Assembly (NCBI RefSeq): GCF_040616545.1
Contig: NZ_CP156688.1
Coordinates: 2,976,001-3,040,000 of the forward strand
DNA length: 64,000 nt
Origin: Akkermansia muciniphila
GTDB lineage: Bacteria; Verrucomicrobiota; Verrucomicrobiia; Verrucomicrobiales; Akkermansiaceae
Direction of reading: 5' to 3'
Of this stretch, positions 1 through 64,000 are shown piece after piece (position 1 is the stretch's first letter; every line of letters begins with the position of its first letter). A model generated the notes under the pieces. The model ran no database searches. It worked only from the letters and a program-made list of their open reading frames with translations, and was not told where the DNA came from. Position numbers and translations under genes: made by a program.

Positions 1-138
1 GGGTTTATTCATCCCTGCTCCGGACCGCCCGGAAAACAAGGCCGGAACAGGCCGCAGAAAATCATGGCTGAACCAAATTAAGGCTTGAGAGTTGAAGGCA
101 TCTCGCTAATCTGGCTTCAGCAAGAATCATCTGTTATC

Positions 139-720
139 ATGGCCACCACGAACGAAACGAATATTTACGAAACAGGAGTACTGGACTCCAACGCGGAAGG
201 CAGTTTTGTCTATACCACCCTGGACGCCGCCATCAACTGGATTCGTAAAAATTCCCTCTGGCCCATGCCGATGGGGCTTTCCTGCTGCGCCATTGAGTTC
301 ATGGCCGTGGCGTGCTCCCGGTATGACCTTTCCCGCTTCGGTTCTGAAGTGACGCGCTTTTCCCCCCGCCAGGCTGACGTGATGATCGTGGCCGGCACCG
401 TTACCTACAAGATGGCCCTGGCCGTCCGCCGCATCTGGGACCAGATGCCGGAGCCCAAGTGGTGCATCGCCATGGGCGCCTGCGCCTCCACCGGCGGCAT
501 GTTCCGCTCTTATTCCGTGCTCCAGGGCGTGGACAAGATTATTCCTGTGGACGTTTATATTTCCGGCTGCCCCCCCCGCCCGGAAGCCATTCTGGAAGCG
601 CTGCTCACCCTGCGCAAGAAGCTGGATACCCAGCAGCCCGCGCGCACCTTCTTCAAGAAGGAAGAGCCGCGCGAAGCCAACGCCCCCGTTCCGGTCGATA
701 CGGAAATGCCCCTCGAATAA
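139..720 (+). CDS. nuoB: NADH-quinone oxidoreductase subunit B
   Basis: Complex I connecting subunit that carries the terminal iron-sulfur cluster N2 and passes electrons to the quinone. The four N2 ligands are visible: tandem Cys49-Cys50 in LSCCAIEFM, Cys115 in MGACAS and Cys144 in SGCPPRPEA. The [16 protein letters not shown] block is typical of the family. At 193 residues the length is normal. ATG at 139 is chosen because homology begins soon after it; an in-frame TTG at 85 would add a non-conserved leader. No Shine-Dalgarno is visible. The first 81 bases may hold the tail of an upstream gene (nuoA would be expected) but I cannot recognise a NuoA C-terminus there. nuoC follows after 55 bases. 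Confidence 0.96.
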
Positions 721-775
721 CACGCCAGACCCCCGACTGTTTTCCTACCGTTCCACCTTTTACCATTCCTTTTTC

Positions 776-1360
776 ATGCCTTCTCTAGAATCACAGATCA
801 AGACCGCCGCAGACAACGCCCAGAAACGCTTTGGGAAAGACGTCATCACGGACCGCTATGAGTTCCGCGGAGACGTTACGCTGACCGTCGCACGCCACGC
901 CGTGGCGGACGTCGTGCGCTGGCTGCGGGATTCCGCCGGATTTGACATGATCGTGAACCTTTGCTCCGTGGACAATATGGGAGAGAGCCCCCGCTTTGAA
1001 GTCAACTACACGCTGACGCAGGCGGAAACGGGCGTGAACCTGAGCCTCAAGACGAAGGTGGACGACGGTGAGGAAGTGCCCTCCGTCTCTGGACTCTTCC
1101 AGTCCGCCAACTGGCACGAACGCGAAGTGTGGGACCTGATGGGCATTAAATTCTCCGGCCACCCGGATTTACGCCGGATTCTGATGTGGGAAGGCTATCC
1201 TTATTTTCCTTTGCGAAAGGATTTCCCGGTTCAGGGCGTACCTACTGAGTTGCCCGGCGTCGCCTTCACGGAGGCAGCCCCCACGCAGGGCGCGCCATTC
1301 GCCACGGAACAGGGCCGCTGCCCCAGTGCATGCCGCGAACCCCGGTCCCATAAATTCTAG
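776..1360 (+). CDS. nuoC: NADH-quinone oxidoreductase subunit C (30 kDa)
   Basis: Peripheral-arm subunit of complex I that packs against NuoB and NuoD. The complex I 30 kDa signature lies at about residues 111-150: WHEREVWDLMGI, then GHPDLRRILMWEGYP and PLRKDFPVQG. The 194-residue protein is a stand-alone NuoC, not the NuoCD fusion of enterobacteria. The tail after about residue 155 (TEAAPTQGAPFATEQGRCPS) resembles the extension seen in many NuoC proteins. It probably shares a transcript with nuoB. The next gene is an unrelated lipoprotein, so nuoD is not adjacent. A short GC hairpin (1372-1388, GCCCCGC/GCGGGGC) sits just downstream without a clear T-run. Confidence 0.94.
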   Translation: MPSLESQIKTAADNAQKRFGKDVITDRYEFRGDVTLTVARHAVADVVRWLRDSAGFDMIVNLCSVDNMGESPRFEVNYTLTQAETGVNLSLKTKVDDGEEVPSVSGLFQSANWHEREVWDLMGIKFSGHPDLRRILMWEGYPYFPLRKDFPVQGVPTELPGVAFTEAAPTQGAPFATEQGRCPSACREPRSHKF

Positions 1361-1395
1361 CCCATTTTCCAGCCCCGCAAGGCGGGGCCCATCCC

Positions 1396-2208
1396 ATGAC
1401 CCGACTCCCCCTCATTCTGCCCGTGTGTATCATCAGCCTGCTCAGCGGCTGCCAGGACGCAAATCCGGCAGAGCAGGAATGGAGGGACCAGTTGTATAAA
1501 AATCTGGCGATCGTGGGAGCCAGAAACTGGATTGTCATTGCGGAGTCCTCCTTCCCCGCCTATACGGGCGCGGGCATCAAGACCATGGTTTCCGACAAGA
1601 CGTCAGATGAAGTGCTCATGGACGTGCTGAATATGCTGGAGGAGGAGGCCCATGTGGTTCCCCGCATCATGGTCAGCTCTGAACTGCGCAGCGTCACGGA
1701 GGATTACGCTCCTGGCGTCAAGCGTTACCGCAATAATATCAACAAGATGCTTCCGGGACGCCAGCATTTTGAGTTGATGAGCCGCACGATCAATTCCCTG
1801 ATCGAAGACGCCGCCAAGCAGTTCAACGTGCTGGTCATCAAGACCAGGACGTCCCTGCCCTATTCCAATATTTACATTGAACTGGATTCCGGGTACTGGA
1901 ATTCGGAATCGGAGACGGCCCTGCGCAAGTCCCTGGAGGCCAAGGACGCGGCCAACCGCCGCGCGGCACAGGACACGGTGCTGGACGTCCCCCTTGCTCC
2001 GGGAGCGGCCCCCGCGCCCGCGACGCAAGCTCCCAAGGCAGGCCCCCAGACGCCGGGAACGCCTGCCGCCCCCACGGATAACCTGCCGGAGCTGCCCCGG
2101 GAAAACGGCCAGCCGTCCTCCCCTGCCGGAGACAAGGCTCCGGGAATTGCCCCTCCCCCCATCAAGGACCCGCTGGGCGGCAAGACCTCCATGGCAAGAC
2201 TTTCATGA
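1396..2208 (+). CDS. lipoprotein with possible RbsD/FucU-like domain
   Basis: 270-residue predicted lipoprotein. A short hydrophobic leader ends in a lipobox (LLSGC, Cys19), so lipidation and membrane anchoring are expected. The central region (about residues 30-175) contains NWIVIAESSFPAYTGAG and later NIYIELDSGYW; this loosely recalls RbsD/FucU-type sugar mutarotase folds, but I am not certain. From about residue 195 the protein is a Pro/Ala-rich low-complexity tail (APGAAPAPATQAPKAGPQTP) ending near PPPIKDPLGGK. It overlaps the next gene by 4 bases (ATGA), which suggests translational coupling. Function unknown. Confidence 0.8.
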   Translation: MTRLPLILPVCIISLLSGCQDANPAEQEWRDQLYKNLAIVGARNWIVIAESSFPAYTGAGIKTMVSDKTSDEVLMDVLNMLEEEAHVVPRIMVSSELRSVTEDYAPGVKRYRNNINKMLPGRQHFELMSRTINSLIEDAAKQFNVLVIKTRTSLPYSNIYIELDSGYWNSESETALRKSLEAKDAANRRAAQDTVLDVPLAPGAAPAPATQAPKAGPQTPGTPAAPTDNLPELPRENGQPSSPAGDKAPGIAPPPIKDPLGGKTSMARLS

Positions 2209-2516
2209 ACCATCATATGGACAAGGCCACAGAAGAACGCCTCCGCGTGGAGGCATGGGTAGGGGACGCCATTCTGGCGCTGTACGTCAGGGAATGGATT
2301 CTGGCGGAAGAAGGAGCGATCAACGGAAAGCTTTTCATTGAGTTCACCAGCAATGATTTCCTGCGCCGCACCGGCAACGCCACAGGCGTGGAGGCGGAAA
2401 TAGGCCGCACGTTCAAGACAGGCGGCCTGGAAGCGGCTTATGCGTGGATTGAGCACCATCTGAAACCCCGCATGGAGGAGCGCTGGCATACCCTGCGCAG
2501 GAACGCCTCCCGGTAA
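2205..2516 (+). CDS. small RNase III-domain protein
   Basis: 103 residues. The N-terminal helix ERLRVEAWVGDAILALYVREWIL resembles the RNase III signature (family consensus ERLEFLGDAVL), and FTSNDFLRRTGNATGVEAEIG plus GGLEAAYAWIEHHL continue the RNase III-domain fold. There is no double-stranded RNA-binding domain, so it resembles a Mini-III-like or degenerate RNase III domain. The Asp in VGDA is kept, but the family's first acidic residue region is altered (RVEAW), so catalytic competence is uncertain. It overlaps the preceding lipoprotein gene by 4 bases and is followed 9 bases later by the menE-like gene. An alternative ATG lies at 2214. Confidence 0.72.
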   Translation: MNHHMDKATEERLRVEAWVGDAILALYVREWILAEEGAINGKLFIEFTSNDFLRRTGNATGVEAEIGRTFKTGGLEAAYAWIEHHLKPRMEERWHTLRRNASR

Positions 2517-2525
2517 ACCGCCGCC

Positions 2526-3653
2526 ATGTCCGCCACCGGAACATCCCTGCCCTGGGACCGGGACAACGGCCCCTGCGTGATGGCGCCACCCCATTTGAAG
2601 GACTGGGGGGAACGTGCCGCGGCCTTTCTTTCCCGCCAGGGGATGGACAAGGCCGTTGCCTTTACCACGTCCGGTTCTTCCGGTTCCCCGCCCAAAGCCA
2701 TTTTATTCACCCGCCGCGCCTTGGACGCCTGCGCGCGCGGCGCGCTGGACCACCTGCACGCGGAACGCGGGGACTGGTGCTGCCCGCTGCCCGTCTGGCA
2801 CGTGGGAGGCGCCATGATCCACCTGCGCGCCGCCCTGGCCGGGACCGCCGTCCATACGCTTCACGGCAAGTGGAATCCGCATGCTTATGCGGACCTGATG
2901 AAAAGTTCCGGGGCCCGCTGGTCCTCCCTGGTCCCCACGCAGGTTATTGACCTGGTCAGCCATCGCCTCCAGGCTCCGGCCACCGCCGGATGCATTATTG
3001 TGGGCGGGGGGGCGCTGGACTTGGAAATGGGGCGGAAGGCACGCGCCCTGGGCTGGCCCGTGGTGCAGAGCTACGGCATGACGGAGTCCGGCTCCCAGCT
3101 GGCTACCGCCCTCCCCGGCGATCCCTACCACACGGACCGCCTTTCCCTTCTGCCGCACTGGGAGGCGGCAACGGATGAAGGAGGGCTCCTGCGCTTCCAG
3201 GGGGAAGGCAAGTTGTGCGGACGCCTGCTGACGCAGGCCGATGGAGGTTTTCTGCTGGAACGGGTGGCCCCGCAGGAGTGGTGGCGCACCCGTGACCTGG
3301 CGCGCCTGGAAGGGCGCCTGCTGACCTTCCTGCGCCGGGCTGACAGGCTCGTCAAGGTTCTGGGGGAACTGGTGGACCCGGATGCCGTTCAGGATGCCCT
3401 GCGCCGCAGCGTTCCGGAGGCCGTGGTGGAGGCCGTCCCGCATCCGCGCGCGGGAACCGAACTGGTCGCCTGCGGGCCTTCCGCGGCATTGCTGGAACAG
3501 GCCTGCCGTGAATGGAATGCGGCGGCTCCCGGCCCCCAGCGCATCCGTTCCGTCATGGAGACGCCTCTTCCCCTGACGGTGATGGGGAAACTGGACCGCA
3601 GCCGGCTGCGCGCCCTGCTGCGGGAACAGCCGGAAAAACGCCGGGAGGTTTAG
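2526..3653 (+). CDS. menE: o-succinylbenzoate-CoA ligase-like AMP-forming enzyme
   Basis: ANL-superfamily adenylate-forming enzyme of 375 residues, compact as is usual for MenE. The ATP-binding P-loop is FTTSGSSGSPPKA (about residues 47-59). The adenylate motif is QSYGMTESGSQ (about residues 180-190), a TRDLARL segment follows, and the C-terminal lysine loop is VMGKLDRSRL. MenE activates o-succinylbenzoate with CoA in menaquinone synthesis, which would fit an anaerobe with complex I. No other men gene is in the window, so the substrate rests on size and motifs. It is last in a run of closely spaced plus-strand genes from 1396. Confidence 0.78.
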   Translation: MSATGTSLPWDRDNGPCVMAPPHLKDWGERAAAFLSRQGMDKAVAFTTSGSSGSPPKAILFTRRALDACARGALDHLHAERGDWCCPLPVWHVGGAMIHLRAALAGTAVHTLHGKWNPHAYADLMKSSGARWSSLVPTQVIDLVSHRLQAPATAGCIIVGGGALDLEMGRKARALGWPVVQSYGMTESGSQLATALPGDPYHTDRLSLLPHWEAATDEGGLLRFQGEGKLCGRLLTQADGGFLLERVAPQEWWRTRDLARLEGRLLTFLRRADRLVKVLGELVDPDAVQDALRRSVPEAVVEAVPHPRAGTELVACGPSAALLEQACREWNAAAPGPQRIRSVMETPLPLTVMGKLDRSRLRALLREQPEKRREV

Positions 3654-3816
3654 TGCGCCGCCCGCCGGAAGTTTTTATTTAAAATGGCGCGGACCGGAGG
3701 GACGCTGCGGGCTTGAAATCCCCGGTTCCTTCCGCCCCTCCCGCCCGTGAAGCCCGCTCCCATGGCCCCTGTCCGTACCCCCGGAGCCGTTTCAGGAGCC
3801 TGCTTTAAATTAAAGA

Positions 3817-3852
3817 ACGTGACATAATAAATAGTTAAACATTCAGTCACGT
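3817..3852. promoter_or_regulatory. inverted repeat upstream of the Sel1 gene
   Basis: ACGTGAC (3817-3823) and GTCACGT (3846-3852) form a perfect 7-bp inverted repeat around a 22-base AT-rich spacer (ATAATAAATAGTTAAACATT). It lies about 50 bases before the Sel1-repeat gene in the only AT-rich part of this gap. It could be an operator around a promoter. Arm length is short, so chance is possible. Confidence 0.3.
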
Positions 3853-3902
3853 GAAAAACGCTTGTAGGGCAGAGGTTTTTCCTGCTAGAAAAGAGCTGAC
3901 CC

Positions 3903-6677
3903 ATGCGTGCCCGTCTTCTGCTTATTCCCTTTATTTTTTCCCTCCCGGCCCACGCCCAGGACGCTCCGTCCCAGGCGCCCGCAAATCCGCCCGGACAGGC
4001 GGAGTCCGCCCCGGTCCGGGACCTTTCCCAACTGCCCATGGACGGCGGCTGGACGTATGGGGAACTGCTTGACAAGGCCGCCACGGGAGATTTCCGGGCC
4101 AACATGCTGGCCGGGGAGTACTGGATGGGACTTTATTACCTGAACCGCGGGGACCTGCCGCTGGCCTGCCTGGAACACATGCAGCATTTTTTCCGTGACG
4201 CGGCGACCGCATCCGGGCATCCGGCGCCCAGGCTCATGATGACGGACCCCTACGGGATTTTCGGCATTTTCAAGGCGCAAACCATGCAGCCGGAGCATGC
4301 GGAATGGCTGGAGGCCTGCCGCAAGCTGGCCGGGAAAGGGGACATGGACGCCGTCACCGCGCTGTACACCGTTACAGACCTGCCGGAGGCAGAGTTGAGG
4401 CGCTACCTGGCTCCCCTGGAGAAGAAAGCCGCCTCCGGCGACCAGGACGCGCTGGCCCAGCTCGCTTTCATCAAGGTGGACTGGCTGAAGGAGGACCCGG
4501 CCGCCGTTTTGGATTCCCTGATGAAGCACCGGAAAAACGCCAAACCGGTTCTTCTGGCCCGGATGGGGGAACTGGCCCATTTTCTGGGAAAGACAGCTTC
4601 CCCTGACCATCCGCGCCGGAAGGAGTGGCAGGAGCTGGCCTTTGAGACTCTTTCCAAAGCGGCAGAAGCGGGGCACGCCGCGGCCATCGCCATGCTTCCC
4701 ACCCTGCCTGAAGAAATCCGCGGCGGGCTCAAGCATGAATACCTCACGGAGCTTCTGGAGAGGGGGGACCTTCCCACCATGCTGGCCCTGATTTCCCGGG
4801 GCGCCAGCGGAACCCTCAAGCTGGAGAGCGGGCAGGTAAAGCGCATCTGTGACAAAGCCCGGAAACTGGGGAGCAATAATGCCTATGCCTGGTACGCGCA
4901 GTGGATTTCCGAACAGAAGCCGCCGCAGGAACAGGAGCTGCGCAAAGCCGCTCTGGACCTGCTGGCCCTTCATGACGAGCGGGGCATGCCCTTCCTGAAG
5001 GAACCGCTTACCCTGCCCCAGAAAAAGCTTAACCAGCTCCCGCCCTACGCCAAAACGCACAAGGAGCTGGAACTTGCCTCCCAGCTGGGAGACGCGGATT
5101 CCAGCGTCCAGCTGGGCGAGCTGTGGAAGGAGGAGCTTGCCAACACCATGGATTCCGTGGGGAAGGCCCATGAAGCGCGGGAAAACATGCGCACGTGGTA
5201 CAAGCAGGCGGCGGAGGAAGGCCACCCCCTGGCCAAACTGCGCCTGGCCCAGATGGAGGACCCGGAGTTGATGGACAGGCCTGCCATGGAACCGGCCAAA
5301 ACCCTGCTGAATGACTGCCTGGCGAAAGCCGCCACAGGGGATTTCATCACGCTGAGAGGCATTTCCGAGTACGTCACTCCGGAACAGTGGGAAGACCTGA
5401 CCGCCGTTCTCCGCAAAAAAGCGCAGGAAGGGGACGCCCGCAGCCAGGCGGACCTGGCCTACCTGATGCTGTTCAGCTACAGGAGCGAGGAGTCCGGCTA
5501 CCCGGAAGCCCTGGCCTGGGCCCGGCTTTCCGCCGGACAGGGGGACCCCTGCGGCATGTACGTGCTGGGTCGCGCCCTCATCTATGAATTCGGTCTGGAA
5601 AAGCGTATGGCGGAGGGGGATTCCTGGATGTTCCGGGGAGCCCTGAAAGGCCATGTGGATGCGGCGGACATGTGGAGTTCCAATAATGAAAACCTCCAGC
5701 CTTACAGCGCCATGATGCACGGCCTGGCGGCGCGGGGGCACATTCCCTCCCTGCTCTTCCTGGCCAACCAGGCCGCCTATCCCCAGAATATGGAGGAAGC
5801 GGCGGCGCAGGATTCCTCCAGTTCCCCTTACCAGCAGGTGAAGCTGACTCTGAACGGGACGGATGAAAATACTCCCCCGTGGCTCAAAAAGCCGGGCGCG
5901 AAGAATAAGGCGGAAGATACCCTGACGGACGCCGGAGCCGTTCCGCCCTGGATGACGCCATCCGGCAAGGAACGCCAGGCCCCCGCCCCACAGGCCATTA
6001 ACCCGGAGGCCGTGAAGCTGTGGGAACAGGCCGTGGAACTGGGCAGCCTGACCGCCCTGGACGAGCTGGCCAATTATTATGAAACCGTGGCCGGGAACAT
6101 AAAGGACCCTGCGGAACGGCAGCAGCTCCTGGCTTCCGCCATGACGGCAGCCACCGCGCTGGTGAAAAAGGAGGATGTGCGCGGCCTCAAGAGGCTGGCC
6201 CGGTATTACGAGCAGGGAATCGGCGTGCAGCCGAACAAGGAGCTGCACAAGGATTACGTGCTGAAGGCCGCGGAGACGAGGGACCCGGAGGCCCTGGTGG
6301 AGAAGGCGCGCCTGCTCATCAAGGGAGAGGACATGGAGCCGGACCCCAAGGCGGCGCTTGATATTCTGACCAGGCTGGAGCAGAACCAGACCCATGCCGT
6401 GCCGGGCATGTATTTCCTGCTGGGCTACCTGCATGAGGAAGGCCTGGGAATACCGCAGGATACGGCGCTGGCCTACCAGTTTTACATTAAGGGCGCGGAA
6501 CAGGATGACGCCAAGTCCATGAATAACCTGGGTTCCATGTATGAACGCGGAACGGGCGTGGCCAAGGACCTGGCCGAGGCGCAGAAGTGGTACGAACAGG
6601 CAGCGGAACTGGGGAATGAGGACGCCCGCGCCAATGTGGAGCGGGTGAAGGAAAAGATCAAGAAGAAGGGGAAATAG
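3903..6677 (+). CDS. secreted Sel1-repeat (TPR-like) protein
   Basis: 924 residues with an N-terminal signal peptide (MRARLLLIPFIFSLPAHAQDA, likely cut after AHA). Sel1-like repeats occur in several blocks. The clearest are near residues 400-440 (ASQLGDADSSVQLGELW, WYKQAAEEGHPLAKLRLAQ), about 500-560, and the C-terminal 760-915 (GLKRLARYYEQGIGVQPN, YFLLGYLHEEGLGIPQD, SMNNLGSMYERGTGVAKD). A Pro-rich linker interrupts them at about 640-690. Such solenoids act as protein-interaction scaffolds; no enzymatic motif is seen. The gene stands alone and is followed by a strong terminator. Its partner and process are unknown. Confidence 0.88.
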   Translation: MRARLLLIPFIFSLPAHAQDAPSQAPANPPGQAESAPVRDLSQLPMDGGWTYGELLDKAATGDFRANMLAGEYWMGLYYLNRGDLPLACLEHMQHFFRDAATASGHPAPRLMMTDPYGIFGIFKAQTMQPEHAEWLEACRKLAGKGDMDAVTALYTVTDLPEAELRRYLAPLEKKAASGDQDALAQLAFIKVDWLKEDPAAVLDSLMKHRKNAKPVLLARMGELAHFLGKTASPDHPRRKEWQELAFETLSKAAEAGHAAAIAMLPTLPEEIRGGLKHEYLTELLERGDLPTMLALISRGASGTLKLESGQVKRICDKARKLGSNNAYAWYAQWISEQKPPQEQELRKAALDLLALHDERGMPFLKEPLTLPQKKLNQLPPYAKTHKELELASQLGDADSSVQLGELWKEELANTMDSVGKAHEARENMRTWYKQAAEEGHPLAKLRLAQMEDPELMDRPAMEPAKTLLNDCLAKAATGDFITLRGISEYVTPEQWEDLTAVLRKKAQEGDARSQADLAYLMLFSYRSEESGYPEALAWARLSAGQGDPCGMYVLGRALIYEFGLEKRMAEGDSWMFRGALKGHVDAADMWSSNNENLQPYSAMMHGLAARGHIPSLLFLANQAAYPQNMEEAAAQDSSSSPYQQVKLTLNGTDENTPPWLKKPGAKNKAEDTLTDAGAVPPWMTPSGKERQAPAPQAINPEAVKLWEQAVELGSLTALDELANYYETVAGNIKDPAERQQLLASAMTAATALVKKEDVRGLKRLARYYEQGIGVQPNKELHKDYVLKAAETRDPEALVEKARLLIKGEDMEPDPKAALDILTRLEQNQTHAVPGMYFLLGYLHEEGLGIPQDTALAYQFYIKGAEQDDAKSMNNLGSMYERGTGVAKDLAEAQKWYEQAAELGNEDARANVERVKEKIKKKGK

Positions 6678-6714
6678 TTTCCTCCCCTGTCCCGGGAATA
6701 CCGCAGAACGGGGT

Positions 6715-6741
6715 GGGCCGCAGACCTCTGCGGCCCTTTCT
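6715..6741 (+). terminator. rho-independent terminator after the Sel1 gene
   Basis: Perfect 9-bp stem GGGCCGCAG / CTGCGGCCC with loop ACCT, followed by TTTCTATTTC. It may also serve the convergent GH18 gene. Confidence 0.8.
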
Positions 6742-6766
6742 ATTTCACAAAGGGAGAGTAAAAAAG

Positions 6767-9700
6767 CTATTCCCGCGTCACTTTCAGGCGGAGGAAGCGG
6801 CGTCTCATTCCACTCTCCTGCACGGGTTCCGTATCCCGGAATTCGGCGGACGTCTTTCCGGCGGTTTCCACTTCCCCCAGGGACGTCCAGTTGACCAGGT
6901 CCGGGGAGACTTCCACTTCATGCCTTACTTCCGCCGCCTGCGGGTTCACGGGCCAGCGCAGGACCATGTGCATTTTTCCGTCAGCGCCCTCTTCCGCCGT
7001 CACCTTCGTGACGCTTCCGCAGGGTTTCAGCGGGTCCAGGCCCGTGGCGTATTTCATCAGGTTGGTGATGCCGTCCCCGGAGGGGGAGGCATCCGCAGCC
7101 GTCCGGTCCGCCGCGGCGTCCGGCGGGAAGGTGTCCTGCACCCATTTGTCGTAGCCCGCCAGGTCGGCCCCGGCCTGCGTGACGGTGACGGCGCATTCCT
7201 GCTTGTCGGAAGCGCGGAATACCACCGTTCCGGACCGTGCGGCGGCGGATTTGTTTTCCGCCGCCGTCAGGATGACCGTGGTGCGGCCAATGCCGGAGGC
7301 GGCGGAAACGGAAATCCATTCCGGAGATTCCGCCACCACCCAGCCCAGGGCTTCCTCTTCCATCTGCACTTCCACATCCACCGCGCCTCCGGCGGCGGGA
7401 ACGGACGCCCCCACCCGGGACAGGCTGAACGGGGAGGCCGTCACGGGGAACGACGTGGAAGACACGTAGCGGTTGGCGGCGCGCAGCAGGGAGCGCCGGT
7501 CAAAGTAGTTGTTGCTTCCGGTGGCGTCCGCCACGTCCAGCCCCATGTCCCAGTACATGAAGCCCGCCAGCTTCTGGCCGCTGATGTATTTGGCTTTCTT
7601 TTTGACGGTGGTGACGCCGTTGTAATGCAGCGTCAGGTTCAGGCCGGAATAGGAATAAACGGCCGTGTCATTGTCGGGGTTGTCCGCTTCCGGGCAATTG
7701 GCGGCAATCTCCCTGTATCCCTTGATGTAGTCCCCCGGCTTTTTGCCGTCAGGCAGTCCGGAGGTTCCGGGCGTTCCCTGGAAAGGGGCGCTTAAAATGA
7801 TCTTGTTGTCCGGGAAGCCCTGGCTCCGGAATTTTCCGCAGGCGGAAACCATGCTGTTATAAGTATTCACGTCAATGGACGGCCCGTAGTTCTGAAAGGT
7901 GAAGTAGTCCACATACTGCATGTACGCGGCGGGGAACCAGTAGGCGACGGTATGCAGGGAGATGGAAAAGAACATGTCCGGATTGGTCTCCCGGATGGCT
8001 TGGGCCAGCTGGCCGTAGCTGGTCCATTTCCCGTCTCCCTGGTACAGCCATTCAAAGTCCAGGTCCACGCCGTCCAGCGGATATTTTTTCAACAGGTCCC
8101 TGATGCCGTCCGCAAATCTCTGGCGGGCGGCGGCATTAGGCAGCATGGCGCTCCACGCTCCTCCGGCAATGCCCAGGCGGATGCGCATGCCTCCCACCCC
8201 TTCCGTCATGCCGCGCAGCGTGCGCACATGTTCCGCCCAGGAGGCGGTATCACGGCCAAAGACATCGCTGTTCCCCCAGCGGGCCACGATGAGGCGGTCA
8301 TTCCAGTTGGGCTGCACTTCCGTGCCCAGGCGGTTGACGGGCCGGGCCAGATGCCACACGCGCATGTCGTCTATTTTCCCCTTCAGGTTCCGGCCCACGA
8401 CGGCATTCGGCGTGCCGTTCATCTCCCCGGCGGCAACCGCCGCCGTTTGCAGGGGGGAACCGTTCAGGTAAAAGACGCCCGTTCCCGCCGTGGAGTTGCG
8501 GATGAAGGCCAGCCAGAAGTATTCATGCAGGGCTACTGCGGGCAGGTCCGCCTCCCAGGCGGCGGTGGAGCCCGCTTGCAGGCGCGCCTTGTAATGGCCG
8601 TCCGCCCACGCCAGCGTCATGGACACGCTGTCGTTTTCAAACAGGGTGACATTCTGCTCCCCGGCGGATAGAGCCAGATTCACTTCAATAGTGAACGCGT
8701 TGGCATTGCTGCCCGCCAGCAGCCCGTTGCCCACGTTCATATAAGCGTTTTCTCCGGTGAATTCCAGAACGTTCGTCCGCGTGCCGTCAGCGGGGAGAAG
8801 CTGCACGCCCCGGCTTTCCGTCACGTCGTTGTCCGGGTAGGAAAAGATGATGTCCCCATTGGCGGCGGCGGAAGCGGCGCCGATGTAAATGAGGTCGGAG
8901 TTATTGATCATGTGGGGGCGGGAGGGCCAGTTCCACATGATATGGCTTTCACGGACGTATCCGGTCACCAGCATGTACCGGAAGGTGTTGTTGTCCGTGA
9001 CGATGGAGAATTCCGCTCCGGGCGGCGTCACCGCTTGGTAAGGCCGGGTGAAGGAACTGCCCGTTTTGCCCGCAAATTCCGTCCATTTGGCGTCCCGGAA
9101 GTCGCCGTCCAGCCTCCATAATCCTATCAGGCGGCCATACCTGGGGTGTGCCATGGGCAACGGCCCCGTCAGGAAAAAGTCATCCGCCTCCGCCCCCAGC
9201 TCCGCATTCCAAAGCCGCAGTTCATCCCGGGCGCCCTTGAACTGCGCCGCCAGCTCCAGCCCGGTCCAGCCGTTTTTCATGGCAGCGAGGTAAGGCGCGG
9301 CGGGAGCGGTCCCCGCCAGTATTCCGTCCACATACAGGCTGACGTTTTCCGCCCCCAGGGATACCGCCACATGGCGCCAGGTTCCGGCGGCAAAGGACTG
9401 GCCGGAAGCCTCCAGGGAAGCGGGAGTTTCCGCATTCCCCGCTTCCAGGCGCAAACGGCCCCCGTTCAGGGAGAGCATGGAAGACCCCAGGGAAAGTATG
9501 GCGCCGGAGGCGGCGTCCTCATCCGGCCTGATCCACAGCTCACAGGTCATTTCCCCGTTTCCGGTCCAGGCGTCCGCAGGAACGGGAAGCGCCACCGGGG
9601 AGGAAAGAACGGTCAGCGCCTTGTTATGCAGCACGCTGACGGGCCGCGGCTCCGGAGCGGGAGGGGCCGCAGTATCATCCGTACGGACAGTCAGCGCATT

Positions 9701-10483
9701 CAAATTCATGGAGCCTGTTCCGGCGGAGCTTCCTTCCTTCACCACGTCAAAAACGAGCGTCCCTGCCTCATCCGCTTCCGCAGTCCATTCCACCGCCATG
9801 TAAGTATCCGCATCCGCCGTGTTGACGCCCCCCTTCCATTTGCCGTCCGTCCGGGAACCGGTGGAGGTCTGGAGGGCCTTCACGTCCACATGCCCTCCGG
9901 ATACCAGGGAAACGGACTGGTACGCAGGCCTTCCGCTGCCCAGGAAAAAGGAAACGGCATATTCCTTGCCCGGAGCCAGTCCGGAAAGGGAGACCCGTAC
10001 CGTACCGGCCCGGGCCGCCATGCCGTTGGTGAAGAGCATCAAACTTGTATTAAGCGCCTCCCCATGATTCGGGAAGGCGAAAACGCTTTCCGCCTCCAGC
10101 ACGCCGCCCGCCTGCGTTCCCCGGGTTTCCCCCTTTTCCCGCCACGTGGAATTGGCGTTGTTGTAACACATGTTTCCCACGCTTGCCTCCGACTTGGCCG
10201 CCACAGCCAGATACACGGAACGCCCGAACAATGTTCCGGCCAGAACGGGGGAGGAAGAGGCTTCCAGATTATTTCTCCGCAGGGGCACGCTTTTCAGCGT
10301 GGCGGACGGGGCGGTGGTCACTACCCCCATATTCGTCCATCCCGGCTGCGCCGCAGAGGAGGCATTGCCGAAATCCACGCCGAAGGATTCCACCGTTCCC
10401 CCACCCTGCGCCAAATTCCCCAGAGCGCAAAGAGCGGAAACAACCATGACTCCAAAAAGAAAGAAGAGAGATTTCCTTTTCAT
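6767..10483 (-). CDS. secreted GH18 glycosidase with LamG and BACON domains
   Basis: 1,238 residues. A signal peptide (about residues 1-25, MKRKSLFFLFGVMVVSALCALGN) is followed by a jelly-roll-like segment, a LamG-type domain at about 285-430, a second at about 570-720, then a GH18 barrel at about 730-1030. The GH18 catalytic motif DGVDLDFEW (DxxDxDxE) lies near residue 805, and the late barrel strand ends in YWDMGLDV. A BACON-like domain follows (about 1040-1130, ending CAVTVTQAG), then a C-terminal module common in Verrucomicrobia (EVSPDLVNWTSLGEV). GH18 enzymes are chitinases or endo-beta-N-acetylglucosaminidases; for a mucin-adapted bacterium the latter is attractive but unproven. No Shine-Dalgarno is visible. 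Confidence 0.92.
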   Translation of the reverse strand: MKRKSLFFLFGVMVVSALCALGNLAQGGGTVESFGVDFGNASSAAQPGWTNMGVVTTAPSATLKSVPLRRNNLEASSSPVLAGTLFGRSVYLAVAAKSEASVGNMCYNNANSTWREKGETRGTQAGGVLEAESVFAFPNHGEALNTSLMLFTNGMAARAGTVRVSLSGLAPGKEYAVSFFLGSGRPAYQSVSLVSGGHVDVKALQTSTGSRTDGKWKGGVNTADADTYMAVEWTAEADEAGTLVFDVVKEGSSAGTGSMNLNALTVRTDDTAAPPAPEPRPVSVLHNKALTVLSSPVALPVPADAWTGNGEMTCELWIRPDEDAASGAILSLGSSMLSLNGGRLRLEAGNAETPASLEASGQSFAAGTWRHVAVSLGAENVSLYVDGILAGTAPAAPYLAAMKNGWTGLELAAQFKGARDELRLWNAELGAEADDFFLTGPLPMAHPRYGRLIGLWRLDGDFRDAKWTEFAGKTGSSFTRPYQAVTPPGAEFSIVTDNNTFRYMLVTGYVRESHIMWNWPSRPHMINNSDLIYIGAASAAANGDIIFSYPDNDVTESRGVQLLPADGTRTNVLEFTGENAYMNVGNGLLAGSNANAFTIEVNLALSAGEQNVTLFENDSVSMTLAWADGHYKARLQAGSTAAWEADLPAVALHEYFWLAFIRNSTAGTGVFYLNGSPLQTAAVAAGEMNGTPNAVVGRNLKGKIDDMRVWHLARPVNRLGTEVQPNWNDRLIVARWGNSDVFGRDTASWAEHVRTLRGMTEGVGGMRIRLGIAGGAWSAMLPNAAARQRFADGIRDLLKKYPLDGVDLDFEWLYQGDGKWTSYGQLAQAIRETNPDMFFSISLHTVAYWFPAAYMQYVDYFTFQNYGPSIDVNTYNSMVSACGKFRSQGFPDNKIILSAPFQGTPGTSGLPDGKKPGDYIKGYREIAANCPEADNPDNDTAVYSYSGLNLTLHYNGVTTVKKKAKYISGQKLAGFMYWDMGLDVADATGSNNYFDRRSLLRAANRYVSSTSFPVTASPFSLSRVGASVPAAGGAVDVEVQMEEEALGWVVAESPEWISVSAASGIGRTTVILTAAENKSAAARSGTVVFRASDKQECAVTVTQAGADLAGYDKWVQDTFPPDAAADRTAADASPSGDGITNLMKYATGLDPLKPCGSVTKVTAEEGADGKMHMVLRWPVNPQAAEVRHEVEVSPDLVNWTSLGEVETAGKTSAEFRDTEPVQESGMRRRFLRLKVTRE

Positions 10484-10536
10484 AGATATAAAGTTACTAC
10501 ATAATCTAACAAATCAAGCTCTGCAAATAAAAAATG

Positions 10537-10585
10537 CCGGAAAGGGGGATGGCAGCTGCCATGCTCTTTCATCCCTCCTTTCCGG
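10537..10585 (-). terminator. hairpin terminator after the PEP-CTERM gene
   Basis: Near-perfect long stem CCGGAAAGGGGGATG / CATCCCTCCTTTCCGG lies between the PEP-CTERM gene and the GH18 gene. Read on the minus strand it follows the PEP-CTERM stop and is followed by an A/T-rich stretch (TTTTTTATTTGC). Confidence 0.72.
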
Positions 10586-10611
10586 TTATCTCGTCAAAAA
10601 ACTGAATGTTC

Positions 10612-11421
10612 CTATCTTTTGCGCCGCCGCAGCATCAATGCGGCCAGGGCGACCAGCCCCAGAGACGCCGTAGACGGTTCAGGAATGGGCTCGGTCGCCA
10701 GCATGAACCCGTTTAAAACAACATCCCCGCTTAAAACATCCGCGGCCACGCCCGCGGCGCGTTCATATGTGAGCGTCACCTGGCCGGAGCCGTCCGTAGT
10801 GAAGGTCCATTCCATCCCCACGCCGGAGGAATCCGTCGTTCCCTGAAAGGTTGAACCGGCCACCGTTCCCGCACCTTCATAACCGTCCATCAGGCTGCCG
10901 GTGACGTCACTGACGCCGCCTGAAAGAGTCATGCTGGTTTTATTAGTGGAGAAGCCGCTGTTGCCCAGAACGTAGAGATAATAGGTGGTATTGGCCGCCA
11001 GGCCGCTCAATGTGAATTGCAAGCCGACGGCCTGAGTTTTCACCCCGTTGCACTTTCCGTTGATGGAAGAGTACGTTACGGTGTCCGGGAACAGGGAGTT
11101 CAGGGAGGGAGCCGTTCCCGCCGCGTCCAGATACCCCGCATTCATGGCGGCGGTGCTTTTATAAGCCATGCTGAGCGTGATGTCCCGGCCATCCAGATTG
11201 CCTAGAACGAGGGAAGAGGAAACAGCGCCCCCGTTTTTGCTCAAGGAAGCAATGGGAGTGTAGGAGGTGGCTTTTCCTCCCGTGATGGAAGTCGTTTGAG
11301 TAGCCACACTGATCCAATCCGAATCCCCGGCGGAGGAAGACCCCAGATTGATTTTCAAGGAAGCCGCAGAAGCCGCGGAGACGGCCCCTGCCAATAATAG
11401 CAGAATGAATGATTTCTTCAT
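10612..11421 (-). CDS. PEP-CTERM exported protein
   Basis: 269 residues. The signal peptide is MKKSFILLLLAGAVSAASA. The C-terminus is a textbook PEP-CTERM sorting tripartite: PIPEPSTASLG, a hydrophobic stretch LGLVALAALML, and the basic tail RRRKR. PEP-CTERM proteins are processed by an exosortase and often linked to exopolysaccharide or outer-surface display. The middle has beta-rich Thr/Ser/Gly sequence (TYYLYVLGNSGF), and its N-terminal pattern of 'KINLGSSSA' resembles the opening region of the neighbouring GH18 protein. ATG at 11421 is chosen over an upstream TTG in the same frame at 11433. It reads toward the GH18 gene, with a terminator between them. Confidence 0.9.
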   Translation of the reverse strand: MKKSFILLLLAGAVSAASAASLKINLGSSSAGDSDWISVATQTTSITGGKATSYTPIASLSKNGGAVSSSLVLGNLDGRDITLSMAYKSTAAMNAGYLDAAGTAPSLNSLFPDTVTYSSINGKCNGVKTQAVGLQFTLSGLAANTTYYLYVLGNSGFSTNKTSMTLSGGVSDVTGSLMDGYEGAGTVAGSTFQGTTDSSGVGMEWTFTTDGSGQVTLTYERAAGVAADVLSGDVVLNGFMLATEPIPEPSTASLGLVALAALMLRRRKR

Positions 11422-11473
11422 GGTTTTAACCAATTCACAAGATATATGCCGGATTTGGAATCCGAAGTCAAGC

Positions 11474-11695
11474 CTACAAAATTGAAAGAAAAATGGTTCC
11501 AGGAAATTGAGTCGTCAATACTCCGTGATTTGCCGGAGGTATTGTTGAGGCATGGGCTTCCTTTGCGTTCCAGTAATAGTTAATAACCGTCTTTGCATTC
11601 TGGCGGCGGTTCGCCATCAGGGCCGGAACGCTGACTCCCAGGCGATAGGCAACTGTGAAAGGTAATGAAGGAAATGTTGATGGAGCGTTAACTTG
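11474..11695 (-). pseudogene. possible C-terminal relic of a tyrosine integrase
   Basis: In the 556-base gap between the PEP-CTERM and oxidoreductase genes, an open frame without a start codon runs on the minus strand. It contains VAYRLGVSVPALMANRRQN and a YYWNAKEA segment. This resembles the end of phage-type integrases (LGHS...HYR...A..YW), but the expected His and Tyr are replaced (G-V-S for G-H-S; N-R-R for the catalytic region). If correct, it is the decayed tail of an integrated element. The rest of the gap holds nothing recognisable apart from the terminator at 11922. Confidence 0.35.
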
Positions 11696-11921
11696 TCATT
11701 CCTGCAAGCCATCCCGGCGCATCGCGAAGGACGGCTTTTCGTGATTGGGGAACTCATACCGGATTCCAAATCCGTCCGATTTATAACTTCATCCTGACCA
11801 ATAAGTTATTTTTTATCATTTAAAACCGGAAGAATCATGATTTATAAACTTGGCCAATTATTCTGCCTTTTCATGGTGGAATAAGTTTTCAACCATCAAC
11901 GGTTCCAGCCCCGGAATCAAC

Positions 11922-11949
11922 AAAAAACGGACGGTTTCCCGTCCGTTTT
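11922..11949. terminator. hairpin terminator downstream of the oxidoreductase gene
   Basis: Stem ACGGACGG / CCGTCCGT with loop TTTC-like bases, flanked by AAAAAA on the left and TTTTC on the right. It can work on either strand; it follows the minus-strand oxidoreductase gene. Confidence 0.75.
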
Positions 11950-11977
11950 CTGGAAATTGAGGCGTTGAATTACCGGA

Positions 11978-13300
11978 TCAATAGTCCAGTTCACCCCTCA
12001 TGACCCGGCGCTCGAATTCGGCCACGTCCACTACCTGGCCGGTCAGCCGGGCGTGTTCCGTGGCGAAGGCCATCACATGGGAGTGGGCGGATTCTTCAAT
12101 GGAAGTGGTCATGTCCGCCGGGGTGGGCACCGTCAGCATGTCGTCATAAAGGGCGTCCACCAGTCCCCAGTCGCCGCCGCCGTGGCCCTGGTAGCCTCCG
12201 GCCAGTTCTTCCAGCTCCACCACGCGGGTTTTTCCGCCAAAGTGGGGCGTGACGGTGATTTCACCGGGGCCGTTTTCCTTGTAGAAGGCTCCGGCGCGGA
12301 TTTTGCCCTTGGTGCCGTATACCTCGATATGGCGTCCCTGTTCAAAGGCCGTCATCGTGAAGGTGCCGGTCAGGCCACCTTCAAAGCGCATGATGGAGAC
12401 CTGGTGGTCCGGCTGGTCGTTGTCGCACTGGAGGTAGTCCCTGCCCCACGGCGAGGTTTTGAGCCACTCGCAGATTTCCTCCGCCGTGGCTTCCTGCGCG
12501 CGGTCGTAGACCATGCCCAGCCAGCGCTTGCATTCGTCATCCGTGGCGTATTTGCGGGCGTCCCAGGGGTCTTCCCCCACCGGGGAGGTCCAGTCCGTAC
12601 AGCGTTCCGGCCGGGGGGAGGAGAGCGTTTTTTTCGTGAAGAAGGTGAGCTCCCCGAAGCTGGCTACGGAGAGGCATTTGCGCCGCCCCATGAGCCAGTA
12701 GAGGATGTCCATGTCATGGCAGCATTTGGCCACGATCATGGGAGTGGAGGTTTTGCTGTTGCCCCAGTGACCGCGCACGAAGGAGTGGGCGAAGTGCCAC
12801 GCCCCCACGCCTTCATTGGCATTGAAGGTGATGACGTCCCCTATTTCCCCGCTGGCGATGATTTTTTTCAGGGTGCGGTAGAACTGGGTGTAGCGCAGCA
12901 CGTGGCACACGGCCACGCGGCGCTTCAGCTGGCGCGCCATGTCACGCAGTTCCAGCGCTTCCCTCAGCGTCTTGGCGATGGGTTTTTCCAGCAGGACGTG
13001 GTAGCCCAGCTCCATGGCTTTTTTGCACGGGCCGTAGTGGTAGTCGTCCTGCGTGCCGATGATGGCTACGTCCGCCAGGCGCGGTTCCTCCAGCAGGGAG
13101 GCGGCGTCCTTGAACAGGCGGATGGAGTCCCGTTCCTCCTCCGGGGCAAAGTCACGCACGGCTTCCGTGCGCTGCTTGACGGGGTCCGCCGCGGCGGCAA
13201 TGCGGTAGCGGTCTTTTTGTTCCATGGCCAGCTTCATGTAGGTGCGCGTACGGGAGCCGCACCCGATGCCGGCGAGAGAGAGTCTTTTTTGTTCAGGCAT
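11978..13300 (-). CDS. Gfo/Idh/MocA-family oxidoreductase
   Basis: 440 residues. The N-terminal Rossmann fold starts at LSLAGIGCGSRTRTYM and continues to the family motif LLEKPIAKTLREALEL (about residues 95-110), which holds the catalytic EKP lysine. The C-terminal domain includes HVLRYTQFYRTLKKII, VAKCCHDMDILYWLMG (the family H-D pair) and EVYGTKGKI. These enzymes use NAD(P) to oxidise or reduce sugars and inositols. Some Akkermansia relatives are GH109 N-acetylgalactosaminidases, but I see no Tat signal or GH109 hallmark, so substrate stays open. ATG at 13300 gives a start directly before the Rossmann strand; an extension to 13369 is unlikely because it reads into the upstream gene. Confidence 0.86.
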   Translation of the reverse strand: MPEQKRLSLAGIGCGSRTRTYMKLAMEQKDRYRIAAAADPVKQRTEAVRDFAPEEERDSIRLFKDAASLLEEPRLADVAIIGTQDDYHYGPCKKAMELGYHVLLEKPIAKTLREALELRDMARQLKRRVAVCHVLRYTQFYRTLKKIIASGEIGDVITFNANEGVGAWHFAHSFVRGHWGNSKTSTPMIVAKCCHDMDILYWLMGRRKCLSVASFGELTFFTKKTLSSPRPERCTDWTSPVGEDPWDARKYATDDECKRWLGMVYDRAQEATAEEICEWLKTSPWGRDYLQCDNDQPDHQVSIMRFEGGLTGTFTMTAFEQGRHIEVYGTKGKIRAGAFYKENGPGEITVTPHFGGKTRVVELEELAGGYQGHGGGDWGLVDALYDDMLTVPTPADMTTSIEESAHSHVMAFATEHARLTGQVVDVAEFERRVMRGELDY

Positions 13301-13322
13301 GAGGATTATATGATCAATTGAT

Positions 13323-15425
13323 TTAAAGAACTCCGGATTTGACGAGCAACGCTTCCGCGTCCGGATCACGGCCCATGAAGTCGCGGTAGAGTTCCGCGGC
13401 AGGCTTGCTGTTGCCCTTGCTGAGGATGCAGCGGCGGAAGTCGCGTCCGGTCTGCGGGTTCAGCACCCCTTCTTTCAGGAAGCGGCTGAAGGCGTCCGCT
13501 TCCAGCACTTCCGCCCATTTGTAGGAGTAGTAGCCGGAGGCATAGCCCGTGGGGTCCGCGAAGATGTGGGTCAGGCGGCGCGCCACGGAGGGGCCGCGGT
13601 GGGTCATGGGCACCCGGTAGTCCGCCAGGATGCGCTCATCCGTTTCTTCCAGCGGAACGCCCTTGTACTGCGGCCAGTTCACGTGAAGCTCCAGGTCCAG
13701 CTTGCCGAAGCAGAGCTGGCGCATGAAGTCCGTGCCGCTCATGTAGTTGCGGGCGGCGCGCATTTTGGAGAAGAGTTCATCCGGGATTTTTTCACCCGTC
13801 TCATAGTGCGCGGCAAAGAGGTCCACGGATTCCCGCTCCCAGCACCAGTTTTCATTGATCTGGGAGGGCAGTTCCACAAAGTCCCAGGCCACGTTGGTGC
13901 CCGCCAGGGATTTGACCTCCACATCGGAAAGGAGCTGGTGCAGCAGGTGGCCGAATTCATGGAAGATGGTTTCCACCTCCCGGTGGGAGAGCAGCGCGGG
14001 CTTGTCCCCCACGGGCTTGGTCATGTTGCCGACCATCAGCCCCACGTGCGGAACGCGGGGCTTGCCGCCGTGCGGGGGTTCCCCCACGCTCAGGTAGTTC
14101 ATCCACGCCCCGGCGCGCTTGGAGTCCCGCGGATGCCAGTCCGCATAAAAGGAGCCCAGGTGCTCCCCGCTTTCCGCATCATGCAGTTCATAGAACAGCA
14201 CGTCCGGGTGCCATACTTCCACCGCGCCTTCCGGCACTTCTCCGGGTTCTCCCGGCTTGAAGGCCACTGTGGGGCGCGGCGTTACCGTGATGCCGTACAG
14301 GCCGGAGTAAATGGAGAAGAGGCCGTCCATCACCTTTTCCACGGAGTAGTACGGCCGCAGGTCTTCCTCATCAAAGGCGTACAGCTCGCGGCGGCGTTTT
14401 TCAGACCAGTAGCCGGTTTCCCACGGTGAGAGTTTTTCCACGGGTTTTCCGGTTTTTTCCTCCTTGTAGAGGCGTACGGCTTCCATGTCTTTCAGGAAGG
14501 AGGGCTTCACCTTGTCGTGCAGGTCGTTGATGAAGTCCAGGGCGTTGGCGCCGCTCCCGGCCATGCGGCGGGAGGTGGCGTAGTCCGCAAAGCACCCGTA
14601 TCCCAGCAGGCGGGCCTTTTTATCCCGCAGTTCCAGGATTTCCGCAATAAGGGCCTCGTTGTCGTATTCCCCGTCCTTCCCGATGGAGCAGGAGCCTTCC
14701 CACATTTGACGGCGCAGGCCGTCCGAGTCCGCGAACTGCATGACGGGCTGGAGGGAGGTGAATTTCTGCGTAAAACGCCAGCGGGGGGCTTCTTCCGTGC
14801 CGTGGCCATTGGCCAGGGCGTCCAGCCGGGCGGCCTCCTTCGCGGAGTCCGGCAGGCCGGAGAGTTCCGCTTCATTTTCCACGATGAGTTCCCAGGCGTT
14901 GGTGGAGTCCAGCACGTTTTCCGCGAATTTCTTGGTCTTCAGGGAGAGCCGGGCTTCTATTTCCGCATATTCCGGCTTCACGCCGTCCGGCAGGTCCGCC
15001 CCGCTTTCACGGAAGTCCGCCAGGGTTTCCTGAATGAAGCGCTGCCTGACGGGGGAGAGGTCTTTCACCCAGTCACAGGCCGCGGCGGCTTTCAGGACCG
15101 TCCACAGGCACGGGTTCAGCGGCACGGAGGAGGAGAAGGCCACCACCTCCGGCAGCATTTCACCGATGGCTTCACGCTGGGAGGGTTCATCATTCACGGA
15201 GTCCAGATGCATGGCCCGGCCCCAGCCGAGGTGCAGGTCCTCCGAGGCTTTTTCCAGAGCGCCGAAGGTGCTTTCATAAGTGAGGGAGTCCAGGAGCTGG
15301 TCGCAGATGGCCTGGATGTTGGCTTTGGCGCGGGAGATGGCCTCCGTGATGTCCGGCTTGATGGCGTCCGGCGTGAGCCGTGACCAGGAGACCAGGAAGG
15401 AGGGGTCCAGATAGGGATGGTTCAT
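13323..15425 (-). CDS. prlC: M3-family oligopeptidase (oligopeptidase A-like)
   Basis: 700-residue zinc metallopeptidase. The metal site HEFGHLLH (HExxH, about residue 489) is followed by the expected downstream ligand region with the glutamate in the SQINENWCWE segment. Other M3 landmarks are the glycine-rich PHVGLMVGNMTKP stretch before the site and the C-terminal YASGYYSYKWAEVLEADAF. These cytosolic enzymes cut oligopeptides of under about 20 residues, including signal-peptide remnants and dietary peptides. Length matches the OpdA subgroup. It lies 22 bases upstream of the oxidoreductase gene on the same strand and could be cotranscribed. The gene symbol is by family resemblance. Confidence 0.9.
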   Translation of the reverse strand: MNHPYLDPSFLVSWSRLTPDAIKPDITEAISRAKANIQAICDQLLDSLTYESTFGALEKASEDLHLGWGRAMHLDSVNDEPSQREAIGEMLPEVVAFSSSVPLNPCLWTVLKAAAACDWVKDLSPVRQRFIQETLADFRESGADLPDGVKPEYAEIEARLSLKTKKFAENVLDSTNAWELIVENEAELSGLPDSAKEAARLDALANGHGTEEAPRWRFTQKFTSLQPVMQFADSDGLRRQMWEGSCSIGKDGEYDNEALIAEILELRDKKARLLGYGCFADYATSRRMAGSGANALDFINDLHDKVKPSFLKDMEAVRLYKEEKTGKPVEKLSPWETGYWSEKRRRELYAFDEEDLRPYYSVEKVMDGLFSIYSGLYGITVTPRPTVAFKPGEPGEVPEGAVEVWHPDVLFYELHDAESGEHLGSFYADWHPRDSKRAGAWMNYLSVGEPPHGGKPRVPHVGLMVGNMTKPVGDKPALLSHREVETIFHEFGHLLHQLLSDVEVKSLAGTNVAWDFVELPSQINENWCWERESVDLFAAHYETGEKIPDELFSKMRAARNYMSGTDFMRQLCFGKLDLELHVNWPQYKGVPLEETDERILADYRVPMTHRGPSVARRLTHIFADPTGYASGYYSYKWAEVLEADAFSRFLKEGVLNPQTGRDFRRCILSKGNSKPAAELYRDFMGRDPDAEALLVKSGVL

Positions 15426-15533
15426 ATTTGATTGATGTATGTGGTTATTGAAAATGAATGGTTGCCGGAATGTTGCCGCGCCAGGGAGCCAGGGCGCCCG
15501 CCAGGGAAATACGGCCGTTCACAGGTATCCATT

Positions 15534-17189
15534 TTATTTGGTCCGGTTCTTTTTCCGCGCCTGCGTTACGGGCGCGGCCTTTTCTTTGCCGCGCGCCTGG
15601 CTCATGGTGGCCAGTACCCCGGCGTGGTTGGGGAAGCGCTTCAGCGCCTGTCCGCACATGTCCGCGCATTCCCGGTATTTGCCGCCCTGGAGGTAGGCCT
15701 GGGCCAGCTTCCATTCCGCGGGGTACGGCACCACGGGGGGCAGCAGCAGGGAGGAGTAACGCTGGCTCCGAATGGATTCCGACATCCAGACGTTGGCGGA
15801 GTCCGGGAACATGAGGGCACGGATTTCCGAGGAGTAAAGGCTTCCCATTTGAAGACATCGCGCCCAGTAGGAGAGGCTCATCTGGCGCCGGGCCGCTTCC
15901 GCGCCTTCCATGAACAGGCGCAGGATGCCGGACAGTTTGTCAAAGCCGGCCGCTACGGCGCCCGGCCTGCCCTGTTTGGCCGCGCAGCAGGCGCCCATGT
16001 ACTGGGTGACCACCGCCGTCATGCCGTTGCTCAAGTCCGGAAATCCCTTGGGGAGTGGCCCCGGAGACGCCTTCAGCAGGTGCGCCTGCGCGGGGAGGGA
16101 GGGCCTGGCCAGCATGAGCCGGACGGGCAATGTCCTGGCCTCCCAAATTTGAAGGAGCGTGCCGGGAGCCAGGGGGTGTTCCCTGTCCAGCGGCATGGCG
16201 GCCGCCCTGGAGGCGATGGCCTCCGCCTTTTTGTAATGGCCCGCGCAGAATTCAGAGACGGCACGGTAAAGAATGGAACGGAAATAGGCGTCATTCAGCG
16301 CACGGGGCACGTTTTCCGTTTTTTCCCACGCCAGGCACAGGTTTTCAGAGGCCTGGAAGGCGGCGGAAGCTCCTTCATAGTCCCCCGTGCGGAACAGGCA
16401 GTGCCCCAGCAGATGCTGGGCGGAAGCGGAGAGGGGGTTGGCCGCGGCGGCCTTGCGGGCGGTTTCCACCGTCTCCGGAGAGATGACCGGGGCCACCTCC
16501 TCCAGCAGGACACGCATGAACAGGGCCGCCTGGGAGTCCGGGCGTTCTTTCAGGACGGCGTCCACCACGCGGACGGCCTCCTTCTGCCCTTCTCCGGGGT
16601 TGCCGTCTCCGTCAAAGCCGTCGCGCAGGAGCATGGCGTAAAAGAGGGGGGCGTAAGGATCGCGCTTCCAGGTGGAGCAGATGTTTTTCCATGATTCCCG
16701 CGCTTTCTCCGGGCCGTCCATCAGCAGCACGGCCAGGGCGTCCGCATAGGCGCGTTCCTGTTCCGGGCAGTCCGGGCGCAGCGCCAGCTCCTTCATGCGC
16801 TTCATGGACTGGACGCGCCGGGACTGGAATTCCGGGCCTGCGCCCATCAGGCTCATGCACCGCCCCCAGTGGGCCATCAGGCAGTCCGGGTCCAGCCGGA
16901 GGGCGCCGTCAAATTTCAGGGTGGCGCGCATGTCACCGAAAGTGAGCAGGTGCGTCATCCCCTCCAGCACCAGAATCTGAACGGCGGGAGAGGAGGAGCC
17001 TACCATCATCATCTCCACGCCGGGCGGGAGCACGGCAGGCTGGGCCGGAACGCCGGCGCGGAAGACGGCCTCCCGCCAGCCGTTCAGGGACGGACTGCTC
17101 ATCCAGTACCCGTGTTCCCCGCCCGGAGCGGCAGAACAGCAGCCCGCCAGGGTGGCGGACAGGAGAGCATGGCGGAAGGAGGCTTTCAT
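15534..17189 (-). CDS. TPR-repeat lipoprotein
   Basis: 551 residues. The leader MKASFRHALLSATLAGC ends in a lipobox (LAGC, Cys17), predicting a lipoprotein. Helical tetratricopeptide-like repeats are seen, for example ALRLDPDCLMAHWGRCMSLMG, PLSASAQHLLGHCLFRTGDYEGA and the C-terminal AEWKLAQAYLQGGKYRECADMCGQALKRFP. The tail is very basic (QARKKNRTK). It is probably an exported scaffold or adaptor; no catalytic residues are evident. It begins 12 bases after argS ends on the same strand, so they may share a transcript, though no functional link is apparent. Confidence 0.82.
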   Translation of the reverse strand: MKASFRHALLSATLAGCCSAAPGGEHGYWMSSPSLNGWREAVFRAGVPAQPAVLPPGVEMMMVGSSSPAVQILVLEGMTHLLTFGDMRATLKFDGALRLDPDCLMAHWGRCMSLMGAGPEFQSRRVQSMKRMKELALRPDCPEQERAYADALAVLLMDGPEKARESWKNICSTWKRDPYAPLFYAMLLRDGFDGDGNPGEGQKEAVRVVDAVLKERPDSQAALFMRVLLEEVAPVISPETVETARKAAAANPLSASAQHLLGHCLFRTGDYEGASAAFQASENLCLAWEKTENVPRALNDAYFRSILYRAVSEFCAGHYKKAEAIASRAAAMPLDREHPLAPGTLLQIWEARTLPVRLMLARPSLPAQAHLLKASPGPLPKGFPDLSNGMTAVVTQYMGACCAAKQGRPGAVAAGFDKLSGILRLFMEGAEAARRQMSLSYWARCLQMGSLYSSEIRALMFPDSANVWMSESIRSQRYSSLLLPPVVPYPAEWKLAQAYLQGGKYRECADMCGQALKRFPNHAGVLATMSQARGKEKAAPVTQARKKNRTK

Positions 17190-17201
17190 GTCAGGAGCGG
17201 G

Positions 17202-18959
17202 TTACATTCTGTCCGGAAGCTGGATGCCCAGCAGGCCCAGCCCGTGCTTGAGGGTGCGGGCCGTCAGCTCGCAGAGGGCCAGGCGGGAGTGCCGCACGGC
17301 CCCTTCCGATTTCAGGACCGGGCACGCTTCATAGAAGGAATGGAAGGCGCGGGCCAGGTCAAAGAGGTAGGCGGCCAGCACGTTCGGGCGGCAGTCGTCC
17401 AGCACCTGGGGCACCACCTCCCCGTAGCGGGCCAGGAGCCGCGCCAGGTGGATTTCCGCATCTTCTGAAAGCTGAATGGGAGCGGACCAGTCCAGCGGGC
17501 TGCCGTCCAGCTTGCGGAAGATGGAACGGACGCGCACGTAGGAGTTCTGGAGGTACGGGGCCGTGTCCCCCTGGAGGGCCAGCATTTTGTCCCAGTTGAA
17601 GACGTAGTCCGTCATGCGGTTCTGGGAGAGCTCCGCGAACTTCACGGCGCCTATGCCCACGACTTCCGCCACGCGCTTTTTTTCCTCCTCCGGCATGTCC
17701 GGGCTCTTTTCCTCCACCACGCGGGCGGCGCGTTCAATGGCTTCATCCAGCACGTCCTGAAGGGAAACGGTATCCCCGGAGCGTGTCTTGAACGGCTTGC
17801 GGTCATCCCCCAGGATGGAGCCGAACGCGATGTGGCGGTAGTCCCCGTCCATGCCGCGGCGGCGCTGCGTGGAGAATATCTGGCGGAAATGCAGGGCCTG
17901 CGGGGCGCCCACCACATACCAGATGGAATCCGCCCCCCACGTTTTGATGCGGTGGTCCAGCGTCGCGAGGTCCGTGGTGGCGTACAGGAAGCCGCCGTCC
18001 GCCTTGCGGATGATGCAGGGGTTGGCGCGCCATTCCCCCTTGTCCTGCACCAGGAAGGGGTCTTCACTGGGCGGTACGGAGCCGTCGGAAAACACGCAGA
18101 TGGCGCCGTCGCTCTCCCTGGCCATTCCGGCGGCGATCATGCCGTCCACCAGCGGTGCCAGGGCGTCGTTGTAAAAGCTTTCCCCCAGCCAGTAGTCAAA
18201 GTGGATGTCAAGCTGGTCGTAGATTTTGGAAAGGCCGGATTTGGAGACTTCCACGCAGCGCTTCCAGATCGCCAGGTTTTCGCCGTCCCCGGCCTGGAGC
18301 TTCACCAGCTCCGCCTTGCAGGTATCCAGCAGTTCCGGCTTTTCCTTGCACATCAGGTTCACGTCCTTGTACACCCGCAGCAACTCGTCAATGGGGTTGG
18401 CGGCCAGGGCCTGTTCATCCAGAATGTTCTTCCAGCCCCACAGGATCATGCCGAACTGGGTGCCCCAGTCACCGATGTGGTTGTCCGTGATTACGTTGTG
18501 CCCCACAAAGCGAGCCACGCGGGAAAGGGCGTCCCCGATGATGGTGGAACGGATGTGGCCCACGTGCATCGGCTTGGCGACGTTGGGCGCGGAGAAGTCA
18601 ATGACGATCGTTTTGGGGTCCTGCACCTTCTCCACCCCCAGCCGGTCATCCGCCAGCATGGCCAGCAGGCGCGCGGCGTAAAATTCCGGCCTGATGCGGA
18701 AGTTGATGAACCCGGGTCCGGCGATTTCCAGGGAACAGACGTCGTCCTGCCCCATCCGGTCCACCACCTGCTGGGCCAGAGCGCGGGGGTTCGTGCGGCA
18801 CCGCTTGGCAAGCACCATGGCGGCGTTGCTCTGGTAGTCCCCAAACCGCAAATCCGCGGACGGCGTCACACTGGCGCAAAAATCAGCGGGAAGCTCCTCC
18901 CCCAACACCGCTTTCAACGCGGCGGACAACTTTTCTTCAAGAATTCCGGGTATGGTCAT
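17202..18959 (-). CDS. argS: arginyl-tRNA synthetase
   Basis: 585-residue class I synthetase that charges tRNA-Arg. The N-terminal Add-1 domain (about residues 1-100) is followed by the catalytic domain with SAPNVAKPMHVGHIRST, holding the HxGH form of the HIGH motif near residue 125, and DNHIGDWGTQFG, a family hallmark. Later FKTRSGDTVSLQDVLDEA is the region that replaces the KMSKS loop in many ArgRS. The DALR anticodon-binding domain ends in LCELTARTLKHGLGLLGIQLPDRM. Length is normal. No Shine-Dalgarno is present before the ATG. Confidence 0.97.
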   Translation of the reverse strand: MTIPGILEEKLSAALKAVLGEELPADFCASVTPSADLRFGDYQSNAAMVLAKRCRTNPRALAQQVVDRMGQDDVCSLEIAGPGFINFRIRPEFYAARLLAMLADDRLGVEKVQDPKTIVIDFSAPNVAKPMHVGHIRSTIIGDALSRVARFVGHNVITDNHIGDWGTQFGMILWGWKNILDEQALAANPIDELLRVYKDVNLMCKEKPELLDTCKAELVKLQAGDGENLAIWKRCVEVSKSGLSKIYDQLDIHFDYWLGESFYNDALAPLVDGMIAAGMARESDGAICVFSDGSVPPSEDPFLVQDKGEWRANPCIIRKADGGFLYATTDLATLDHRIKTWGADSIWYVVGAPQALHFRQIFSTQRRRGMDGDYRHIAFGSILGDDRKPFKTRSGDTVSLQDVLDEAIERAARVVEEKSPDMPEEEKKRVAEVVGIGAVKFAELSQNRMTDYVFNWDKMLALQGDTAPYLQNSYVRVRSIFRKLDGSPLDWSAPIQLSEDAEIHLARLLARYGEVVPQVLDDCRPNVLAAYLFDLARAFHSFYEACPVLKSEGAVRHSRLALCELTARTLKHGLGLLGIQLPDRM

Positions 18960-19178
18960 GTCTGCTCAGATGAACGGACATTCCACCGCCGTAGTCAAGG
19001 CGCAACTGTCATGAAGACATACCTTTTAACCAACTACTCAGCCCGTAAATTGCCCGGGATGACCATTGGGACGAATGAGACCGGGGAGACAATTGCTTTT
19101 ACGCGCTGCCCGTCTTCCTTCTCTGTTTCCGCAGCCGGGTCATCCTTTCCCTTAAGCCGCCCTCCTGCAAAACCGCTC

Positions 19179-19658
19179 TTACAGTACATCCAGTTGTTTT
19201 TTCAATAAAAAACCAGCTTGATGAATCAGACAAACCGCCATATTGGCAAACACTTCATCGTTTCTGGAAAGAGCCAGGTTCAAAAACCATTCCGAATGCT
19301 CATACCGCCGGGAAGCCTTCCGCATAAAGAGGGATTCCGGAGAATCCTTTTCCCATAGCCTCAGATTGCGCGTACGCAAATAATCTTCATAGTCCAGCAG
19401 AAGTTCTTCCAGACTGGCCCGGGCAACATTGGTCAGCTTGATTTCCGTTTCACGGGAGGTGACGGAAGCCATGCTTCCCTCCGCAATATTCTGCTTGCCG
19501 GAACGCGCCGCCTGCACCATCTGGTCAGTGGTACGCGCATCGCGGCTCAAGTAGCGTCTGCAAAAAGCTACCGTCAAATCGTAAATGACCTGAGCTTTGC
19601 GGAATGAAAGAAGCTGCCTGTATCCGCCTCCTTTCGGCAATAAACGCCCGTCATCCAT
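19179..19658 (-). CDS. four-helix-bundle (S23-type) protein
   Basis: 159 residues of mostly helical sequence. The motifs LSFRKAQVIYDLTVAFCRRYL, TTDQMVQAARSGKQNIAEGS and TNVARASLEELLLDYEDYLR match the four-helix-bundle family related to 23S rRNA intervening-sequence proteins, in the version with an extra C-terminal suffix (FLNLALSRNDEVFANMAVCLI). Function is unknown; many members are encoded outside rRNA. ATG at 19658 is chosen because GGAAGGGGGG, one of the few Shine-Dalgarno-like tracts in this window, lies about 5-14 bases upstream; an ATG at 19694 is also in frame. Confidence 0.82.
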   Translation of the reverse strand: MDDGRLLPKGGGYRQLLSFRKAQVIYDLTVAFCRRYLSRDARTTDQMVQAARSGKQNIAEGSMASVTSRETEIKLTNVARASLEELLLDYEDYLRTRNLRLWEKDSPESLFMRKASRRYEHSEWFLNLALSRNDEVFANMAVCLIHQAGFLLKKQLDVL

Positions 19659-19814
19659 TCGTCCCCCCTTCCCGCTCCAGCCCCATCGTCCCATTCAAAC
19701 GCTTCATCGTTCCATCATACGATGAACAAAGGGAGGGCTCAACTTTTTCCCCCGCCTCCCAGGCGAGCCGGGCGTCCAGCGCCCGAATCCGCCTTTTCCG
19801 TCAGCGTGCCTTTG

Positions 19815-19958
19815 CTAGAAGGAGCGCATTCTGGAAGACTTCAACCAGTCTTCCAGTTTCCTGGAGGCCTTTGCCTCTTTTTCACGTTTCTTTTCCGGCA
19901 CGGACTTTCCGGAGAAAGCCTTCGCCAGAACCAATGCCAGTTTTCTTTTCATTTTCAT
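19815..19958 (-). CDS. small basic hypothetical protein
   Basis: Open frame of 47 codons starting MKMKRKLALVLAKAFSGK and ending WLKSSRMRSF. It is lysine/arginine-rich with a helical centre (VPEKKREKEAKASRKLEDWL). Not recognised. It sits between the four-helix-bundle and BamE-like genes on the same strand. No Shine-Dalgarno is visible, which is normal in this window. Composition fits host coding, but it could be chance. Confidence 0.35.
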   Translation of the reverse strand: MKMKRKLALVLAKAFSGKSVPEKKREKEAKASRKLEDWLKSSRMRSF

Positions 19959-20130
19959 TCTATTTTTTCTATAGGGTTTGCTCCCTCCGGAGCGGGAGGC
20001 ATTCAGGGAGAATCCTCCCTCCCCTTCGGGGAACGCCGCCTACTTACTGTATGCAGGAAGTTTAGTCCACTAGAAAAAAACGCTTCCTTGTCATACTAAT
20101 TACAATAAGTAAAGCAGGACGCGCAGGCCT

Positions 20131-20655
20131 TTAATCAAGAGACTTTTCCAGCAGGTCCGCATCCTTGGCCGCAGACGGGTCAAAGGGACGGCCTACCTTC
20201 TTCATTTCCATTTCCACCCGCTGGTGTGACGAATTGTCCTCCAGCATGCCGTCCAGGGAGCGTTTCAGGGAAGCCAGGTTGGACGTGTAAAGCTTTTGCC
20301 GCGCCGCCGAGCGGGAGGCCAGGACGCCCTGCCGGTCAAACAGGGCCAGCACCGTATAGACGTCTCCGTTTTTGCCTCCGGCAATCAGATTGACGCCAAA
20401 GAGGGGGATGTTCCCCAGGAAGTTGTTTTTAGCCTTGCGGTAGCGGTAGGTCCACAGCGTCCCGTTTTTCATGGTGACTGCGTCGGAGGGCTGGCCCAGG
20501 ACGTCGTAAACGTCCGCCTTGGAGGATTTTCCCGGAACCAGGGCGCCGTATGCCGCCGGGGACGCCACGGATTTGTTGCCGTAGGTGACGGAACAGGCGG
20601 AGAGCGCCAGACAAAGGGCGCCCATGAAGGGGAACAGGACGTAACGCATCTGCAT
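20131..20655 (-). CDS. BamE/SmpA-like outer-membrane lipoprotein
   Basis: 174 residues. A signal sequence ends in a lipobox (LALSAC, Cys21). The segment LVPGKSSKADVYDVLGQPSDAVTMKNGTLWTYRY follows the BamE/OmlA pattern (a G-x-[ST]-x-x-x-V-x-x-x-L-G-x-P turn then W-x-Y strand). BamE is an accessory lipoprotein of the beta-barrel assembly machine, but many unrelated lipoproteins share this fold. The C-terminal third is helical and charged (SLKRSLDGMLEDNSSHQRVEMEMKKVG region). Adjacent genes give no extra support. Confidence 0.75.
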   Translation of the reverse strand: MQMRYVLFPFMGALCLALSACSVTYGNKSVASPAAYGALVPGKSSKADVYDVLGQPSDAVTMKNGTLWTYRYRKAKNNFLGNIPLFGVNLIAGGKNGDVYTVLALFDRQGVLASRSAARQKLYTSNLASLKRSLDGMLEDNSSHQRVEMEMKKVGRPFDPSAAKDADLLEKSLD

Positions 20656-20749
20656 GGCGGAAAGGTACGTTGGCGGGGCTTCAAGTCAATCCCGCAGCCC
20701 ACCATTTCCCGCATGCGCCGGAAATATCCGCGCAGAGGAGATGCCTTCC

Positions 20750-21613
20750 TCAGGCCTTCCCTTTCTCCCCAAAGTCATATTTTTCCGTTTTCCAGAGGAA
20801 CATGCGGCGGTAGAGGTGGTATTCCGTCACGCAGAGGATGGGCATGCCGATGGTTCCGATGAAGGGCAGAAGGCGGAAGAGATGGCGGCACAGGTAGAGC
20901 ACCACCATCAGGAAGCTTTCCCTGAATACGGTCATGTACAGGGAGTACGGGTTGACGAGCGTTCTTTTGTACAGGGAGGAGGCCAGCAGGGGGCCGAGAA
21001 TGGGAATGACGCCCAGCACCACCACAGCCGCAAAGGTCCATCCCCTGCGCCGGGCAATGTAATCATCATAACGGTCCACGGATTGCTCCCCCTGGAGCAC
21101 CGCTTTTCCGCAGGCCGGGCAGTTCTGTTCCAGCGTAGGTTCATGGAGCGGCTGCCCGCAGTAGAAGCACCGCCGGTAGCTGCGGAGCACTTCCTCATGC
21201 CTTTTCCGCCCGGTGGACGGAATGACGGTGCGCAGCCTGGAGTAACCGATCCAGTTCAGGGCGCGGGGCTTTGGATTGGGCGTGCCGCACTTGGGACAGT
21301 GCAGGCCGCACGGGTACATCATGGTGCCGCACTTGGAGCAGAAGATGCGGTGGTCGTATTCCCGGCGGCGGCAAAAAAGGTAGTAGGCCCCCAGGGCCAG
21401 GCCGCCCAGCAGGCCCAGGGCGATCACCACCCACGGATACAACAGGCAGTAGGCCACCAGGTATTCCGTCCAGGAATGGTCGGAATGATGGATGAAGGAT
21501 TCCGGGCCGATGGGATTCTGCGCCACATCCGGAAGCTGGCTTACGTATTTTTCACCCATGTCCCTGAGCGGCCCCGCAGGGATCCATTGTTGTATGGGGA
21601 TGGGTTCTCTCAT
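20750..21613 (-). CDS. membrane protein with two zinc ribbons
   Basis: 287 residues, function unknown. A first transmembrane segment (about residues 55-82, VAYCLLYPWVVIALGLLGGLALGAYYL) is followed by a cytosolic zinc ribbon (CSKCG...CPKCG, about 93-112), a second one (CFYCG...CPACG, about 150-170), and two or three more hydrophobic stretches (AAVVVLGVIPILGPLLA, and LMVVLYLCRHLF to FIGTIGMPILC). The paired CxxC motifs predict zinc binding. It is not part of an obvious operon. Confidence 0.75.
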   Translation of the reverse strand: MREPIPIQQWIPAGPLRDMGEKYVSQLPDVAQNPIGPESFIHHSDHSWTEYLVAYCLLYPWVVIALGLLGGLALGAYYLFCRRREYDHRIFCSKCGTMMYPCGLHCPKCGTPNPKPRALNWIGYSRLRTVIPSTGRKRHEEVLRSYRRCFYCGQPLHEPTLEQNCPACGKAVLQGEQSVDRYDDYIARRRGWTFAAVVVLGVIPILGPLLASSLYKRTLVNPYSLYMTVFRESFLMVVLYLCRHLFRLLPFIGTIGMPILCVTEYHLYRRMFLWKTEKYDFGEKGKA

Positions 21614-21804
21614 GGTCTGGCATGCATGCAGGGTACACCATACAGACAGGATTCACCCCGGTTTCCGTTAAAAAAGCCTGTGCCATCCAGCATAAAACTC
21701 TCTTGCCGGAATAGGGAGGTGAAAGTAGGCCATGCCGGGAAATTCCCCCGGGAACCGGGAAGAGGCCCTTTTCATCCGGCGTTTTTCCGTGTAGTATTCC
21801 CGCC

Positions 21805-22305
21805 ATGCCGACACTCCGCCAAGCCACCAAAGACGACATCATGCTTATTCATGAACTGGCCGGGCAGGCTTTCCCCGCCACTTACCGGGACCTCCTTTCC
21901 CCGGAGCAGATGGAGTTCATGATGGACTGGATGTATTCCCCGGCCAATCTGAAGAAGCAGATGGAGGAGGGGCACGTGTATTTCATCGCCTCCCATGACG
22001 GGGAGCACTGCGGCTACCTGTCCGTCCAGCCGGAAGGCCACGGCGTTTTCCATTTGCAGAAGATTTACGTGCTGCCCGGTTTCCAGGGCCTCCACATCGG
22101 CAGCTACCTGTTCCGCCAGGCCATCAGCTACATCAGGAGCATTCACCCGGAGCCGTGCCTGATGCGCCTGAACGTCAACCGCTACAATACCCGGGCGGTG
22201 GAGTTTTACCAGCGCATGGGCATGCGGGAACTGGAACGCGGGGATTTCCACATCGGCCACGGCTATTACATGACGGATTACATCATGGGGCTGGACATTG
22301 CCTGA
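21805..22305 (+). CDS. GNAT-family N-acetyltransferase
   Basis: 166 residues with the complete GNAT fold. It starts TLRQATKDDIMLIHELAGQAF. The acetyl-CoA-binding A motif reads LQKIYVLPGFQGLHIGSYLF (about residues 87-106), followed by RLNVNRYNTRAVEFYQRMGM, the usual C-terminal strand. Substrate is unknown. The small size and lack of a second domain suggest a small-molecule or protein N-terminal acetyltransferase. ATG at 21805 lies directly before the first beta strand. Confidence 0.88.
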   Translation: MPTLRQATKDDIMLIHELAGQAFPATYRDLLSPEQMEFMMDWMYSPANLKKQMEEGHVYFIASHDGEHCGYLSVQPEGHGVFHLQKIYVLPGFQGLHIGSYLFRQAISYIRSIHPEPCLMRLNVNRYNTRAVEFYQRMGMRELERGDFHIGHGYYMTDYIMGLDIA

Positions 22306-22365
22306 AACGCCTTTCCCACAGGAACGGGGCGCCGGAGAGGCAGGCGCGGGGAGCGCGCTTCCTTC

Positions 22366-22394
22366 TTGACACTCAATGCGGCATTCTGCATCAT
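22366..22394 (+). promoter_or_regulatory. candidate sigma-70-type promoter of the thioredoxin-like gene
   Basis: TTGACA (22366-22371) matches the -35 consensus perfectly. A 17-base spacer leads to CATCAT (22389-22394), a weak -10. If used, transcription would start at or just before the ATG at 22402, giving a leaderless or near-leaderless mRNA. Confidence 0.25.
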
Positions 22395-22401
22395 CCATCC
22401 T

Positions 22402-23415
22402 ATGAAAACCTTTACTGCCTTCCTTTTGTCCGGAACCATCGCCGCCATGACGGCCCCGGCTTTCATCCAGGCGGCGGACAACGGCAACGGAGCGAAGGTT
22501 ACCTACCCTTCCTTTGACGACAGCAGCCACCTCCACGGGCCCAAGATCAAGGCTTCCGACCTGAAGGGGAAGGTGGTGTTTTTTGAGTACTGGGGCATCA
22601 ACTGCCCGCCCTGCATCGCCAGCATGCCGCATTTGCAGGAATTGCAGGATAAGTTCCAGTCCAAGGGCTTTACCGTGGTAGGCAGCCACCGCCAGGGGCC
22701 CAGCCCCAGGATCAAGCAGTTTCTGGAGGAAAAGAAGATTACCTTTCCCGTTTACCAGGGGCTGGATATTCCGGCGGCCTCCTGTCCGGGCGGACTGCCG
22801 CATGCCGTACTGATCGGGGCCAACGGCAAAGTGGTGGCCAAGGGCCATCCCACCCAGCTTTACGACCTGGTGAAGAGGGAGGTGATGAAGGTGGAACGCG
22901 GCCTTCCCATTCTGGAAGGCGTGGAGCTGGACAAGTACAAGTCCCTCGCCAAGACGGTCGTTTCCAACGGCAGCAACATTGAGTCCAAGATCACTCCCCT
23001 CCGGAAGAAGACGGACGACGAGGAGGCGCAGGCCGTGTGCAACGCTTTTGACGAATGGCTCGGGGACGCCAAGGAGATGGTCCAGGCCCAGATCCAGTCC
23101 AACCCGCTGGAAGCGGTGACGGCCATCACGCGCCTGAAGACGGCGGTTCCCTCCGTCAAGGAGTTTGACGAACCGCTGGCGGTCCTGAAAGCGAACAAGG
23201 ACCTGCCGAAACTGGCGGACCTCAACAAGAAGATTTCCGCGCTGGAACAGCGGAAGGCGAAAGGCCGCAAGATCTCGGAGTCCGACCTTAAATCCCTGAC
23301 GCAGGCCGTGGACAAGTTCGCGGAGTCCGACAATGAAGCCACGCAGACCGTCGCGGGCAACCTGAAAAAGAGCCTTTCCTCCCTGGCCGTGCCGGAGTCC
23401 CCGGAAGATAAGTAA
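22402..23415 (+). CDS. exported thioredoxin-like (TlpA/AhpC-type) protein
   Basis: 337 residues. Signal peptide MKTFTAFLLSGTIAAMTAPAFIQA. The thioredoxin-fold domain (about residues 40-165) has the redox site in FEYWGINCPPCIASMPHL (CPPC), the KGFTVVGSHRQG strand and a cis-Pro loop near SCPGGLPHAVLIG. A second extracytoplasmic, helical, lysine-rich domain (about 170-337) looks like a coiled or helical bundle of unknown role. It is likely a periplasmic disulfide reductase or a redox-sensing partner. ATG at 22402 is chosen because the signal peptide starts there. It ends 40 bases before the convergent TfoX-like gene. Confidence 0.85.
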   Translation: MKTFTAFLLSGTIAAMTAPAFIQAADNGNGAKVTYPSFDDSSHLHGPKIKASDLKGKVVFFEYWGINCPPCIASMPHLQELQDKFQSKGFTVVGSHRQGPSPRIKQFLEEKKITFPVYQGLDIPAASCPGGLPHAVLIGANGKVVAKGHPTQLYDLVKREVMKVERGLPILEGVELDKYKSLAKTVVSNGSNIESKITPLRKKTDDEEAQAVCNAFDEWLGDAKEMVQAQIQSNPLEAVTAITRLKTAVPSVKEFDEPLAVLKANKDLPKLADLNKKISALEQRKAKGRKISESDLKSLTQAVDKFAESDNEATQTVAGNLKKSLSSLAVPESPEDK

Positions 23416-23455
23416 GTTTTTCCGCCAAACGTTTTTATAAGGCACCAGCAGGCGT

Positions 23456-23815
23456 TTACGGACGCCTGTTTCTTTTTTCCCCGGAAGTTTTTTTCTTCTT
23501 CCCGGACAAGACGTCCGGAGCGGAGAGGACGGAACACGTTTCCCGGACAAAAGAGGAGAGGGCCCGGTCATCATCCAGCTCCGTCATCAGGAAATGAGGC
23601 CTGGCTCCGGGATAGGGAGAGCCCTGCTCCTGCTGCGGCAGCCTGTTCAGCCCAGGCTCCGTGATCTTGACGAACAATTGGTTGTCACAGACCAAACCGA
23701 AAAACTTCCGGTCACAGTACAGGCCGTATTCCCCAAACATTTTTTTGAAGGAAATATCCCCGGCATGGCGGAGCTGGAAACAAATATATTCTACTACATC
23801 AGGGGAAGAGGCCAT
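23456..23815 (-). CDS. TfoX/Sxy N-terminal-domain protein
   Basis: 119 residues. The sequence SPDVVEYICFQLRHAGDISFKKMFGEYGLYCDRKFFGLVCDNQLFVK matches the TfoX N-terminal domain (family pattern: MFGgyGly, FgLvcdd.lylK). TfoX/Sxy domains regulate competence in gamma-proteobacteria, but stand-alone N-domain proteins are widespread and mostly uncharacterised. The tail is Lys/Arg-rich (SGKKKKTSGEKRNRRP). ATG at 23815 precedes the first domain helix. Confidence 0.82.
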   Translation of the reverse strand: MASSPDVVEYICFQLRHAGDISFKKMFGEYGLYCDRKFFGLVCDNQLFVKITEPGLNRLPQQEQGSPYPGARPHFLMTELDDDRALSSFVRETCSVLSAPDVLSGKKKKTSGEKRNRRP

Positions 23816-24012
23816 GCCCCATGTTCTCATACCATCCCCGCCTGCGGCAAGCCGCAAACGCCGGACTGCCGGACTGGAAATCCGCGGTCCCGCAGCCGGA
23901 GCCGCGCGCCTTTTTCCGGGGCAGGCGCAGGAGCGGGAGGAAAGGCGGCTTTTACCCGTTCACGCGTCTTTTTTCCGGATGCCCGGAAATCCGGCGGCGG
24001 TTCTAATAATCA

Positions 24013-24041
24013 TTGACACTGACGGCTAAAAACGCCATTAA
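24013..24041 (+). promoter_or_regulatory. candidate promoter of the cobalamin operon
   Basis: TTGACA (24013-24018), 17-base spacer, then CATTAA (24036-24041). It lies just upstream of the cobalamin riboswitch, where the operon promoter must be. The -10 match is weak, but it resembles the -10-like element at 22389 in starting with CAT. Confidence 0.35.
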
Positions 24042-24049
24042 ACACGCCG

Positions 24050-24212
24050 AAGCAACGGGGAATTCCGTGAGAACCGGAAACAGTCGCGCTGCGGTATCGG
24101 GTTACAAACCCTCAAGGGACGCTTTTCACCGGGCGTTTCATCAGCCAGTCCTCCCATTCCGGAGGGTGAAGGCGAGGGGGAGGTTGGAGACCCGGAGTCC
24201 GAATATCCTTGC
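24050..24212 (+). ncRNA. cobalamin riboswitch
   Basis: The 5' part has the conserved GGGAA (24057-24062 region), a GTGAGAA-CCGG arm and a GCGCTGCGGTA block that corresponds to the family CCCGC-ACTG segment. The 3' part has TTGGAGACCCGGAGTCCG (24184-24201), matching the B12-box position. In between is a GGAGGG/CCTCCC hairpin (about 24150-24165). It ends about 26 bases before the cbiK start, so it probably masks the ribosome-entry region or forms a terminator when B12 is bound. Its position directly ahead of eight B12-synthesis genes supports the call. Confidence 0.75.
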
Positions 24213-24238
24213 TCCGGTTCACCATACCTTATCAACGC

Positions 24239-27151
<2,913 letters not shown>

Positions 27152-27157
27152 CGCCTC

Positions 27158-27820
27158 ATGACCGCCGCACCTGAAATCCGCTGGGACATGTCCCCCGCCG
27201 CCATTGAGGCGGAAAGCTTTGCCGCCATTGAACGGGAGTTCCAGGGCTGGGAAGAGCTGCCGCCCGCGGAATGGAAGGTCATGCGCAGGCTCATCCACAC
27301 CACGGCGGACCTCTCCATTGCCGCGGGCCTGGCTTTCCGCCATGACCCCATTCCCTCCGCCCTGGCGGCCCTCCGCAGCCACTGCCCCATTTTCTGTGAT
27401 TCCAACATGATCCGGGCCGGGCTTTCCGTGGAACGCCTGAGGCGCGCCCACCCCGGTTACGGCAAGGAGGATATCCATTGCTACATTGCGGACGCGGACA
27501 TCGCCGCGCAGGCCAGGGTCACTGGAAGGACGCGCGCCATCTGCGCCGCGGAAAAGGCGCGCCCCATCCTGGACGGAGCCGTCGTCCTCATCGGGAACGC
27601 CCCCCTTTCCCTGGCCCGCATCTCCCGGTATGTGCTGGAGGAGGGCATCAGGCCCGCCCTGATCGTAGGCATGCCGGTGGGGTTCGTCAACGTGGTGGAA
27701 TCCAAATTGCTGGCGGGGACCTGCCCTGTTCCCCAGATCGTTCTGGACGGGCGGCGCGGCGGCAGTGCCCTGGCCGTCACCACCCTGCACGCCATTCTGG
27801 AAAACCTGCCTGCCGCCTGA
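27158..27820 (+). CDS. cbiC: cobalt-precorrin-8 methylmutase
   Basis: 220 residues. It moves the C11 methyl to C12, giving cobyrinic acid. The catalytic histidine is in RRLIHTTADLSIA (about residue 46), followed by CDSNMIRAGLS and the KARPILDGAVVLIGNAPLSL and VVESKLLAG motifs of the family. The N-terminal residues IRWDMSPAAIEAESFAAIERE match CbiC/CobH. Six bases after the permease gene and 38 before cbiD. Confidence 0.94.
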   Translation: MTAAPEIRWDMSPAAIEAESFAAIEREFQGWEELPPAEWKVMRRLIHTTADLSIAAGLAFRHDPIPSALAALRSHCPIFCDSNMIRAGLSVERLRRAHPGYGKEDIHCYIADADIAAQARVTGRTRAICAAEKARPILDGAVVLIGNAPLSLARISRYVLEEGIRPALIVGMPVGFVNVVESKLLAGTCPVPQIVLDGRRGGSALAVTTLHAILENLPAA

Positions 27821-27858
27821 TTTTTCCGCATTCATCCCCATCCGCCGAGTTCCGTTCC

Positions 27859-28977
27859 ATGTCCACCCCCCTCCGCCAGCCGCTCCGGAAAGGATTTTCC
27901 ACCGGGGCCAATGCCGCCGCCGCCATCACGGCCGCGTGGAGGACGCTGAACGGAGAGAACACCAGGGAAGCCATTCCCCTGCTTTTCCCGGACGGGGAGA
28001 CGAGAACGCTGCCGCTGGCGGCCAGTGAGCCGGGATTTTCCCGAATTATCAAGGACGGAGGGGATGACCCGGACTGCACCCACGGAGCCGTGATGGAGGC
28101 GCGCGTCCGGGCGGTCGTTCCGGAAGAAGCCGCCCCGGAGGATTACCTCCTGTCCGTCCGCGGGGCAACCCTTATCCTGCGCTCCGCCGGGGGCATAGGC
28201 CTGTGCACGCTGCCGGGCCTGGATTGCGAGCAGCACAAATGGGCCATCAACGAGGGGCCGCGGCGCATGATTGCGGACAACCTGGCCCGCTCCGGCATGC
28301 GGGAAGGCTGCTGGCTGGCGGAAATCTCCGTCCGGGACGGGGAAAAGCTTGCCGGGAAAACGCTCAACCCCCTGCTGGGCGTGGTGGGGGGAATCTCCAT
28401 TTTAGGCACCAGCGGCATCGTACGCCCGTACAGCCATGAAGCCTACATCGCCACCATCCGCATTTGCGTGCGCTCCACCCGGCTCTCCGGCTTTGACAAG
28501 GCGGTGTTCTGCACGGGGGGAAGGACAGCCGCGCTGGCCAAGTCCCTTCTGCCGGAGTACCCCTCCATTTCCTTCATCTGCATTGGCGATTTCATTGCGG
28601 AAAGCCTTCAAAGCGCAGTAGAACAGGGCATGGCGGAGGCCGTGGTGGCCTGCATGCCGGGCAAGCTCTGCAAGTACGCCGCCGGGTTCTCCAACACGCA
28701 CGCCCACAAGGTAGCGCAAGACATGCAGCTCTTTCTCCGCACGGCGGAACGCCATGCCGCGCTGACGGAAGAAGCGCGGCGGAGCATTCCGGCCTGTTCC
28801 TCCGTACGCCAGGCGCTGGCGCTGGTTCCGGAAGAGGCCCGCCTTTCCCTGTACCGGGACCTGGCCGCGGAAGCCCGCCGGCAGTTCCAGCGCCACGCGC
28901 CCGGCCTTCCCGTCCGTTTCCTGATCTCCGGTTTTTCCGGCAACCTTCTTCTTGATCTACCTCCATGCCTCCCCTGA
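27859..28977 (+). CDS. cbiD: cobalt-precorrin-5B C1-methyltransferase
   Basis: 372 residues. N-terminal LRKGFSTGANAAAAITAAW is the diagnostic CbiD start. Other markers are the GGIGLCTLPGLDCEQHKWAINEGPRRMI region, GVVGGISILGTSGIVRPYS and the C-terminal GNLLLDLP. CbiD methylates C1 using SAM and is specific to the anaerobic pathway. The ATG at 27859 starts immediately before the conserved block; the open frame extends further upstream inside cbiC and is not used. It overlaps cbiE-cbiT by 13 bases. Confidence 0.93.
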   Translation: MSTPLRQPLRKGFSTGANAAAAITAAWRTLNGENTREAIPLLFPDGETRTLPLAASEPGFSRIIKDGGDDPDCTHGAVMEARVRAVVPEEAAPEDYLLSVRGATLILRSAGGIGLCTLPGLDCEQHKWAINEGPRRMIADNLARSGMREGCWLAEISVRDGEKLAGKTLNPLLGVVGGISILGTSGIVRPYSHEAYIATIRICVRSTRLSGFDKAVFCTGGRTAALAKSLLPEYPSISFICIGDFIAESLQSAVEQGMAEAVVACMPGKLCKYAAGFSNTHAHKVAQDMQLFLRTAERHAALTEEARRSIPACSSVRQALALVPEEARLSLYRDLAAEARRQFQRHAPGLPVRFLISGFSGNLLLDLPPCLP

Positions 28978-30182
28978 CCGTTTTTTCCTGCGGCATAGGC
29001 CCGCTTCACCCCTCCCCGGCCCTGCTGGACAAACTGGCAGAGGCGCAGAGCCTGTACGCTTCCGCCGCCCTGCTGAAGGAGTGCCCGCCCTGCAACGCAC
29101 GGCGCATCCCCATCGGCAAGAATGCGCGGGAACAGGCGCGGGAAGCGCTGGAAGAGGCCCGGCAGGGAGGAAACGTAGTGGTACTGGCTTCCGGAGACGC
29201 CCTGTTCCACGGAATGGGAGGCACGCTCCAATCCCTGGCCTGTGATGAAGACCGGCTGGAATTCATCCCGGCCCCCACCGCGTTCCAGGCCCTGTTCCAC
29301 CGCCTGGGCATGCCGTGGGACCGCGCACGGTGCTTCAGCGCGCACAGCACGGAAGAGGTCCCGTGGGGGGACATTCTGGCCCAGCCGCTCCCCGTCCTTT
29401 ACGGCGGGCATCCACTTACCGCGTGCCGCCTGGCCGGTGAGGCCGTCCAATTCCACCCCCCGGCGGCCGAACGTTCCGCCGTGGCGGCGGAATGCCTGGG
29501 AACTCCCGGGGAACGCATCCTGAAAGGAACCCTGGCGGAACTGGCACGGGAGGAATGCGCCCCCACTTCCGTGCTCCTGCTGCTGCCGGACGAACGTTCC
29601 GGAGCCGCGCCCATTCTGCCGCTGGGCCTGCCTGCGGATTTTTATGAAAAGGAGAACAACCTGATTACGGCGGAGGAAGTGCGGGCGGTCATCCTGTCCA
29701 AACTGCGCCTTCCCGCCTGGGGCGTGCTGTGGGACGTGGGCGCCGGAAGCGGCTCCATTGGCCTGGAAGCCGCCGCCCTGCGCCCCGGACTTTCCGTGTA
29801 CGGGCTGGAACGGCAGAATTCCCGCCTGGAACTGATCCGCCGGAACAGCCGGAAACTGGGTTGTGTGAATTACGCCTGCATGCAGGGAGAAGCACCGGAA
29901 GCCCTGGCTGCCCTGCCCGCGCCGGACCGCGTTTTCATAGGAGGCGGGGGAGGCGCGCTTGAATCCATCCTCCAGGCGTGTTTTAACGCCCTGAACCCCG
30001 GCGGCCTTCTGGCGGCCTCCGCCGTGACCACGGAAAGCGAGCACCTTCTTTACGGCTGGAACGCCGCCGCACGCACCGGCATGTTCTCCCTGGACATCGC
30101 CTCCGAATCTTCCATTGCCGGAACCTACCACCATCTGCGGCACGGCAACCGCATCACTCTTTTCACTTATTCCCGCGCATGA
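28965..30182 (+). CDS. cbiET: precorrin-6Y C5,15-methyltransferase, CbiE-CbiT fusion
   Basis: 405 residues joining two enzymes that act on cobalt-precorrin-7/6B. The CbiE half (about 1-200) has TVFSCGIGPLHPSPALLDKL and VVVLASGDALFHGMGGTL. The CbiT half (about 225-405) has the SAM motif VLWDVGAGSGSIGLEAA, then VYGLERQNSRLELI and VFIGGGGGALESIL. CbiT methylates C15 and decarboxylates, CbiE methylates C5. The fused arrangement resembles CobL of aerobic producers. Overlaps cbiD by 13 bases and the next gene by 4. Confidence 0.93.
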   Translation: MPPLTVFSCGIGPLHPSPALLDKLAEAQSLYASAALLKECPPCNARRIPIGKNAREQAREALEEARQGGNVVVLASGDALFHGMGGTLQSLACDEDRLEFIPAPTAFQALFHRLGMPWDRARCFSAHSTEEVPWGDILAQPLPVLYGGHPLTACRLAGEAVQFHPPAAERSAVAAECLGTPGERILKGTLAELAREECAPTSVLLLLPDERSGAAPILPLGLPADFYEKENNLITAEEVRAVILSKLRLPAWGVLWDVGAGSGSIGLEAAALRPGLSVYGLERQNSRLELIRRNSRKLGCVNYACMQGEAPEALAALPAPDRVFIGGGGGALESILQACFNALNPGGLLAASAVTTESEHLLYGWNAAARTGMFSLDIASESSIAGTYHHLRHGNRITLFTYSRA

Positions 30183-32797
30183 ACACCACCCGTTTTCCCA
30201 TCCATTTCATAGGAGCCGGCCCCGGGGCCGAAGACCTGATTACCGAACGAGGGGCCGCCCTCCTGAAGGAGGCGGACGTGGTCGTCTACGCCGGGTCCCT
30301 GGTCAATCCGGGCCATCTCAAACGCTGCCGCTCGGAAGCGGAACTGCACGACAGCGCCAAAATGAACCTGGAGGAACAGGTGGAGGTCATGGCACGGGGG
30401 GTATTGGAAGGAAAGAAGGTGGTGCGCCTCCACACGGGGGACCCGTCCATGTACGGAGCCATCGCGGAGCAATTCGACCTGCTTGACAAAAAGGGCATTG
30501 AATCCATCGTGGTGCCGGGGGTCAGCAGCGTTTTTGCCGCCGCCGCGGCCCTGCGCACGGAACTGACTTATCCGGGAATTGCCCAGAGCCTGGTGCTGAC
30601 GCGCACCCCGGGCAGAACGCCCATGCCCTCCGGGGAAGCCTGCGAGGCCTTTGCCAAAACGGGCGCCACGCTGGCGTTCTTCCTCAGCGCGGGGAAGCTG
30701 GACGAACTGGCCGCACGGCTTATCTCCGCCGGGAAGTCTCCCGACACGGCGGCGGCAGTGGTGTACCGCGCCACCTGGCCGGATGAAAAAATCATCCGCG
30801 GCACGCTGTCCACCATTGCGGCTGAAACGGCACGCGCGGGCATCGGCAGGCAGGCCCTGATTCTGGTGGGTGACGCCATCGGCGCGCATGACTGCGGGCA
30901 GTCCCTGCTCTACCACGGCCAGTTCAGCCACGGCTACCGGAATGAGAAGGAAGATGAACGGTTCAACGGAAGCTGCGCCTTTTACGCCTTCACGGCCAAG
31001 GGCGCCCGGAAGGCAGTGGAAATATCCCAGTCCCTGGGGAAAACCGTCATTTACTCCGTAGGCAGGAGTGGGGAGGAAGAAGGCGTGAACCGGGTGGCGC
31101 CGGAAGATTTTGACCAGCTTCTGGCCTGGCTGTGGAACCAGTTTGACGCCCATGTCTTTGTGGGGGCCGCGGGCATCGCCGTCAGGAAAACCGCCCCCCT
31201 GCTCCGGGACAAGGCCACGGACCCGGCGGTGGTTTCCTGCTCGGAATCCGGCTCCCACCTCATTCCCCTGCTCTCCGGGCACCTGGGCGGCGGCAACCGA
31301 CTGGCGCGCAGGCTGGCCCGCATCAGCGGAGGGGAAGCCGTCATCACTACCGCCACGGATACGCGGGGAATAACCGCCTTTGACGAAGCGGCGGCCAGGG
31401 AACAAGCCTGCGTTCTGAATCCGGACGCCATTAAAACCCTGAACGCCGCCCTGCTGGCCGGAGACTCCATCCTCTTCCATGGTCCGCAGGAAATTTATGA
31501 ACGGTACTGGAAGGAATGCCCCCAGGTCATCCCGGCGGAAATGGAAGGAAAGGAGGCCACGGAAACGCCGGATGTTCCCGCCGTGTACTGGGACGTGACC
31601 GCGCCGGAGACCGTGGGGAAAGCTCCCGCCCTGTCCATCCGGTCCGCCTCCTTCGTGCTCGGAATAGGCTGTAAAAAAGGGACGGACCCTGAATTGCTGA
31701 AGCAAAGCGCGGAGGAATTCCTGCACCGGCAGGGACTTTCCCGGTCCCGGCTGAAAGCCCTGGCCTCCTGTACCCTGAAGGAGCAGGAACCGGCCATCCT
31801 GGCCCTGGCCGAGCAATGGGGAGCGCCGTTCCAAGTCTTTACGCCCGACGAGCTGAACCAGGTGGACATCCCCACGCCGTCAGACGCCGTCTTTGAAAAA
31901 ACGGGCACGCACTCCGTTTCCGAAGCCTCCGCCATCCTGGCCTCCGGAGGAACTCTGAAAACGCCCAAAACCGTTTGCAACGGAAGCATTACGCTGGCTC
32001 TGGCGGCGTGCCCGCACGGCAGCCGGAACACGGAACGCCAGGGAACGGGAAATGTCATCGTCATCGGGCTGGGGTCCGGTGCGCCGGGCCAGCTCACGCC
32101 GGAAGCGGCGGCGGCCATTGACCGTTGCGGCTGCATTGCCGGCTACACCAGGTACCTGGATTTCATCCGGGAACGCATTCACGGGAAAAGAATGATCCAG
32201 ACCGGAATGATGGGGGAAGTGCCGCGCTGCATGGCCGCGCTGGAAGCAGCGCTGGCGGGGGAAAACGTCTGCATGGTGTGCTCCGGAGATCCCGGCATCC
32301 TGGCCATGGCGGGGCTGCTCTATGAATTGCGGAAGGAAAATGAACGCTTTTCCACCGTCGGCATTGACGTGCTGCCAGGAATTACGGCGGCCAATATCTC
32401 CGCCTCCGCCCTGGGGGCTCCCCTCCAGAACGGCTTCTGCCTGCTGAGCCTGTCAGACCTGCTGGTGCCTGCGGAGGAAATCCGGGCCAACCTGGAACAA
32501 AGCGCCGGAACGGCCCTGCCCGTGGTGCTGTACAACCCCGCCGGGCGCAAGCGCCGCCATCTGCTGGAAGAGGCCCTGGATATTTTCCGGAACAAACGCG
32601 GCGGCCAAACCCTGTGCGCCTATGTGAAGCACGCGGGACGCCCCGCCCAGCAGAAATGGGTGGGCACGCTGGCGGAATTCCCGCTGGAGGACGTGGACAT
32701 GTCCACACTGGTGCTCCTGGGAGGCCCCCGGACCATCAGGGACGGCGGCGTGCTCTTTGAACGGAGGGGCTACGCCGACAAATACGGAATATCCTGA
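30179..32797 (+). CDS. cbiFGH: CbiF-CbiG-CbiH triple fusion
   Basis: 872 residues covering three consecutive steps. CbiF (about 1-255): IHFIGAGPGAEDLITERG, LHTGDPSMYGA and VPGVSSVFAA; C11-methyltransferase. CbiG (about 265-615): the N-terminal FYAFTAKGARKAVEI, then CSESGSHLIPLLSGHLGGGNRLA and the C-terminal SFVLGIGCKKGT; it opens the ring lactone and releases acetaldehyde. CbiH (about 625-872): VIVIGLGSGAPGQLTPEAA, CSGDPGILAMAGLLYEL and VLPGITAANISASALGAPL; C17-methyltransferase and ring contraction. No frameshift is seen, so the fusion is genuine. Starts 4 bases inside cbiET. Confidence 0.92.
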   Translation: MNTTRFPIHFIGAGPGAEDLITERGAALLKEADVVVYAGSLVNPGHLKRCRSEAELHDSAKMNLEEQVEVMARGVLEGKKVVRLHTGDPSMYGAIAEQFDLLDKKGIESIVVPGVSSVFAAAAALRTELTYPGIAQSLVLTRTPGRTPMPSGEACEAFAKTGATLAFFLSAGKLDELAARLISAGKSPDTAAAVVYRATWPDEKIIRGTLSTIAAETARAGIGRQALILVGDAIGAHDCGQSLLYHGQFSHGYRNEKEDERFNGSCAFYAFTAKGARKAVEISQSLGKTVIYSVGRSGEEEGVNRVAPEDFDQLLAWLWNQFDAHVFVGAAGIAVRKTAPLLRDKATDPAVVSCSESGSHLIPLLSGHLGGGNRLARRLARISGGEAVITTATDTRGITAFDEAAAREQACVLNPDAIKTLNAALLAGDSILFHGPQEIYERYWKECPQVIPAEMEGKEATETPDVPAVYWDVTAPETVGKAPALSIRSASFVLGIGCKKGTDPELLKQSAEEFLHRQGLSRSRLKALASCTLKEQEPAILALAEQWGAPFQVFTPDELNQVDIPTPSDAVFEKTGTHSVSEASAILASGGTLKTPKTVCNGSITLALAACPHGSRNTERQGTGNVIVIGLGSGAPGQLTPEAAAAIDRCGCIAGYTRYLDFIRERIHGKRMIQTGMMGEVPRCMAALEAALAGENVCMVCSGDPGILAMAGLLYELRKENERFSTVGIDVLPGITAANISASALGAPLQNGFCLLSLSDLLVPAEEIRANLEQSAGTALPVVLYNPAGRKRRHLLEEALDIFRNKRGGQTLCAYVKHAGRPAQQKWVGTLAEFPLEDVDMSTLVLLGGPRTIRDGGVLFERRGYADKYGIS

Positions 32798-32842
32798 CCT
32801 TGTCCGGAAGACAGCCGCCGCAGAGAATTTTCCATATCCCCC

Positions 32843-34726
32843 ATGAACAAGCCCTTTCACGCCTTCTGCATTGCCTCCACCCAGTCCGGCGGCGGCAAAA
32901 CAACGGTGTCCCTGGCCCTGATGGCGGCCCTCTGCGGCCGGGGCTTCCGCGTGCAGGCCTTCAAATGCGGACCGGATTACATTGACCCGTCCTTCCACCG
33001 CCAGGCTACGGGCCAGCCCTCCTTTAACCTGGACACGTGGATGATGGGGAAAACCGGGGTGCGGTCCCAGTGGGCGCGGCACGCCTCCTGCGCGGACATC
33101 GCCATCTGCGAGGGGGTCATGGGCCTCTTTGACGCCCGGACGCCGGAAAGCCTGGAAGGAAGCACGGCGGACTGCGCCCTCACGCTTGGCCTGCCCGTCC
33201 TGCTGGTGGTTCAGGCGCGCGGCATGGCGGGCTCCATTGCCGCCGTCGTCCGCGGTTTTTCCCAGCACCATCCCGGCCTGAACATCGCGGGAGTTATTGC
33301 CAACGGCGTGGGAAGCGCCACGCACGCGGACCTTCTGCGCCGGGCGCTGGCCCATTACGGCCTGCCGCCGCTGGTGGCGGCGCTGCCCAGAAACGCGGAA
33401 TGGACGCTCCCGGAACGGCAACTGGGCCTTGTTCCCGCGGAAGAGGAGGCCCGGCAGCAATCCTGGTTCCGCCGGCTGGCGGAAGCAGTGGAAAAGCATG
33501 TCAACTGGGAACTGCTAATGGACATCACGGAAATTCCCCGCCCCGCTCCCCTGAAAGCCTCCGTGCCGTCCGCCCCTGCCCGCGGGCGCCTGGCCGTGGC
33601 GCGGGACAACGCCTTCTGCTTTTACTATGAGGACAATCTGGAACGGCTGAGGCAGATGGGCTGGGAAATTACCTGCTTTTCTCCGCTGGAAGACACCGCC
33701 CTGCCGGAAGGAACCGGGGCCATTTATCTGGGGGGCGGCTATCCGGAAACCTTCGCAAGCCGCCTGGAACGTAATGAGGCCATGCGGAACGCCATCCTGG
33801 ATTTTGCCCGGAGCGGCGGAGAAATCTTTGCCGAATGCGGCGGGTACATGTACCTGTGCCACGAGCTGGTGCTTCCGGACGGGACAATCAGGAAGATGTG
33901 CGGAGTCATTGACGGGACGGCGCGGATGGGAGAAAAGCTCCGTTCCCTGGGGTACCGGGAAGCCGTGATGGAAACGGAAGCCCCGTTCGGCCAGCATTTC
34001 ACCCGCATCCGCGGCCATGAATTCCACTGGTCTTTCATTGAACTGAACCGCCCCTACCCGCCCCTTTACACGGTCAGGGGAAAGGATGGACGCCTGAACG
34101 CGGAAGGCGTGGCGGACGGCAATGTGAAGGCCGGCTACATTCACCTGTACTGGGGGCAGGAAAACCCGGACGCCCCGCAGCCGCCCCAGCCACGGCAGGG
34201 GCGCGTCATCCTGCTCAACGGGGCCTCCAGCGCGGGAAAAAGCACGCTGGCCCGGACCCTGCGCCGCCTGATGGGGGAAGATTCCATGATCTTTTCCATG
34301 GACGACTACCTGGCCATGAGCCGGGGAAGGCATGAAAACGCCCTGGACGCCGTCCGGAAATCCGGACTCCCCTTCATCGAGTCCTTCCATGCCGCCATTG
34401 CGGAAGCCGCGCGGAAAGGCGCCCTGGTCATTGTGGACCACGTCATCGGCGAATCCGCCCGCTGGATCCGGGACCTGCTGAACCGCCTGAACGGCATTCC
34501 CTGCGCCCTTGTCAAGGTGGACTGCCGGGAAGACATCCTGCAGGAACGCGAGCGGAACCGTACCGACCGTACTCCGGACCCGGCCCATGCGGAGCGCCAG
34601 CACGGAAGCATCCACCGGCACTTTCCGCATGATTTCTCCATAGACACCTCGGAAGCCACGCCCCGGAAATGCGCCCTGGAGCTCATGGGACAGCTGCCGC
34701 CGGAATTCAGGATGGCGCAGAAATGA
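32843..34726 (+). CDS. cbiA: cobyrinate a,c-diamide synthase fused to a CPT-like kinase
   Basis: 627 residues. CbiA (about 1-435): ATP site STQSGGGKTTVSLALMAAL, ACRGVMGLFD-type block CEGVMGLFDAR, and the C-terminal glutamine amidotransferase-like domain with the catalytic Cys in FAECGGYMYLC and the His in EFHWSF. It amidates cobyrinate using glutamine. The extension (about 453-627) is a separate P-loop kinase: VILLNGASSAGKSTLARTL (Walker A), MDDYLAMSRGRHENA, VIVDHVIGESARWI and CREDILQERERNRTDRT, which match the chloramphenicol-phosphotransferase family lid and base. A kinase on CbiA is unusual. Substrate unknown; threonine, aminopropanol or an intermediate hydroxyl are possibilities. It begins 45 bases after cbiFGH and ends the operon. 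Confidence 0.92.
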   Translation: MNKPFHAFCIASTQSGGGKTTVSLALMAALCGRGFRVQAFKCGPDYIDPSFHRQATGQPSFNLDTWMMGKTGVRSQWARHASCADIAICEGVMGLFDARTPESLEGSTADCALTLGLPVLLVVQARGMAGSIAAVVRGFSQHHPGLNIAGVIANGVGSATHADLLRRALAHYGLPPLVAALPRNAEWTLPERQLGLVPAEEEARQQSWFRRLAEAVEKHVNWELLMDITEIPRPAPLKASVPSAPARGRLAVARDNAFCFYYEDNLERLRQMGWEITCFSPLEDTALPEGTGAIYLGGGYPETFASRLERNEAMRNAILDFARSGGEIFAECGGYMYLCHELVLPDGTIRKMCGVIDGTARMGEKLRSLGYREAVMETEAPFGQHFTRIRGHEFHWSFIELNRPYPPLYTVRGKDGRLNAEGVADGNVKAGYIHLYWGQENPDAPQPPQPRQGRVILLNGASSAGKSTLARTLRRLMGEDSMIFSMDDYLAMSRGRHENALDAVRKSGLPFIESFHAAIAEAARKGALVIVDHVIGESARWIRDLLNRLNGIPCALVKVDCREDILQERERNRTDRTPDPAHAERQHGSIHRHFPHDFSIDTSEATPRKCALELMGQLPPEFRMAQK

Positions 34727-34783
34727 AGAGAAGGAACCGGCGGCGGGAAGAGCTTTATCCGAGAGCTTTCAGAAAAGAATGTT

Positions 34784-35320
34784 TTAAAACTCAACATTCC
34801 TCTGAGCCTTGATTCCCTGCTGAAAGGCATGCTTCACGCATTCAATCCGGCTTACGGTATCAGCCACGGCGACAATTTCCTCCGGCGCATCCCGGCCCGT
34901 CAGGACGACGACCTTTCCGGCGGCAATTTTCTTCAAGGCATCCACGACTTCCGCAACGGGGATGAAGCCGTAATTCAGGGGGTAAAAAATCTCGTCCAGA
35001 ATCACGATGCCCACGGAATCGTCCTCCAGTCTCTGCCGGGCCACCCGCCAGCCATCCCGGGCGGCGGAAGCATGGCGTTCACGGGACTCTTCATCCCTGG
35101 CGCGCCCCGTAAATCCTTGTCCGGAACACACTACCTCCGCATTCGGAAACTGCCGGAGGGCCACCACCTCCCCATAGGAACCGTCGTGCTTGATAAACTG
35201 AACCACGACCACCTTGCCGCCATGCCCCAGCGCGCGCAGGGCCATGCCGAAGGCGGAAGTGGTCTTTCCCTTGCCGGGGCCGGTCAGAACGAGAATGCGG
35301 GAATCTTTCATGCCCGGCAT
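34784..35320 (-). CDS. cobO: cob(I)yrinic acid a,c-diamide adenosyltransferase
   Basis: About 178 residues, CobO/BtuR type. It adds the 5'-deoxyadenosyl ligand to the reduced cobalt. The P-loop is LTGPGKGKTTSAFGMALRALG, followed by VVVVQFIKHDGSYGE, VILDEIFYPLNYGF and VVLTGRDAPEEIVAVADTVS. It is convergent with the cbi operon, so it is a separate transcript that happens to be adjacent. ATG at 35320 (MPGMKDSR) is chosen; ATG at 35311 is equally plausible and longer starts to 35440 add non-conserved sequence. The gap to cbiA contains a weak inverted repeat (GAATGTT/AACATTC). Confidence 0.9.
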   Translation of the reverse strand: MPGMKDSRILVLTGPGKGKTTSAFGMALRALGHGGKVVVVQFIKHDGSYGEVVALRQFPNAEVVCSGQGFTGRARDEESRERHASAARDGWRVARQRLEDDSVGIVILDEIFYPLNYGFIPVAEVVDALKKIAAGKVVVLTGRDAPEEIVAVADTVSRIECVKHAFQQGIKAQRNVEF

Positions 35321-35554
35321 GATACAGTTTACCAGCGGCAATACCCAGCCCAAACTCCCATTGATTCCCGGCGTGAAATGCACTGCCAATCTCCGCATTC
35401 CACTTTTGTTCATGGCGGAAGCATCTTCCTCCGGCAGCACAAAATTTCATGAAGCACAGGCACCCATGCCACCTCCGCAAACCTGCGGACAGACGTGAAT
35501 AGGGCTTTACAGAACCGCCTTCTTCAAGGTAGCTTATGCCCGCGCTTGTTGCAT

Positions 35555-35642
35555 GGAGAGATGGCAGAGCGGTTTAATGCAGCGGTCTTGAAAACCGCCG
35601 TGGGGCAACCCACCGTGGGTTCGAATCCCACTCTCTCCGCCA
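35555..35642 (+). tRNA. tRNA-Ser (TGA)
   Basis: Class II tRNA of 88 nt. Acceptor GGAGAGA pairs with TCTCTCC, discriminator G, and CCA is encoded (35640-35642). Anticodon loop CTTGAAA (35587-35593) gives anticodon TGA, reading UCA codons; flanking stem GCGGT/ACCGC. The long variable arm (GTGGGGCAACCCAC) and the T-loop GTTCGAATC identify serine. It stands alone at the boundary between the B12 cluster and the glycosyltransferase island. Confidence 0.97.
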
Positions 35643-35806
35643 CCCTTGCCTATTTTAAGTCATCCCAAATCGTTGGTTTATCAATGTTTTGCTTTTCCGA
35701 CCCCGGATATTCTTCCCGGCGTTTTCCCGAGACATTCCCGATTCCCGAAGAGACAAGGCCCGCTGATTCCTTCTTTTTGGCCCCCTGTTTCCTGATACGG
35801 TAGGGC

Positions 35807-36457
35807 ATGTTTTACAGAATACTCATCGTCAGTCTGCCCGGTTCACCCAAACGAGAAATCATGACCCAGCGCCTCTCCGCCCAGGGGCTTTCCTGGGAAT
35901 GGGTGGACGGGGTGCGCGTCGCTTCCATGGAGGACATCCCCTGGGAGGAAAGGAACGATTTGGAGGCTTACGGCATTCCCCGTCTCAAGCAGGCTCCGGA
36001 ATACGTTTGCCGGGCCATCGGGTGCAAGCGGGCCATGCGCCGCGCCATTGACCATGCCGCCACCTGCGCGGAAGACTGGGTACTCATCCTTCAGGATGAT
36101 GCGGTGCTGGCGGATTCCTTTGACTCCAAACTGAAGGAACTGCTCCATCGCGTTCCCTACGAAACCGGATGCGTGATGCTGCACCACGCAGGAAGCGGCG
36201 TGAAGGAAGTTGAGGGCTGGACGCGCGTCACGGGCGATGTGCGCAGCATGACGGCTTTTGTGCTGCGCCCTCCGTTTGCCAGGTCCATGTCCAAAGCCCT
36301 CCTGCCATGGGGAGGAGAAACAGACCGCATTTGGGAACACCTGGCCCGGCAGGGGGAGTTCATTATCATCCCTGCCGGGCCAGGGCTTGTTTCATGCAGC
36401 CAGAAGGAAAGCGACATCATCGGAGGTATCCCGGAATTGAGCAAATTTTGGGAATGA
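35807..36457 (+). CDS. GT25-like glycosyltransferase
   Basis: 216 residues. The N-terminus ILIVSLPGSPKREIMTQRLSAQGL is typical of family GT25 (LPS/LOS galactosyl- or related transferases), and the acidic metal-binding motif is WVLILQDDAVLADSF. A CMLHHAGSG region and AFVLRPPFARSMSK follow the family pattern. It would add a sugar to a surface glycan from a nucleotide donor. It is plus-strand, just after tRNA-Ser and ahead of the minus-strand glycosyltransferase operon, which ends 128 bases away. No signal peptide. Confidence 0.78.
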   Translation: MFYRILIVSLPGSPKREIMTQRLSAQGLSWEWVDGVRVASMEDIPWEERNDLEAYGIPRLKQAPEYVCRAIGCKRAMRRAIDHAATCAEDWVLILQDDAVLADSFDSKLKELLHRVPYETGCVMLHHAGSGVKEVEGWTRVTGDVRSMTAFVLRPPFARSMSKALLPWGGETDRIWEHLARQGEFIIIPAGPGLVSCSQKESDIIGGIPELSKFWE

Positions 36458-36585
36458 AGGAACCAGACAGAAGACCCGTACACGTTATGCAGGATGAGGG
36501 CCGCGTGACCGTGCGATCAGGGAAGCGTGGATAAGAGTTTTCCAGGAAAACAAGTGATTGCCCAGCGAACCGACATCACCAGCAC

Positions 36586-37392
36586 TTAATCCAAACGGAG
36601 ATGGGCATACGGGCTTTTTGCCTCCTGCAATAACGGTAGAATCCGGGAGAGGAAACACTCCCGCAGTGCCGGATTGCGGGCAAAGGGGATAGTTTCATCA
36701 TCATGAAATTCCCGGATGATATTCTTGTACTTAGCCGTTTTCATGAAGTGCATCCAGCAGGGATTGGGATAAGGTTTTACCTGCGGATGAGCAGTTATAT
36801 CCACTTCATAAGGCGCCGTAATTCCAAAACGGGGCAAGTTGTTCATGCCGCAGATGAGGTAGTCTCCCCCTCCATTTACGGGCCGAGGACCGTAGATCAT
36901 CAATCTTTGCTGATGGACGAGGGTATTGTGCCCCTGGACAGAGACGCAGTCCTCCGGGCCGGATATCATTTGAAAGGCTGCTTCCAGTTCCCGGGTGAAA
37001 TAAATTTGGTCAGCGTCTATTTTAGACATACAAAACGACTGCCCTTCACCAAGACGACGAATGAATTCCATCCCGAAATTCAAGTAGGTGTCTATTCTGT
37101 TTTCAGGCGGCAGGCTTCTCAAGTCATCCACGGAATGAGGAGGGACGATGTGGTGGGGATAATGGAGAAAGCTGAAACAGCACTGATAAGCGCTGCAGAG
37201 GCGCTGCTCCCATTCCCTGATCAGGTCAATACTGCGGTCATCCATATCCGCCCAGAGCACAACAACGTGGTCCAGAACGGGAGCTACGCTCAACAGGCAT
37301 GGAATAACGGCATTTTCTTCATTGAGAACACGGAGAAAACCTATCCGTTTCATGTTTCCCGGTGATTTTGTTTCCTGTGATTGACGTTCCAT
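36586..37392 (-). CDS. GT2-like glycosyltransferase, last gene of the glycan operon
   Basis: 268 residues. RIGFLRVLNEENAVIPCLLSVAPVLDHVVVLWADMDDRSIDLIREW is typical of distant GT2 enzymes, with a DADQ in CMSKIDADQIYFTREL as the likely metal motif. C-terminal half is less recognisable (PNPCWMHFMKTAKYKNII). It is the last of five minus-strand genes (45382 to 36586) and 48 bases after the previous one. Either ATG at 37392 or 37353 (MKRIGFLR) is possible; the shorter one begins at the conserved strand. Acceptor unknown. Confidence 0.65.
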   Translation of the reverse strand: MERQSQETKSPGNMKRIGFLRVLNEENAVIPCLLSVAPVLDHVVVLWADMDDRSIDLIREWEQRLCSAYQCCFSFLHYPHHIVPPHSVDDLRSLPPENRIDTYLNFGMEFIRRLGEGQSFCMSKIDADQIYFTRELEAAFQMISGPEDCVSVQGHNTLVHQQRLMIYGPRPVNGGGDYLICGMNNLPRFGITAPYEVDITAHPQVKPYPNPCWMHFMKTAKYKNIIREFHDDETIPFARNPALRECFLSRILPLLQEAKSPYAHLRLD

Positions 37393-37440
37393 ATAGTTTT
37401 AATTAAGTGTTTTTCATTTTCGGGGCATTTTCCGGCAAGC

Positions 37441-39708
37441 TCAGGCCGGTATAAGCAGATTTTTCCCGTCTGCATGATTCCCGCTTTCCGTTTCCATCAT
37501 CCGGAACATTTCTTCCATCCAGGATTGAACCAATTCCGGTTTTTCTTTTACCAAGTGTATGATTTTTCCATGGACATCAGTATGATGTTCCTTGCTGCCA
37601 GCCTGATGGACATATGTTTTCAGAAGATAGGGTGCCAGTCTTTCCGTTGCTTCTTCATCAAGGGTCCAATGTTGATTGGCGCTGTAAAATGCAAACAATT
37701 GAAGGCCGGATGTTTCCGGCTGCCGAATCAGCCTGAGGGGGTCTCCATAACGCTGCAAAAGGTTTTTAAACGGCTTTTTTTCTCTAATCTGCGCATGGAA
37801 CGGAGAAACCTTCACCCCCCGGTGTACAGGGGACTGCCCACTGAAGTCCACCGGCCATGCGCATCCCCACACGCCAATATGAAGATGGGGGAAATCCTTT
37901 TTCAACCGCTGCGCCAGAACAAGGCCCGCAAGAGCATCCTTGCAAATCCCCATCAGCAGCACGGATTTCAACTGGGGCATTTTCCGTATCCCCCGTTCCA
38001 TATCAAGATACATGCGTTCCAGAAGCATCAGCCCCTCCCATTGGTGATATCTCATGCCGATAAAAGGACGGCAGGAGTGCCGGAATACGGAGTTGCTGCC
38101 ATCGTACGGGTTGACGATCAATTCCGTGGCGTATTTGTTCACTTCATTGAGGGTAGAGAAGAAATGATAGTCCAGGTATTTATATTTCCCCTCTTCCGTC
38201 TTGAAGAATTGTTCAGTTCCCCAGTTATCCCATTTAAGAACGAGATTGCTTTCATCATGTTGAAGTATGGTTGCATGGTCATTGCGGTGAAGCCTGTGAC
38301 CACGTTTTTCATCCATCTGGAATTGGTCTGTCCACTGAGGATGGCTGAGGATAATGGTCTCCGCTGAAGTCATGTCCATGGCAGGAACGTCCACAACGGA
38401 AGGAACCGGAGATGCCGGGCAGGAGTAATGGAATTCACTGGCGGCATCTTCCAGAATGGGGATGACTCTTCCACTGTCAATGAGGGATTGCATGTAGGCA
38501 TTTTCCGTTGGCGCATGATGCTTCCATGAACCTGCGGCCCTCAGGTTCATATCCGTATCTCCCAAATAATAAAGCTGGGCTTCAGGGAATAAATAGTCCG
38601 CGAGACAAAGAGCCTTGCTTAACGTGGTGAAGTTACCCGTGCTCCGGTGAACTGCTCCCGGCATGAATTTCCAGTTTTCCAGTCCTTCCCGGCAGGCAAA
38701 TTCATTGGAAGAGTCCAATTCTTCATTATTAAAGTAAATTTCCGGAACTCCGCGCAAGACTTCCATATGCCTTTCCCCAGGAGAAAAAGCCAAGTATATG
38801 GCGCAGCAGGAAATCAGAACTATATCCGTCTTCACTCCTGCCAGGCCGGAATTCAAATTATCCATTTTGCTTACTCTGATCACTTTGTCACAAGAGTCTA
38901 CAAACGCTGAATAGTTGCGTGTCAAATCACGTTTATTGGAAACGATGCAAATACGTTGCCTGCATCCTTCTGAAGCCAGAAAATATTGATAGTTTTTGAT
39001 TTCACTTAATCGCGACAAGGCATGCCACTCTTCTTCCGTATCAATTTGCAGGCAACAGGGAAAGTCGTTTGGATAGGGGCACGAGTTATCCTCAAACATC
39101 GTGCCCGTTTCCAGAAATTTCTTCCGGGTTACGATATTGATGTTTCCATCAAAAAAATAGAAAAATTTTTTGGCATCCTGTTCACGATAAGCCAGATGGA
39201 AATGCCCCTCAAAATGGCCAATCATTTTAGTCTTGCGAGCCGTATAAGCGGATTGGATTTTTCCCTTTTCCACATCTTCCGCCATTTGACGAAGAAGCCC
39301 CGGACGACGGAAGGGAGAAGTTGGCTGCAGTACGGCGAACATCTCACAGGAGAAGCGGGCCAGCACCTGGCGTATGCAATTTTCCATCCGGCGGTCGTCC
39401 ACCGTCTCCCGGAAGAAATGGATGCCTTCCCGGCGGCAGCGTTCCATTATTTTTTCACTGTCCGTACTGACAACGGGGACAAATCCCTCCTGCAGGGCGT
39501 AGGAAACGGAATATAAAAACAAGGGCCTTCCGTTCAACAAGCGCCTGTTTTTATTAGGACAGCGCGCCGAATGTTTTTTAGCAGGAATGATGGCCAGTTT
39601 GGGGACAAAAGAGGGCAGAATGCGATCCTGTGGGTCAAATCCCGCCCGCAAATCCGCAAAAGCAACAGGTTTGGCCTCCTGGAATTTTATATCTGCTGCC
39701 TCAGCCAT
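37441..39708 (-). CDS. CMP-sialate synthetase / GT29-like sialyltransferase fusion
   Basis: 755 residues with at least three parts. Residues 37-235: acylneuraminate cytidylyltransferase (LAIIPAKKHSARCPNKN, STDSEKI, VLQPTSPFR), which makes CMP-sialic acid or a related CMP-nonulosonate. Residues 250-420: sialyltransferase-like. It shows an L-motif-like RICIVSNKRDLTRNYSAFVD with a following VIRV and TDI, an S-motif-like STGNFTTLSKALCLADYLF, and the GT29 VS-type H-x4-E in HHAPTE. Residues about 453-505: the shared module with HPQW and LKWDNWG. Residues 511-755: unrecognised. It overlaps the upstream GT6-containing gene by 22 bases. The synthetase lacks the usual Arg in IPARxGS (Lys here). No neuB/neuC is in the window. 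Confidence 0.75.
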   Translation of the reverse strand: MAEAADIKFQEAKPVAFADLRAGFDPQDRILPSFVPKLAIIPAKKHSARCPNKNRRLLNGRPLFLYSVSYALQEGFVPVVSTDSEKIMERCRREGIHFFRETVDDRRMENCIRQVLARFSCEMFAVLQPTSPFRRPGLLRQMAEDVEKGKIQSAYTARKTKMIGHFEGHFHLAYREQDAKKFFYFFDGNINIVTRKKFLETGTMFEDNSCPYPNDFPCCLQIDTEEEWHALSRLSEIKNYQYFLASEGCRQRICIVSNKRDLTRNYSAFVDSCDKVIRVSKMDNLNSGLAGVKTDIVLISCCAIYLAFSPGERHMEVLRGVPEIYFNNEELDSSNEFACREGLENWKFMPGAVHRSTGNFTTLSKALCLADYLFPEAQLYYLGDTDMNLRAAGSWKHHAPTENAYMQSLIDSGRVIPILEDAASEFHYSCPASPVPSVVDVPAMDMTSAETIILSHPQWTDQFQMDEKRGHRLHRNDHATILQHDESNLVLKWDNWGTEQFFKTEEGKYKYLDYHFFSTLNEVNKYATELIVNPYDGSNSVFRHSCRPFIGMRYHQWEGLMLLERMYLDMERGIRKMPQLKSVLLMGICKDALAGLVLAQRLKKDFPHLHIGVWGCAWPVDFSGQSPVHRGVKVSPFHAQIREKKPFKNLLQRYGDPLRLIRQPETSGLQLFAFYSANQHWTLDEEATERLAPYLLKTYVHQAGSKEHHTDVHGKIIHLVKEKPELVQSWMEEMFRMMETESGNHADGKNLLIPA

Positions 39709-42050
39709 GTGTGTCCTCCACGTTTTTGAAGAGATTTATCCTTCACGATCATTTTGGCTTTCGGCTTGATCGCCATAAGATTTTTTTGATTAAAGTCCAA
39801 TGTTTCAGGAAACAAATATTCCGGGGATAAAACAAGCGGATGCCTGCCGATCATATATTTGTTGAGATGGCTTTCATCATGCCAGACGGCAATGACGCCA
39901 TCCTCAAGATCCCGTCTGACGGCACCGGCCAATTCCCGGCACATGCAGAGATAATCTTCAGCCCTTCCCCCATTGAAGCCTCCGGCGAAATAATATTCTC
40001 CCTCGGAAGGGAGAACACGTGCCCGGGACATTCCATTTTTTTCATAGGGGTAAGCGGACCGATGGCATTTGTAGTACCCCGGATGCATCGTTACCGTAAG
40101 GCCTTGCCGGCTCGTCGGGAAAATTTCCCGCCCGATAGGCGCTATGGGAAGCAGAGTGCCGTTCATGAAATAAATGTAGTCGTACTGCTGTAGTTCCTCC
40201 TGAACCTTTAAAAAAGTTTCAAACCTTCTCAAGGTTTCCATGGGCCATGGATAAAACGGTTTGCTGACAAGGGTAACGTCTTCTCCCGTTTCCGCTTCCA
40301 TATGATCCGTGAATAGAAAATAATGCACATCGTGCCCTGTCAAAAAATACTGTCTGGAAGCCGCATAGAACTCCTCCCAGAATGTAATGTAACGCCCCGT
40401 GGCCACAAACAGGACAGCCACTTTTTTTCCGGATGGAGGAGAAGGTTCTTCACGCTTGCCGCTACCTGACAAAAGGAAGATGCCGTCTTCCCTTTTTTTA
40501 AACGTCTCTACTCCCCAGCAATCCCACTTAAGGGTTATTGCCTTGTCAGTGGCGGAAACAACATCCGCTCCGTCATCACGTTCAAAACGGCGCGCCCGGT
40601 TCCCAAGGATACGGATAACATCATGCCATTGGGGATGATGCACTTCCATGAGATGCTCCTCATTGTCCCGGTTAATGGAAATGTTCCAGTTCCTACCCTG
40701 AAAATCTCCCGGCACCAGTCCTCCGCGCATTACGGAGGTATTGCCGGTCTGGATCACCAGATGCATCGGGAGAGACATTTCCTGTACATACCGGGTACGG
40801 TTGCAGCTCCCGGTATCCAGCATGATCATGTGCATGAAGTTGTCTTCCGTAAAGCCGTATCCGGCATGACGGAGCCTGGGCGACATTTTGGATATCCGGT
40901 GCGGCTCCTGCTCACAAATCATTAATTTTTCCAGGACATCACGACTAAAGACCAGAGTGGGGCCAAAGCAGCCGAAAAATCCATTTCCGGAGAAGGGATA
41001 GCCACCCCTGGCGCCCAGGTATTCTCCCGGTCCACAGTAGAAGCTGCTGAATTCCGGAGGAAGATGCAGATGGAAGTTATTGACTGACTTGAAATAGTCC
41101 CTGCCGTACAAGTCATCATCATCAACTTTGGCGAAAAGATCGTACCCGGAAACGTCCAAATCCCTTACCGTATCCAGAAAATTGGAAAGCTGGTTCTTGT
41201 TGGGGAACAGCCGCATCGTCAAACGTCCTTCGTGAATGAAATGTTCAAACAGGGGCAGCACAGTCCTGCGGTACGTACCTTCCGGTATTCCTTTGACAGC
41301 TGCAAAAACATGCAGATTCGGATAGCTCTGATCCATCATGCACCAAATTTGCCTCTGCAAATCCGTCAACCGCTTATAGGAGGAGATGCAGGCCGCAATC
41401 TTGCAGTCCGGTCTCTGTTTGGTGCGCTCATGCTGGTAGAACAAATTGTGGCGCGCCACCCGGATCTTGAGGTCTCCATGGCTGTTGGCAGCCTCCAGAG
41501 CTATATCAGTAGGCAACCGGTAATCTGCAAAAACCCGGGCTACCCTGGAACGCCGCGCGGCAGGAATGACAAGGGCATGCGTTCCCCATACGTAGGAGGT
41601 ATTGGAATCCGTCTCTCCCGTTTTGAAATCTTCAAACAAGATTTCATCAGAGTCAGCGGGGGCTCCTTCCGGGGACCAGGCCGCATGATGGAACAGCCGG
41701 AAAATATCCGTCTCCGGATGTTCCATCATTTCCTTTCCGAGAGCTGTTTCCAAACGGGAAGAAGCTACCATCGGCACGGCATCACTTTCACCGAAAATAA
41801 TGAGATCGTTTCCGGCATACCTCCTGTCCTCCAGAAGGCGTATGAAAGATGCCCTCAGTGAACGGACGTGCGAACGTTCCGCAGATGCAGGGGACCTTCC
41901 CAAGTAGGAGGAGCTTTCCTCTTCCCGGCTGTCCCTGAGGGCGGAAAGATCCCAGGTGGAGGGATAGAGCTCCAGCTCATACCCCAGCCGGTGCAATTCG
42001 GAAGCACCCTCCGCCTTTTCTCCGGGCGATACAATCAAAACACATTTCAT
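39687..42050 (-). CDS. GT25-like / GT2-like / GT6 glycosyltransferase fusion
   Basis: 787 residues. Residues 1-205: GT25-like, with acidic motif LIIFGESDAVP. Residues 215-465: GT2-like, with IAACISSYKRLTDLQRQIWCMM and metal-binding DLFAKVDDDDLYG. Residues 470-525: shared module (HHPQW, LKWDCWG). Residues 541-770: GT6, the family of ABO blood-group and alpha-1,3-galactosyltransferases, with HDVHYFLFTDH, TMHPGYY, FAGGFNGG and the hallmark AVWHDESHLNKY followed by VLSPEYLFPE. The mammalian DxD site is replaced by NGT (residues 630-632), similar to the NxN of other bacterial GT6. Stop overlaps the next gene by 22 bases. Likely a cytosolic or inner-membrane-associated glycan-chain builder. Confidence 0.82.
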   Translation of the reverse strand: MKCVLIVSPGEKAEGASELHRLGYELELYPSTWDLSALRDSREEESSSYLGRSPASAERSHVRSLRASFIRLLEDRRYAGNDLIIFGESDAVPMVASSRLETALGKEMMEHPETDIFRLFHHAAWSPEGAPADSDEILFEDFKTGETDSNTSYVWGTHALVIPAARRSRVARVFADYRLPTDIALEAANSHGDLKIRVARHNLFYQHERTKQRPDCKIAACISSYKRLTDLQRQIWCMMDQSYPNLHVFAAVKGIPEGTYRRTVLPLFEHFIHEGRLTMRLFPNKNQLSNFLDTVRDLDVSGYDLFAKVDDDDLYGRDYFKSVNNFHLHLPPEFSSFYCGPGEYLGARGGYPFSGNGFFGCFGPTLVFSRDVLEKLMICEQEPHRISKMSPRLRHAGYGFTEDNFMHMIMLDTGSCNRTRYVQEMSLPMHLVIQTGNTSVMRGGLVPGDFQGRNWNISINRDNEEHLMEVHHPQWHDVIRILGNRARRFERDDGADVVSATDKAITLKWDCWGVETFKKREDGIFLLSGSGKREEPSPPSGKKVAVLFVATGRYITFWEEFYAASRQYFLTGHDVHYFLFTDHMEAETGEDVTLVSKPFYPWPMETLRRFETFLKVQEELQQYDYIYFMNGTLLPIAPIGREIFPTSRQGLTVTMHPGYYKCHRSAYPYEKNGMSRARVLPSEGEYYFAGGFNGGRAEDYLCMCRELAGAVRRDLEDGVIAVWHDESHLNKYMIGRHPLVLSPEYLFPETLDFNQKNLMAIKPKAKMIVKDKSLQKRGGHTWLRQQI

Positions 42051-42062
42051 AAGATGCGCCTG

Positions 42063-44318
42063 TTAAAGTTTAATCCATTGCGGGCAGAAGATGTCCTGCT
42101 CATCCTCAATTTTTCCGGCAAACCATTGTTTTTGAATAAAAACCCTCTGCTGCCCTCCCAGCCAGGCCCCCCACCAGGAAAAGGAGGAACAGGAAAGGAT
42201 GAGTTCCTGCATGGACGTCAACTCCCGGAGGGCGTCCAGCGTCCCATGCGCATCCATGATTATTTCAAAACGTTTTGCTTCCGGAACCCTCTCCATTAAT
42301 TTCCGGGCCAAATCCGGAGAATCCGAAAAGATGACCAGCTTCCTGATGTTGCCGGAAAGCCTGCGTAAGGCTTCATCAAGGAAAGGAACATCCGGCGTGC
42401 GGTACATGTCTGCATGGCCAAGATAGTCCCCCATCCTTATATGGACGCCCGCGGAGCCCTCCTGAACAGGAGAAATGAGAGGAGCAAACAGAGAACGGAC
42501 TTCTTCCGCAACATCATTAAAATACCGCTCGCTCTGGAAATATCCTCTCAGGGCGCCACGGCGAACCGTGTGCGGAATGGGGCGATAGGAAAATGCGGGT
42601 TCCCTGTATGTCACGGGATCAGTATACCCGCCGTCCGGACACAGGGAGCAAGCCTCCCCCAAATAAGCCATCAATTCCCAGGTTTCAGAACCGTGCCTCC
42701 AGGGGATACGGCATTCCACCCCTGTCCGGAGGGCATGCGCATAAGCGGCAGCTATCTGGAACAGATGGTTGCCCGTACGCGATCCGGGCATGAACTGCGT
42801 AGTGACGTAATCAGGAGATACGGGCACAGAGGTACGACGCATGGATAAAAGCGCACCGGAAGCGGCTCCTTCCGGTTTTACGGCATCCAGGCAGACGGTG
42901 CCCAGCAGGTCAAAGGGATGTTCATCCCTGTCAGCACGTCTTTCCAGGCATTGAAGATGCAAATGGCGGGAAATACCCGGAGCGTGCTGGGAAACCTGGA
43001 ATCCCAACTCCTCCAGAACATAACTCAGAAAATCGGCAGACCACAGGGATTGTTGCCTGTAAACTTCCATAAATGTACATAAATCATTCCCCGGAACCGG
43101 ATTTCCCTTCCCCCGGTCCTTCATGTACTGCCTGAACGCGGGCGTCATCATCCCGCACATCAGGCGCACGTCCCGAAAACTCAGACGTAAAATTCCCCCG
43201 GGTTTCAGAGAACGGAAGGCCTCCGTGAAAAACCGGCAGGCCTGTGCAGCCGTTACCGAGCCAATGACGTGTTCCAGATAAAAGGCATCCACGGAACCGT
43301 CCTTCCACGGGAGCGGCCTGGTGATGTCATAATTGGGGGCGTCCAGATTCAACCAGCCATTCAATCTCCGGGTGCCGCATCCCAAGTGAATGTACAGGAG
43401 GGGGGACTGGTCCATGATTTCCACATTGCCGGAAGAAAGACGGCGTTCAGCCCATAACCGGGCCAGGGACGGCATGTCCGGCCTCTGGCATATCTCCGTT
43501 TCCGATCCGATGTACCGCTCTCCTTCCAAAAGGAGCTGCTCCATAGGCCACATCTGCCATTTCAGCGTCAGTTCCCCTTTGGAGCCGATGCTCCACCAGC
43601 CATAGCAGGAAGTATCCCTCCTTCTGAATGCCCCATTGGAGTAAAACAGCATCTCCCCTTTCCAGTGAAGATGTGCAACATCACACACGGTGGAGGGAAT
43701 TCTGTAATTGAAAGAATAAATGGCTTGCATGATGGTGGGAGAGCACCAGTGAGCCGTTACCATGTCGTTATTCATTTCCGGATAATAAACATTGGACATG
43801 TAAAGCCGTTTGGTGGACTTCAGCCTGCCCCCCAGCTTGCCTACCAGTTCACCTACAATCACATCCTCCGCCCCGCATTCCGCAAAACCCGGCGCATCCA
43901 CCAGCTTTTCCACCATGCTGCGCTTCAGCAGGTAACCAGCCCCTCCGCTGGGCGAGTTGCGAAAGGAAACCAGAGCATCCCCGATCAGATCGTAGTCTTC
44001 ATCGATTAACGATGCCAACCGGCTCAGTTCCAAATATGTGTCGTCATCACATTTGAAGAGCCAGTCGAATTCGTAGTGCTCCAGCGCATGACGAAAGAAG
44101 GATTTCACCTTTCCGGGCAGTTCGTTGTAGCCATCAGCCGCGTCAAGCCCCACCGTGTCCCCTTCCTCCCCCTCCGGGGCCCGGTTATCACCCACAAAGA
44201 ACACGCATTCGATGCCGTCCGCAGGATGGGAGAGCCACGTAGTGCGCACTGCCTCACGCTTATCAACCATTCCATGGCACGAGCAGATGCCTACGATTAT
44301 GTTTGTTTTCTTTTTCAT
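42063..44318 (-). CDS. GT31-like / methyltransferase / GT11 fucosyltransferase fusion
   Basis: 751 residues. Residues 1-215: GT31-like beta-1,3-galactosyltransferase (REAVRTTWLSH, WLFKCDDDTYLEL with the DDD metal motif, GAGYLLKRSMVEKL, EDVIVG). Residues 215-275: a diverged copy of the shared module (RRRDTS, LTLKWQMWPME). Residues 305-465: SAM methyltransferase-like (LHLGCGTRRLNGWLNLD, SLKPGGILRLS). Residues 505-751: GT11 alpha-1,2-fucosyltransferase (RTGNHLFQIAAAYAHAL, GYFQSERYF, VHIRMGDY, SCSSFSWWGAWLG). ATG at 44318 is supported by a GGAGGG 7 bases upstream, and an ATG at 44333 is also in frame. Together the parts could extend a galactose-containing chain and cap it with fucose, as in an H antigen. 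Confidence 0.82.
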   Translation of the reverse strand: MKKKTNIIVGICSCHGMVDKREAVRTTWLSHPADGIECVFFVGDNRAPEGEEGDTVGLDAADGYNELPGKVKSFFRHALEHYEFDWLFKCDDDTYLELSRLASLIDEDYDLIGDALVSFRNSPSGGAGYLLKRSMVEKLVDAPGFAECGAEDVIVGELVGKLGGRLKSTKRLYMSNVYYPEMNNDMVTAHWCSPTIMQAIYSFNYRIPSTVCDVAHLHWKGEMLFYSNGAFRRRDTSCYGWWSIGSKGELTLKWQMWPMEQLLLEGERYIGSETEICQRPDMPSLARLWAERRLSSGNVEIMDQSPLLYIHLGCGTRRLNGWLNLDAPNYDITRPLPWKDGSVDAFYLEHVIGSVTAAQACRFFTEAFRSLKPGGILRLSFRDVRLMCGMMTPAFRQYMKDRGKGNPVPGNDLCTFMEVYRQQSLWSADFLSYVLEELGFQVSQHAPGISRHLHLQCLERRADRDEHPFDLLGTVCLDAVKPEGAASGALLSMRRTSVPVSPDYVTTQFMPGSRTGNHLFQIAAAYAHALRTGVECRIPWRHGSETWELMAYLGEACSLCPDGGYTDPVTYREPAFSYRPIPHTVRRGALRGYFQSERYFNDVAEEVRSLFAPLISPVQEGSAGVHIRMGDYLGHADMYRTPDVPFLDEALRRLSGNIRKLVIFSDSPDLARKLMERVPEAKRFEIIMDAHGTLDALRELTSMQELILSCSSFSWWGAWLGGQQRVFIQKQWFAGKIEDEQDIFCPQWIKL

Positions 44319-44335
44319 GGTTTTTCCCTCCATTT

Positions 44336-45382
44336 CTAGCCCGGCAATTTTTCCACCGCTTCAAAGACTTCCTCCCAGCTGGCGACAGACGCTTCCAGGC
44401 CACCAAGCTCCAGCCCCCGTTCCCGAGCGGCATGGGCCATGTCCGACCTCAGGCCGGGCTCGTAGGCCATTTTACTGGCGTAGTAGATGAAGTCCCTTTC
44501 ATGGTCGCACAGCCACCCGGTTTTGCCGTGCTCCACCATCTGCCTCCAGCCTCCACGGTTATCCACCACCAGTACGCTTCCGCTGGCCATGGATTCAAAG
44601 CCTACACGCGGCCAGTTTTCCGTCGTGTCCGTCGGCTGAAGTACGATCTGGCAATGCTTGTAGAAGTCCTGCTGGCTTACCTCTCTCTGATCGCGGGCCG
44701 TGCGTATCCAGCCGTAGGGCTCTCCGATCTTCTCCCGGCTTCTCTGGTCAAAACCCAGAAAGAGGCCGCGCTTAAAGACGGGGGCTACGAAATACTCATA
44801 GATGTGGAGCGTATTGGCCGCAAATTTGTCCGCATCCTGGCGCGAGATACGCCCGCAGCCGAAGTATTCCTGCGTCCTCTCCTCAATAAAGGGGAAGGAT
44901 TCGTTATGAAAATAGGGCTTGAAAGTCATAAAAACGATGGAAGGATCGTCATTGCAGCGCTTGAGCAGGGGCATGTTTTTCTGCCTGACTTCCTCATTCT
45001 GGTAAAGGAACATGGCAATGAGCCCCTGCTTCATGAGTTCCTTTTCCTTGTTAAAGAGCCAGGTCATGCAGTTGACAAAGATGGTGCGTTTGGTGCGCCG
45101 GCGAATGGCGGGCATGTTTTCCAGGAATTCCCCGTTACAGAACCCGATGATAGCATCCCCTTCCTGCAGAACGGTCCAGTCGTTGGGGGCGTGGATATGG
45201 ACGCCCAGACGGATCATTTCCAGATAAAGGGCTTCATTTTCAAATCCGCCGTTGGTGGGGATGATGTGGACGTCAATGCCCATGTGGAGCCAGACCATGA
45301 TCTGGTGGTGGAGTTCGGTTCCCGCTCCTCCGTAAAGGCTGGGGAACCCGTTGACATAGATCTTTTTCAAGGTGGTACTCAT
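44336..45382 (-). CDS. GT4-family glycosyltransferase, first gene of the glycan operon
   Basis: 348 residues. The GT-B fold is shown by IYVNGFPSLYGGAGTELHHQIMVWLHMG at the N-terminus and the C-terminal ENWPRVGFESMASGSVLVVDNRGGWRQMVEHGKTGWLC, with the catalytic-region Glu in GFESMASG. It likely transfers a hexose to a growing glycan. It is the first of the five minus-strand genes; the divergent RHS gene starts about 250 bases upstream, so the promoter lies in 45383-45632. The following gene begins 2 to 17 bases away. Confidence 0.82.
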   Translation of the reverse strand: MSTTLKKIYVNGFPSLYGGAGTELHHQIMVWLHMGIDVHIIPTNGGFENEALYLEMIRLGVHIHAPNDWTVLQEGDAIIGFCNGEFLENMPAIRRRTKRTIFVNCMTWLFNKEKELMKQGLIAMFLYQNEEVRQKNMPLLKRCNDDPSIVFMTFKPYFHNESFPFIEERTQEYFGCGRISRQDADKFAANTLHIYEYFVAPVFKRGLFLGFDQRSREKIGEPYGWIRTARDQREVSQQDFYKHCQIVLQPTDTTENWPRVGFESMASGSVLVVDNRGGWRQMVEHGKTGWLCDHERDFIYYASKMAYEPGLRSDMAHAARERGLELGGLEASVASWEEVFEAVEKLPG

Positions 45383-45632
45383 GGAATAATGGAGTTAAAG
45401 GTTGAACGAATTCATTGATGGACGCTAGCACGCTGCCTTTTAAGCTGGCAATGGGTAAATTTTGAAAATATGGCAAAGAAATACGTGCCACCGGAGAGCA
45501 ATATCCCCTCTTTTTCCACGTTGCCATCCGCCTCCAAAACGCATCAAACATCATAACGTTCGCGGCGTGTTTACACTGGTAGTTTTTGTTTCATGGTAGG
45601 GGCAACCATTGAACCAACACCATTTCATTACC

Positions 45633-48600
45633 ATGAACAACACTTTCAACATCGGTGCCATGGACACCGTCTACCCCTTCATTCCCATGTACCCCAACGG
45701 ACAGCCCCAGGGCAACTTCCTGGTCAACGGCCTCACCGCTCCCGTGCTCGTCCCCAAACGGACCGCTTCCTCCCCCACCCGCCACGAATGGTTCGGATAC
45801 CTCAAGGTCATGGCTCCCTCCACCTGTTTTCTCCACCTTCATGCCCGCTCATCCATTTCCCTTTCCATCCCCGCCAAGGAGCTGGAACTTGCCACGGAGG
45901 CCGGCTCTTCCACGCCTCTCTGCCGCCAGCTTCATTTCGAACAGGGCTATTACTGGTGCCACATCGTCCATCAATACCAGCCTTCCTTGGGGTCGGAAGA
46001 GGAGTTCTGCATTGCCTTAATGTGCGACAAGCAAGGAGAGCCCGACCTGGATTATTACCTTTCAGAGGAGACGATGCCTCCCGGCAAGCAAGGAGAGACG
46101 GTGCTGACGCTGGTCAACCTGTACCAGGAAGAGGAGGAAGGGGACTCGTCTAGCAGTTCCTCGGCAGGGGGGGGAGATTCCTTTGAGTTTGACCCCAAGT
46201 CAAGCAGCAGTTCGAGTTCTTCTTCCAGCAGCAGTTCGTCTTCCTCCTCGTCGAGTTCATCCAGTTTTTCCGGCAGCAGTCCCTCTACAGATTCGTCTTC
46301 ATCCAGTTCCAGCTCGCCTTTATCCAGCAGCTCCAGTTCTTCCTCATCTTCCTCCAGCAGCTGGTCGTCTTCCAGTTTCCACAGCAGTTCCTTGGTGCCC
46401 GAGACTCCAACGTCCTCCAGCAGCGCTCCGTCTTCCAGCTCTTCCTCGAGCAGCTCCAGCAGTTCTTCTTCCAGTTCGTCGTCCTCCAGCAGTTCGAGTT
46501 CCTCCAGTAGCTCCAGCTCTTCCTCGTCAAGCAGTTCTTCCTGGTCCTCGTCAAGTTCATCGAGTTCTTCGAGCTCCACCTCCTCTTCCAGCAGCAGTTC
46601 CAGTTCCCTCTCCTCTTCCTCCAGCGAACCGGACTTGGAAGAGGAACCCTGTCCGTGTGAATGTGAATGCAATGAAGAAGGAGACGAAAACTGTGTCCAG
46701 ACACAGCCCACTCCGGGGGACCCCGAGGGTGAACAGGACTGCCAGGGCAACGCCTGCATCACCCCACCTTCTCCGGGAGGGCCCACTCCTCCGGCTCCCG
46801 CCAGGTTCATGAGGGCAGCCCGCGTTGCCGGCTCTGCCAACACGCAAGCACATGCCAGCTTCTCCATGCGCTACAACCACCCCATGGCATGGAGCGCTTC
46901 CTTCTCGGCTGACGAGCGCCGCGTCACCGTCAGGCGCCCCTCTGGAAGCCATCTTTACTTCAAGGCCAAAGAGGGGAGCAGCGAGGCTTCTCCCATCGGC
47001 TCTTCCAGGAAGGTCAACTACCGCGTGAGACTTCTCCATGAAGATCTCACTCCCAGCACGCAGGGCACTCCTGCTTTCATGGACATGGCCCTTCCCGGCG
47101 GCATGGTCCTGCGCTTCTCTTCCTCCACCGGAGAAGTCGTGTCGGTCACTAGCTCCTCGGGCAACGTCATATCCGCCGAGGAGTACTTCAGTAAAGTCCA
47201 GGTGGCTTGCAACGAAAATGGCTCTCTTGCCAGTGTTTATTCCCGGGCCCAGGGGTTGATGAGAAGCATTCTTGAAGGCGACAGGCTTACCCTGGAGTGG
47301 TTTGCTCCCAATAACGCCGCCCCGGACGGGGAAGGAGAGTTCACCGTTACCGGAGAGCCCTACAAGACGGCCGTCTATGAAACCTCCCTTGAAAATGGAA
47401 TTAAGGTCACCCATATCACCAACCGGCGCGCCGGCCAGGAGCCGCATTTCATCGAACGCCGCGAGGAAGGCAACAAGGTGACCGTCATCAAGGGGGAGGG
47501 AGACGAGCGGATTGTCCGAACCATTGAACGCAATGCATTGCCCGGCTCCAAGTGGGAGCGTCTTGAAACCCTTCAGGGCATCAATGATGAAACGCCCGCC
47601 TCCTGTACCCGGACAGTGAAGAAGTATACCGACGGCGGCTGGCTGACCATCAGCAACACCGAGGGATACAACACGCCTCTGGCCCGGACCACCCTCTATA
47701 CCTATAACGACCAGTTCCGGGTGTCCCTGGAGATCAAGCCCGACGGCGGGTACACGCGCTACGAATATGATGACCGGGGCCGGGTGGTGCTCTCCGCTGC
47801 TCCCTGGGCCGGAGGCGGGGAGAGAGGGACGCGCACCACTTACGCCGACCTGCGCTTCAATGACTTCAGACCCGCCACGGAAACCGAATTAATTATTGCT
47901 GAGGATGGGAAGGAAACGGAACTTGGCAAGCGCACTTACACGTATGAGGACAGCCCGCAAGTCAGCCGCACGGCCGTGACGGAAACCGCACTGGGCTCCG
48001 ACCAGGTCCATACGAGTGTAGAAGAGACTTATGGGGAAGCTGCCGAATATCCCTACGCCCGGGGCAGGTGGAAGATGAGCCAGGGCATCAATGGCGTCCA
48101 GAGGGTTTACACCTATGAAGCAGCCGCGGAATACGGGGCCGTCCACAAGGTGACGGAGACCGTGCAGGCCAACGGAAGCATCGTTCCCGGACAAAGCACC
48201 AGGAACGTAGAGTACATTGCTGAAAACGGCACCACCGCCAGGAAAGAACAATACGTTCACACCGGAGAAGGCTGGTCGCTGATTGCCTCGGAGGACTATG
48301 AATACGACGATGAGCAGAGGCTCGTCAAGACAACCAGGGGCAACGGCAGAACCAGTACGACGGAATGGATGTGCTGCGGGCCGTTGAGGGAAACTGACGA
48401 AGACGGCATCACAACCAGCTACGGCTACAATTCAGCCAAGCAGCTGATGGAAACCATCCGCTCAGCTACCGAGACTACGCCAGAAACAATTACTTCCTAC
48501 AGCTATGATGCGGCGGGAAGGACGATTGCCACGCGCCGCGACATAGGGGCCATGACCACGGTGGAGAGTACAGAGTACGACGATCTGGGACGAGTAGTTT

Positions 48601-51600
48601 CCTCTACGGATATACTTGGCAGAGTGACACGAACGGAATGCAGCGAGGACCGCCTTACAACAACCATCACTACTCCTTCGGGAGCCACTCTGGTCACTCA
48701 AACCCATTACGACGGCACCGTCGTTCTGAAGGGAGGAACCGGACAGCGGGAAAAAGAAACTCAACTTGAATTGACAGAAGAAGGAATCCTTGCCACTACC
48801 CTCTCCGGGGGAGTCGTGTTGTCGCGGACGCTGAAAAACGGCTTCGGTCAAATCATCCAACAGGAACAGCCTAATACGAAGGGGGGACTCATAACAACCA
48901 GGAATACCTACAATGAGAAAGGGCTGCTCGTGCGTTCCGAGACGGAGGACTTTCCTCCCACTGTCACAGACTACAACAAACTGGGGCAGACCGTGAGGCA
49001 AACCGTCCTGCTGGATGAACTTCATCCCAATGACACTACGAGAAACAGGATGTCGGAGAACTCCACCTGCTACCAGCTCCGGGAGGACGGCGTCTACCAG
49101 GTGCAGGCTTCCACGACCTATAATGCCGATGGCCTTCCTCTCATTCAAACCACGGAGAATATGGTTTCTCAGCTTGATTCCCTTCTGGAAAGCAAGTCCA
49201 TTTCCACGGACATCTACGGTCAGCAGAGCGTACAATGGACGGAGTATACTGCTCCAACCAAGCGCACCCAGTTCAGCCGGATTCCAACTTCGGAGATCAC
49301 AGCCCAATCAGTCATCGTAGATGGATTTACAACAAACCAGACTGATCACGCCGGAATCCGTTCCTCACAACAGTTCTGCTGTACCTCTACACGGATGATT
49401 CTGGAAAAAACCGATGGTCGCGGCAATGTCGCTACTACAGAAACTGACCTTGCCGGACGTACTGTCAAAGTCACCGATCCTGCAGGCAACGTGACCACCA
49501 CCAGCTACTTGTCCTGCTGTGACGCCGTGGCTTGCATCACCGATGCTTTGGGAGGCACGACCTACTACTCCTATGATATCCGCGGCAGAAAGACGGCCGA
49601 GTACGGCACCGCCGTCCAGCCGGCCTGTTTTTCCTATGATGAAGCCGACCGTATGGTTACCTTGACTACCTTCCGGGCTAGCGAAGGAGACATCACCACC
49701 GATCCTTCCGGCCGAACCGACGGAGACACCACCACTTGGCTCTACGATCCAGCCACCGGTCTGGAACTGAAAAAAACCTATGCCGACGGGTCCTGTATCT
49801 CCAAAACCTATGACGATCTCAATCGTCTGAAGACATTGACCAAAGCACGAGGCGTTGTGACAAAATATACGTATGCTTCCCTCACCGGAGAACTTGTCTC
49901 CGTCTTCCACAGTGATGATACGCCAGGATGGGAGTTCACCTACAACCAGCTTGGACAGATGACCTACGTCCGGGACGCCTCCGGCATCAGGGAATTTTCC
50001 TATGATGCCTATGGAAGAACGCAACAGGACACTTCCTTTGGAACCGTGGAAAGCAGCCTTCTGGAAGAATACGATGCCTTTGGTCGTTCGGCCGGCTGCC
50101 GCCTGATGACCGGCACACGCACCGTGCAACACTCCCATCTTGACTATGACCGGAAAGGTGGCATATTCAGGATGAATCTGGAAGGTCTAAAATCTCCCTT
50201 TACTTGGGAATACGATTCAACCAGCGGCCTCCTCAACCATCTCACTTACCCCAACGGCATGGTCCGCCAAAATACCTATCATCCCAGGCTCAACCTCGTA
50301 ACCGCCATCGGTTACAGGAAAGGAGCGGATGGAGAATCGGCGGCCAGCCATGAATACGGCTACGACGCGCTGATGCGTCCCGTTCAACGCCGGGACTCCT
50401 GGGATGGAACCACTCCTGCAACCACCAGAAACTTCACCTGCAACAGCCGCAGCGAGCTGGTCGAAGACCGGGTCAGCCCGGGAGGAAGCTTTATCTATTC
50501 CTACGACAATATCGGCAACCGCAGGACTGCCCGGGAACTGGAGGAGGAAGTTTCCTACGATGCCAACGGCCTTAACCAGTACGTGGATATTGCCGGGGGA
50601 GAAGAACATTTTAAACCCGTCTACGACGCCGACGGCAACCAGGCCACGATCAGGACCTCAACGGGCATCTGGAAAGTTTCCTACGACGCCAATGACCGCC
50701 CCATCGTCTTCACCAGCCAGGATGGCAGAACAACCATCACCTGCGGCTACGACTACCGGGGACGGCGCTTTGAAAAGAAGGTTTCCGTCAATGGAGCAGT
50801 ATATAGCCACTCCTGGTTCCTGTACCGGGACTATCTGCAGGTAGCCCAACTGGATTTGAATCATCCTGAACCTGTGCTTGTAAAGAGTTATTTGTGGGAT
50901 CCGACGGAATCCATGACCACGCGCATCTTGATGATGACATGCTGGCAAGAGAACGGAATGAAAGTAAAAGGGCATCTCTACTTCATGCACGATGTCATGA
51001 AGAATGTTACTTCCATCTTTGATGGACAACACACGAGAAGAGCTCGCTACGAGTATGCGCCTTTTGGTAGCCTTCTCACCGCAGAAGGAGACATGGCGCA
51101 GGAAAACAAGTTCCGCTTCTCCTGCGAGTTCTCGGACGACGAACTAGGGCTGGTTTACTACAACTACCGCCACCTCAATCCCGCAGACGGCAGGTGGATC
51201 AATCGCGATCCTATCGTCGAACAGGGTGGATGGAATTTGTACGGGTTTATAAAAAATCATATTCAGAAAAATGTTGATTTTTTAGGAATGGTGAGCTCCT
51301 CTCCTTTAGATCCAGCTTTTACTCCTCCTCCCATACCAGATAGAGTTGGCCAGAGCAGAGGCATTAAACTTTCGTATTTTGCTTGTAAAAGAAAGTTAGA
51401 TAAATTAGGAGATAAAGCTATTAAGGCACTTTTAGCAGGAAAAGTTACACATGTTCCTTCAGATTTTAAACCGAATTCAGAATGTGAAGAATCCTGCCAA
51501 TGCATCCGTAGTTTAATTATTATTATGCATGGGGAAGAACCCTGGATTAGAAAAAATGATACAAATGTAAGGGCGCATTGGGGAGAAAGGTTCTTAACTG

Positions 51601-51788
51601 AAAATGCAAATAAGACAGAAATATCCGACATGTTTAAAAAAATTAATTTTTGTTCATCTTGCAAACTTGAAATACGAGCATGTTATTTGGGCTCATCTCC
51701 GTATTTAAAAAAACGGCTTGAACAAAATACAGGATGTGAAGTTACTTTATACGAAGGTCAAGTTAAAGCATTTTTCCCATTTCTTTAA
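45633..51788 (+). CDS. RHS-repeat polymorphic toxin with poly-Ser stalk and caspase-like tip
   Basis: 2,051 residues. N-terminal region without a signal peptide (MNNTFNIGAMDTVYPFIP). A poly-Ser stretch spans about residues 171-331, followed by an acidic Cys-rich patch (CPCECECNEEGDENC). RHS/YD repeats run from about 640 to 1870 (YEYDDRGRVV, YSYDAAGRTI, YDNIGNRRTA). The RHS-core end is YEYAPFGSLLTAEGDM to LNPADGRWINRDPI, then NLYGFIKNH. From residue 1886 a 165-residue AT-rich tip follows, with His1966 in IIIMHGEE and Cys2017 in EIRACYLGSS, a His-Cys pair typical of caspase/CHAT-like cysteine peptidases. ATG at 45633 is preferred over a TTG at 45609. How it is exported is unclear. Confidence 0.85.
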   Translation: MNNTFNIGAMDTVYPFIPMYPNGQPQGNFLVNGLTAPVLVPKRTASSPTRHEWFGYLKVMAPSTCFLHLHARSSISLSIPAKELELATEAGSSTPLCRQLHFEQGYYWCHIVHQYQPSLGSEEEFCIALMCDKQGEPDLDYYLSEETMPPGKQGETVLTLVNLYQEEEEGDSSSSSSAGGGDSFEFDPKSSSSSSSSSSSSSSSSSSSSSSFSGSSPSTDSSSSSSSSPLSSSSSSSSSSSSSWSSSSFHSSSLVPETPTSSSSAPSSSSSSSSSSSSSSSSSSSSSSSSSSSSSSSSSSSSSWSSSSSSSSSSSTSSSSSSSSSLSSSSSEPDLEEEPCPCECECNEEGDENCVQTQPTPGDPEGEQDCQGNACITPPSPGGPTPPAPARFMRAARVAGSANTQAHASFSMRYNHPMAWSASFSADERRVTVRRPSGSHLYFKAKEGSSEASPIGSSRKVNYRVRLLHEDLTPSTQGTPAFMDMALPGGMVLRFSSSTGEVVSVTSSSGNVISAEEYFSKVQVACNENGSLASVYSRAQGLMRSILEGDRLTLEWFAPNNAAPDGEGEFTVTGEPYKTAVYETSLENGIKVTHITNRRAGQEPHFIERREEGNKVTVIKGEGDERIVRTIERNALPGSKWERLETLQGINDETPASCTRTVKKYTDGGWLTISNTEGYNTPLARTTLYTYNDQFRVSLEIKPDGGYTRYEYDDRGRVVLSAAPWAGGGERGTRTTYADLRFNDFRPATETELIIAEDGKETELGKRTYTYEDSPQVSRTAVTETALGSDQVHTSVEETYGEAAEYPYARGRWKMSQGINGVQRVYTYEAAAEYGAVHKVTETVQANGSIVPGQSTRNVEYIAENGTTARKEQYVHTGEGWSLIASEDYEYDDEQRLVKTTRGNGRTSTTEWMCCGPLRETDEDGITTSYGYNSAKQLMETIRSATETTPETITSYSYDAAGRTIATRRDIGAMTTVESTEYDDLGRVVSSTDILGRVTRTECSEDRLTTTITTPSGATLVTQTHYDGTVVLKGGTGQREKETQLELTEEGILATTLSGGVVLSRTLKNGFGQIIQQEQPNTKGGLITTRNTYNEKGLLVRSETEDFPPTVTDYNKLGQTVRQTVLLDELHPNDTTRNRMSENSTCYQLREDGVYQVQASTTYNADGLPLIQTTENMVSQLDSLLESKSISTDIYGQQSVQWTEYTAPTKRTQFSRIPTSEITAQSVIVDGFTTNQTDHAGIRSSQQFCCTSTRMILEKTDGRGNVATTETDLAGRTVKVTDPAGNVTTTSYLSCCDAVACITDALGGTTYYSYDIRGRKTAEYGTAVQPACFSYDEADRMVTLTTFRASEGDITTDPSGRTDGDTTTWLYDPATGLELKKTYADGSCISKTYDDLNRLKTLTKARGVVTKYTYASLTGELVSVFHSDDTPGWEFTYNQLGQMTYVRDASGIREFSYDAYGRTQQDTSFGTVESSLLEEYDAFGRSAGCRLMTGTRTVQHSHLDYDRKGGIFRMNLEGLKSPFTWEYDSTSGLLNHLTYPNGMVRQNTYHPRLNLVTAIGYRKGADGESAASHEYGYDALMRPVQRRDSWDGTTPATTRNFTCNSRSELVEDRVSPGGSFIYSYDNIGNRRTARELEEEVSYDANGLNQYVDIAGGEEHFKPVYDADGNQATIRTSTGIWKVSYDANDRPIVFTSQDGRTTITCGYDYRGRRFEKKVSVNGAVYSHSWFLYRDYLQVAQLDLNHPEPVLVKSYLWDPTESMTTRILMMTCWQENGMKVKGHLYFMHDVMKNVTSIFDGQHTRRARYEYAPFGSLLTAEGDMAQENKFRFSCEFSDDELGLVYYNYRHLNPADGRWINRDPIVEQGGWNLYGFIKNHIQKNVDFLGMVSSSPLDPAFTPPPIPDRVGQSRGIKLSYFACKRKLDKLGDKAIKALLAGKVTHVPSDFKPNSECEESCQCIRSLIIIMHGEEPWIRKNDTNVRAHWGERFLTENANKTEISDMFKKINFCSSCKLEIRACYLGSSPYLKKRLEQNTGCEVTLYEGQVKAFFPFL
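46145..46625 (+). repeat. low-complexity poly-serine stretch within the RHS gene
   Basis: About 160 codons, mostly Ser with rare Trp, Phe, Pro and Gly. The codons are mixed (AGC, AGT, TCC, TCT, TCG, TCA), so it is not one simple DNA repeat. It probably forms an extended or glycosylatable stalk. Confidence 0.9.
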
Positions 51789-51801
51789 TTTAAATTTAAA
51801 A

Positions 51802-52242
51802 ATGAAAAAATTAATAAGAATTTTTATTTTTGTCATCGCTGGGTTAATTATCCTTACTTGTATTAATTATGGATACACAACATGGAGTATCCATCATTGG
51901 AAAAATGTACTAGAACAATCAAGCTTTGAGCAATTAAAAAATGAATATGCAAAATACTATTACCAAGTTGAAGGACCACCTGCAGAACAGTTGCTCATCT
52001 ACCAACAAAAACAATTACTACCCAATATTTTCTATCATGATCTAATTGTCATGAAAAGCAGCATTTCCGGCATAAAAATATATACCGGCTCTAGACTTAA
52101 ATCTACTTCACGTGGCACCATGAAGGAAAAATTAAAACTCTACCAGGAAGACGGATTTAAAGAAGGAGAAAATGTTTCTTCCGTTGGTGAAGTATTCTCC
52201 TCCAGCCTTAAACTGGCAGGATTTAAAGAATACGGACATTAA
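51802..52242 (+). CDS. putative immunity protein for the RHS tip
   Basis: 146 residues, AT-rich. An N-terminal transmembrane helix (IRIFIFVIAGLIILTCINYGY) is followed by an extracytoplasmic domain of about 115 residues with EQLLIYQQKQLLPNIFYHDLIV. It starts 13 bases after the RHS stop, the usual position of an immunity gene. No homologue recognised. If the tip acts in the periplasm or on the membrane side, a membrane-anchored inhibitor would fit. ATG at 51802 is chosen over an upstream start inside the RHS gene. Confidence 0.6.
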   Translation: MKKLIRIFIFVIAGLIILTCINYGYTTWSIHHWKNVLEQSSFEQLKNEYAKYYYQVEGPPAEQLLIYQQKQLLPNIFYHDLIVMKSSISGIKIYTGSRLKSTSRGTMKEKLKLYQEDGFKEGENVSSVGEVFSSSLKLAGFKEYGH

Positions 52243-52339
52243 AATCATTTGATAAAATTTTTACTTTTAAGTTTATAAAAACAGAAACTGATATAATTTA
52301 TCAGCATTTAGCGTGCTATCTGACCTGCTCCCTCTTGTA

Positions 52340-53152
52340 AGCTTGTATGTGACAGGGCCCGAGGATTCAATGAGCACGCGGCATTGCGACAATATATGCC
52401 TATGCATCCCTTATCGGAGAACTCGTCTTTGTCTCTCACAATGACGATACGACGGATGGGAGTTTACCTACAACCATCTGGGGCAGATGACCTCCGTCAG
52501 GGACGCTCTGGTATCAGGGAATTCTCCTATGACGCTTGCGGCAACATGACCCAGGACGCTTCCTTTGGGCGGGGCCATAGCAATATCTACCATCCCAAGC
52601 TCAACCTCGTAACCGCCATCAGTTACAGGAAGGGAGCGGATGGAGAATCGGCGGCCTGCCATGAATACGACTATGATGGTCTGCTGCGTCCCATTCATCG
52701 ACGAGACTCCTGGGATGTCGCCACTCCTGCCACGCTAAGAGATTTTACCTACAATAGCCGCAGCGAACTGCTGGAAAACCGGATCAGCCGGGGGGGAAGC
52801 TTCTGCTACCAATACGACAACATTGGCAACCGCAAGACCGCACAGGAACTCGAAGAAGAAGCAACCTACAAATCCAACTCGCTCAACCAGTATACGGATA
52901 TTGCCGGGGGAGAAGAACATTTTAAACCCATCTACGACGCCGACGGCAGTGGTAATTAGCTATGGATGTAATACAGCTACTTCTCCGGGTATTGATAAAC
53001 CCTCATTTGCGAAAGTATGGGAAGGTTTTTTTGGAAGCGTTATGTATGGGGTAAAAGGTAAAACGGATTATACGGATCCTAAAAATCCTCATCTATCTAA
53101 AGTGCCGACAAATGCCCCTCCAAAGTGGATTCCAAAAGAACCTCCGTTATAA
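52340..53152 (+). pseudogene. broken RHS fragment with a displaced caspase-like tip
   Basis: DNA closely matching the main RHS gene reappears here. 52340-52560 resembles 49860-50030 with frameshifts. 52575-52950 resembles 50270-50640 (e.g. ITDIAGGEEHFKPIYDADG). The frame then shifts at about 52950 into a distinct C-terminal sequence, ISYGCNTATSPGIDKP, then SFAKVWEGFFGSVMYGVKGKTDY, ending at 53152. The Cys in ISYGCNTA parallels the ACYLG Cys of the main tip and is typical of caspase/CHAT-like folds, so this looks like a stored alternative tip. There is no intact start and the internal deletions make expression unlikely. Confidence 0.72.
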
Positions 53153-53159
53153 TAATAAA

Positions 53160-53672
53160 ATGCAACAAAAAATTATAGATAAAAAAACCGCAATTATAAC
53201 GATAAGGATTATGTCAACTATAATTATTTCAATTATTTTATTTATCATTATAGGAATACTATGTACTTCATACTTTATTGACCAATTAAACAACTTTGGA
53301 CATTTCCCAAAAAAATATTTTGGAGATACATTAAAATATCATGATCATCAACTCACTCAAGAAGGATTTTCGTTTATTGGGAAGACGAAAACACAGGGAA
53401 TTGCTGGACATTTAGCTGAAGATATATATGTATATAGAAAAAAAGCGCCTTTAGGCTCATATCATTATATTTCTCTATGCAAGAAGAAATCTGAATTAAA
53501 AATAAGCTCAGGAAGCCAGTTGCTATCTACTCCTTTCAGTAAATTAATTTTTTCTTTTTATAAGAATTTTGTTCCTAAAGAAGTCCCACCTGTTATTGAT
53601 GAAAAAGATATAGCTGAAACAAAATTTGAAAAAATTTTGGAAAACGAAGTTTTTTTAATAGAGAAAAAGTAA
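53160..53672 (+). CDS. putative membrane immunity protein of the second tip
   Basis: 170 residues, strongly AT-rich. An N-terminal transmembrane helix (about residues 12-34, RIMSTIIISIILFIIIGILC) is followed by a soluble domain with charged and aromatic residues (LKYHDHQLTQEGFSFIGKTKTQ). It begins 7 bases after the displaced tip, the same toxin-immunity layout as 51291-52242. Not recognised by family. It shares membrane anchoring with the first candidate but no clear sequence identity. Confidence 0.55.
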   Translation: MQQKIIDKKTAIITIRIMSTIIISIILFIIIGILCTSYFIDQLNNFGHFPKKYFGDTLKYHDHQLTQEGFSFIGKTKTQGIAGHLAEDIYVYRKKAPLGSYHYISLCKKKSELKISSGSQLLSTPFSKLIFSFYKNFVPKEVPPVIDEKDIAETKFEKILENEVFLIEKK

Positions 53673-53689
53673 TTATACCTATGAAATAA

Positions 53690-53830
53690 TATGAGATTCA
53701 TGCCATTTCTGTGTGTATAGACAATGGATGGTACGAAGTTGATATGATAAACGACAATATCAAAAAAGTATCTGAAAACATTTTAACACAACATCCTATT
53801 CCTCCACATATTTTCTATAAACAATTGTAG
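53690..53830 (+). pseudogene. short AT-rich gene fragment
   Basis: An open frame without a start codon between two stops reads YEIHAISVCIDNGW, then YEVDMINDNIKK, ending HIFYKQL. It is a coherent protein-like sequence and probably the tail of another deleted toxin or immunity gene. The rest of the 53673-54015 gap is AT-rich with nothing recognisable. Confidence 0.3.
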
Positions 53831-54015
53831 GAATTATCCGACAAAATCCTCAAATATAAAACTCAATTATTTTATCTAAATTTATGATGAACATATTTTC
53901 ATCCTATATTCATCATAGTTTTCAACAATGGAAACTGACTTAAAATACTTGATGCTAAAAAATTATTGAGTATTTTAATTATCGACAGTGATCATTATCC
54001 CACCCCCTCATTGCC

Positions 54016-54618
54016 ATGAATACGACCAAATTACTCCTTATTCCCATAGCGTTAGCTTTATGGCCGGGATGTTTCATCGCAGCTGACGATACCACTCCCC
54101 TTGGTCAATGGACAACCTTTGGTGAAGGCGAAGAACGGGAACGTTTTTCCAACTGCTTCGTCATCAGTTATCCAGAAAGTTTTATTATTGATCCTAACAG
54201 TGGAATTTCGTTTAGTCGTACTATAGGGAGAGATGCTCCCATTTCGGAAGAAAACTTGCATACCCTTGTATTACACAATGAAAAAAAATCATTAGAAGTC
54301 AGGGCTTCAACCTATGGTTTTTTAACCAAGGAGTTTTATACCCCGCGTGGTTTTGAGTCTCCAAGGGAAGTCATACTGACTGACTTTTTCAGGAATGCAT
54401 TGACCACCAAAATTATCAGAACACAGTATTACGACCTGTTCTACAGCGAAACAGACAAAGAAGTATTCGCACTTTACCTGAATCGAAATAAAGGCTGTAA
54501 TGCAAATTACCAAACACTCACGTTTTTGTTTAAAAATGGTACCACATTTAAAGACCATGCGAAAATGGTGGAGAAAATTATGAAAAAATTTATCCCAAGT
54601 TTCGCACGTCAGGATTAG
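54016..54618 (+). CDS. exported hypothetical protein
   Basis: 200 residues. A signal peptide (MNTTKLLLIPIALALWPGCFIAA) contains a Cys in PGC that could be a lipobox. The mature part (from about 24) is beta-rich with few motifs: NCFVISYPESFIIDPNSGISF, TTKIIRTQYYDLFYSE. It has a higher GC than its AT-rich neighbours. Not recognised. The location inside the RHS tail suggests an accessory or immunity role, but nothing in the sequence proves it. Confidence 0.6.
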   Translation: MNTTKLLLIPIALALWPGCFIAADDTTPLGQWTTFGEGEERERFSNCFVISYPESFIIDPNSGISFSRTIGRDAPISEENLHTLVLHNEKKSLEVRASTYGFLTKEFYTPRGFESPREVILTDFFRNALTTKIIRTQYYDLFYSETDKEVFALYLNRNKGCNANYQTLTFLFKNGTTFKDHAKMVEKIMKKFIPSFARQD

Positions 54619-54742
54619 CTCGTATGATATCGAAAAGTCATTTGCCCTTATAAATAAAAAGGAGAAGAGTAAAAGGAACCTTAGTTATCCCGATTTCCTA
54701 ACTAACATTTTGATTTTTAAATAATAAAAGCAAAAGTATATC

Positions 54743-55012
54743 TCCTTCGAAAGTCTGCTCACTGCTGAAGGAGATATGGCTCAAAAAAACGCATCCCACT
54801 TCTCCTGCGAGTTCACAGACGACGAATTCGGACCTGCAGTCCACAATTTTAACCAATTTTTGAACAAACAACTCCTGCTGTCCCACTACAGAACTGGAAA
54901 GGGAGAATTAATACAACTGGATGCCAAGGATGTTTATGAGAAAAATTTCGGACTTAATCCCAAGGGCGGTTTTTCTGGCGTGCGATGGCATATTGGCAAC
55001 TCAATATTATGA
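54743..55012 (+). pseudogene. third RHS-core fragment with another tip
   Basis: FESLLTAEGDMAQKN and FSCEFTDDEFG match the RHS core end of the main gene (GSLLTAEGDMAQENK, FSCEFSDDELG). The sequence then leaves the RHS pattern and continues as LSHYRTGKGELIQLDAKDVY, ending WHIGNSIL. It is a second displaced cassette: only the last 35 residues of RHS plus a short tip. No start codon in a sensible place, so it is a silent remnant. 54619-54742 is AT-rich with nothing recognisable. Confidence 0.65.
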
Positions 55013-55020
55013 AGTAGAGG

Positions 55021-55221
55021 ATGCATGATAGTAAGTTCCAATATCTTGAGGGAAGAGCCATACCTAATATTTATAAAATGCATCCAAGTTATGCAATTCC
55101 GATACATATTTTTGATCTCAATGATTCATTATTGAAGGCAGACGAATTATCCAAATTTTCTTGTTTTGTTAAATGTAAGTTAAAGAAAGATTCTTCTGTA
55201 AAAGCTATTTATAAATCATAA
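55021..55221 (+). CDS. small AT-rich open frame in the toxin tail
   Basis: 66 codons starting MHDSKFQYLEGRAIPN, 8 bases after the tip fragment. It may be the immunity partner or, after a frameshift, the rest of that tip. Not recognised. The remaining gap to 55379 is AT-rich and holds nothing else I can support. Confidence 0.3.
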   Translation: MHDSKFQYLEGRAIPNIYKMHPSYAIPIHIFDLNDSLLKADELSKFSCFVKCKLKKDSSVKAIYKS

Positions 55222-55379
55222 AATCAATATTTATCTTTTTAAAATAAAAAATCTATGTATGATTTTTGTTATTCTTGGCAGGAATTATGCATATTAACGC
55301 CAACAAAATAAATTTATCTATTTATTAATATTTAAAATTAAGAAAATCTGAGAAATTATAATTTTTTAAATTGTTTAAC

Positions 55380-55904
55380 ATGAAAACTAATATTATATTA
55401 CCTTCGGTTATTTTGACGTTAAATTTATTATATTCTTGTACCTTCATATCCTCAAAAAAAGAAGAAACAAGGAACTCCTATATTCCTCCTTACTACCTAC
55501 ATTATAATACTCCTGCCTACATTGCAGGAAAAGATATGATTAGAAATTCATTAAAATCATACTGGGATTTATCGTCCAATATGACTCCACAACCAAATCT
55601 TAATCCATATGATAAAAAATGGAATGGAAGCGAAACAGCTCTTATGTTAGCGGCAGCTATCGGGGATATTGATACCATGAAGAAATTACTCGAATTTGGT
55701 GCTGATATCAATGTTGCTTCAAATGAAATGAAGCTACCCTCTATGACCTTTCCCTACAGAGAAACTGCCTTACATTATGCTGCTCGTACAGGACAAACAG
55801 GTGCCTACAATTTTTTGATTAAACAAGGAGCTAACCAGAATTTGAAAAATACTGATGGAATAACAGCCCAGCAATTACTGGAGACTGAAGTAAAAAATAA
55901 TTAA
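55380..55904 (+). CDS. ankyrin-repeat lipoprotein
   Basis: 174 residues. A signal sequence ends in a lipobox (LLYSC, Cys20). Two ankyrin repeats are clear: GSETALMLAAAIGDIDTMKKLLEFGADIN (about 85-113) and RETALHYAARTGQTGAYNFLIKQGANQN (about 128-155), with the next starting KNTDGITAQQLL. Ankyrin lipoproteins are common beside polymorphic toxins and often act as immunity proteins, which the RHS context makes plausible. ATG at 55380 is used; a TTG at 55371 is non-standard. AT-rich. Confidence 0.78.
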   Translation: MKTNIILPSVILTLNLLYSCTFISSKKEETRNSYIPPYYLHYNTPAYIAGKDMIRNSLKSYWDLSSNMTPQPNLNPYDKKWNGSETALMLAAAIGDIDTMKKLLEFGADINVASNEMKLPSMTFPYRETALHYAARTGQTGAYNFLIKQGANQNLKNTDGITAQQLLETEVKNN

Positions 55905-56125
55905 AAATCAAAAAAAACTTTTATAATAATCAAACAAACGTATTAATATAGAATTTAAATATAATAATTAATATTATAAAGTGACATACAGGATGAAAAA
56001 GGAGGTATAGGCCTGCCGCACAGTAACAGGATAAGAATATATACAGGACAATGTCTTCCAAGAAAAGATTTCAGAAAGAACTTATTAAATTTAAAATTAT
56101 CCTCTCTCTTCGGAAGGAAAACATA

Positions 56126-57142
56126 ATGAAATGGATAAAAAATAATAAGAAAACCAGTTTTTCTATTATAGCATTATTGGCCTTGCTCATCTTTTTCCTT
56201 TATCCCGGCAATGATATTACATGCCTGGACATAGTACCCCCTGCGACAGCCAATATTCAATCTACCCAGGCCGGAGATGTGTTAAAAATGGATATTCCCC
56301 ATTCGGAACGCAAGCTCACCTTGATTTTCATTCCAAAAGGAAGTTACCCAATTACAAAATCTGGCCATCGTGCGGAAATTACTTATCCCTACTGGCTAGG
56401 GAAGTACGAAGTCACGCAGGAGGAATGGGAAAAGATGATGGGATGGATACCGATTCCGGAATTGGAAGAAAGATGGACCATCACAACGGGCGCACAGTAC
56501 CCCATGTGCCAGGTCTCCTATGATGAATGCCTGGATTTTTGTGATCGATTAACCGAGATTGCACGACAACAGGGGATTCTTCCGGAAGGATATTGCTTTT
56601 CCCTGCCTACGGAAGCACAGTGGGAATTAGCCTATTCCTGCGGCAAGGAAATCGTTCTTCCCGATAATCTTGAGGAAGTAGCATGGATGAATCCTCACGA
56701 TGCCAATACAGGGGCCTATCCTGTGGGACAAAAAGAACCCAATGCATGGGGATTTCATGACATGTTGGGCAATGTATGGGAGTTATGTGCGGATTTTTAT
56801 CATTCTCATCGTTTGCATGGCGGCAATCCCGTCAACTGGAAAACGGATACCGGCAATTTATCCACCGATACTGGTTTATCAGTCACCTCCCTGGGAGGAG
56901 GAGTGTTTTCTTTCATACCCGATAATGAGAAAGAGATACCTCGTGAAAGATATCATGCTGATTCAAGAAGAGCCAGTACCGGATTGAGAGTAGCGTTAGT
57001 TCCGGTTCAGCAACATCAATTGTTGAAAAAAAGGTTAAAACACTTACATCCTGTTCCGGGTTGGATGATAGATATCAGGGACTCATTCGAGCTGATCTAC
57101 ATGTATATGAAAACATACTGGAAGACTTTAACGAATCTATGA
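56126..57142 (+). CDS. membrane-anchored FGE-fold (SUMF1-like) protein
   Basis: 338 residues. An N-terminal transmembrane helix (SFSIIALLALLIFFLYP) is followed by a formylglycine-generating-enzyme fold: PYWLGKYEVTQEEWEKMMG, CQVSYDECLDFCDRL, YCFSLPTEAQWELAYSC, GAYPVGQKEPNAWGFHDMLGNVWELCADFY, and GLRVALV. The catalytic Cys pair of true FGE (in the GGSWxCxxxxCR region) is absent here (SLGGGVFSFIP), so it is likely non-catalytic. A C-terminal helical tail follows. An AAGGA 8-10 bases upstream supports ATG at 56126 over the ATG at 56051. It may decorate or bind the surface toxin system; this is only inferred. Confidence 0.78.
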   Translation: MKWIKNNKKTSFSIIALLALLIFFLYPGNDITCLDIVPPATANIQSTQAGDVLKMDIPHSERKLTLIFIPKGSYPITKSGHRAEITYPYWLGKYEVTQEEWEKMMGWIPIPELEERWTITTGAQYPMCQVSYDECLDFCDRLTEIARQQGILPEGYCFSLPTEAQWELAYSCGKEIVLPDNLEEVAWMNPHDANTGAYPVGQKEPNAWGFHDMLGNVWELCADFYHSHRLHGGNPVNWKTDTGNLSTDTGLSVTSLGGGVFSFIPDNEKEIPRERYHADSRRASTGLRVALVPVQQHQLLKKRLKHLHPVPGWMIDIRDSFELIYMYMKTYWKTLTNL

Positions 57143-57198
57143 TCATTTGAAAAATATTCCTGTTTTTGTTTTGGACTATTCCCAAATGCCGTACCAAC

Positions 57199-57435
57199 TT
57201 AAAAGCCAAGCTTGGCGATTGTCGTTTTCAGACGCAGGAAATGCCAGTACATTGTAACACGGATAATGTCCAGTTTGACGGTAGCGTACGAGCCGACTCC
57301 TATTTCCCGGCAAATCTGTTTCCATTGAGCTCCGTGAATGCAATGGCTAACGAATTTCTCGTAGTCTTTCACAGTAGCAGCACTCTGGAAGGAAATTAGT
57401 CTGCGGTCATCTGAGGCGGTAAGACGGCTACGAAA
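57199..57435 (-). pseudogene. unassigned open-frame relic
   Basis: Minus-strand frame with no clear start reading SDDRRLISFQSAATVKDYEK and later WKQICREIGVGSYATVKLD, ending TTIAKLGF. It looks like real coding (no low complexity, a helix-turn-helix-like WKQICREIGVG), but has no recognisable family and no upstream start except an internal GTG. Probably a remnant. The rest of the gap 57143-57572 shows nothing. Confidence 0.3.
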
Positions 57436-57572
57436 CTAGAGAAATCTTTACGATGCCCACGAGAAGGGCTCTGTCATCCTGTCTTTTCAGAGAGGAATCA
57501 TCAAAATAGCGTGAGGAGGAGAATTTCCGGAAATTCTCTTCCTCTTATTGCACGTTACATCATCGGCGCTGA

Positions 57573-58082
57573 TCACTTGATTTCCTTCTGCATGTAAACG
57601 ATGTCAAAGGATCGGCCCAGTTTGAAGCCGATGTTTTTCAGGCGCCCGGCATGGATAAAGCCCTGGCTGGCGTGAAAGGACATGCTTTGTTCATTCTCAG
57701 AGGATATTTCCGCAATGATATGGCGGATGCCCTGCTTCACGGCATCCTCTTCCAGACGGCCCAGACACATCCGGCCAATGCCCCGGCCAAGATGGGAGGG
57801 AACAATGAAGTAAGTGATGGTGGCCGTTTCCCGGAATGTGGGTACGGGCTTATACGCACTCAGGAAGCAGAAGCCTACTACTTCACCGGCCCGGCAGTCC
57901 ACCACGGCATACGCCGGATAACCTTTCACGCGTTCCAGAATATGGGGATAAAAGGATTCCGGCAGTTCCGCATCCGAGAAAGCGGCCGTTCCATTCATCA
58001 CGTAATGGTTGAAGATACGGATGACAGCCTCCCGATGGGAATCTGCCAACGGTTCAAATACTATTTTTTCCACCATATTCAT
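57573..58082 (-). CDS. GNAT-family N-acetyltransferase (phosphinothricin-type)
   Basis: 169 residues. GNAT pattern with IVFEPLADSHREAVIRIFNHYVMNGTAAF at the N-terminus, VVGFCFLSAYKPVPTF, ATITYFIVPSHLGRGIGRMCL as the acetyl-CoA-binding A motif (about residues 90-110), and ENEQSMSFHASQGFIHAGRLKNIGFKLGR at the C-terminus. The arrangement is like PAT/YncA-type acetyltransferases. ATG at 58082 is chosen; a GTG at 58100 in frame is less likely. Substrate unknown. Confidence 0.85.
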   Translation of the reverse strand: MNMVEKIVFEPLADSHREAVIRIFNHYVMNGTAAFSDAELPESFYPHILERVKGYPAYAVVDCRAGEVVGFCFLSAYKPVPTFRETATITYFIVPSHLGRGIGRMCLGRLEEDAVKQGIRHIIAEISSENEQSMSFHASQGFIHAGRLKNIGFKLGRSFDIVYMQKEIK

Positions 58083-58142
58083 TGCTTGTTGTTTCACCAC
58101 AGTACAAAGCTTTTATAAAGAATGGGTTTCATGCTTTTATAC

Positions 58143-58355
58143 CTATTCCTGACTGCCTCTCCGGTATTTGCCAGCCACTGCCGCAGGAATAGCAGGGCTG
58201 ATGCGGAACACAGCCTTGCACTTGCTTTGAGACATATCCAGCAACAATTCCGTTCCATCATTTCCAGAATAGCTGATTTTTCCTTTAAAAGCATTCCGGC
58301 CCCCAGTGATAGGGAAACGCCTCTCCGTCTGCTGCCATCGGTTCCTTTTCTTCAT
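58143..58355 (-). CDS. small hypothetical open frame downstream of uvrA
   Basis: 70 codons starting MKKRNRWQQTERRFPITGG and ending AAVAGKYRRGSQE, on the same strand as uvrA and 6 bases after its terminator. Basic ends and a DGTELLLDMS segment. Could be a genuine small protein or a chance frame. The gap 58083-58420 holds nothing else except the terminator. Confidence 0.25.
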   Translation of the reverse strand: MKKRNRWQQTERRFPITGGRNAFKGKISYSGNDGTELLLDMSQSKCKAVFRISPAIPAAVAGKYRRGSQE

Positions 58356-58360
58356 AAGAA

Positions 58361-58391
58361 AGGACCGTTCCGAAAAGCCCGGAACGGTCCT
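58361..58391 (-). terminator. rho-independent terminator of uvrA
   Basis: Perfect 12-bp stem AGGACCGTTCCG / CGGAACGGTCCT with a 7-base loop. Read on the minus strand it is followed by TTTCTT. It sits 30 bases after the uvrA stop. Confidence 0.85.
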
Positions 58392-58420
58392 GACAAGAAT
58401 AAGGTTTTTGGTTGAACAGA

Positions 58421-61400
58421 TTACACGCCGTCCGGTTCCAGCTCCCGGCGGATGTATTCCGCCGTGGGGGAGTCTTTTTTGGCTATCTGTTCCGGCGTTC
58501 CTTCCGCCACGATGGTTCCTCCGGCGTCGCCCGGGCCGGGGCCCATGTCAATGACGTAGTCCGCCTCCGCCATGATTTCCGTGTTGTGCTCAATGACGAT
58601 GACCGTGTTCCCCTGGTCCGCCAGGCGGTGCAGTACGTCAATGAGCAATCTCACGTCCCGCGGATGCAGGCCGATGGAGGGTTCCTCAATGAGGTACAGG
58701 TCGCCGGGAAGTTCCTTGCCTTTCATCAGGGCGTTCCGGCTGACGCGCCGTCCCTTGATGAGTTCCGTCACCAGCTTGAGCCGCTGGGCTTCCCCGCCGG
58801 AGAGCGTATTGGACGCCTGCCCCAGTGTCAGGTAGCCCAGGCCGGTTTCCGCCAACAGCTTGAGGGGGTCCGAGATGCGGGGCTGGCTTTCAAAGAATTC
58901 TGCCGCTTCCGCAAAGTCCATCTGGAGAACGTCCGCAATGGTTTTCCCCTTGTACCTCACGGTCAGGGTGGCGGCGTTGTAACGCTTGCCCCGGCAGGTT
59001 TCACACGGCACGTAGCAGGGCGGCAGGAAGTCCATTTCCAGCTTTTGCATGCCCGTTCCCTTGCAGGATTCGCAGTTGCCCTGCCCCGTGTTGAAGGAGA
59101 AGCGGCCGCGGTCAAAGCCCAGCCTGCGCGCGTCAGCCGTCTGCGCAAACAGCGTCCGGATGTCGTCCAGAAAGCCCACGTACGTTGCCGGAGTGGAACG
59201 GGGCGTCTTGCCGATGGGGCTCTGGTCCACGCCGTACACCATACGAATGGAGTCAAAGCCGGAGGAGGTTTTCCACAGCTTTTTCTGGTCCCTCGTGAGC
59301 TTGTCGCCAATGGCCTGGCGCGCCACCAGCCGGATGGTTCCCGTCATCAGGGAGGTTTTTCCCGCGCCGGATACGCCGGTGAGCACCGTGAGCCTCGCCT
59401 TGGGAATGGCTACGTTCACGTCCTTCAGGTTGTTCAGGCAGCAGCCTCCCACCCGCAGCCATGCGGAATTCTCCTTTTTGGCGGGAATCCTGCGCCTTTT
59501 GCCCCGGTAGGGGTGCTGCGGCTTGTGATGCAGGGCCGCGCCCGTCACGGAGTCCGGCATGGCGGCCAGTTCCTCAAAGGTTCCGCGGGCCACCACCTGG
59601 CCGCCGTGAATACCCGCGCCCGGCCCCATGTCCACAATGTGGTCCGCACGCCTCATGGTGTCTTCATCATGTTCCACTACCAGCAGGGTGTTGCCCCGGC
59701 GCTTGAGTTCATCCAGCGTGCCGAGCAGCAGTTCATTGTCCTTCGGATGAAGGCCGATGGTGGGTTCATCCAGCACGTAAAGCACGCCGCGCAGGTGGGA
59801 GCCCAGCTGGGAGGCCAGGCGGATGCGCTGGGTTTCCCCGCCGGAGAGCGTCGTGGCGCTGCGGTCCAGGGACAGGTACCCCAGCCCCACGCGATGGAGG
59901 AAGTTCAGGCGCTGCGTGATTTCCGCCACCACGTCGCGGGCGATGAGGGCTTCTTCCCGCTCAAATTTCCACCCCTTCACCAGTTCCGCCGCAGCCACCG
60001 CAGGCAGGGAGGCGATTTCACCGGGGGTTACCCCCTGAAGCCTCACGGCACGCGCAAACTCGTTCAACCGCACGCCCTGGCAGGCGGGGCAGACTTTCAC
60101 TCCCTTGTCGTCATCCGCCTGGCGGGCCAGGTCCCGGTCATATTTCAGTTCGGCCTCCAGCAGGGATTGCGCCTGGTCTTCCTTCATCTTTCCCTTGCCC
60201 ACGATGCCGTGCCCGCGGCAAACGGGGCACCACCCGCGCGGGGAGTTGAAGGAGAAGGTGTACGGCTCCAGCTCCGGGAAGGACTGCCCGCAGGAGGCGC
60301 AGGCCAGTTTGGTTCCCATCAGCTCCGGCCGGCTGGAACCGGGCGGCAGCACCTGTAAAAATCCTTCACCCATTTCCAGCGCGGCATGTACCGCTCCGGC
60401 AAGTTTCTCCGGGGTCCAGGAGGCCTCCGGCCTTGAGACAACCAGGTCCAGGTCATGGCTGGAATAACGGTCCAGCGGCTGAAAGCCGCTCAGGGGGACC
60501 AGGGCCCCGTCCACCCACATTTCTTCATATCCCTTTCCTTCCGCCCAGCGGGCCAGGTCCGCGTAGTGCCCCTTGCGCCCACGCACCAGCGGAGCCAGCA
60601 GGGCTACGCGGCCATGTTTTTTCAATTCACGCACCACCAGTTCCACCACCTCGGATTCCGACCTTTTACCCACCGGCACGCCGCACTGCGGGCAGTAGGC
60701 CTGCCCCAGCTTGGCGTACAGCAGGCGCATGAACTGCCAGATTTCCGTGACGGTGCCCACGGTGGATTTGGTCCCCCCGCGGGACATGTTCTGTTCAATG
60801 GCTACGGTGGGGGGCAGGCCGGTAAGGCGGTCAATGTCCGGGCTTTCCAGTTGTTCCGTGAATTGCCGGGCGTACGGGGACATGACGTCCATGAACCGCC
60901 GCTGCCCTTCCGCAAAGAAGATGTCAAAGGCCAGGGAGCTTTTCCCGGACCCGGAAAGTCCGGTCAGTACGGTCATTTCCCCGCGCGGCACATCCAGGTC
61001 CACGTTTTTCAGGTTGTGGTGGCGCGCGCCGCGCAGGGCCATCACGCCTTCCGGTATGTCCGTGTCTGCGGATTCCTGCGCGGAGGCGTCCGCAGGGTCG
61101 TAAACGGAGGGGCGGCCTTCCAGCACGTCCCTGAGGTATTTGCCCGTATATCCCTTCCCCGCGGCCACGATTTCCTCCGGCGTGCCGGCAGCTACCACAT
61201 GGCCGCCTCCGGCGCCGCCCTCCGGCCCCAGGTCGATCACGTAGTCTGCGGACTTGATGAATTCCGGATTGTGCTCAATGACCAGCAGGGTGTGCCCCTG
61301 CTCCACCAGTTCCCGGAACACGGCCAGCAACACTTCAATATCCGCAAAGTGGAGACCGGTTCCCGGTTCGTCCAGAATGAGCATTTTGGGGCTGTTCGCG

Positions 61401-63946
61401 CCGGAGCCTATCTGGTCCAGCAGGATCTTGGCCAGCTTCAGGCGCTGGTTTTCCCCGCCGGAGAGGGTGTTCAGGGGCTGGCCCAGAGTCAGGTGCCCCA
61501 GCCCTACGCGCTGGAGCACGCCCAGCTTGGCAGCAATGCGGGAGGCCTTGGTCCCTTTTTCCCCCTTGAAGTATTCCAGGGAGGACGCCACCGTCATGCC
61601 GAGAATATCCGCAATGTTCCTGCCGTCCCGGTGCACGCTCAGCACTTCGCTCCCGTAACGGGAGCCATGGCACAGCGGGCACTGTACAAAAATGTCTGAA
61701 AGGAACTGCATCTCCACCTTTTCACTCCCCATGCCCATGCAGCGGGGGCAGCGGCCGTCCCCGCTGTTGAAGGAGAAGAAGCCGGGCTTCATGCCGCGCG
61801 CGCGGGCCGTCTCCGTCTCCGCAAAGAGGGAGCGTATTTCTTCAAACACCCCGGCGTACACGGCAGGGGTGGAGCGCGGGGTGCGGACAATGGGGCTCTG
61901 GTCCACCATCACCACTTCATCCAGCAGTTCCCAGCCCTTGATGGACTTGACACGGGCAGGCTCTTCCTCACACACGCCGCCTTTTTCCACCAGCGCGTTC
62001 AGGTAAAGGACATCGTGCGCCAGGGTGCTCTTTCCGGACCCGCTGACGCCCGTCAGGCAGGTGAACACGCCCAGGGGAATGTCCACGTCCAGCTTGTTCA
62101 TGTTGTGCCGCGTGGCGCCGGAGACTTTCAGGAACTTGCTGGGCTTGCGCCTTTTTCCGGGCACGGCGATGCGCCGCCTGCCGGAAAGGAAGGCCCCCGT
62201 CAGGGATTCCGCCACGTCTCCTATCAGGGCCGGGTCTCCGGAATAAACCAGTTTTCCGCCCTCCCGGCCGGAGCCGGGCCCCATGTCCACCAGGCTGTCC
62301 GCCGCGCGCATCACCGCTTCCTCATGCTCCACCACCACCAGCGTATTGCCGCGCTTTTTAAGGCGGTTCATGGCGGAAATCAGGCGGGAGGTATCGCGCG
62401 GATGAAGGCCTACGGTGGGTTCGTCCAGCACAAACAGGGTATCCGTCAGGGAAGCGCCCAGGCAGGTCGTCAGGCTTACGCGTTCAATTTCCCCGCCGGA
62501 AAGGGAGCGCGTGGAACGGTCAGACGTCAGGTAGCCCAGCCCCACTTCATTGAGGTATTCCAGACGGCTTCTCAATTCCGCCACGGCATGCTTCAACCCG
62601 GCATCCTCATGCGCGCACGGCATTACATACTTGTCCACCCAGGCCAGGAGTTGATCCATGGGCATGCTGGAGAGCTCCGGCATGCTTTTGCCGCCCACCT
62701 TGAACTGGAGGGCCTCCGGCCTCAGGCGCAAGCCATGGCAGGAGGGGCATTCCTGGTACGTGCGGAAACGGCTCAGGTACACGCGCACATGCATCTTGTG
62801 CGTGCGGCTTTCCAGATACTTGAAAAAGCCCACAATGCCATACCACAAGCCCTTTTCATACATTTCATCCGGGTTTTCCCCGTCCCCGTGCATCAGCCAG
62901 TCCCGTTCCCACTGCTTCAGGTCCTTCCACGGCACGTCCAGCCGGACCTTCCGGGAATTATTTCGCCAGCCGCGCATCAGGTCCTTCTTGCATTCGGAAA
63001 ATACTTTGCTCTCCCCTTCAAAAATATGGATGGCCCCGTCATTGACGCTGAGTTCCGGCTTGATGCACCGGGAGTAGTCAATGGTGATGACGCGGCCGTA
63101 GCCGCGGCATTCCGGGCACGCGCCCAGCGGAGAATTGAAGGAGAACAGTCCGGGCCTGGGCTCCATCAGCGGATACCAGTCACCGCGGAACTTCATGGCG
63201 GGCAGCCAGATTCCGTCCACGCGGGGAATCACATGAGCCACACCGCCGCCCAGGCGCATGGCCGTTTCCAGCGCTTCCAGCCTGCGTTCCCGCTGGTCTT
63301 CCGCCAGTTTCACGCGGTCCTGGATGACCAGCAAGGGTTCGCCTTCTTCCAGTGCCCATTCTTCATCTTCCAGCCGGAGAGACTCCCCATGCGCAAAGGC
63401 GCGCAAGTAGCCCTGGGCCACCAGATTCCTTTTCAGCGTGGGGAGGTCCACGGACTCCGGCCGCGCCACCTCCAGGCAAATCATCAATTCCGTCCCGGCG
63501 GGAAATTCCGCATGCAGCTTTTCATCAATGGAGCCTGGCGTCTCCGGCCTGATCTCCCGCCCGGTTTCCGGGTCCATGCCCACGGCCAACCGGGCGAAAA
63601 CGAATTTCCAGTAATCATTCAGCCCCGTCATGGTCCCCACCGTGGAGCGTGAAGTCCGGACGGAGTTGCGCTGGTGCAGGGCAATCGCCGGAAGAATGTT
63701 CTCCACGGCGTCCACGTCCGGCTTGTCCATGCGGTCCATGAACTGGCGCACGTAAGGGGAAAAGGTTTCCATGTAACGCCTCTGCCCCTCCGCATACAGC
63801 GTATGCATCGCCAAACTTGTTTTTCCCGAGCCGGAAGGTCCGGTCACCACCGTCAAGCGCCCCAGGGGAATATCCACATCCACATTCTGCAAATTATGCT
63901 CACGGGCGCCGCGGATGCGGATGCGCCCATCCTCACAATGACTCAT
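58421..63946 (-). CDS. uvrA: tandem-duplicated excinuclease ABC subunit A
   Basis: 1,841 residues, about twice normal UvrA (about 940). It contains two complete UvrA units in one frame. Walker A motifs are GPSGSGKTSLA (about residue 37), GVSGSGKSTLA (about 640), GLSGSGKSSLA (about 995) and GVSGAGKTSLM (about 1525). ABC signatures are LSGGEIERV, LSGGENQRL, LSGGETQRI and LSGGEAQRL. Zn-finger CxxC motifs (CPECRG, CPRCMG, CPVCRG, CESCKG) are in each half. UvrA scans DNA for bulky lesions with UvrB. The double-length form is known in Chlamydiae and related bacteria. Start ATG at 63946 precedes a typical IRGAREHNLQNVDVDIP. Confidence 0.96.
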   Translation of the reverse strand: MSHCEDGRIRIRGAREHNLQNVDVDIPLGRLTVVTGPSGSGKTSLAMHTLYAEGQRRYMETFSPYVRQFMDRMDKPDVDAVENILPAIALHQRNSVRTSRSTVGTMTGLNDYWKFVFARLAVGMDPETGREIRPETPGSIDEKLHAEFPAGTELMICLEVARPESVDLPTLKRNLVAQGYLRAFAHGESLRLEDEEWALEEGEPLLVIQDRVKLAEDQRERRLEALETAMRLGGGVAHVIPRVDGIWLPAMKFRGDWYPLMEPRPGLFSFNSPLGACPECRGYGRVITIDYSRCIKPELSVNDGAIHIFEGESKVFSECKKDLMRGWRNNSRKVRLDVPWKDLKQWERDWLMHGDGENPDEMYEKGLWYGIVGFFKYLESRTHKMHVRVYLSRFRTYQECPSCHGLRLRPEALQFKVGGKSMPELSSMPMDQLLAWVDKYVMPCAHEDAGLKHAVAELRSRLEYLNEVGLGYLTSDRSTRSLSGGEIERVSLTTCLGASLTDTLFVLDEPTVGLHPRDTSRLISAMNRLKKRGNTLVVVEHEEAVMRAADSLVDMGPGSGREGGKLVYSGDPALIGDVAESLTGAFLSGRRRIAVPGKRRKPSKFLKVSGATRHNMNKLDVDIPLGVFTCLTGVSGSGKSTLAHDVLYLNALVEKGGVCEEEPARVKSIKGWELLDEVVMVDQSPIVRTPRSTPAVYAGVFEEIRSLFAETETARARGMKPGFFSFNSGDGRCPRCMGMGSEKVEMQFLSDIFVQCPLCHGSRYGSEVLSVHRDGRNIADILGMTVASSLEYFKGEKGTKASRIAAKLGVLQRVGLGHLTLGQPLNTLSGGENQRLKLAKILLDQIGSGANSPKMLILDEPGTGLHFADIEVLLAVFRELVEQGHTLLVIEHNPEFIKSADYVIDLGPEGGAGGGHVVAAGTPEEIVAAGKGYTGKYLRDVLEGRPSVYDPADASAQESADTDIPEGVMALRGARHHNLKNVDLDVPRGEMTVLTGLSGSGKSSLAFDIFFAEGQRRFMDVMSPYARQFTEQLESPDIDRLTGLPPTVAIEQNMSRGGTKSTVGTVTEIWQFMRLLYAKLGQAYCPQCGVPVGKRSESEVVELVVRELKKHGRVALLAPLVRGRKGHYADLARWAEGKGYEEMWVDGALVPLSGFQPLDRYSSHDLDLVVSRPEASWTPEKLAGAVHAALEMGEGFLQVLPPGSSRPELMGTKLACASCGQSFPELEPYTFSFNSPRGWCPVCRGHGIVGKGKMKEDQAQSLLEAELKYDRDLARQADDDKGVKVCPACQGVRLNEFARAVRLQGVTPGEIASLPAVAAAELVKGWKFEREEALIARDVVAEITQRLNFLHRVGLGYLSLDRSATTLSGGETQRIRLASQLGSHLRGVLYVLDEPTIGLHPKDNELLLGTLDELKRRGNTLLVVEHDEDTMRRADHIVDMGPGAGIHGGQVVARGTFEELAAMPDSVTGAALHHKPQHPYRGKRRRIPAKKENSAWLRVGGCCLNNLKDVNVAIPKARLTVLTGVSGAGKTSLMTGTIRLVARQAIGDKLTRDQKKLWKTSSGFDSIRMVYGVDQSPIGKTPRSTPATYVGFLDDIRTLFAQTADARRLGFDRGRFSFNTGQGNCESCKGTGMQKLEMDFLPPCYVPCETCRGKRYNAATLTVRYKGKTIADVLQMDFAEAAEFFESQPRISDPLKLLAETGLGYLTLGQASNTLSGGEAQRLKLVTELIKGRRVSRNALMKGKELPGDLYLIEEPSIGLHPRDVRLLIDVLHRLADQGNTVIVIEHNTEIMAEADYVIDMGPGPGDAGGTIVAEGTPEQIAKKDSPTAEYIRRELEPDGV

Positions 63947-64000
63947 GGGGTGAGTATATCATCAATTTGGAATCATTCCAAGAGAAGCGCCTGTCATGAA

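Follow-up and report, generated by a model that had tools for sequence, protein, structure and literature searches.

A candidate operon of fused glycosyltransferases in Akkermansia muciniphila that may build partly host-like surface glycans

The mucus specialist Akkermansia is being studied as a probiotic, and the locus described here raises the question of whether its own surface may bear look-alikes of host sugars, because the enzymes encoded belong to families that in animals make blood-group sugars and, probably, sialic-acid sugars. The locus lies in the window, by which we mean the whole 64,000-nucleotide stretch that was analyzed (bases 2976001-3040000 of a single-contig genome of 3.055 Mb). 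In the translated list of open reading frames (ORFs), five frames, all on the minus strand, run nearly abutting from position 45382 down to 36586: gene 1 (44336-45382; 348 aa), gene 2 (42063-44333; 756 aa), gene 3 (39687-42050; 787 aa), gene 4 (37441-39708; 755 aa) and gene 5 (36586-37392; 268 aa). The gaps between them measure 2, 12, -22 and 48 bp, so a single operon transcript is likely. The original prediction had placed five co-directional genes here, and we found all of them at the same positions and on the same strand; the motifs that it quoted (DDD, VHIRMGDY and AVWHDESHLNKY) are likewise all present in the translations. It overlooked a module common to three of the proteins, the C-terminal domain of the fourth protein and a missing GT10 domain, which are described below. 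All domain coordinates within the operon refer to the minus strand.

Gene 1 encodes a GT4 glycosyltransferase (PF00534, E 9.6e-9, above the Pfam cut-off). The gene is full length in five of the six other operon loci, the contig of the sixth (G051) stopping inside the second gene; a homologous GT4 is also the first gene of both paralogous loci in the same genome, and GT4 is present in 5 of the 10 larger module loci inspected. The second protein begins with a GT31 domain (residues 1-222; 43668-44333) that matches Galactosyl_T (PF01762) at 41.8 bits against a cut-off of 23 (E 1.4e-10) and, among PDB sequences, the glycoprotein-GalNAc 3-beta-galactosyltransferase 1 of entry 7q4i at E 1.1e-7. After a copy of the shared module come a SAM-dependent methyltransferase (residues 297-500; 42834-43445; Methyltransf_11, 24.8 bits, cut-off 21.2, E 3.6e-5) and a domain of the alpha-1,2-fucosyltransferase family GT11 (residues 501-756; 42066-42833; PF01531, 58.6 bits, cut-off 23.9, E 7.7e-16). 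The stretch VHIRMGDY in the GT11 domain corresponds to the HxRxGDY-type motif of that family. The position of the methyltransferase inside the GT11 protein suggests that a sugar may receive a non-host modification.

The third protein combines two GT-A-like parts, a second module copy and a GT6 domain. Its N-terminal part (residues 1-208; 41427-42050) had been called GT25-like and the part that follows, which contains DDDD (residues 209-466; 40653-41426), GT2-like; the former has no match to PF01755 (GT25) up to E 10 and the latter no significant Pfam match. Both assignments are supported by a confident model of residues 1-530 (pLDDT 90, from an alignment of 26 sequences). In this model, residues 1-209 superpose on the COLGALT1 chain 9evk_B with a Z score of 14.9 (rmsd 3.3 over 184 residues) and on the beta-1,4-galactosyltransferase 8xkd_B with a Z score of 14.3, and residues 216-455 superpose on SpsA (1h7l) with a Z score of 15.7 (rmsd 3.0 over 194 residues); GT-A folds resemble one another, however, which limits how far these superpositions identify a family. 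The ABO-type GT6 domain (residues 541-787; 39690-40430) matches PF03414 at 114 bits against a cut-off of 25 (E 8e-33) and falls just below the NCBIfam Gltr_6 cut-off (242 versus 250 bits); among PDB sequences it matches BoGT6a (4ayj) at 1.7e-51 and the human ABO transferase at 8.3e-32. The families originally assigned thus stand for GT4, GT6, GT11, GT31, the methyltransferase and the cytidylyltransferase domain (CTP_transf_3), each of which exceeds its Pfam cut-off.

BoGT6a of Bacteroides ovatus shares 37% identity with the GT6 domain over 251 columns. According to excerpts of its description (PMC3961637), BoGT6a forms A-antigen-like products from UDP-GalNAc, contacts donor or ligand through N95, W66, T70, H122, K231, H239 and R243, and is less active when E192 is changed. 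The Akkermansia domain retains equivalents of these contact residues and the WHDE stretch, and an E192 equivalent is found in 10 of 10 sequences aligned with BoGT6a; most of the UDP-GalNAc contacts are thereby kept. Unlike BoGT6a, which is a solved chain of 246 residues with an NXN motif, the Akkermansia enzyme is a fused domain with NGT at this site, as it is in the five operon orthologues examined: the first Asn is retained and the second, equivalent to N97, is replaced by Thr. The same excerpts (PMC3961637) describe N97 as making no contact with the donor, so NGT need not abolish activity, and N69 and T134 as making contact; the equivalents of these two are changed here (N69->E and T134->P). 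We read the NGT motif, together with the predicted methyltransferase, as a caution against perfect mimicry. Other Akkermansia genomes have GT6 genes that are not part of the operon (L016, L126, L127 and L129); in these the NXN site reads NGD, NAN, NAD or NST.

The fourth protein carries a CMP-nonulosonate (NeuA/PseF-type) cytidylyltransferase domain (38995-39603; PF02348, 43.8 bits, cut-off 22.6, E 3.5e-11) with the stretches VSTDSE, LQPTSP and KN, which resemble NeuA/PseF-type motifs. The next domain (38389-38994) had been predicted to be GT29-like. It has no Pfam match up to E 10, PF00777 included, and PF00777 has no match anywhere in the genome; in the phylum sample, PF00777 is found at E <= 0.01 in 6 of 387 genomes, four of them above the cut-off. 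As a template we used a profile of five of the six PF00777 proteins, two of the five lying below the Pfam cut-off and the sixth being left out as interrupted despite lying above it. By hhalign, the profile of the operon domain scored 49.7 against this template, compared with 21.9 for the best of 100 column shuffles, 17.1 for the reversed profile and at most 19.4 for nine other parts of the operon; adding one more divergent homologue raised the score to 57.7, whereas the best of 100 shuffles reached 20.3. The signal is strongest at the L-sialylmotif region, and 47 columns align at default settings. A search of the PDB with the profile gave only matches with E > 1. The prediction thus fails in Pfam and holds as a distant likeness in profile-profile comparison, which points to a GT29-like domain with an L-sialylmotif-like stretch rather than GT29 proper. 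Within the phylum sample, the domain occurs in the seven operon genomes, in a broken second copy in G017 and in one marginal match elsewhere. Outside that sample, a locus in G009 (L122, 4313-5803) encodes CMP synthetase, GT29-like domain and module, with an in-frame stop within the GT29-like part. An AlphaFold2 model of the whole 755-aa protein had a pLDDT of 35 and was set aside.

A third module copy precedes the C-terminal domain of the fourth protein (37444-38163), which has no Pfam match up to E 10, is retained in orthologues aligned with MAFFT and is partly present in a 977-aa GT10-GT2 protein of G017. Gene 5 encodes a CgtA-like glycosyltransferase (PF06306, 26.7 bits, cut-off 21, E 4.8e-6), in agreement with the small fifth glycosyltransferase foreseen at first. 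It is present in all six other operon loci and is split over two frames in G017, so it is either dispensable there or affected by an assembly error.

The fourth protein is 1075-1076 aa long in five relatives (G017, G061, G004, G051 and G271). Those of G017 and G004 start with FucT_N and GT10 (Pfam, E <= 1.4e-17), and in the other three a GT10 match lies inside the frame of the protein. At the start of the window's protein is what appears to be a remnant of this N terminus, about 23-31 residues, with the deletion junction (39604-39708). By BLAST, residues 1-31 align at 55-58% with residues 1-31 of the proteins from G017 and G061, after which the match resumes at their cytidylyltransferase; MAFFT aligns 23 of these residues with the N terminus of the GT10 orthologues. 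The orthologue from the same species resembles the window's protein in this. GT10 was therefore probably removed by an in-frame internal deletion in the window's species; a gain in the relatives is less likely because the remnant reaches into FucT_N. The genome has three further GT10 matches at other places. The Lewis-type GT10 would make the relatives' set more host-like and leave the window copy less so, and the five relatives would thereby have an H/Lewis/AB/sialyl-type family set.

Three of the five proteins share a module of about 60 residues ending in LKWDxWGxExF. Copy 1 (residues 223-286 of the 756-aa protein; 43476-43667) is the most divergent and was included by motif; its match to the module profile is by construction because it belongs to the seed alignment, and the same position is also occupied in GT31-module proteins outside the seed set. 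Copy 2 (residues 467-530 of the 787-aa protein; 40461-40652) and copy 3 (residues 449-515 of the 755-aa protein; 38164-38364) match each other by BLAST (40% over 52 residues, E 9e-10), and copy 2 is modeled as seven beta strands. A genome-wide profile search returned eight copies, which are precisely the sequences that seeded the model; they lie in three loci, the operon and two paralogous loci at about 273 and 2224 kb. Of 59 genomes of the genus that were examined, 21 have the module, this one included, as do 19 of 387 phylum genomes (4 of 197 genera). Neither Pfam (best E 0.077, for one of the eight members) nor PDB sequences (best E 1.2) gave anything significant, and the rows of the structure aligner mostly cover residues 29-452, so the fold of the module was barely probed.

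Across 30 loci and 10 larger loci, which overlap in part, the module mostly follows a glycosyltransferase domain (GT31, GT2, GT10 or GT29-like), and its fusions recur in shuffled combinations across the genus: one chain reads GT32-GT31-module-GT25-GT2-module, another, in A. glycaniphila, GT31-module-methyltransferase-GT25-GT2-module, and a further one GT10-GT2-module. Five of the 30 loci have several copies in a reading frame without a recognized glycosyltransferase, which speaks against a purely glycosyltransferase role; the module may serve in packing or docking and so tolerate fusion. Two proteins (L116, 491-3853, and L117, 206-3589) end in three module copies; that of L116, the one scanned among the five loci, has ankyrin repeats by Pfam.

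We read the operon locus in the genome of the window and in six others. The 787-aa protein is 99% identical over its whole length in A. muciniphila strain CSUN-56 AmIII, and between two genomes of the species all five genes are 98.5-100% identical. All six other loci contain the third and fourth genes. Among 76 genus genomes, 15 have some GT6 match, and the seven that have the operon are also the ones with fused GT6 frames (789-791 aa). Estimated for each tested gene and domain in two comparisons, by a simple counting method with some synonymous sites near saturation, dN/dS ranged over 0.07-0.17 among genes and 0.04-0.22 among domains. These values are well below 1 (below 0.25 for domains), so the tested domains are maintained. 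In one of the paralogous loci (L062, 8912-9346), the GT11 gene is shortened, with a frame change relative to the 252-aa copy in L063.

We favor, with moderate confidence, a reading in which the operon is an assembly line that adds fucosylated, alpha-Gal(NAc)-capped and possibly sialylated oligosaccharides to a surface acceptor. Gene order, domain families, conservation, purifying selection, the GDP-fucose genes and the absence of GT10 from the fourth protein are observed; the linkages, order of action, acceptor, source of sialic acid, display and mimicry are deduced from knowledge of the families. Glycosyltransferases fused in series would act in the cytoplasm, where the conserved core, GT4 and then GT31 with its module, would extend an acceptor by a beta-1,3-linked sugar, the fused GT11 would add L-fucose and GT6 would add alpha-1,3-Gal or GalNAc; GT31, GT11 and GT6 together would follow the family logic of H and then A/B synthesis. 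The GT25, GT2 and CgtA-like enzymes may add further residues, and a nonulosonic acid, once activated by the CMP-sugar synthetase, would be transferred by the fused GT29-like domain. The line would yield a short glycan at the cell surface, carried most probably by lipooligosaccharide or else by a glycoprotein; its tips would overlap host A/B/H-type structures and might carry sialic acid scavenged from mucin. The genome encodes a GDP-mannose dehydratase (Gmd, 576 bits, above cut-off) and, adjoining it, a GDP-fucose-synthase-like (Fcl-type) protein (425.7 bits, below the cut-off of 500), so that GDP-fucose supply appears to be encoded. Against the assembly-line reading stand the altered GT6 positions, the built-in methyltransferase domain, the missing NeuB, the lack of a Pfam GT29 match and of a recognized polymerase, flippase or ligase among the flanking ORFs scanned, and glycosyltransferase families alone leave the linkage unfixed. 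A more far-reaching version strikes us as possible and rather doubtful: near-complete host-type caps (H and A/B, Lewis in relatives, sialyl from scavenged mucin sialic acid) would be made by a modular system in which the beta module, attached to glycosyltransferase domains, permits their fusion, swapping and loss, and AmIII would have switched its cap through in-frame excision of GT10, the remainder of the polypeptide being kept.

The same enzymes might instead make an ordinary O-methylated bacterial surface oligosaccharide that is not identical to any host glycan, with the blood-group likeness incidental and GT6, GT11 and GT31 used as families common in bacterial and phage glycan loci. We regard this as a serious contender, if short of an even chance. 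The methyltransferase midway in the GT11 protein and the altered ligand-contact residues of GT6 fit it, as do the GT6 relatives in 71 phage records, mostly of Synechococcus phages; since GT6 is widespread in phages, family membership alone is no proof of mimicry. The paralogous loci in the same genome also point this way, as they show no GT6 and one carries a pyruvyl transferase and a Gb3_synth/Gly_transf_sug domain, which we take to be GT32. However, GT11, GT6 and GT31, joined in relatives by GT10 and the GT29-like domain, are the set expected for host-type glycans in a mucin specialist, and the methyltransferase is itself a prediction. That the operon is instead a decaying remnant without a product we consider very improbable: GT10 is missing in the window's species, the paralogous GT11 gene is shortened and the CgtA-like gene of G017 is split, but the five genes are full length and nearly identical in the second genome of the species, and dN/dS is low in every tested gene and domain.

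A narrower doubt, which concerns one donor and is compatible with either the assembly-line reading or the ordinary bacterial oligosaccharide, is whether the CMP-synthetase/GT29-like pair uses a non-sialic ulosonic acid, such as Kdo; we think this rather unlikely. Of 39 genomes searched, 5 have a NeuB-family gene (PF03102), one other member of the genus among them, and the three operon genomes in that sample (G000, G004 and G017) have none. The nonulosonic acid would thus have to be taken up from outside, with mucin as the simplest source, unless the donor is a different compound. Among PDB sequences, KdsB chains (1.9e-5) outrank NeuA (0.0034). Among NCBIfam models, in contrast, the best match is PseF (TIGR03584, 1.1e-12; 48.1 bits, below the equivalog cut-off of 205.7), with KdsB models weak and behind it at 1.1e-6, and the motifs also look NeuA/PseF-type. 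Plant GT29 proteins have been proposed as Kdo transferases in the excerpted text of PMC5811610, which would suit the alternative donor.

Blood-group A and B antigens in bacteria and GT29 sequences of bacterial origin have been described before: excerpts of PMC4202792 describe GT11 (WbwK) and GT6 (WbnI) of Escherichia coli O86 for blood group B and BgtA of Helicobacter mustelae for blood group A, and excerpts of PMC5811610 report 23 bacterial GT29 sequences. The Akkermansia domains belong to the same H-type GT11 and A/B-type GT6 families, with activity predicted; the earlier enzymes are described individually in those excerpts, whereas here they are parts of multi-glycosyltransferase fusions with GT31, GT25-like, CMP synthetase and GT29-like domains. 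With bacterial GT29 the operon domain shares the L-sialylmotif-like stretch and a collinear profile alignment; unlike them it has no Pfam GT29 match and is fused to a CMP-sugar synthetase, module and C-terminal domain. The Akkermansia capsule locus cps1, which in the excerpted report comprises Wza, Wzc, Wzx, Wzy, GT11 and a pyruvyltransferase (PMC13343947; further loci were found in that study by a Wza search), also contains surface-glycan genes; unlike there, Wza, Wzc, Wzx and Wzy are not recognized at the operon. A CMP-N-acetylneuraminic acid synthetase annotated as specific to AmII/AmIV in the excerpted PMC8262928 is possibly an orthologue of the synthetase domain of the fourth protein. Judged by titles and the beginnings of abstracts, the literature searched describes neither the operon nor its fusions nor the module, and we regard the module and the GT10 loss as new; together they show clearly, in a natural setting, how glycans may evolve when fusion enzymes swap entire domains. 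A/B/H- or sialyl-like tips, if true, would bear on anti-A/B natural antibodies, on lectin and Siglec recognition and on strain differences between phylogroups.

The setting of the operon adds several observations. GC content is 0.48-0.55 per operon gene, compared with 0.58 and 0.65 in two adjoining cobalamin (cob) genes. We rejected the idea of an island integrated at a tRNA, since the final 15-25 bases of tRNA-Ser are present once in the window and hence form no att-type repeat; the low GC remains. Nor did signs of phase variation appear, with no homopolymer of at least 8 in 35400-46000 and no inverted repeat of at least 10 nt at 45300-45700, and promoter and terminator scans did no better than chance. 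Four pairs of inverted repeats lie at 35400-36700; one of them (36340-36384), with perfect 15-nt arms around a 15-nt loop, is located inside a GT25-like gene on the plus strand, near its end. This gene (35807-36457) adjoins tRNA-Ser and matches PF01755 at 21.7 bits, below the cut-off of 24. Among the six other operon loci it is present solely in that of the same species, and a 70% relative adjoins a module gene in G015; it is associated with the operon, its membership being uncertain. A Pfam scan of 11 flanking ORFs, the larger ones, recognized no Wza, Wzx or Wzy and no polymerase, flippase or ligase; matches were to cobalamin, RHS, FGE-sulfatase and UvrA-type families. On the plus strand, 45609-51788 encodes an RHS-repeat protein of 2059 aa whose N-terminal part includes a long serine-rich tract; several small low-GC ORFs come after it, and the four that were scanned gave no Pfam match. 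Also on the plus strand, 32843-34723 encodes a fusion of a CobB/CobQ-type protein with a kinase domain resembling chloramphenicol phosphotransferase. On the minus strand, 58424-63946 encodes a UvrA-type ABC protein of 1841 aa, which has two UvrA-interaction stretches and appears to be a tandem duplication.
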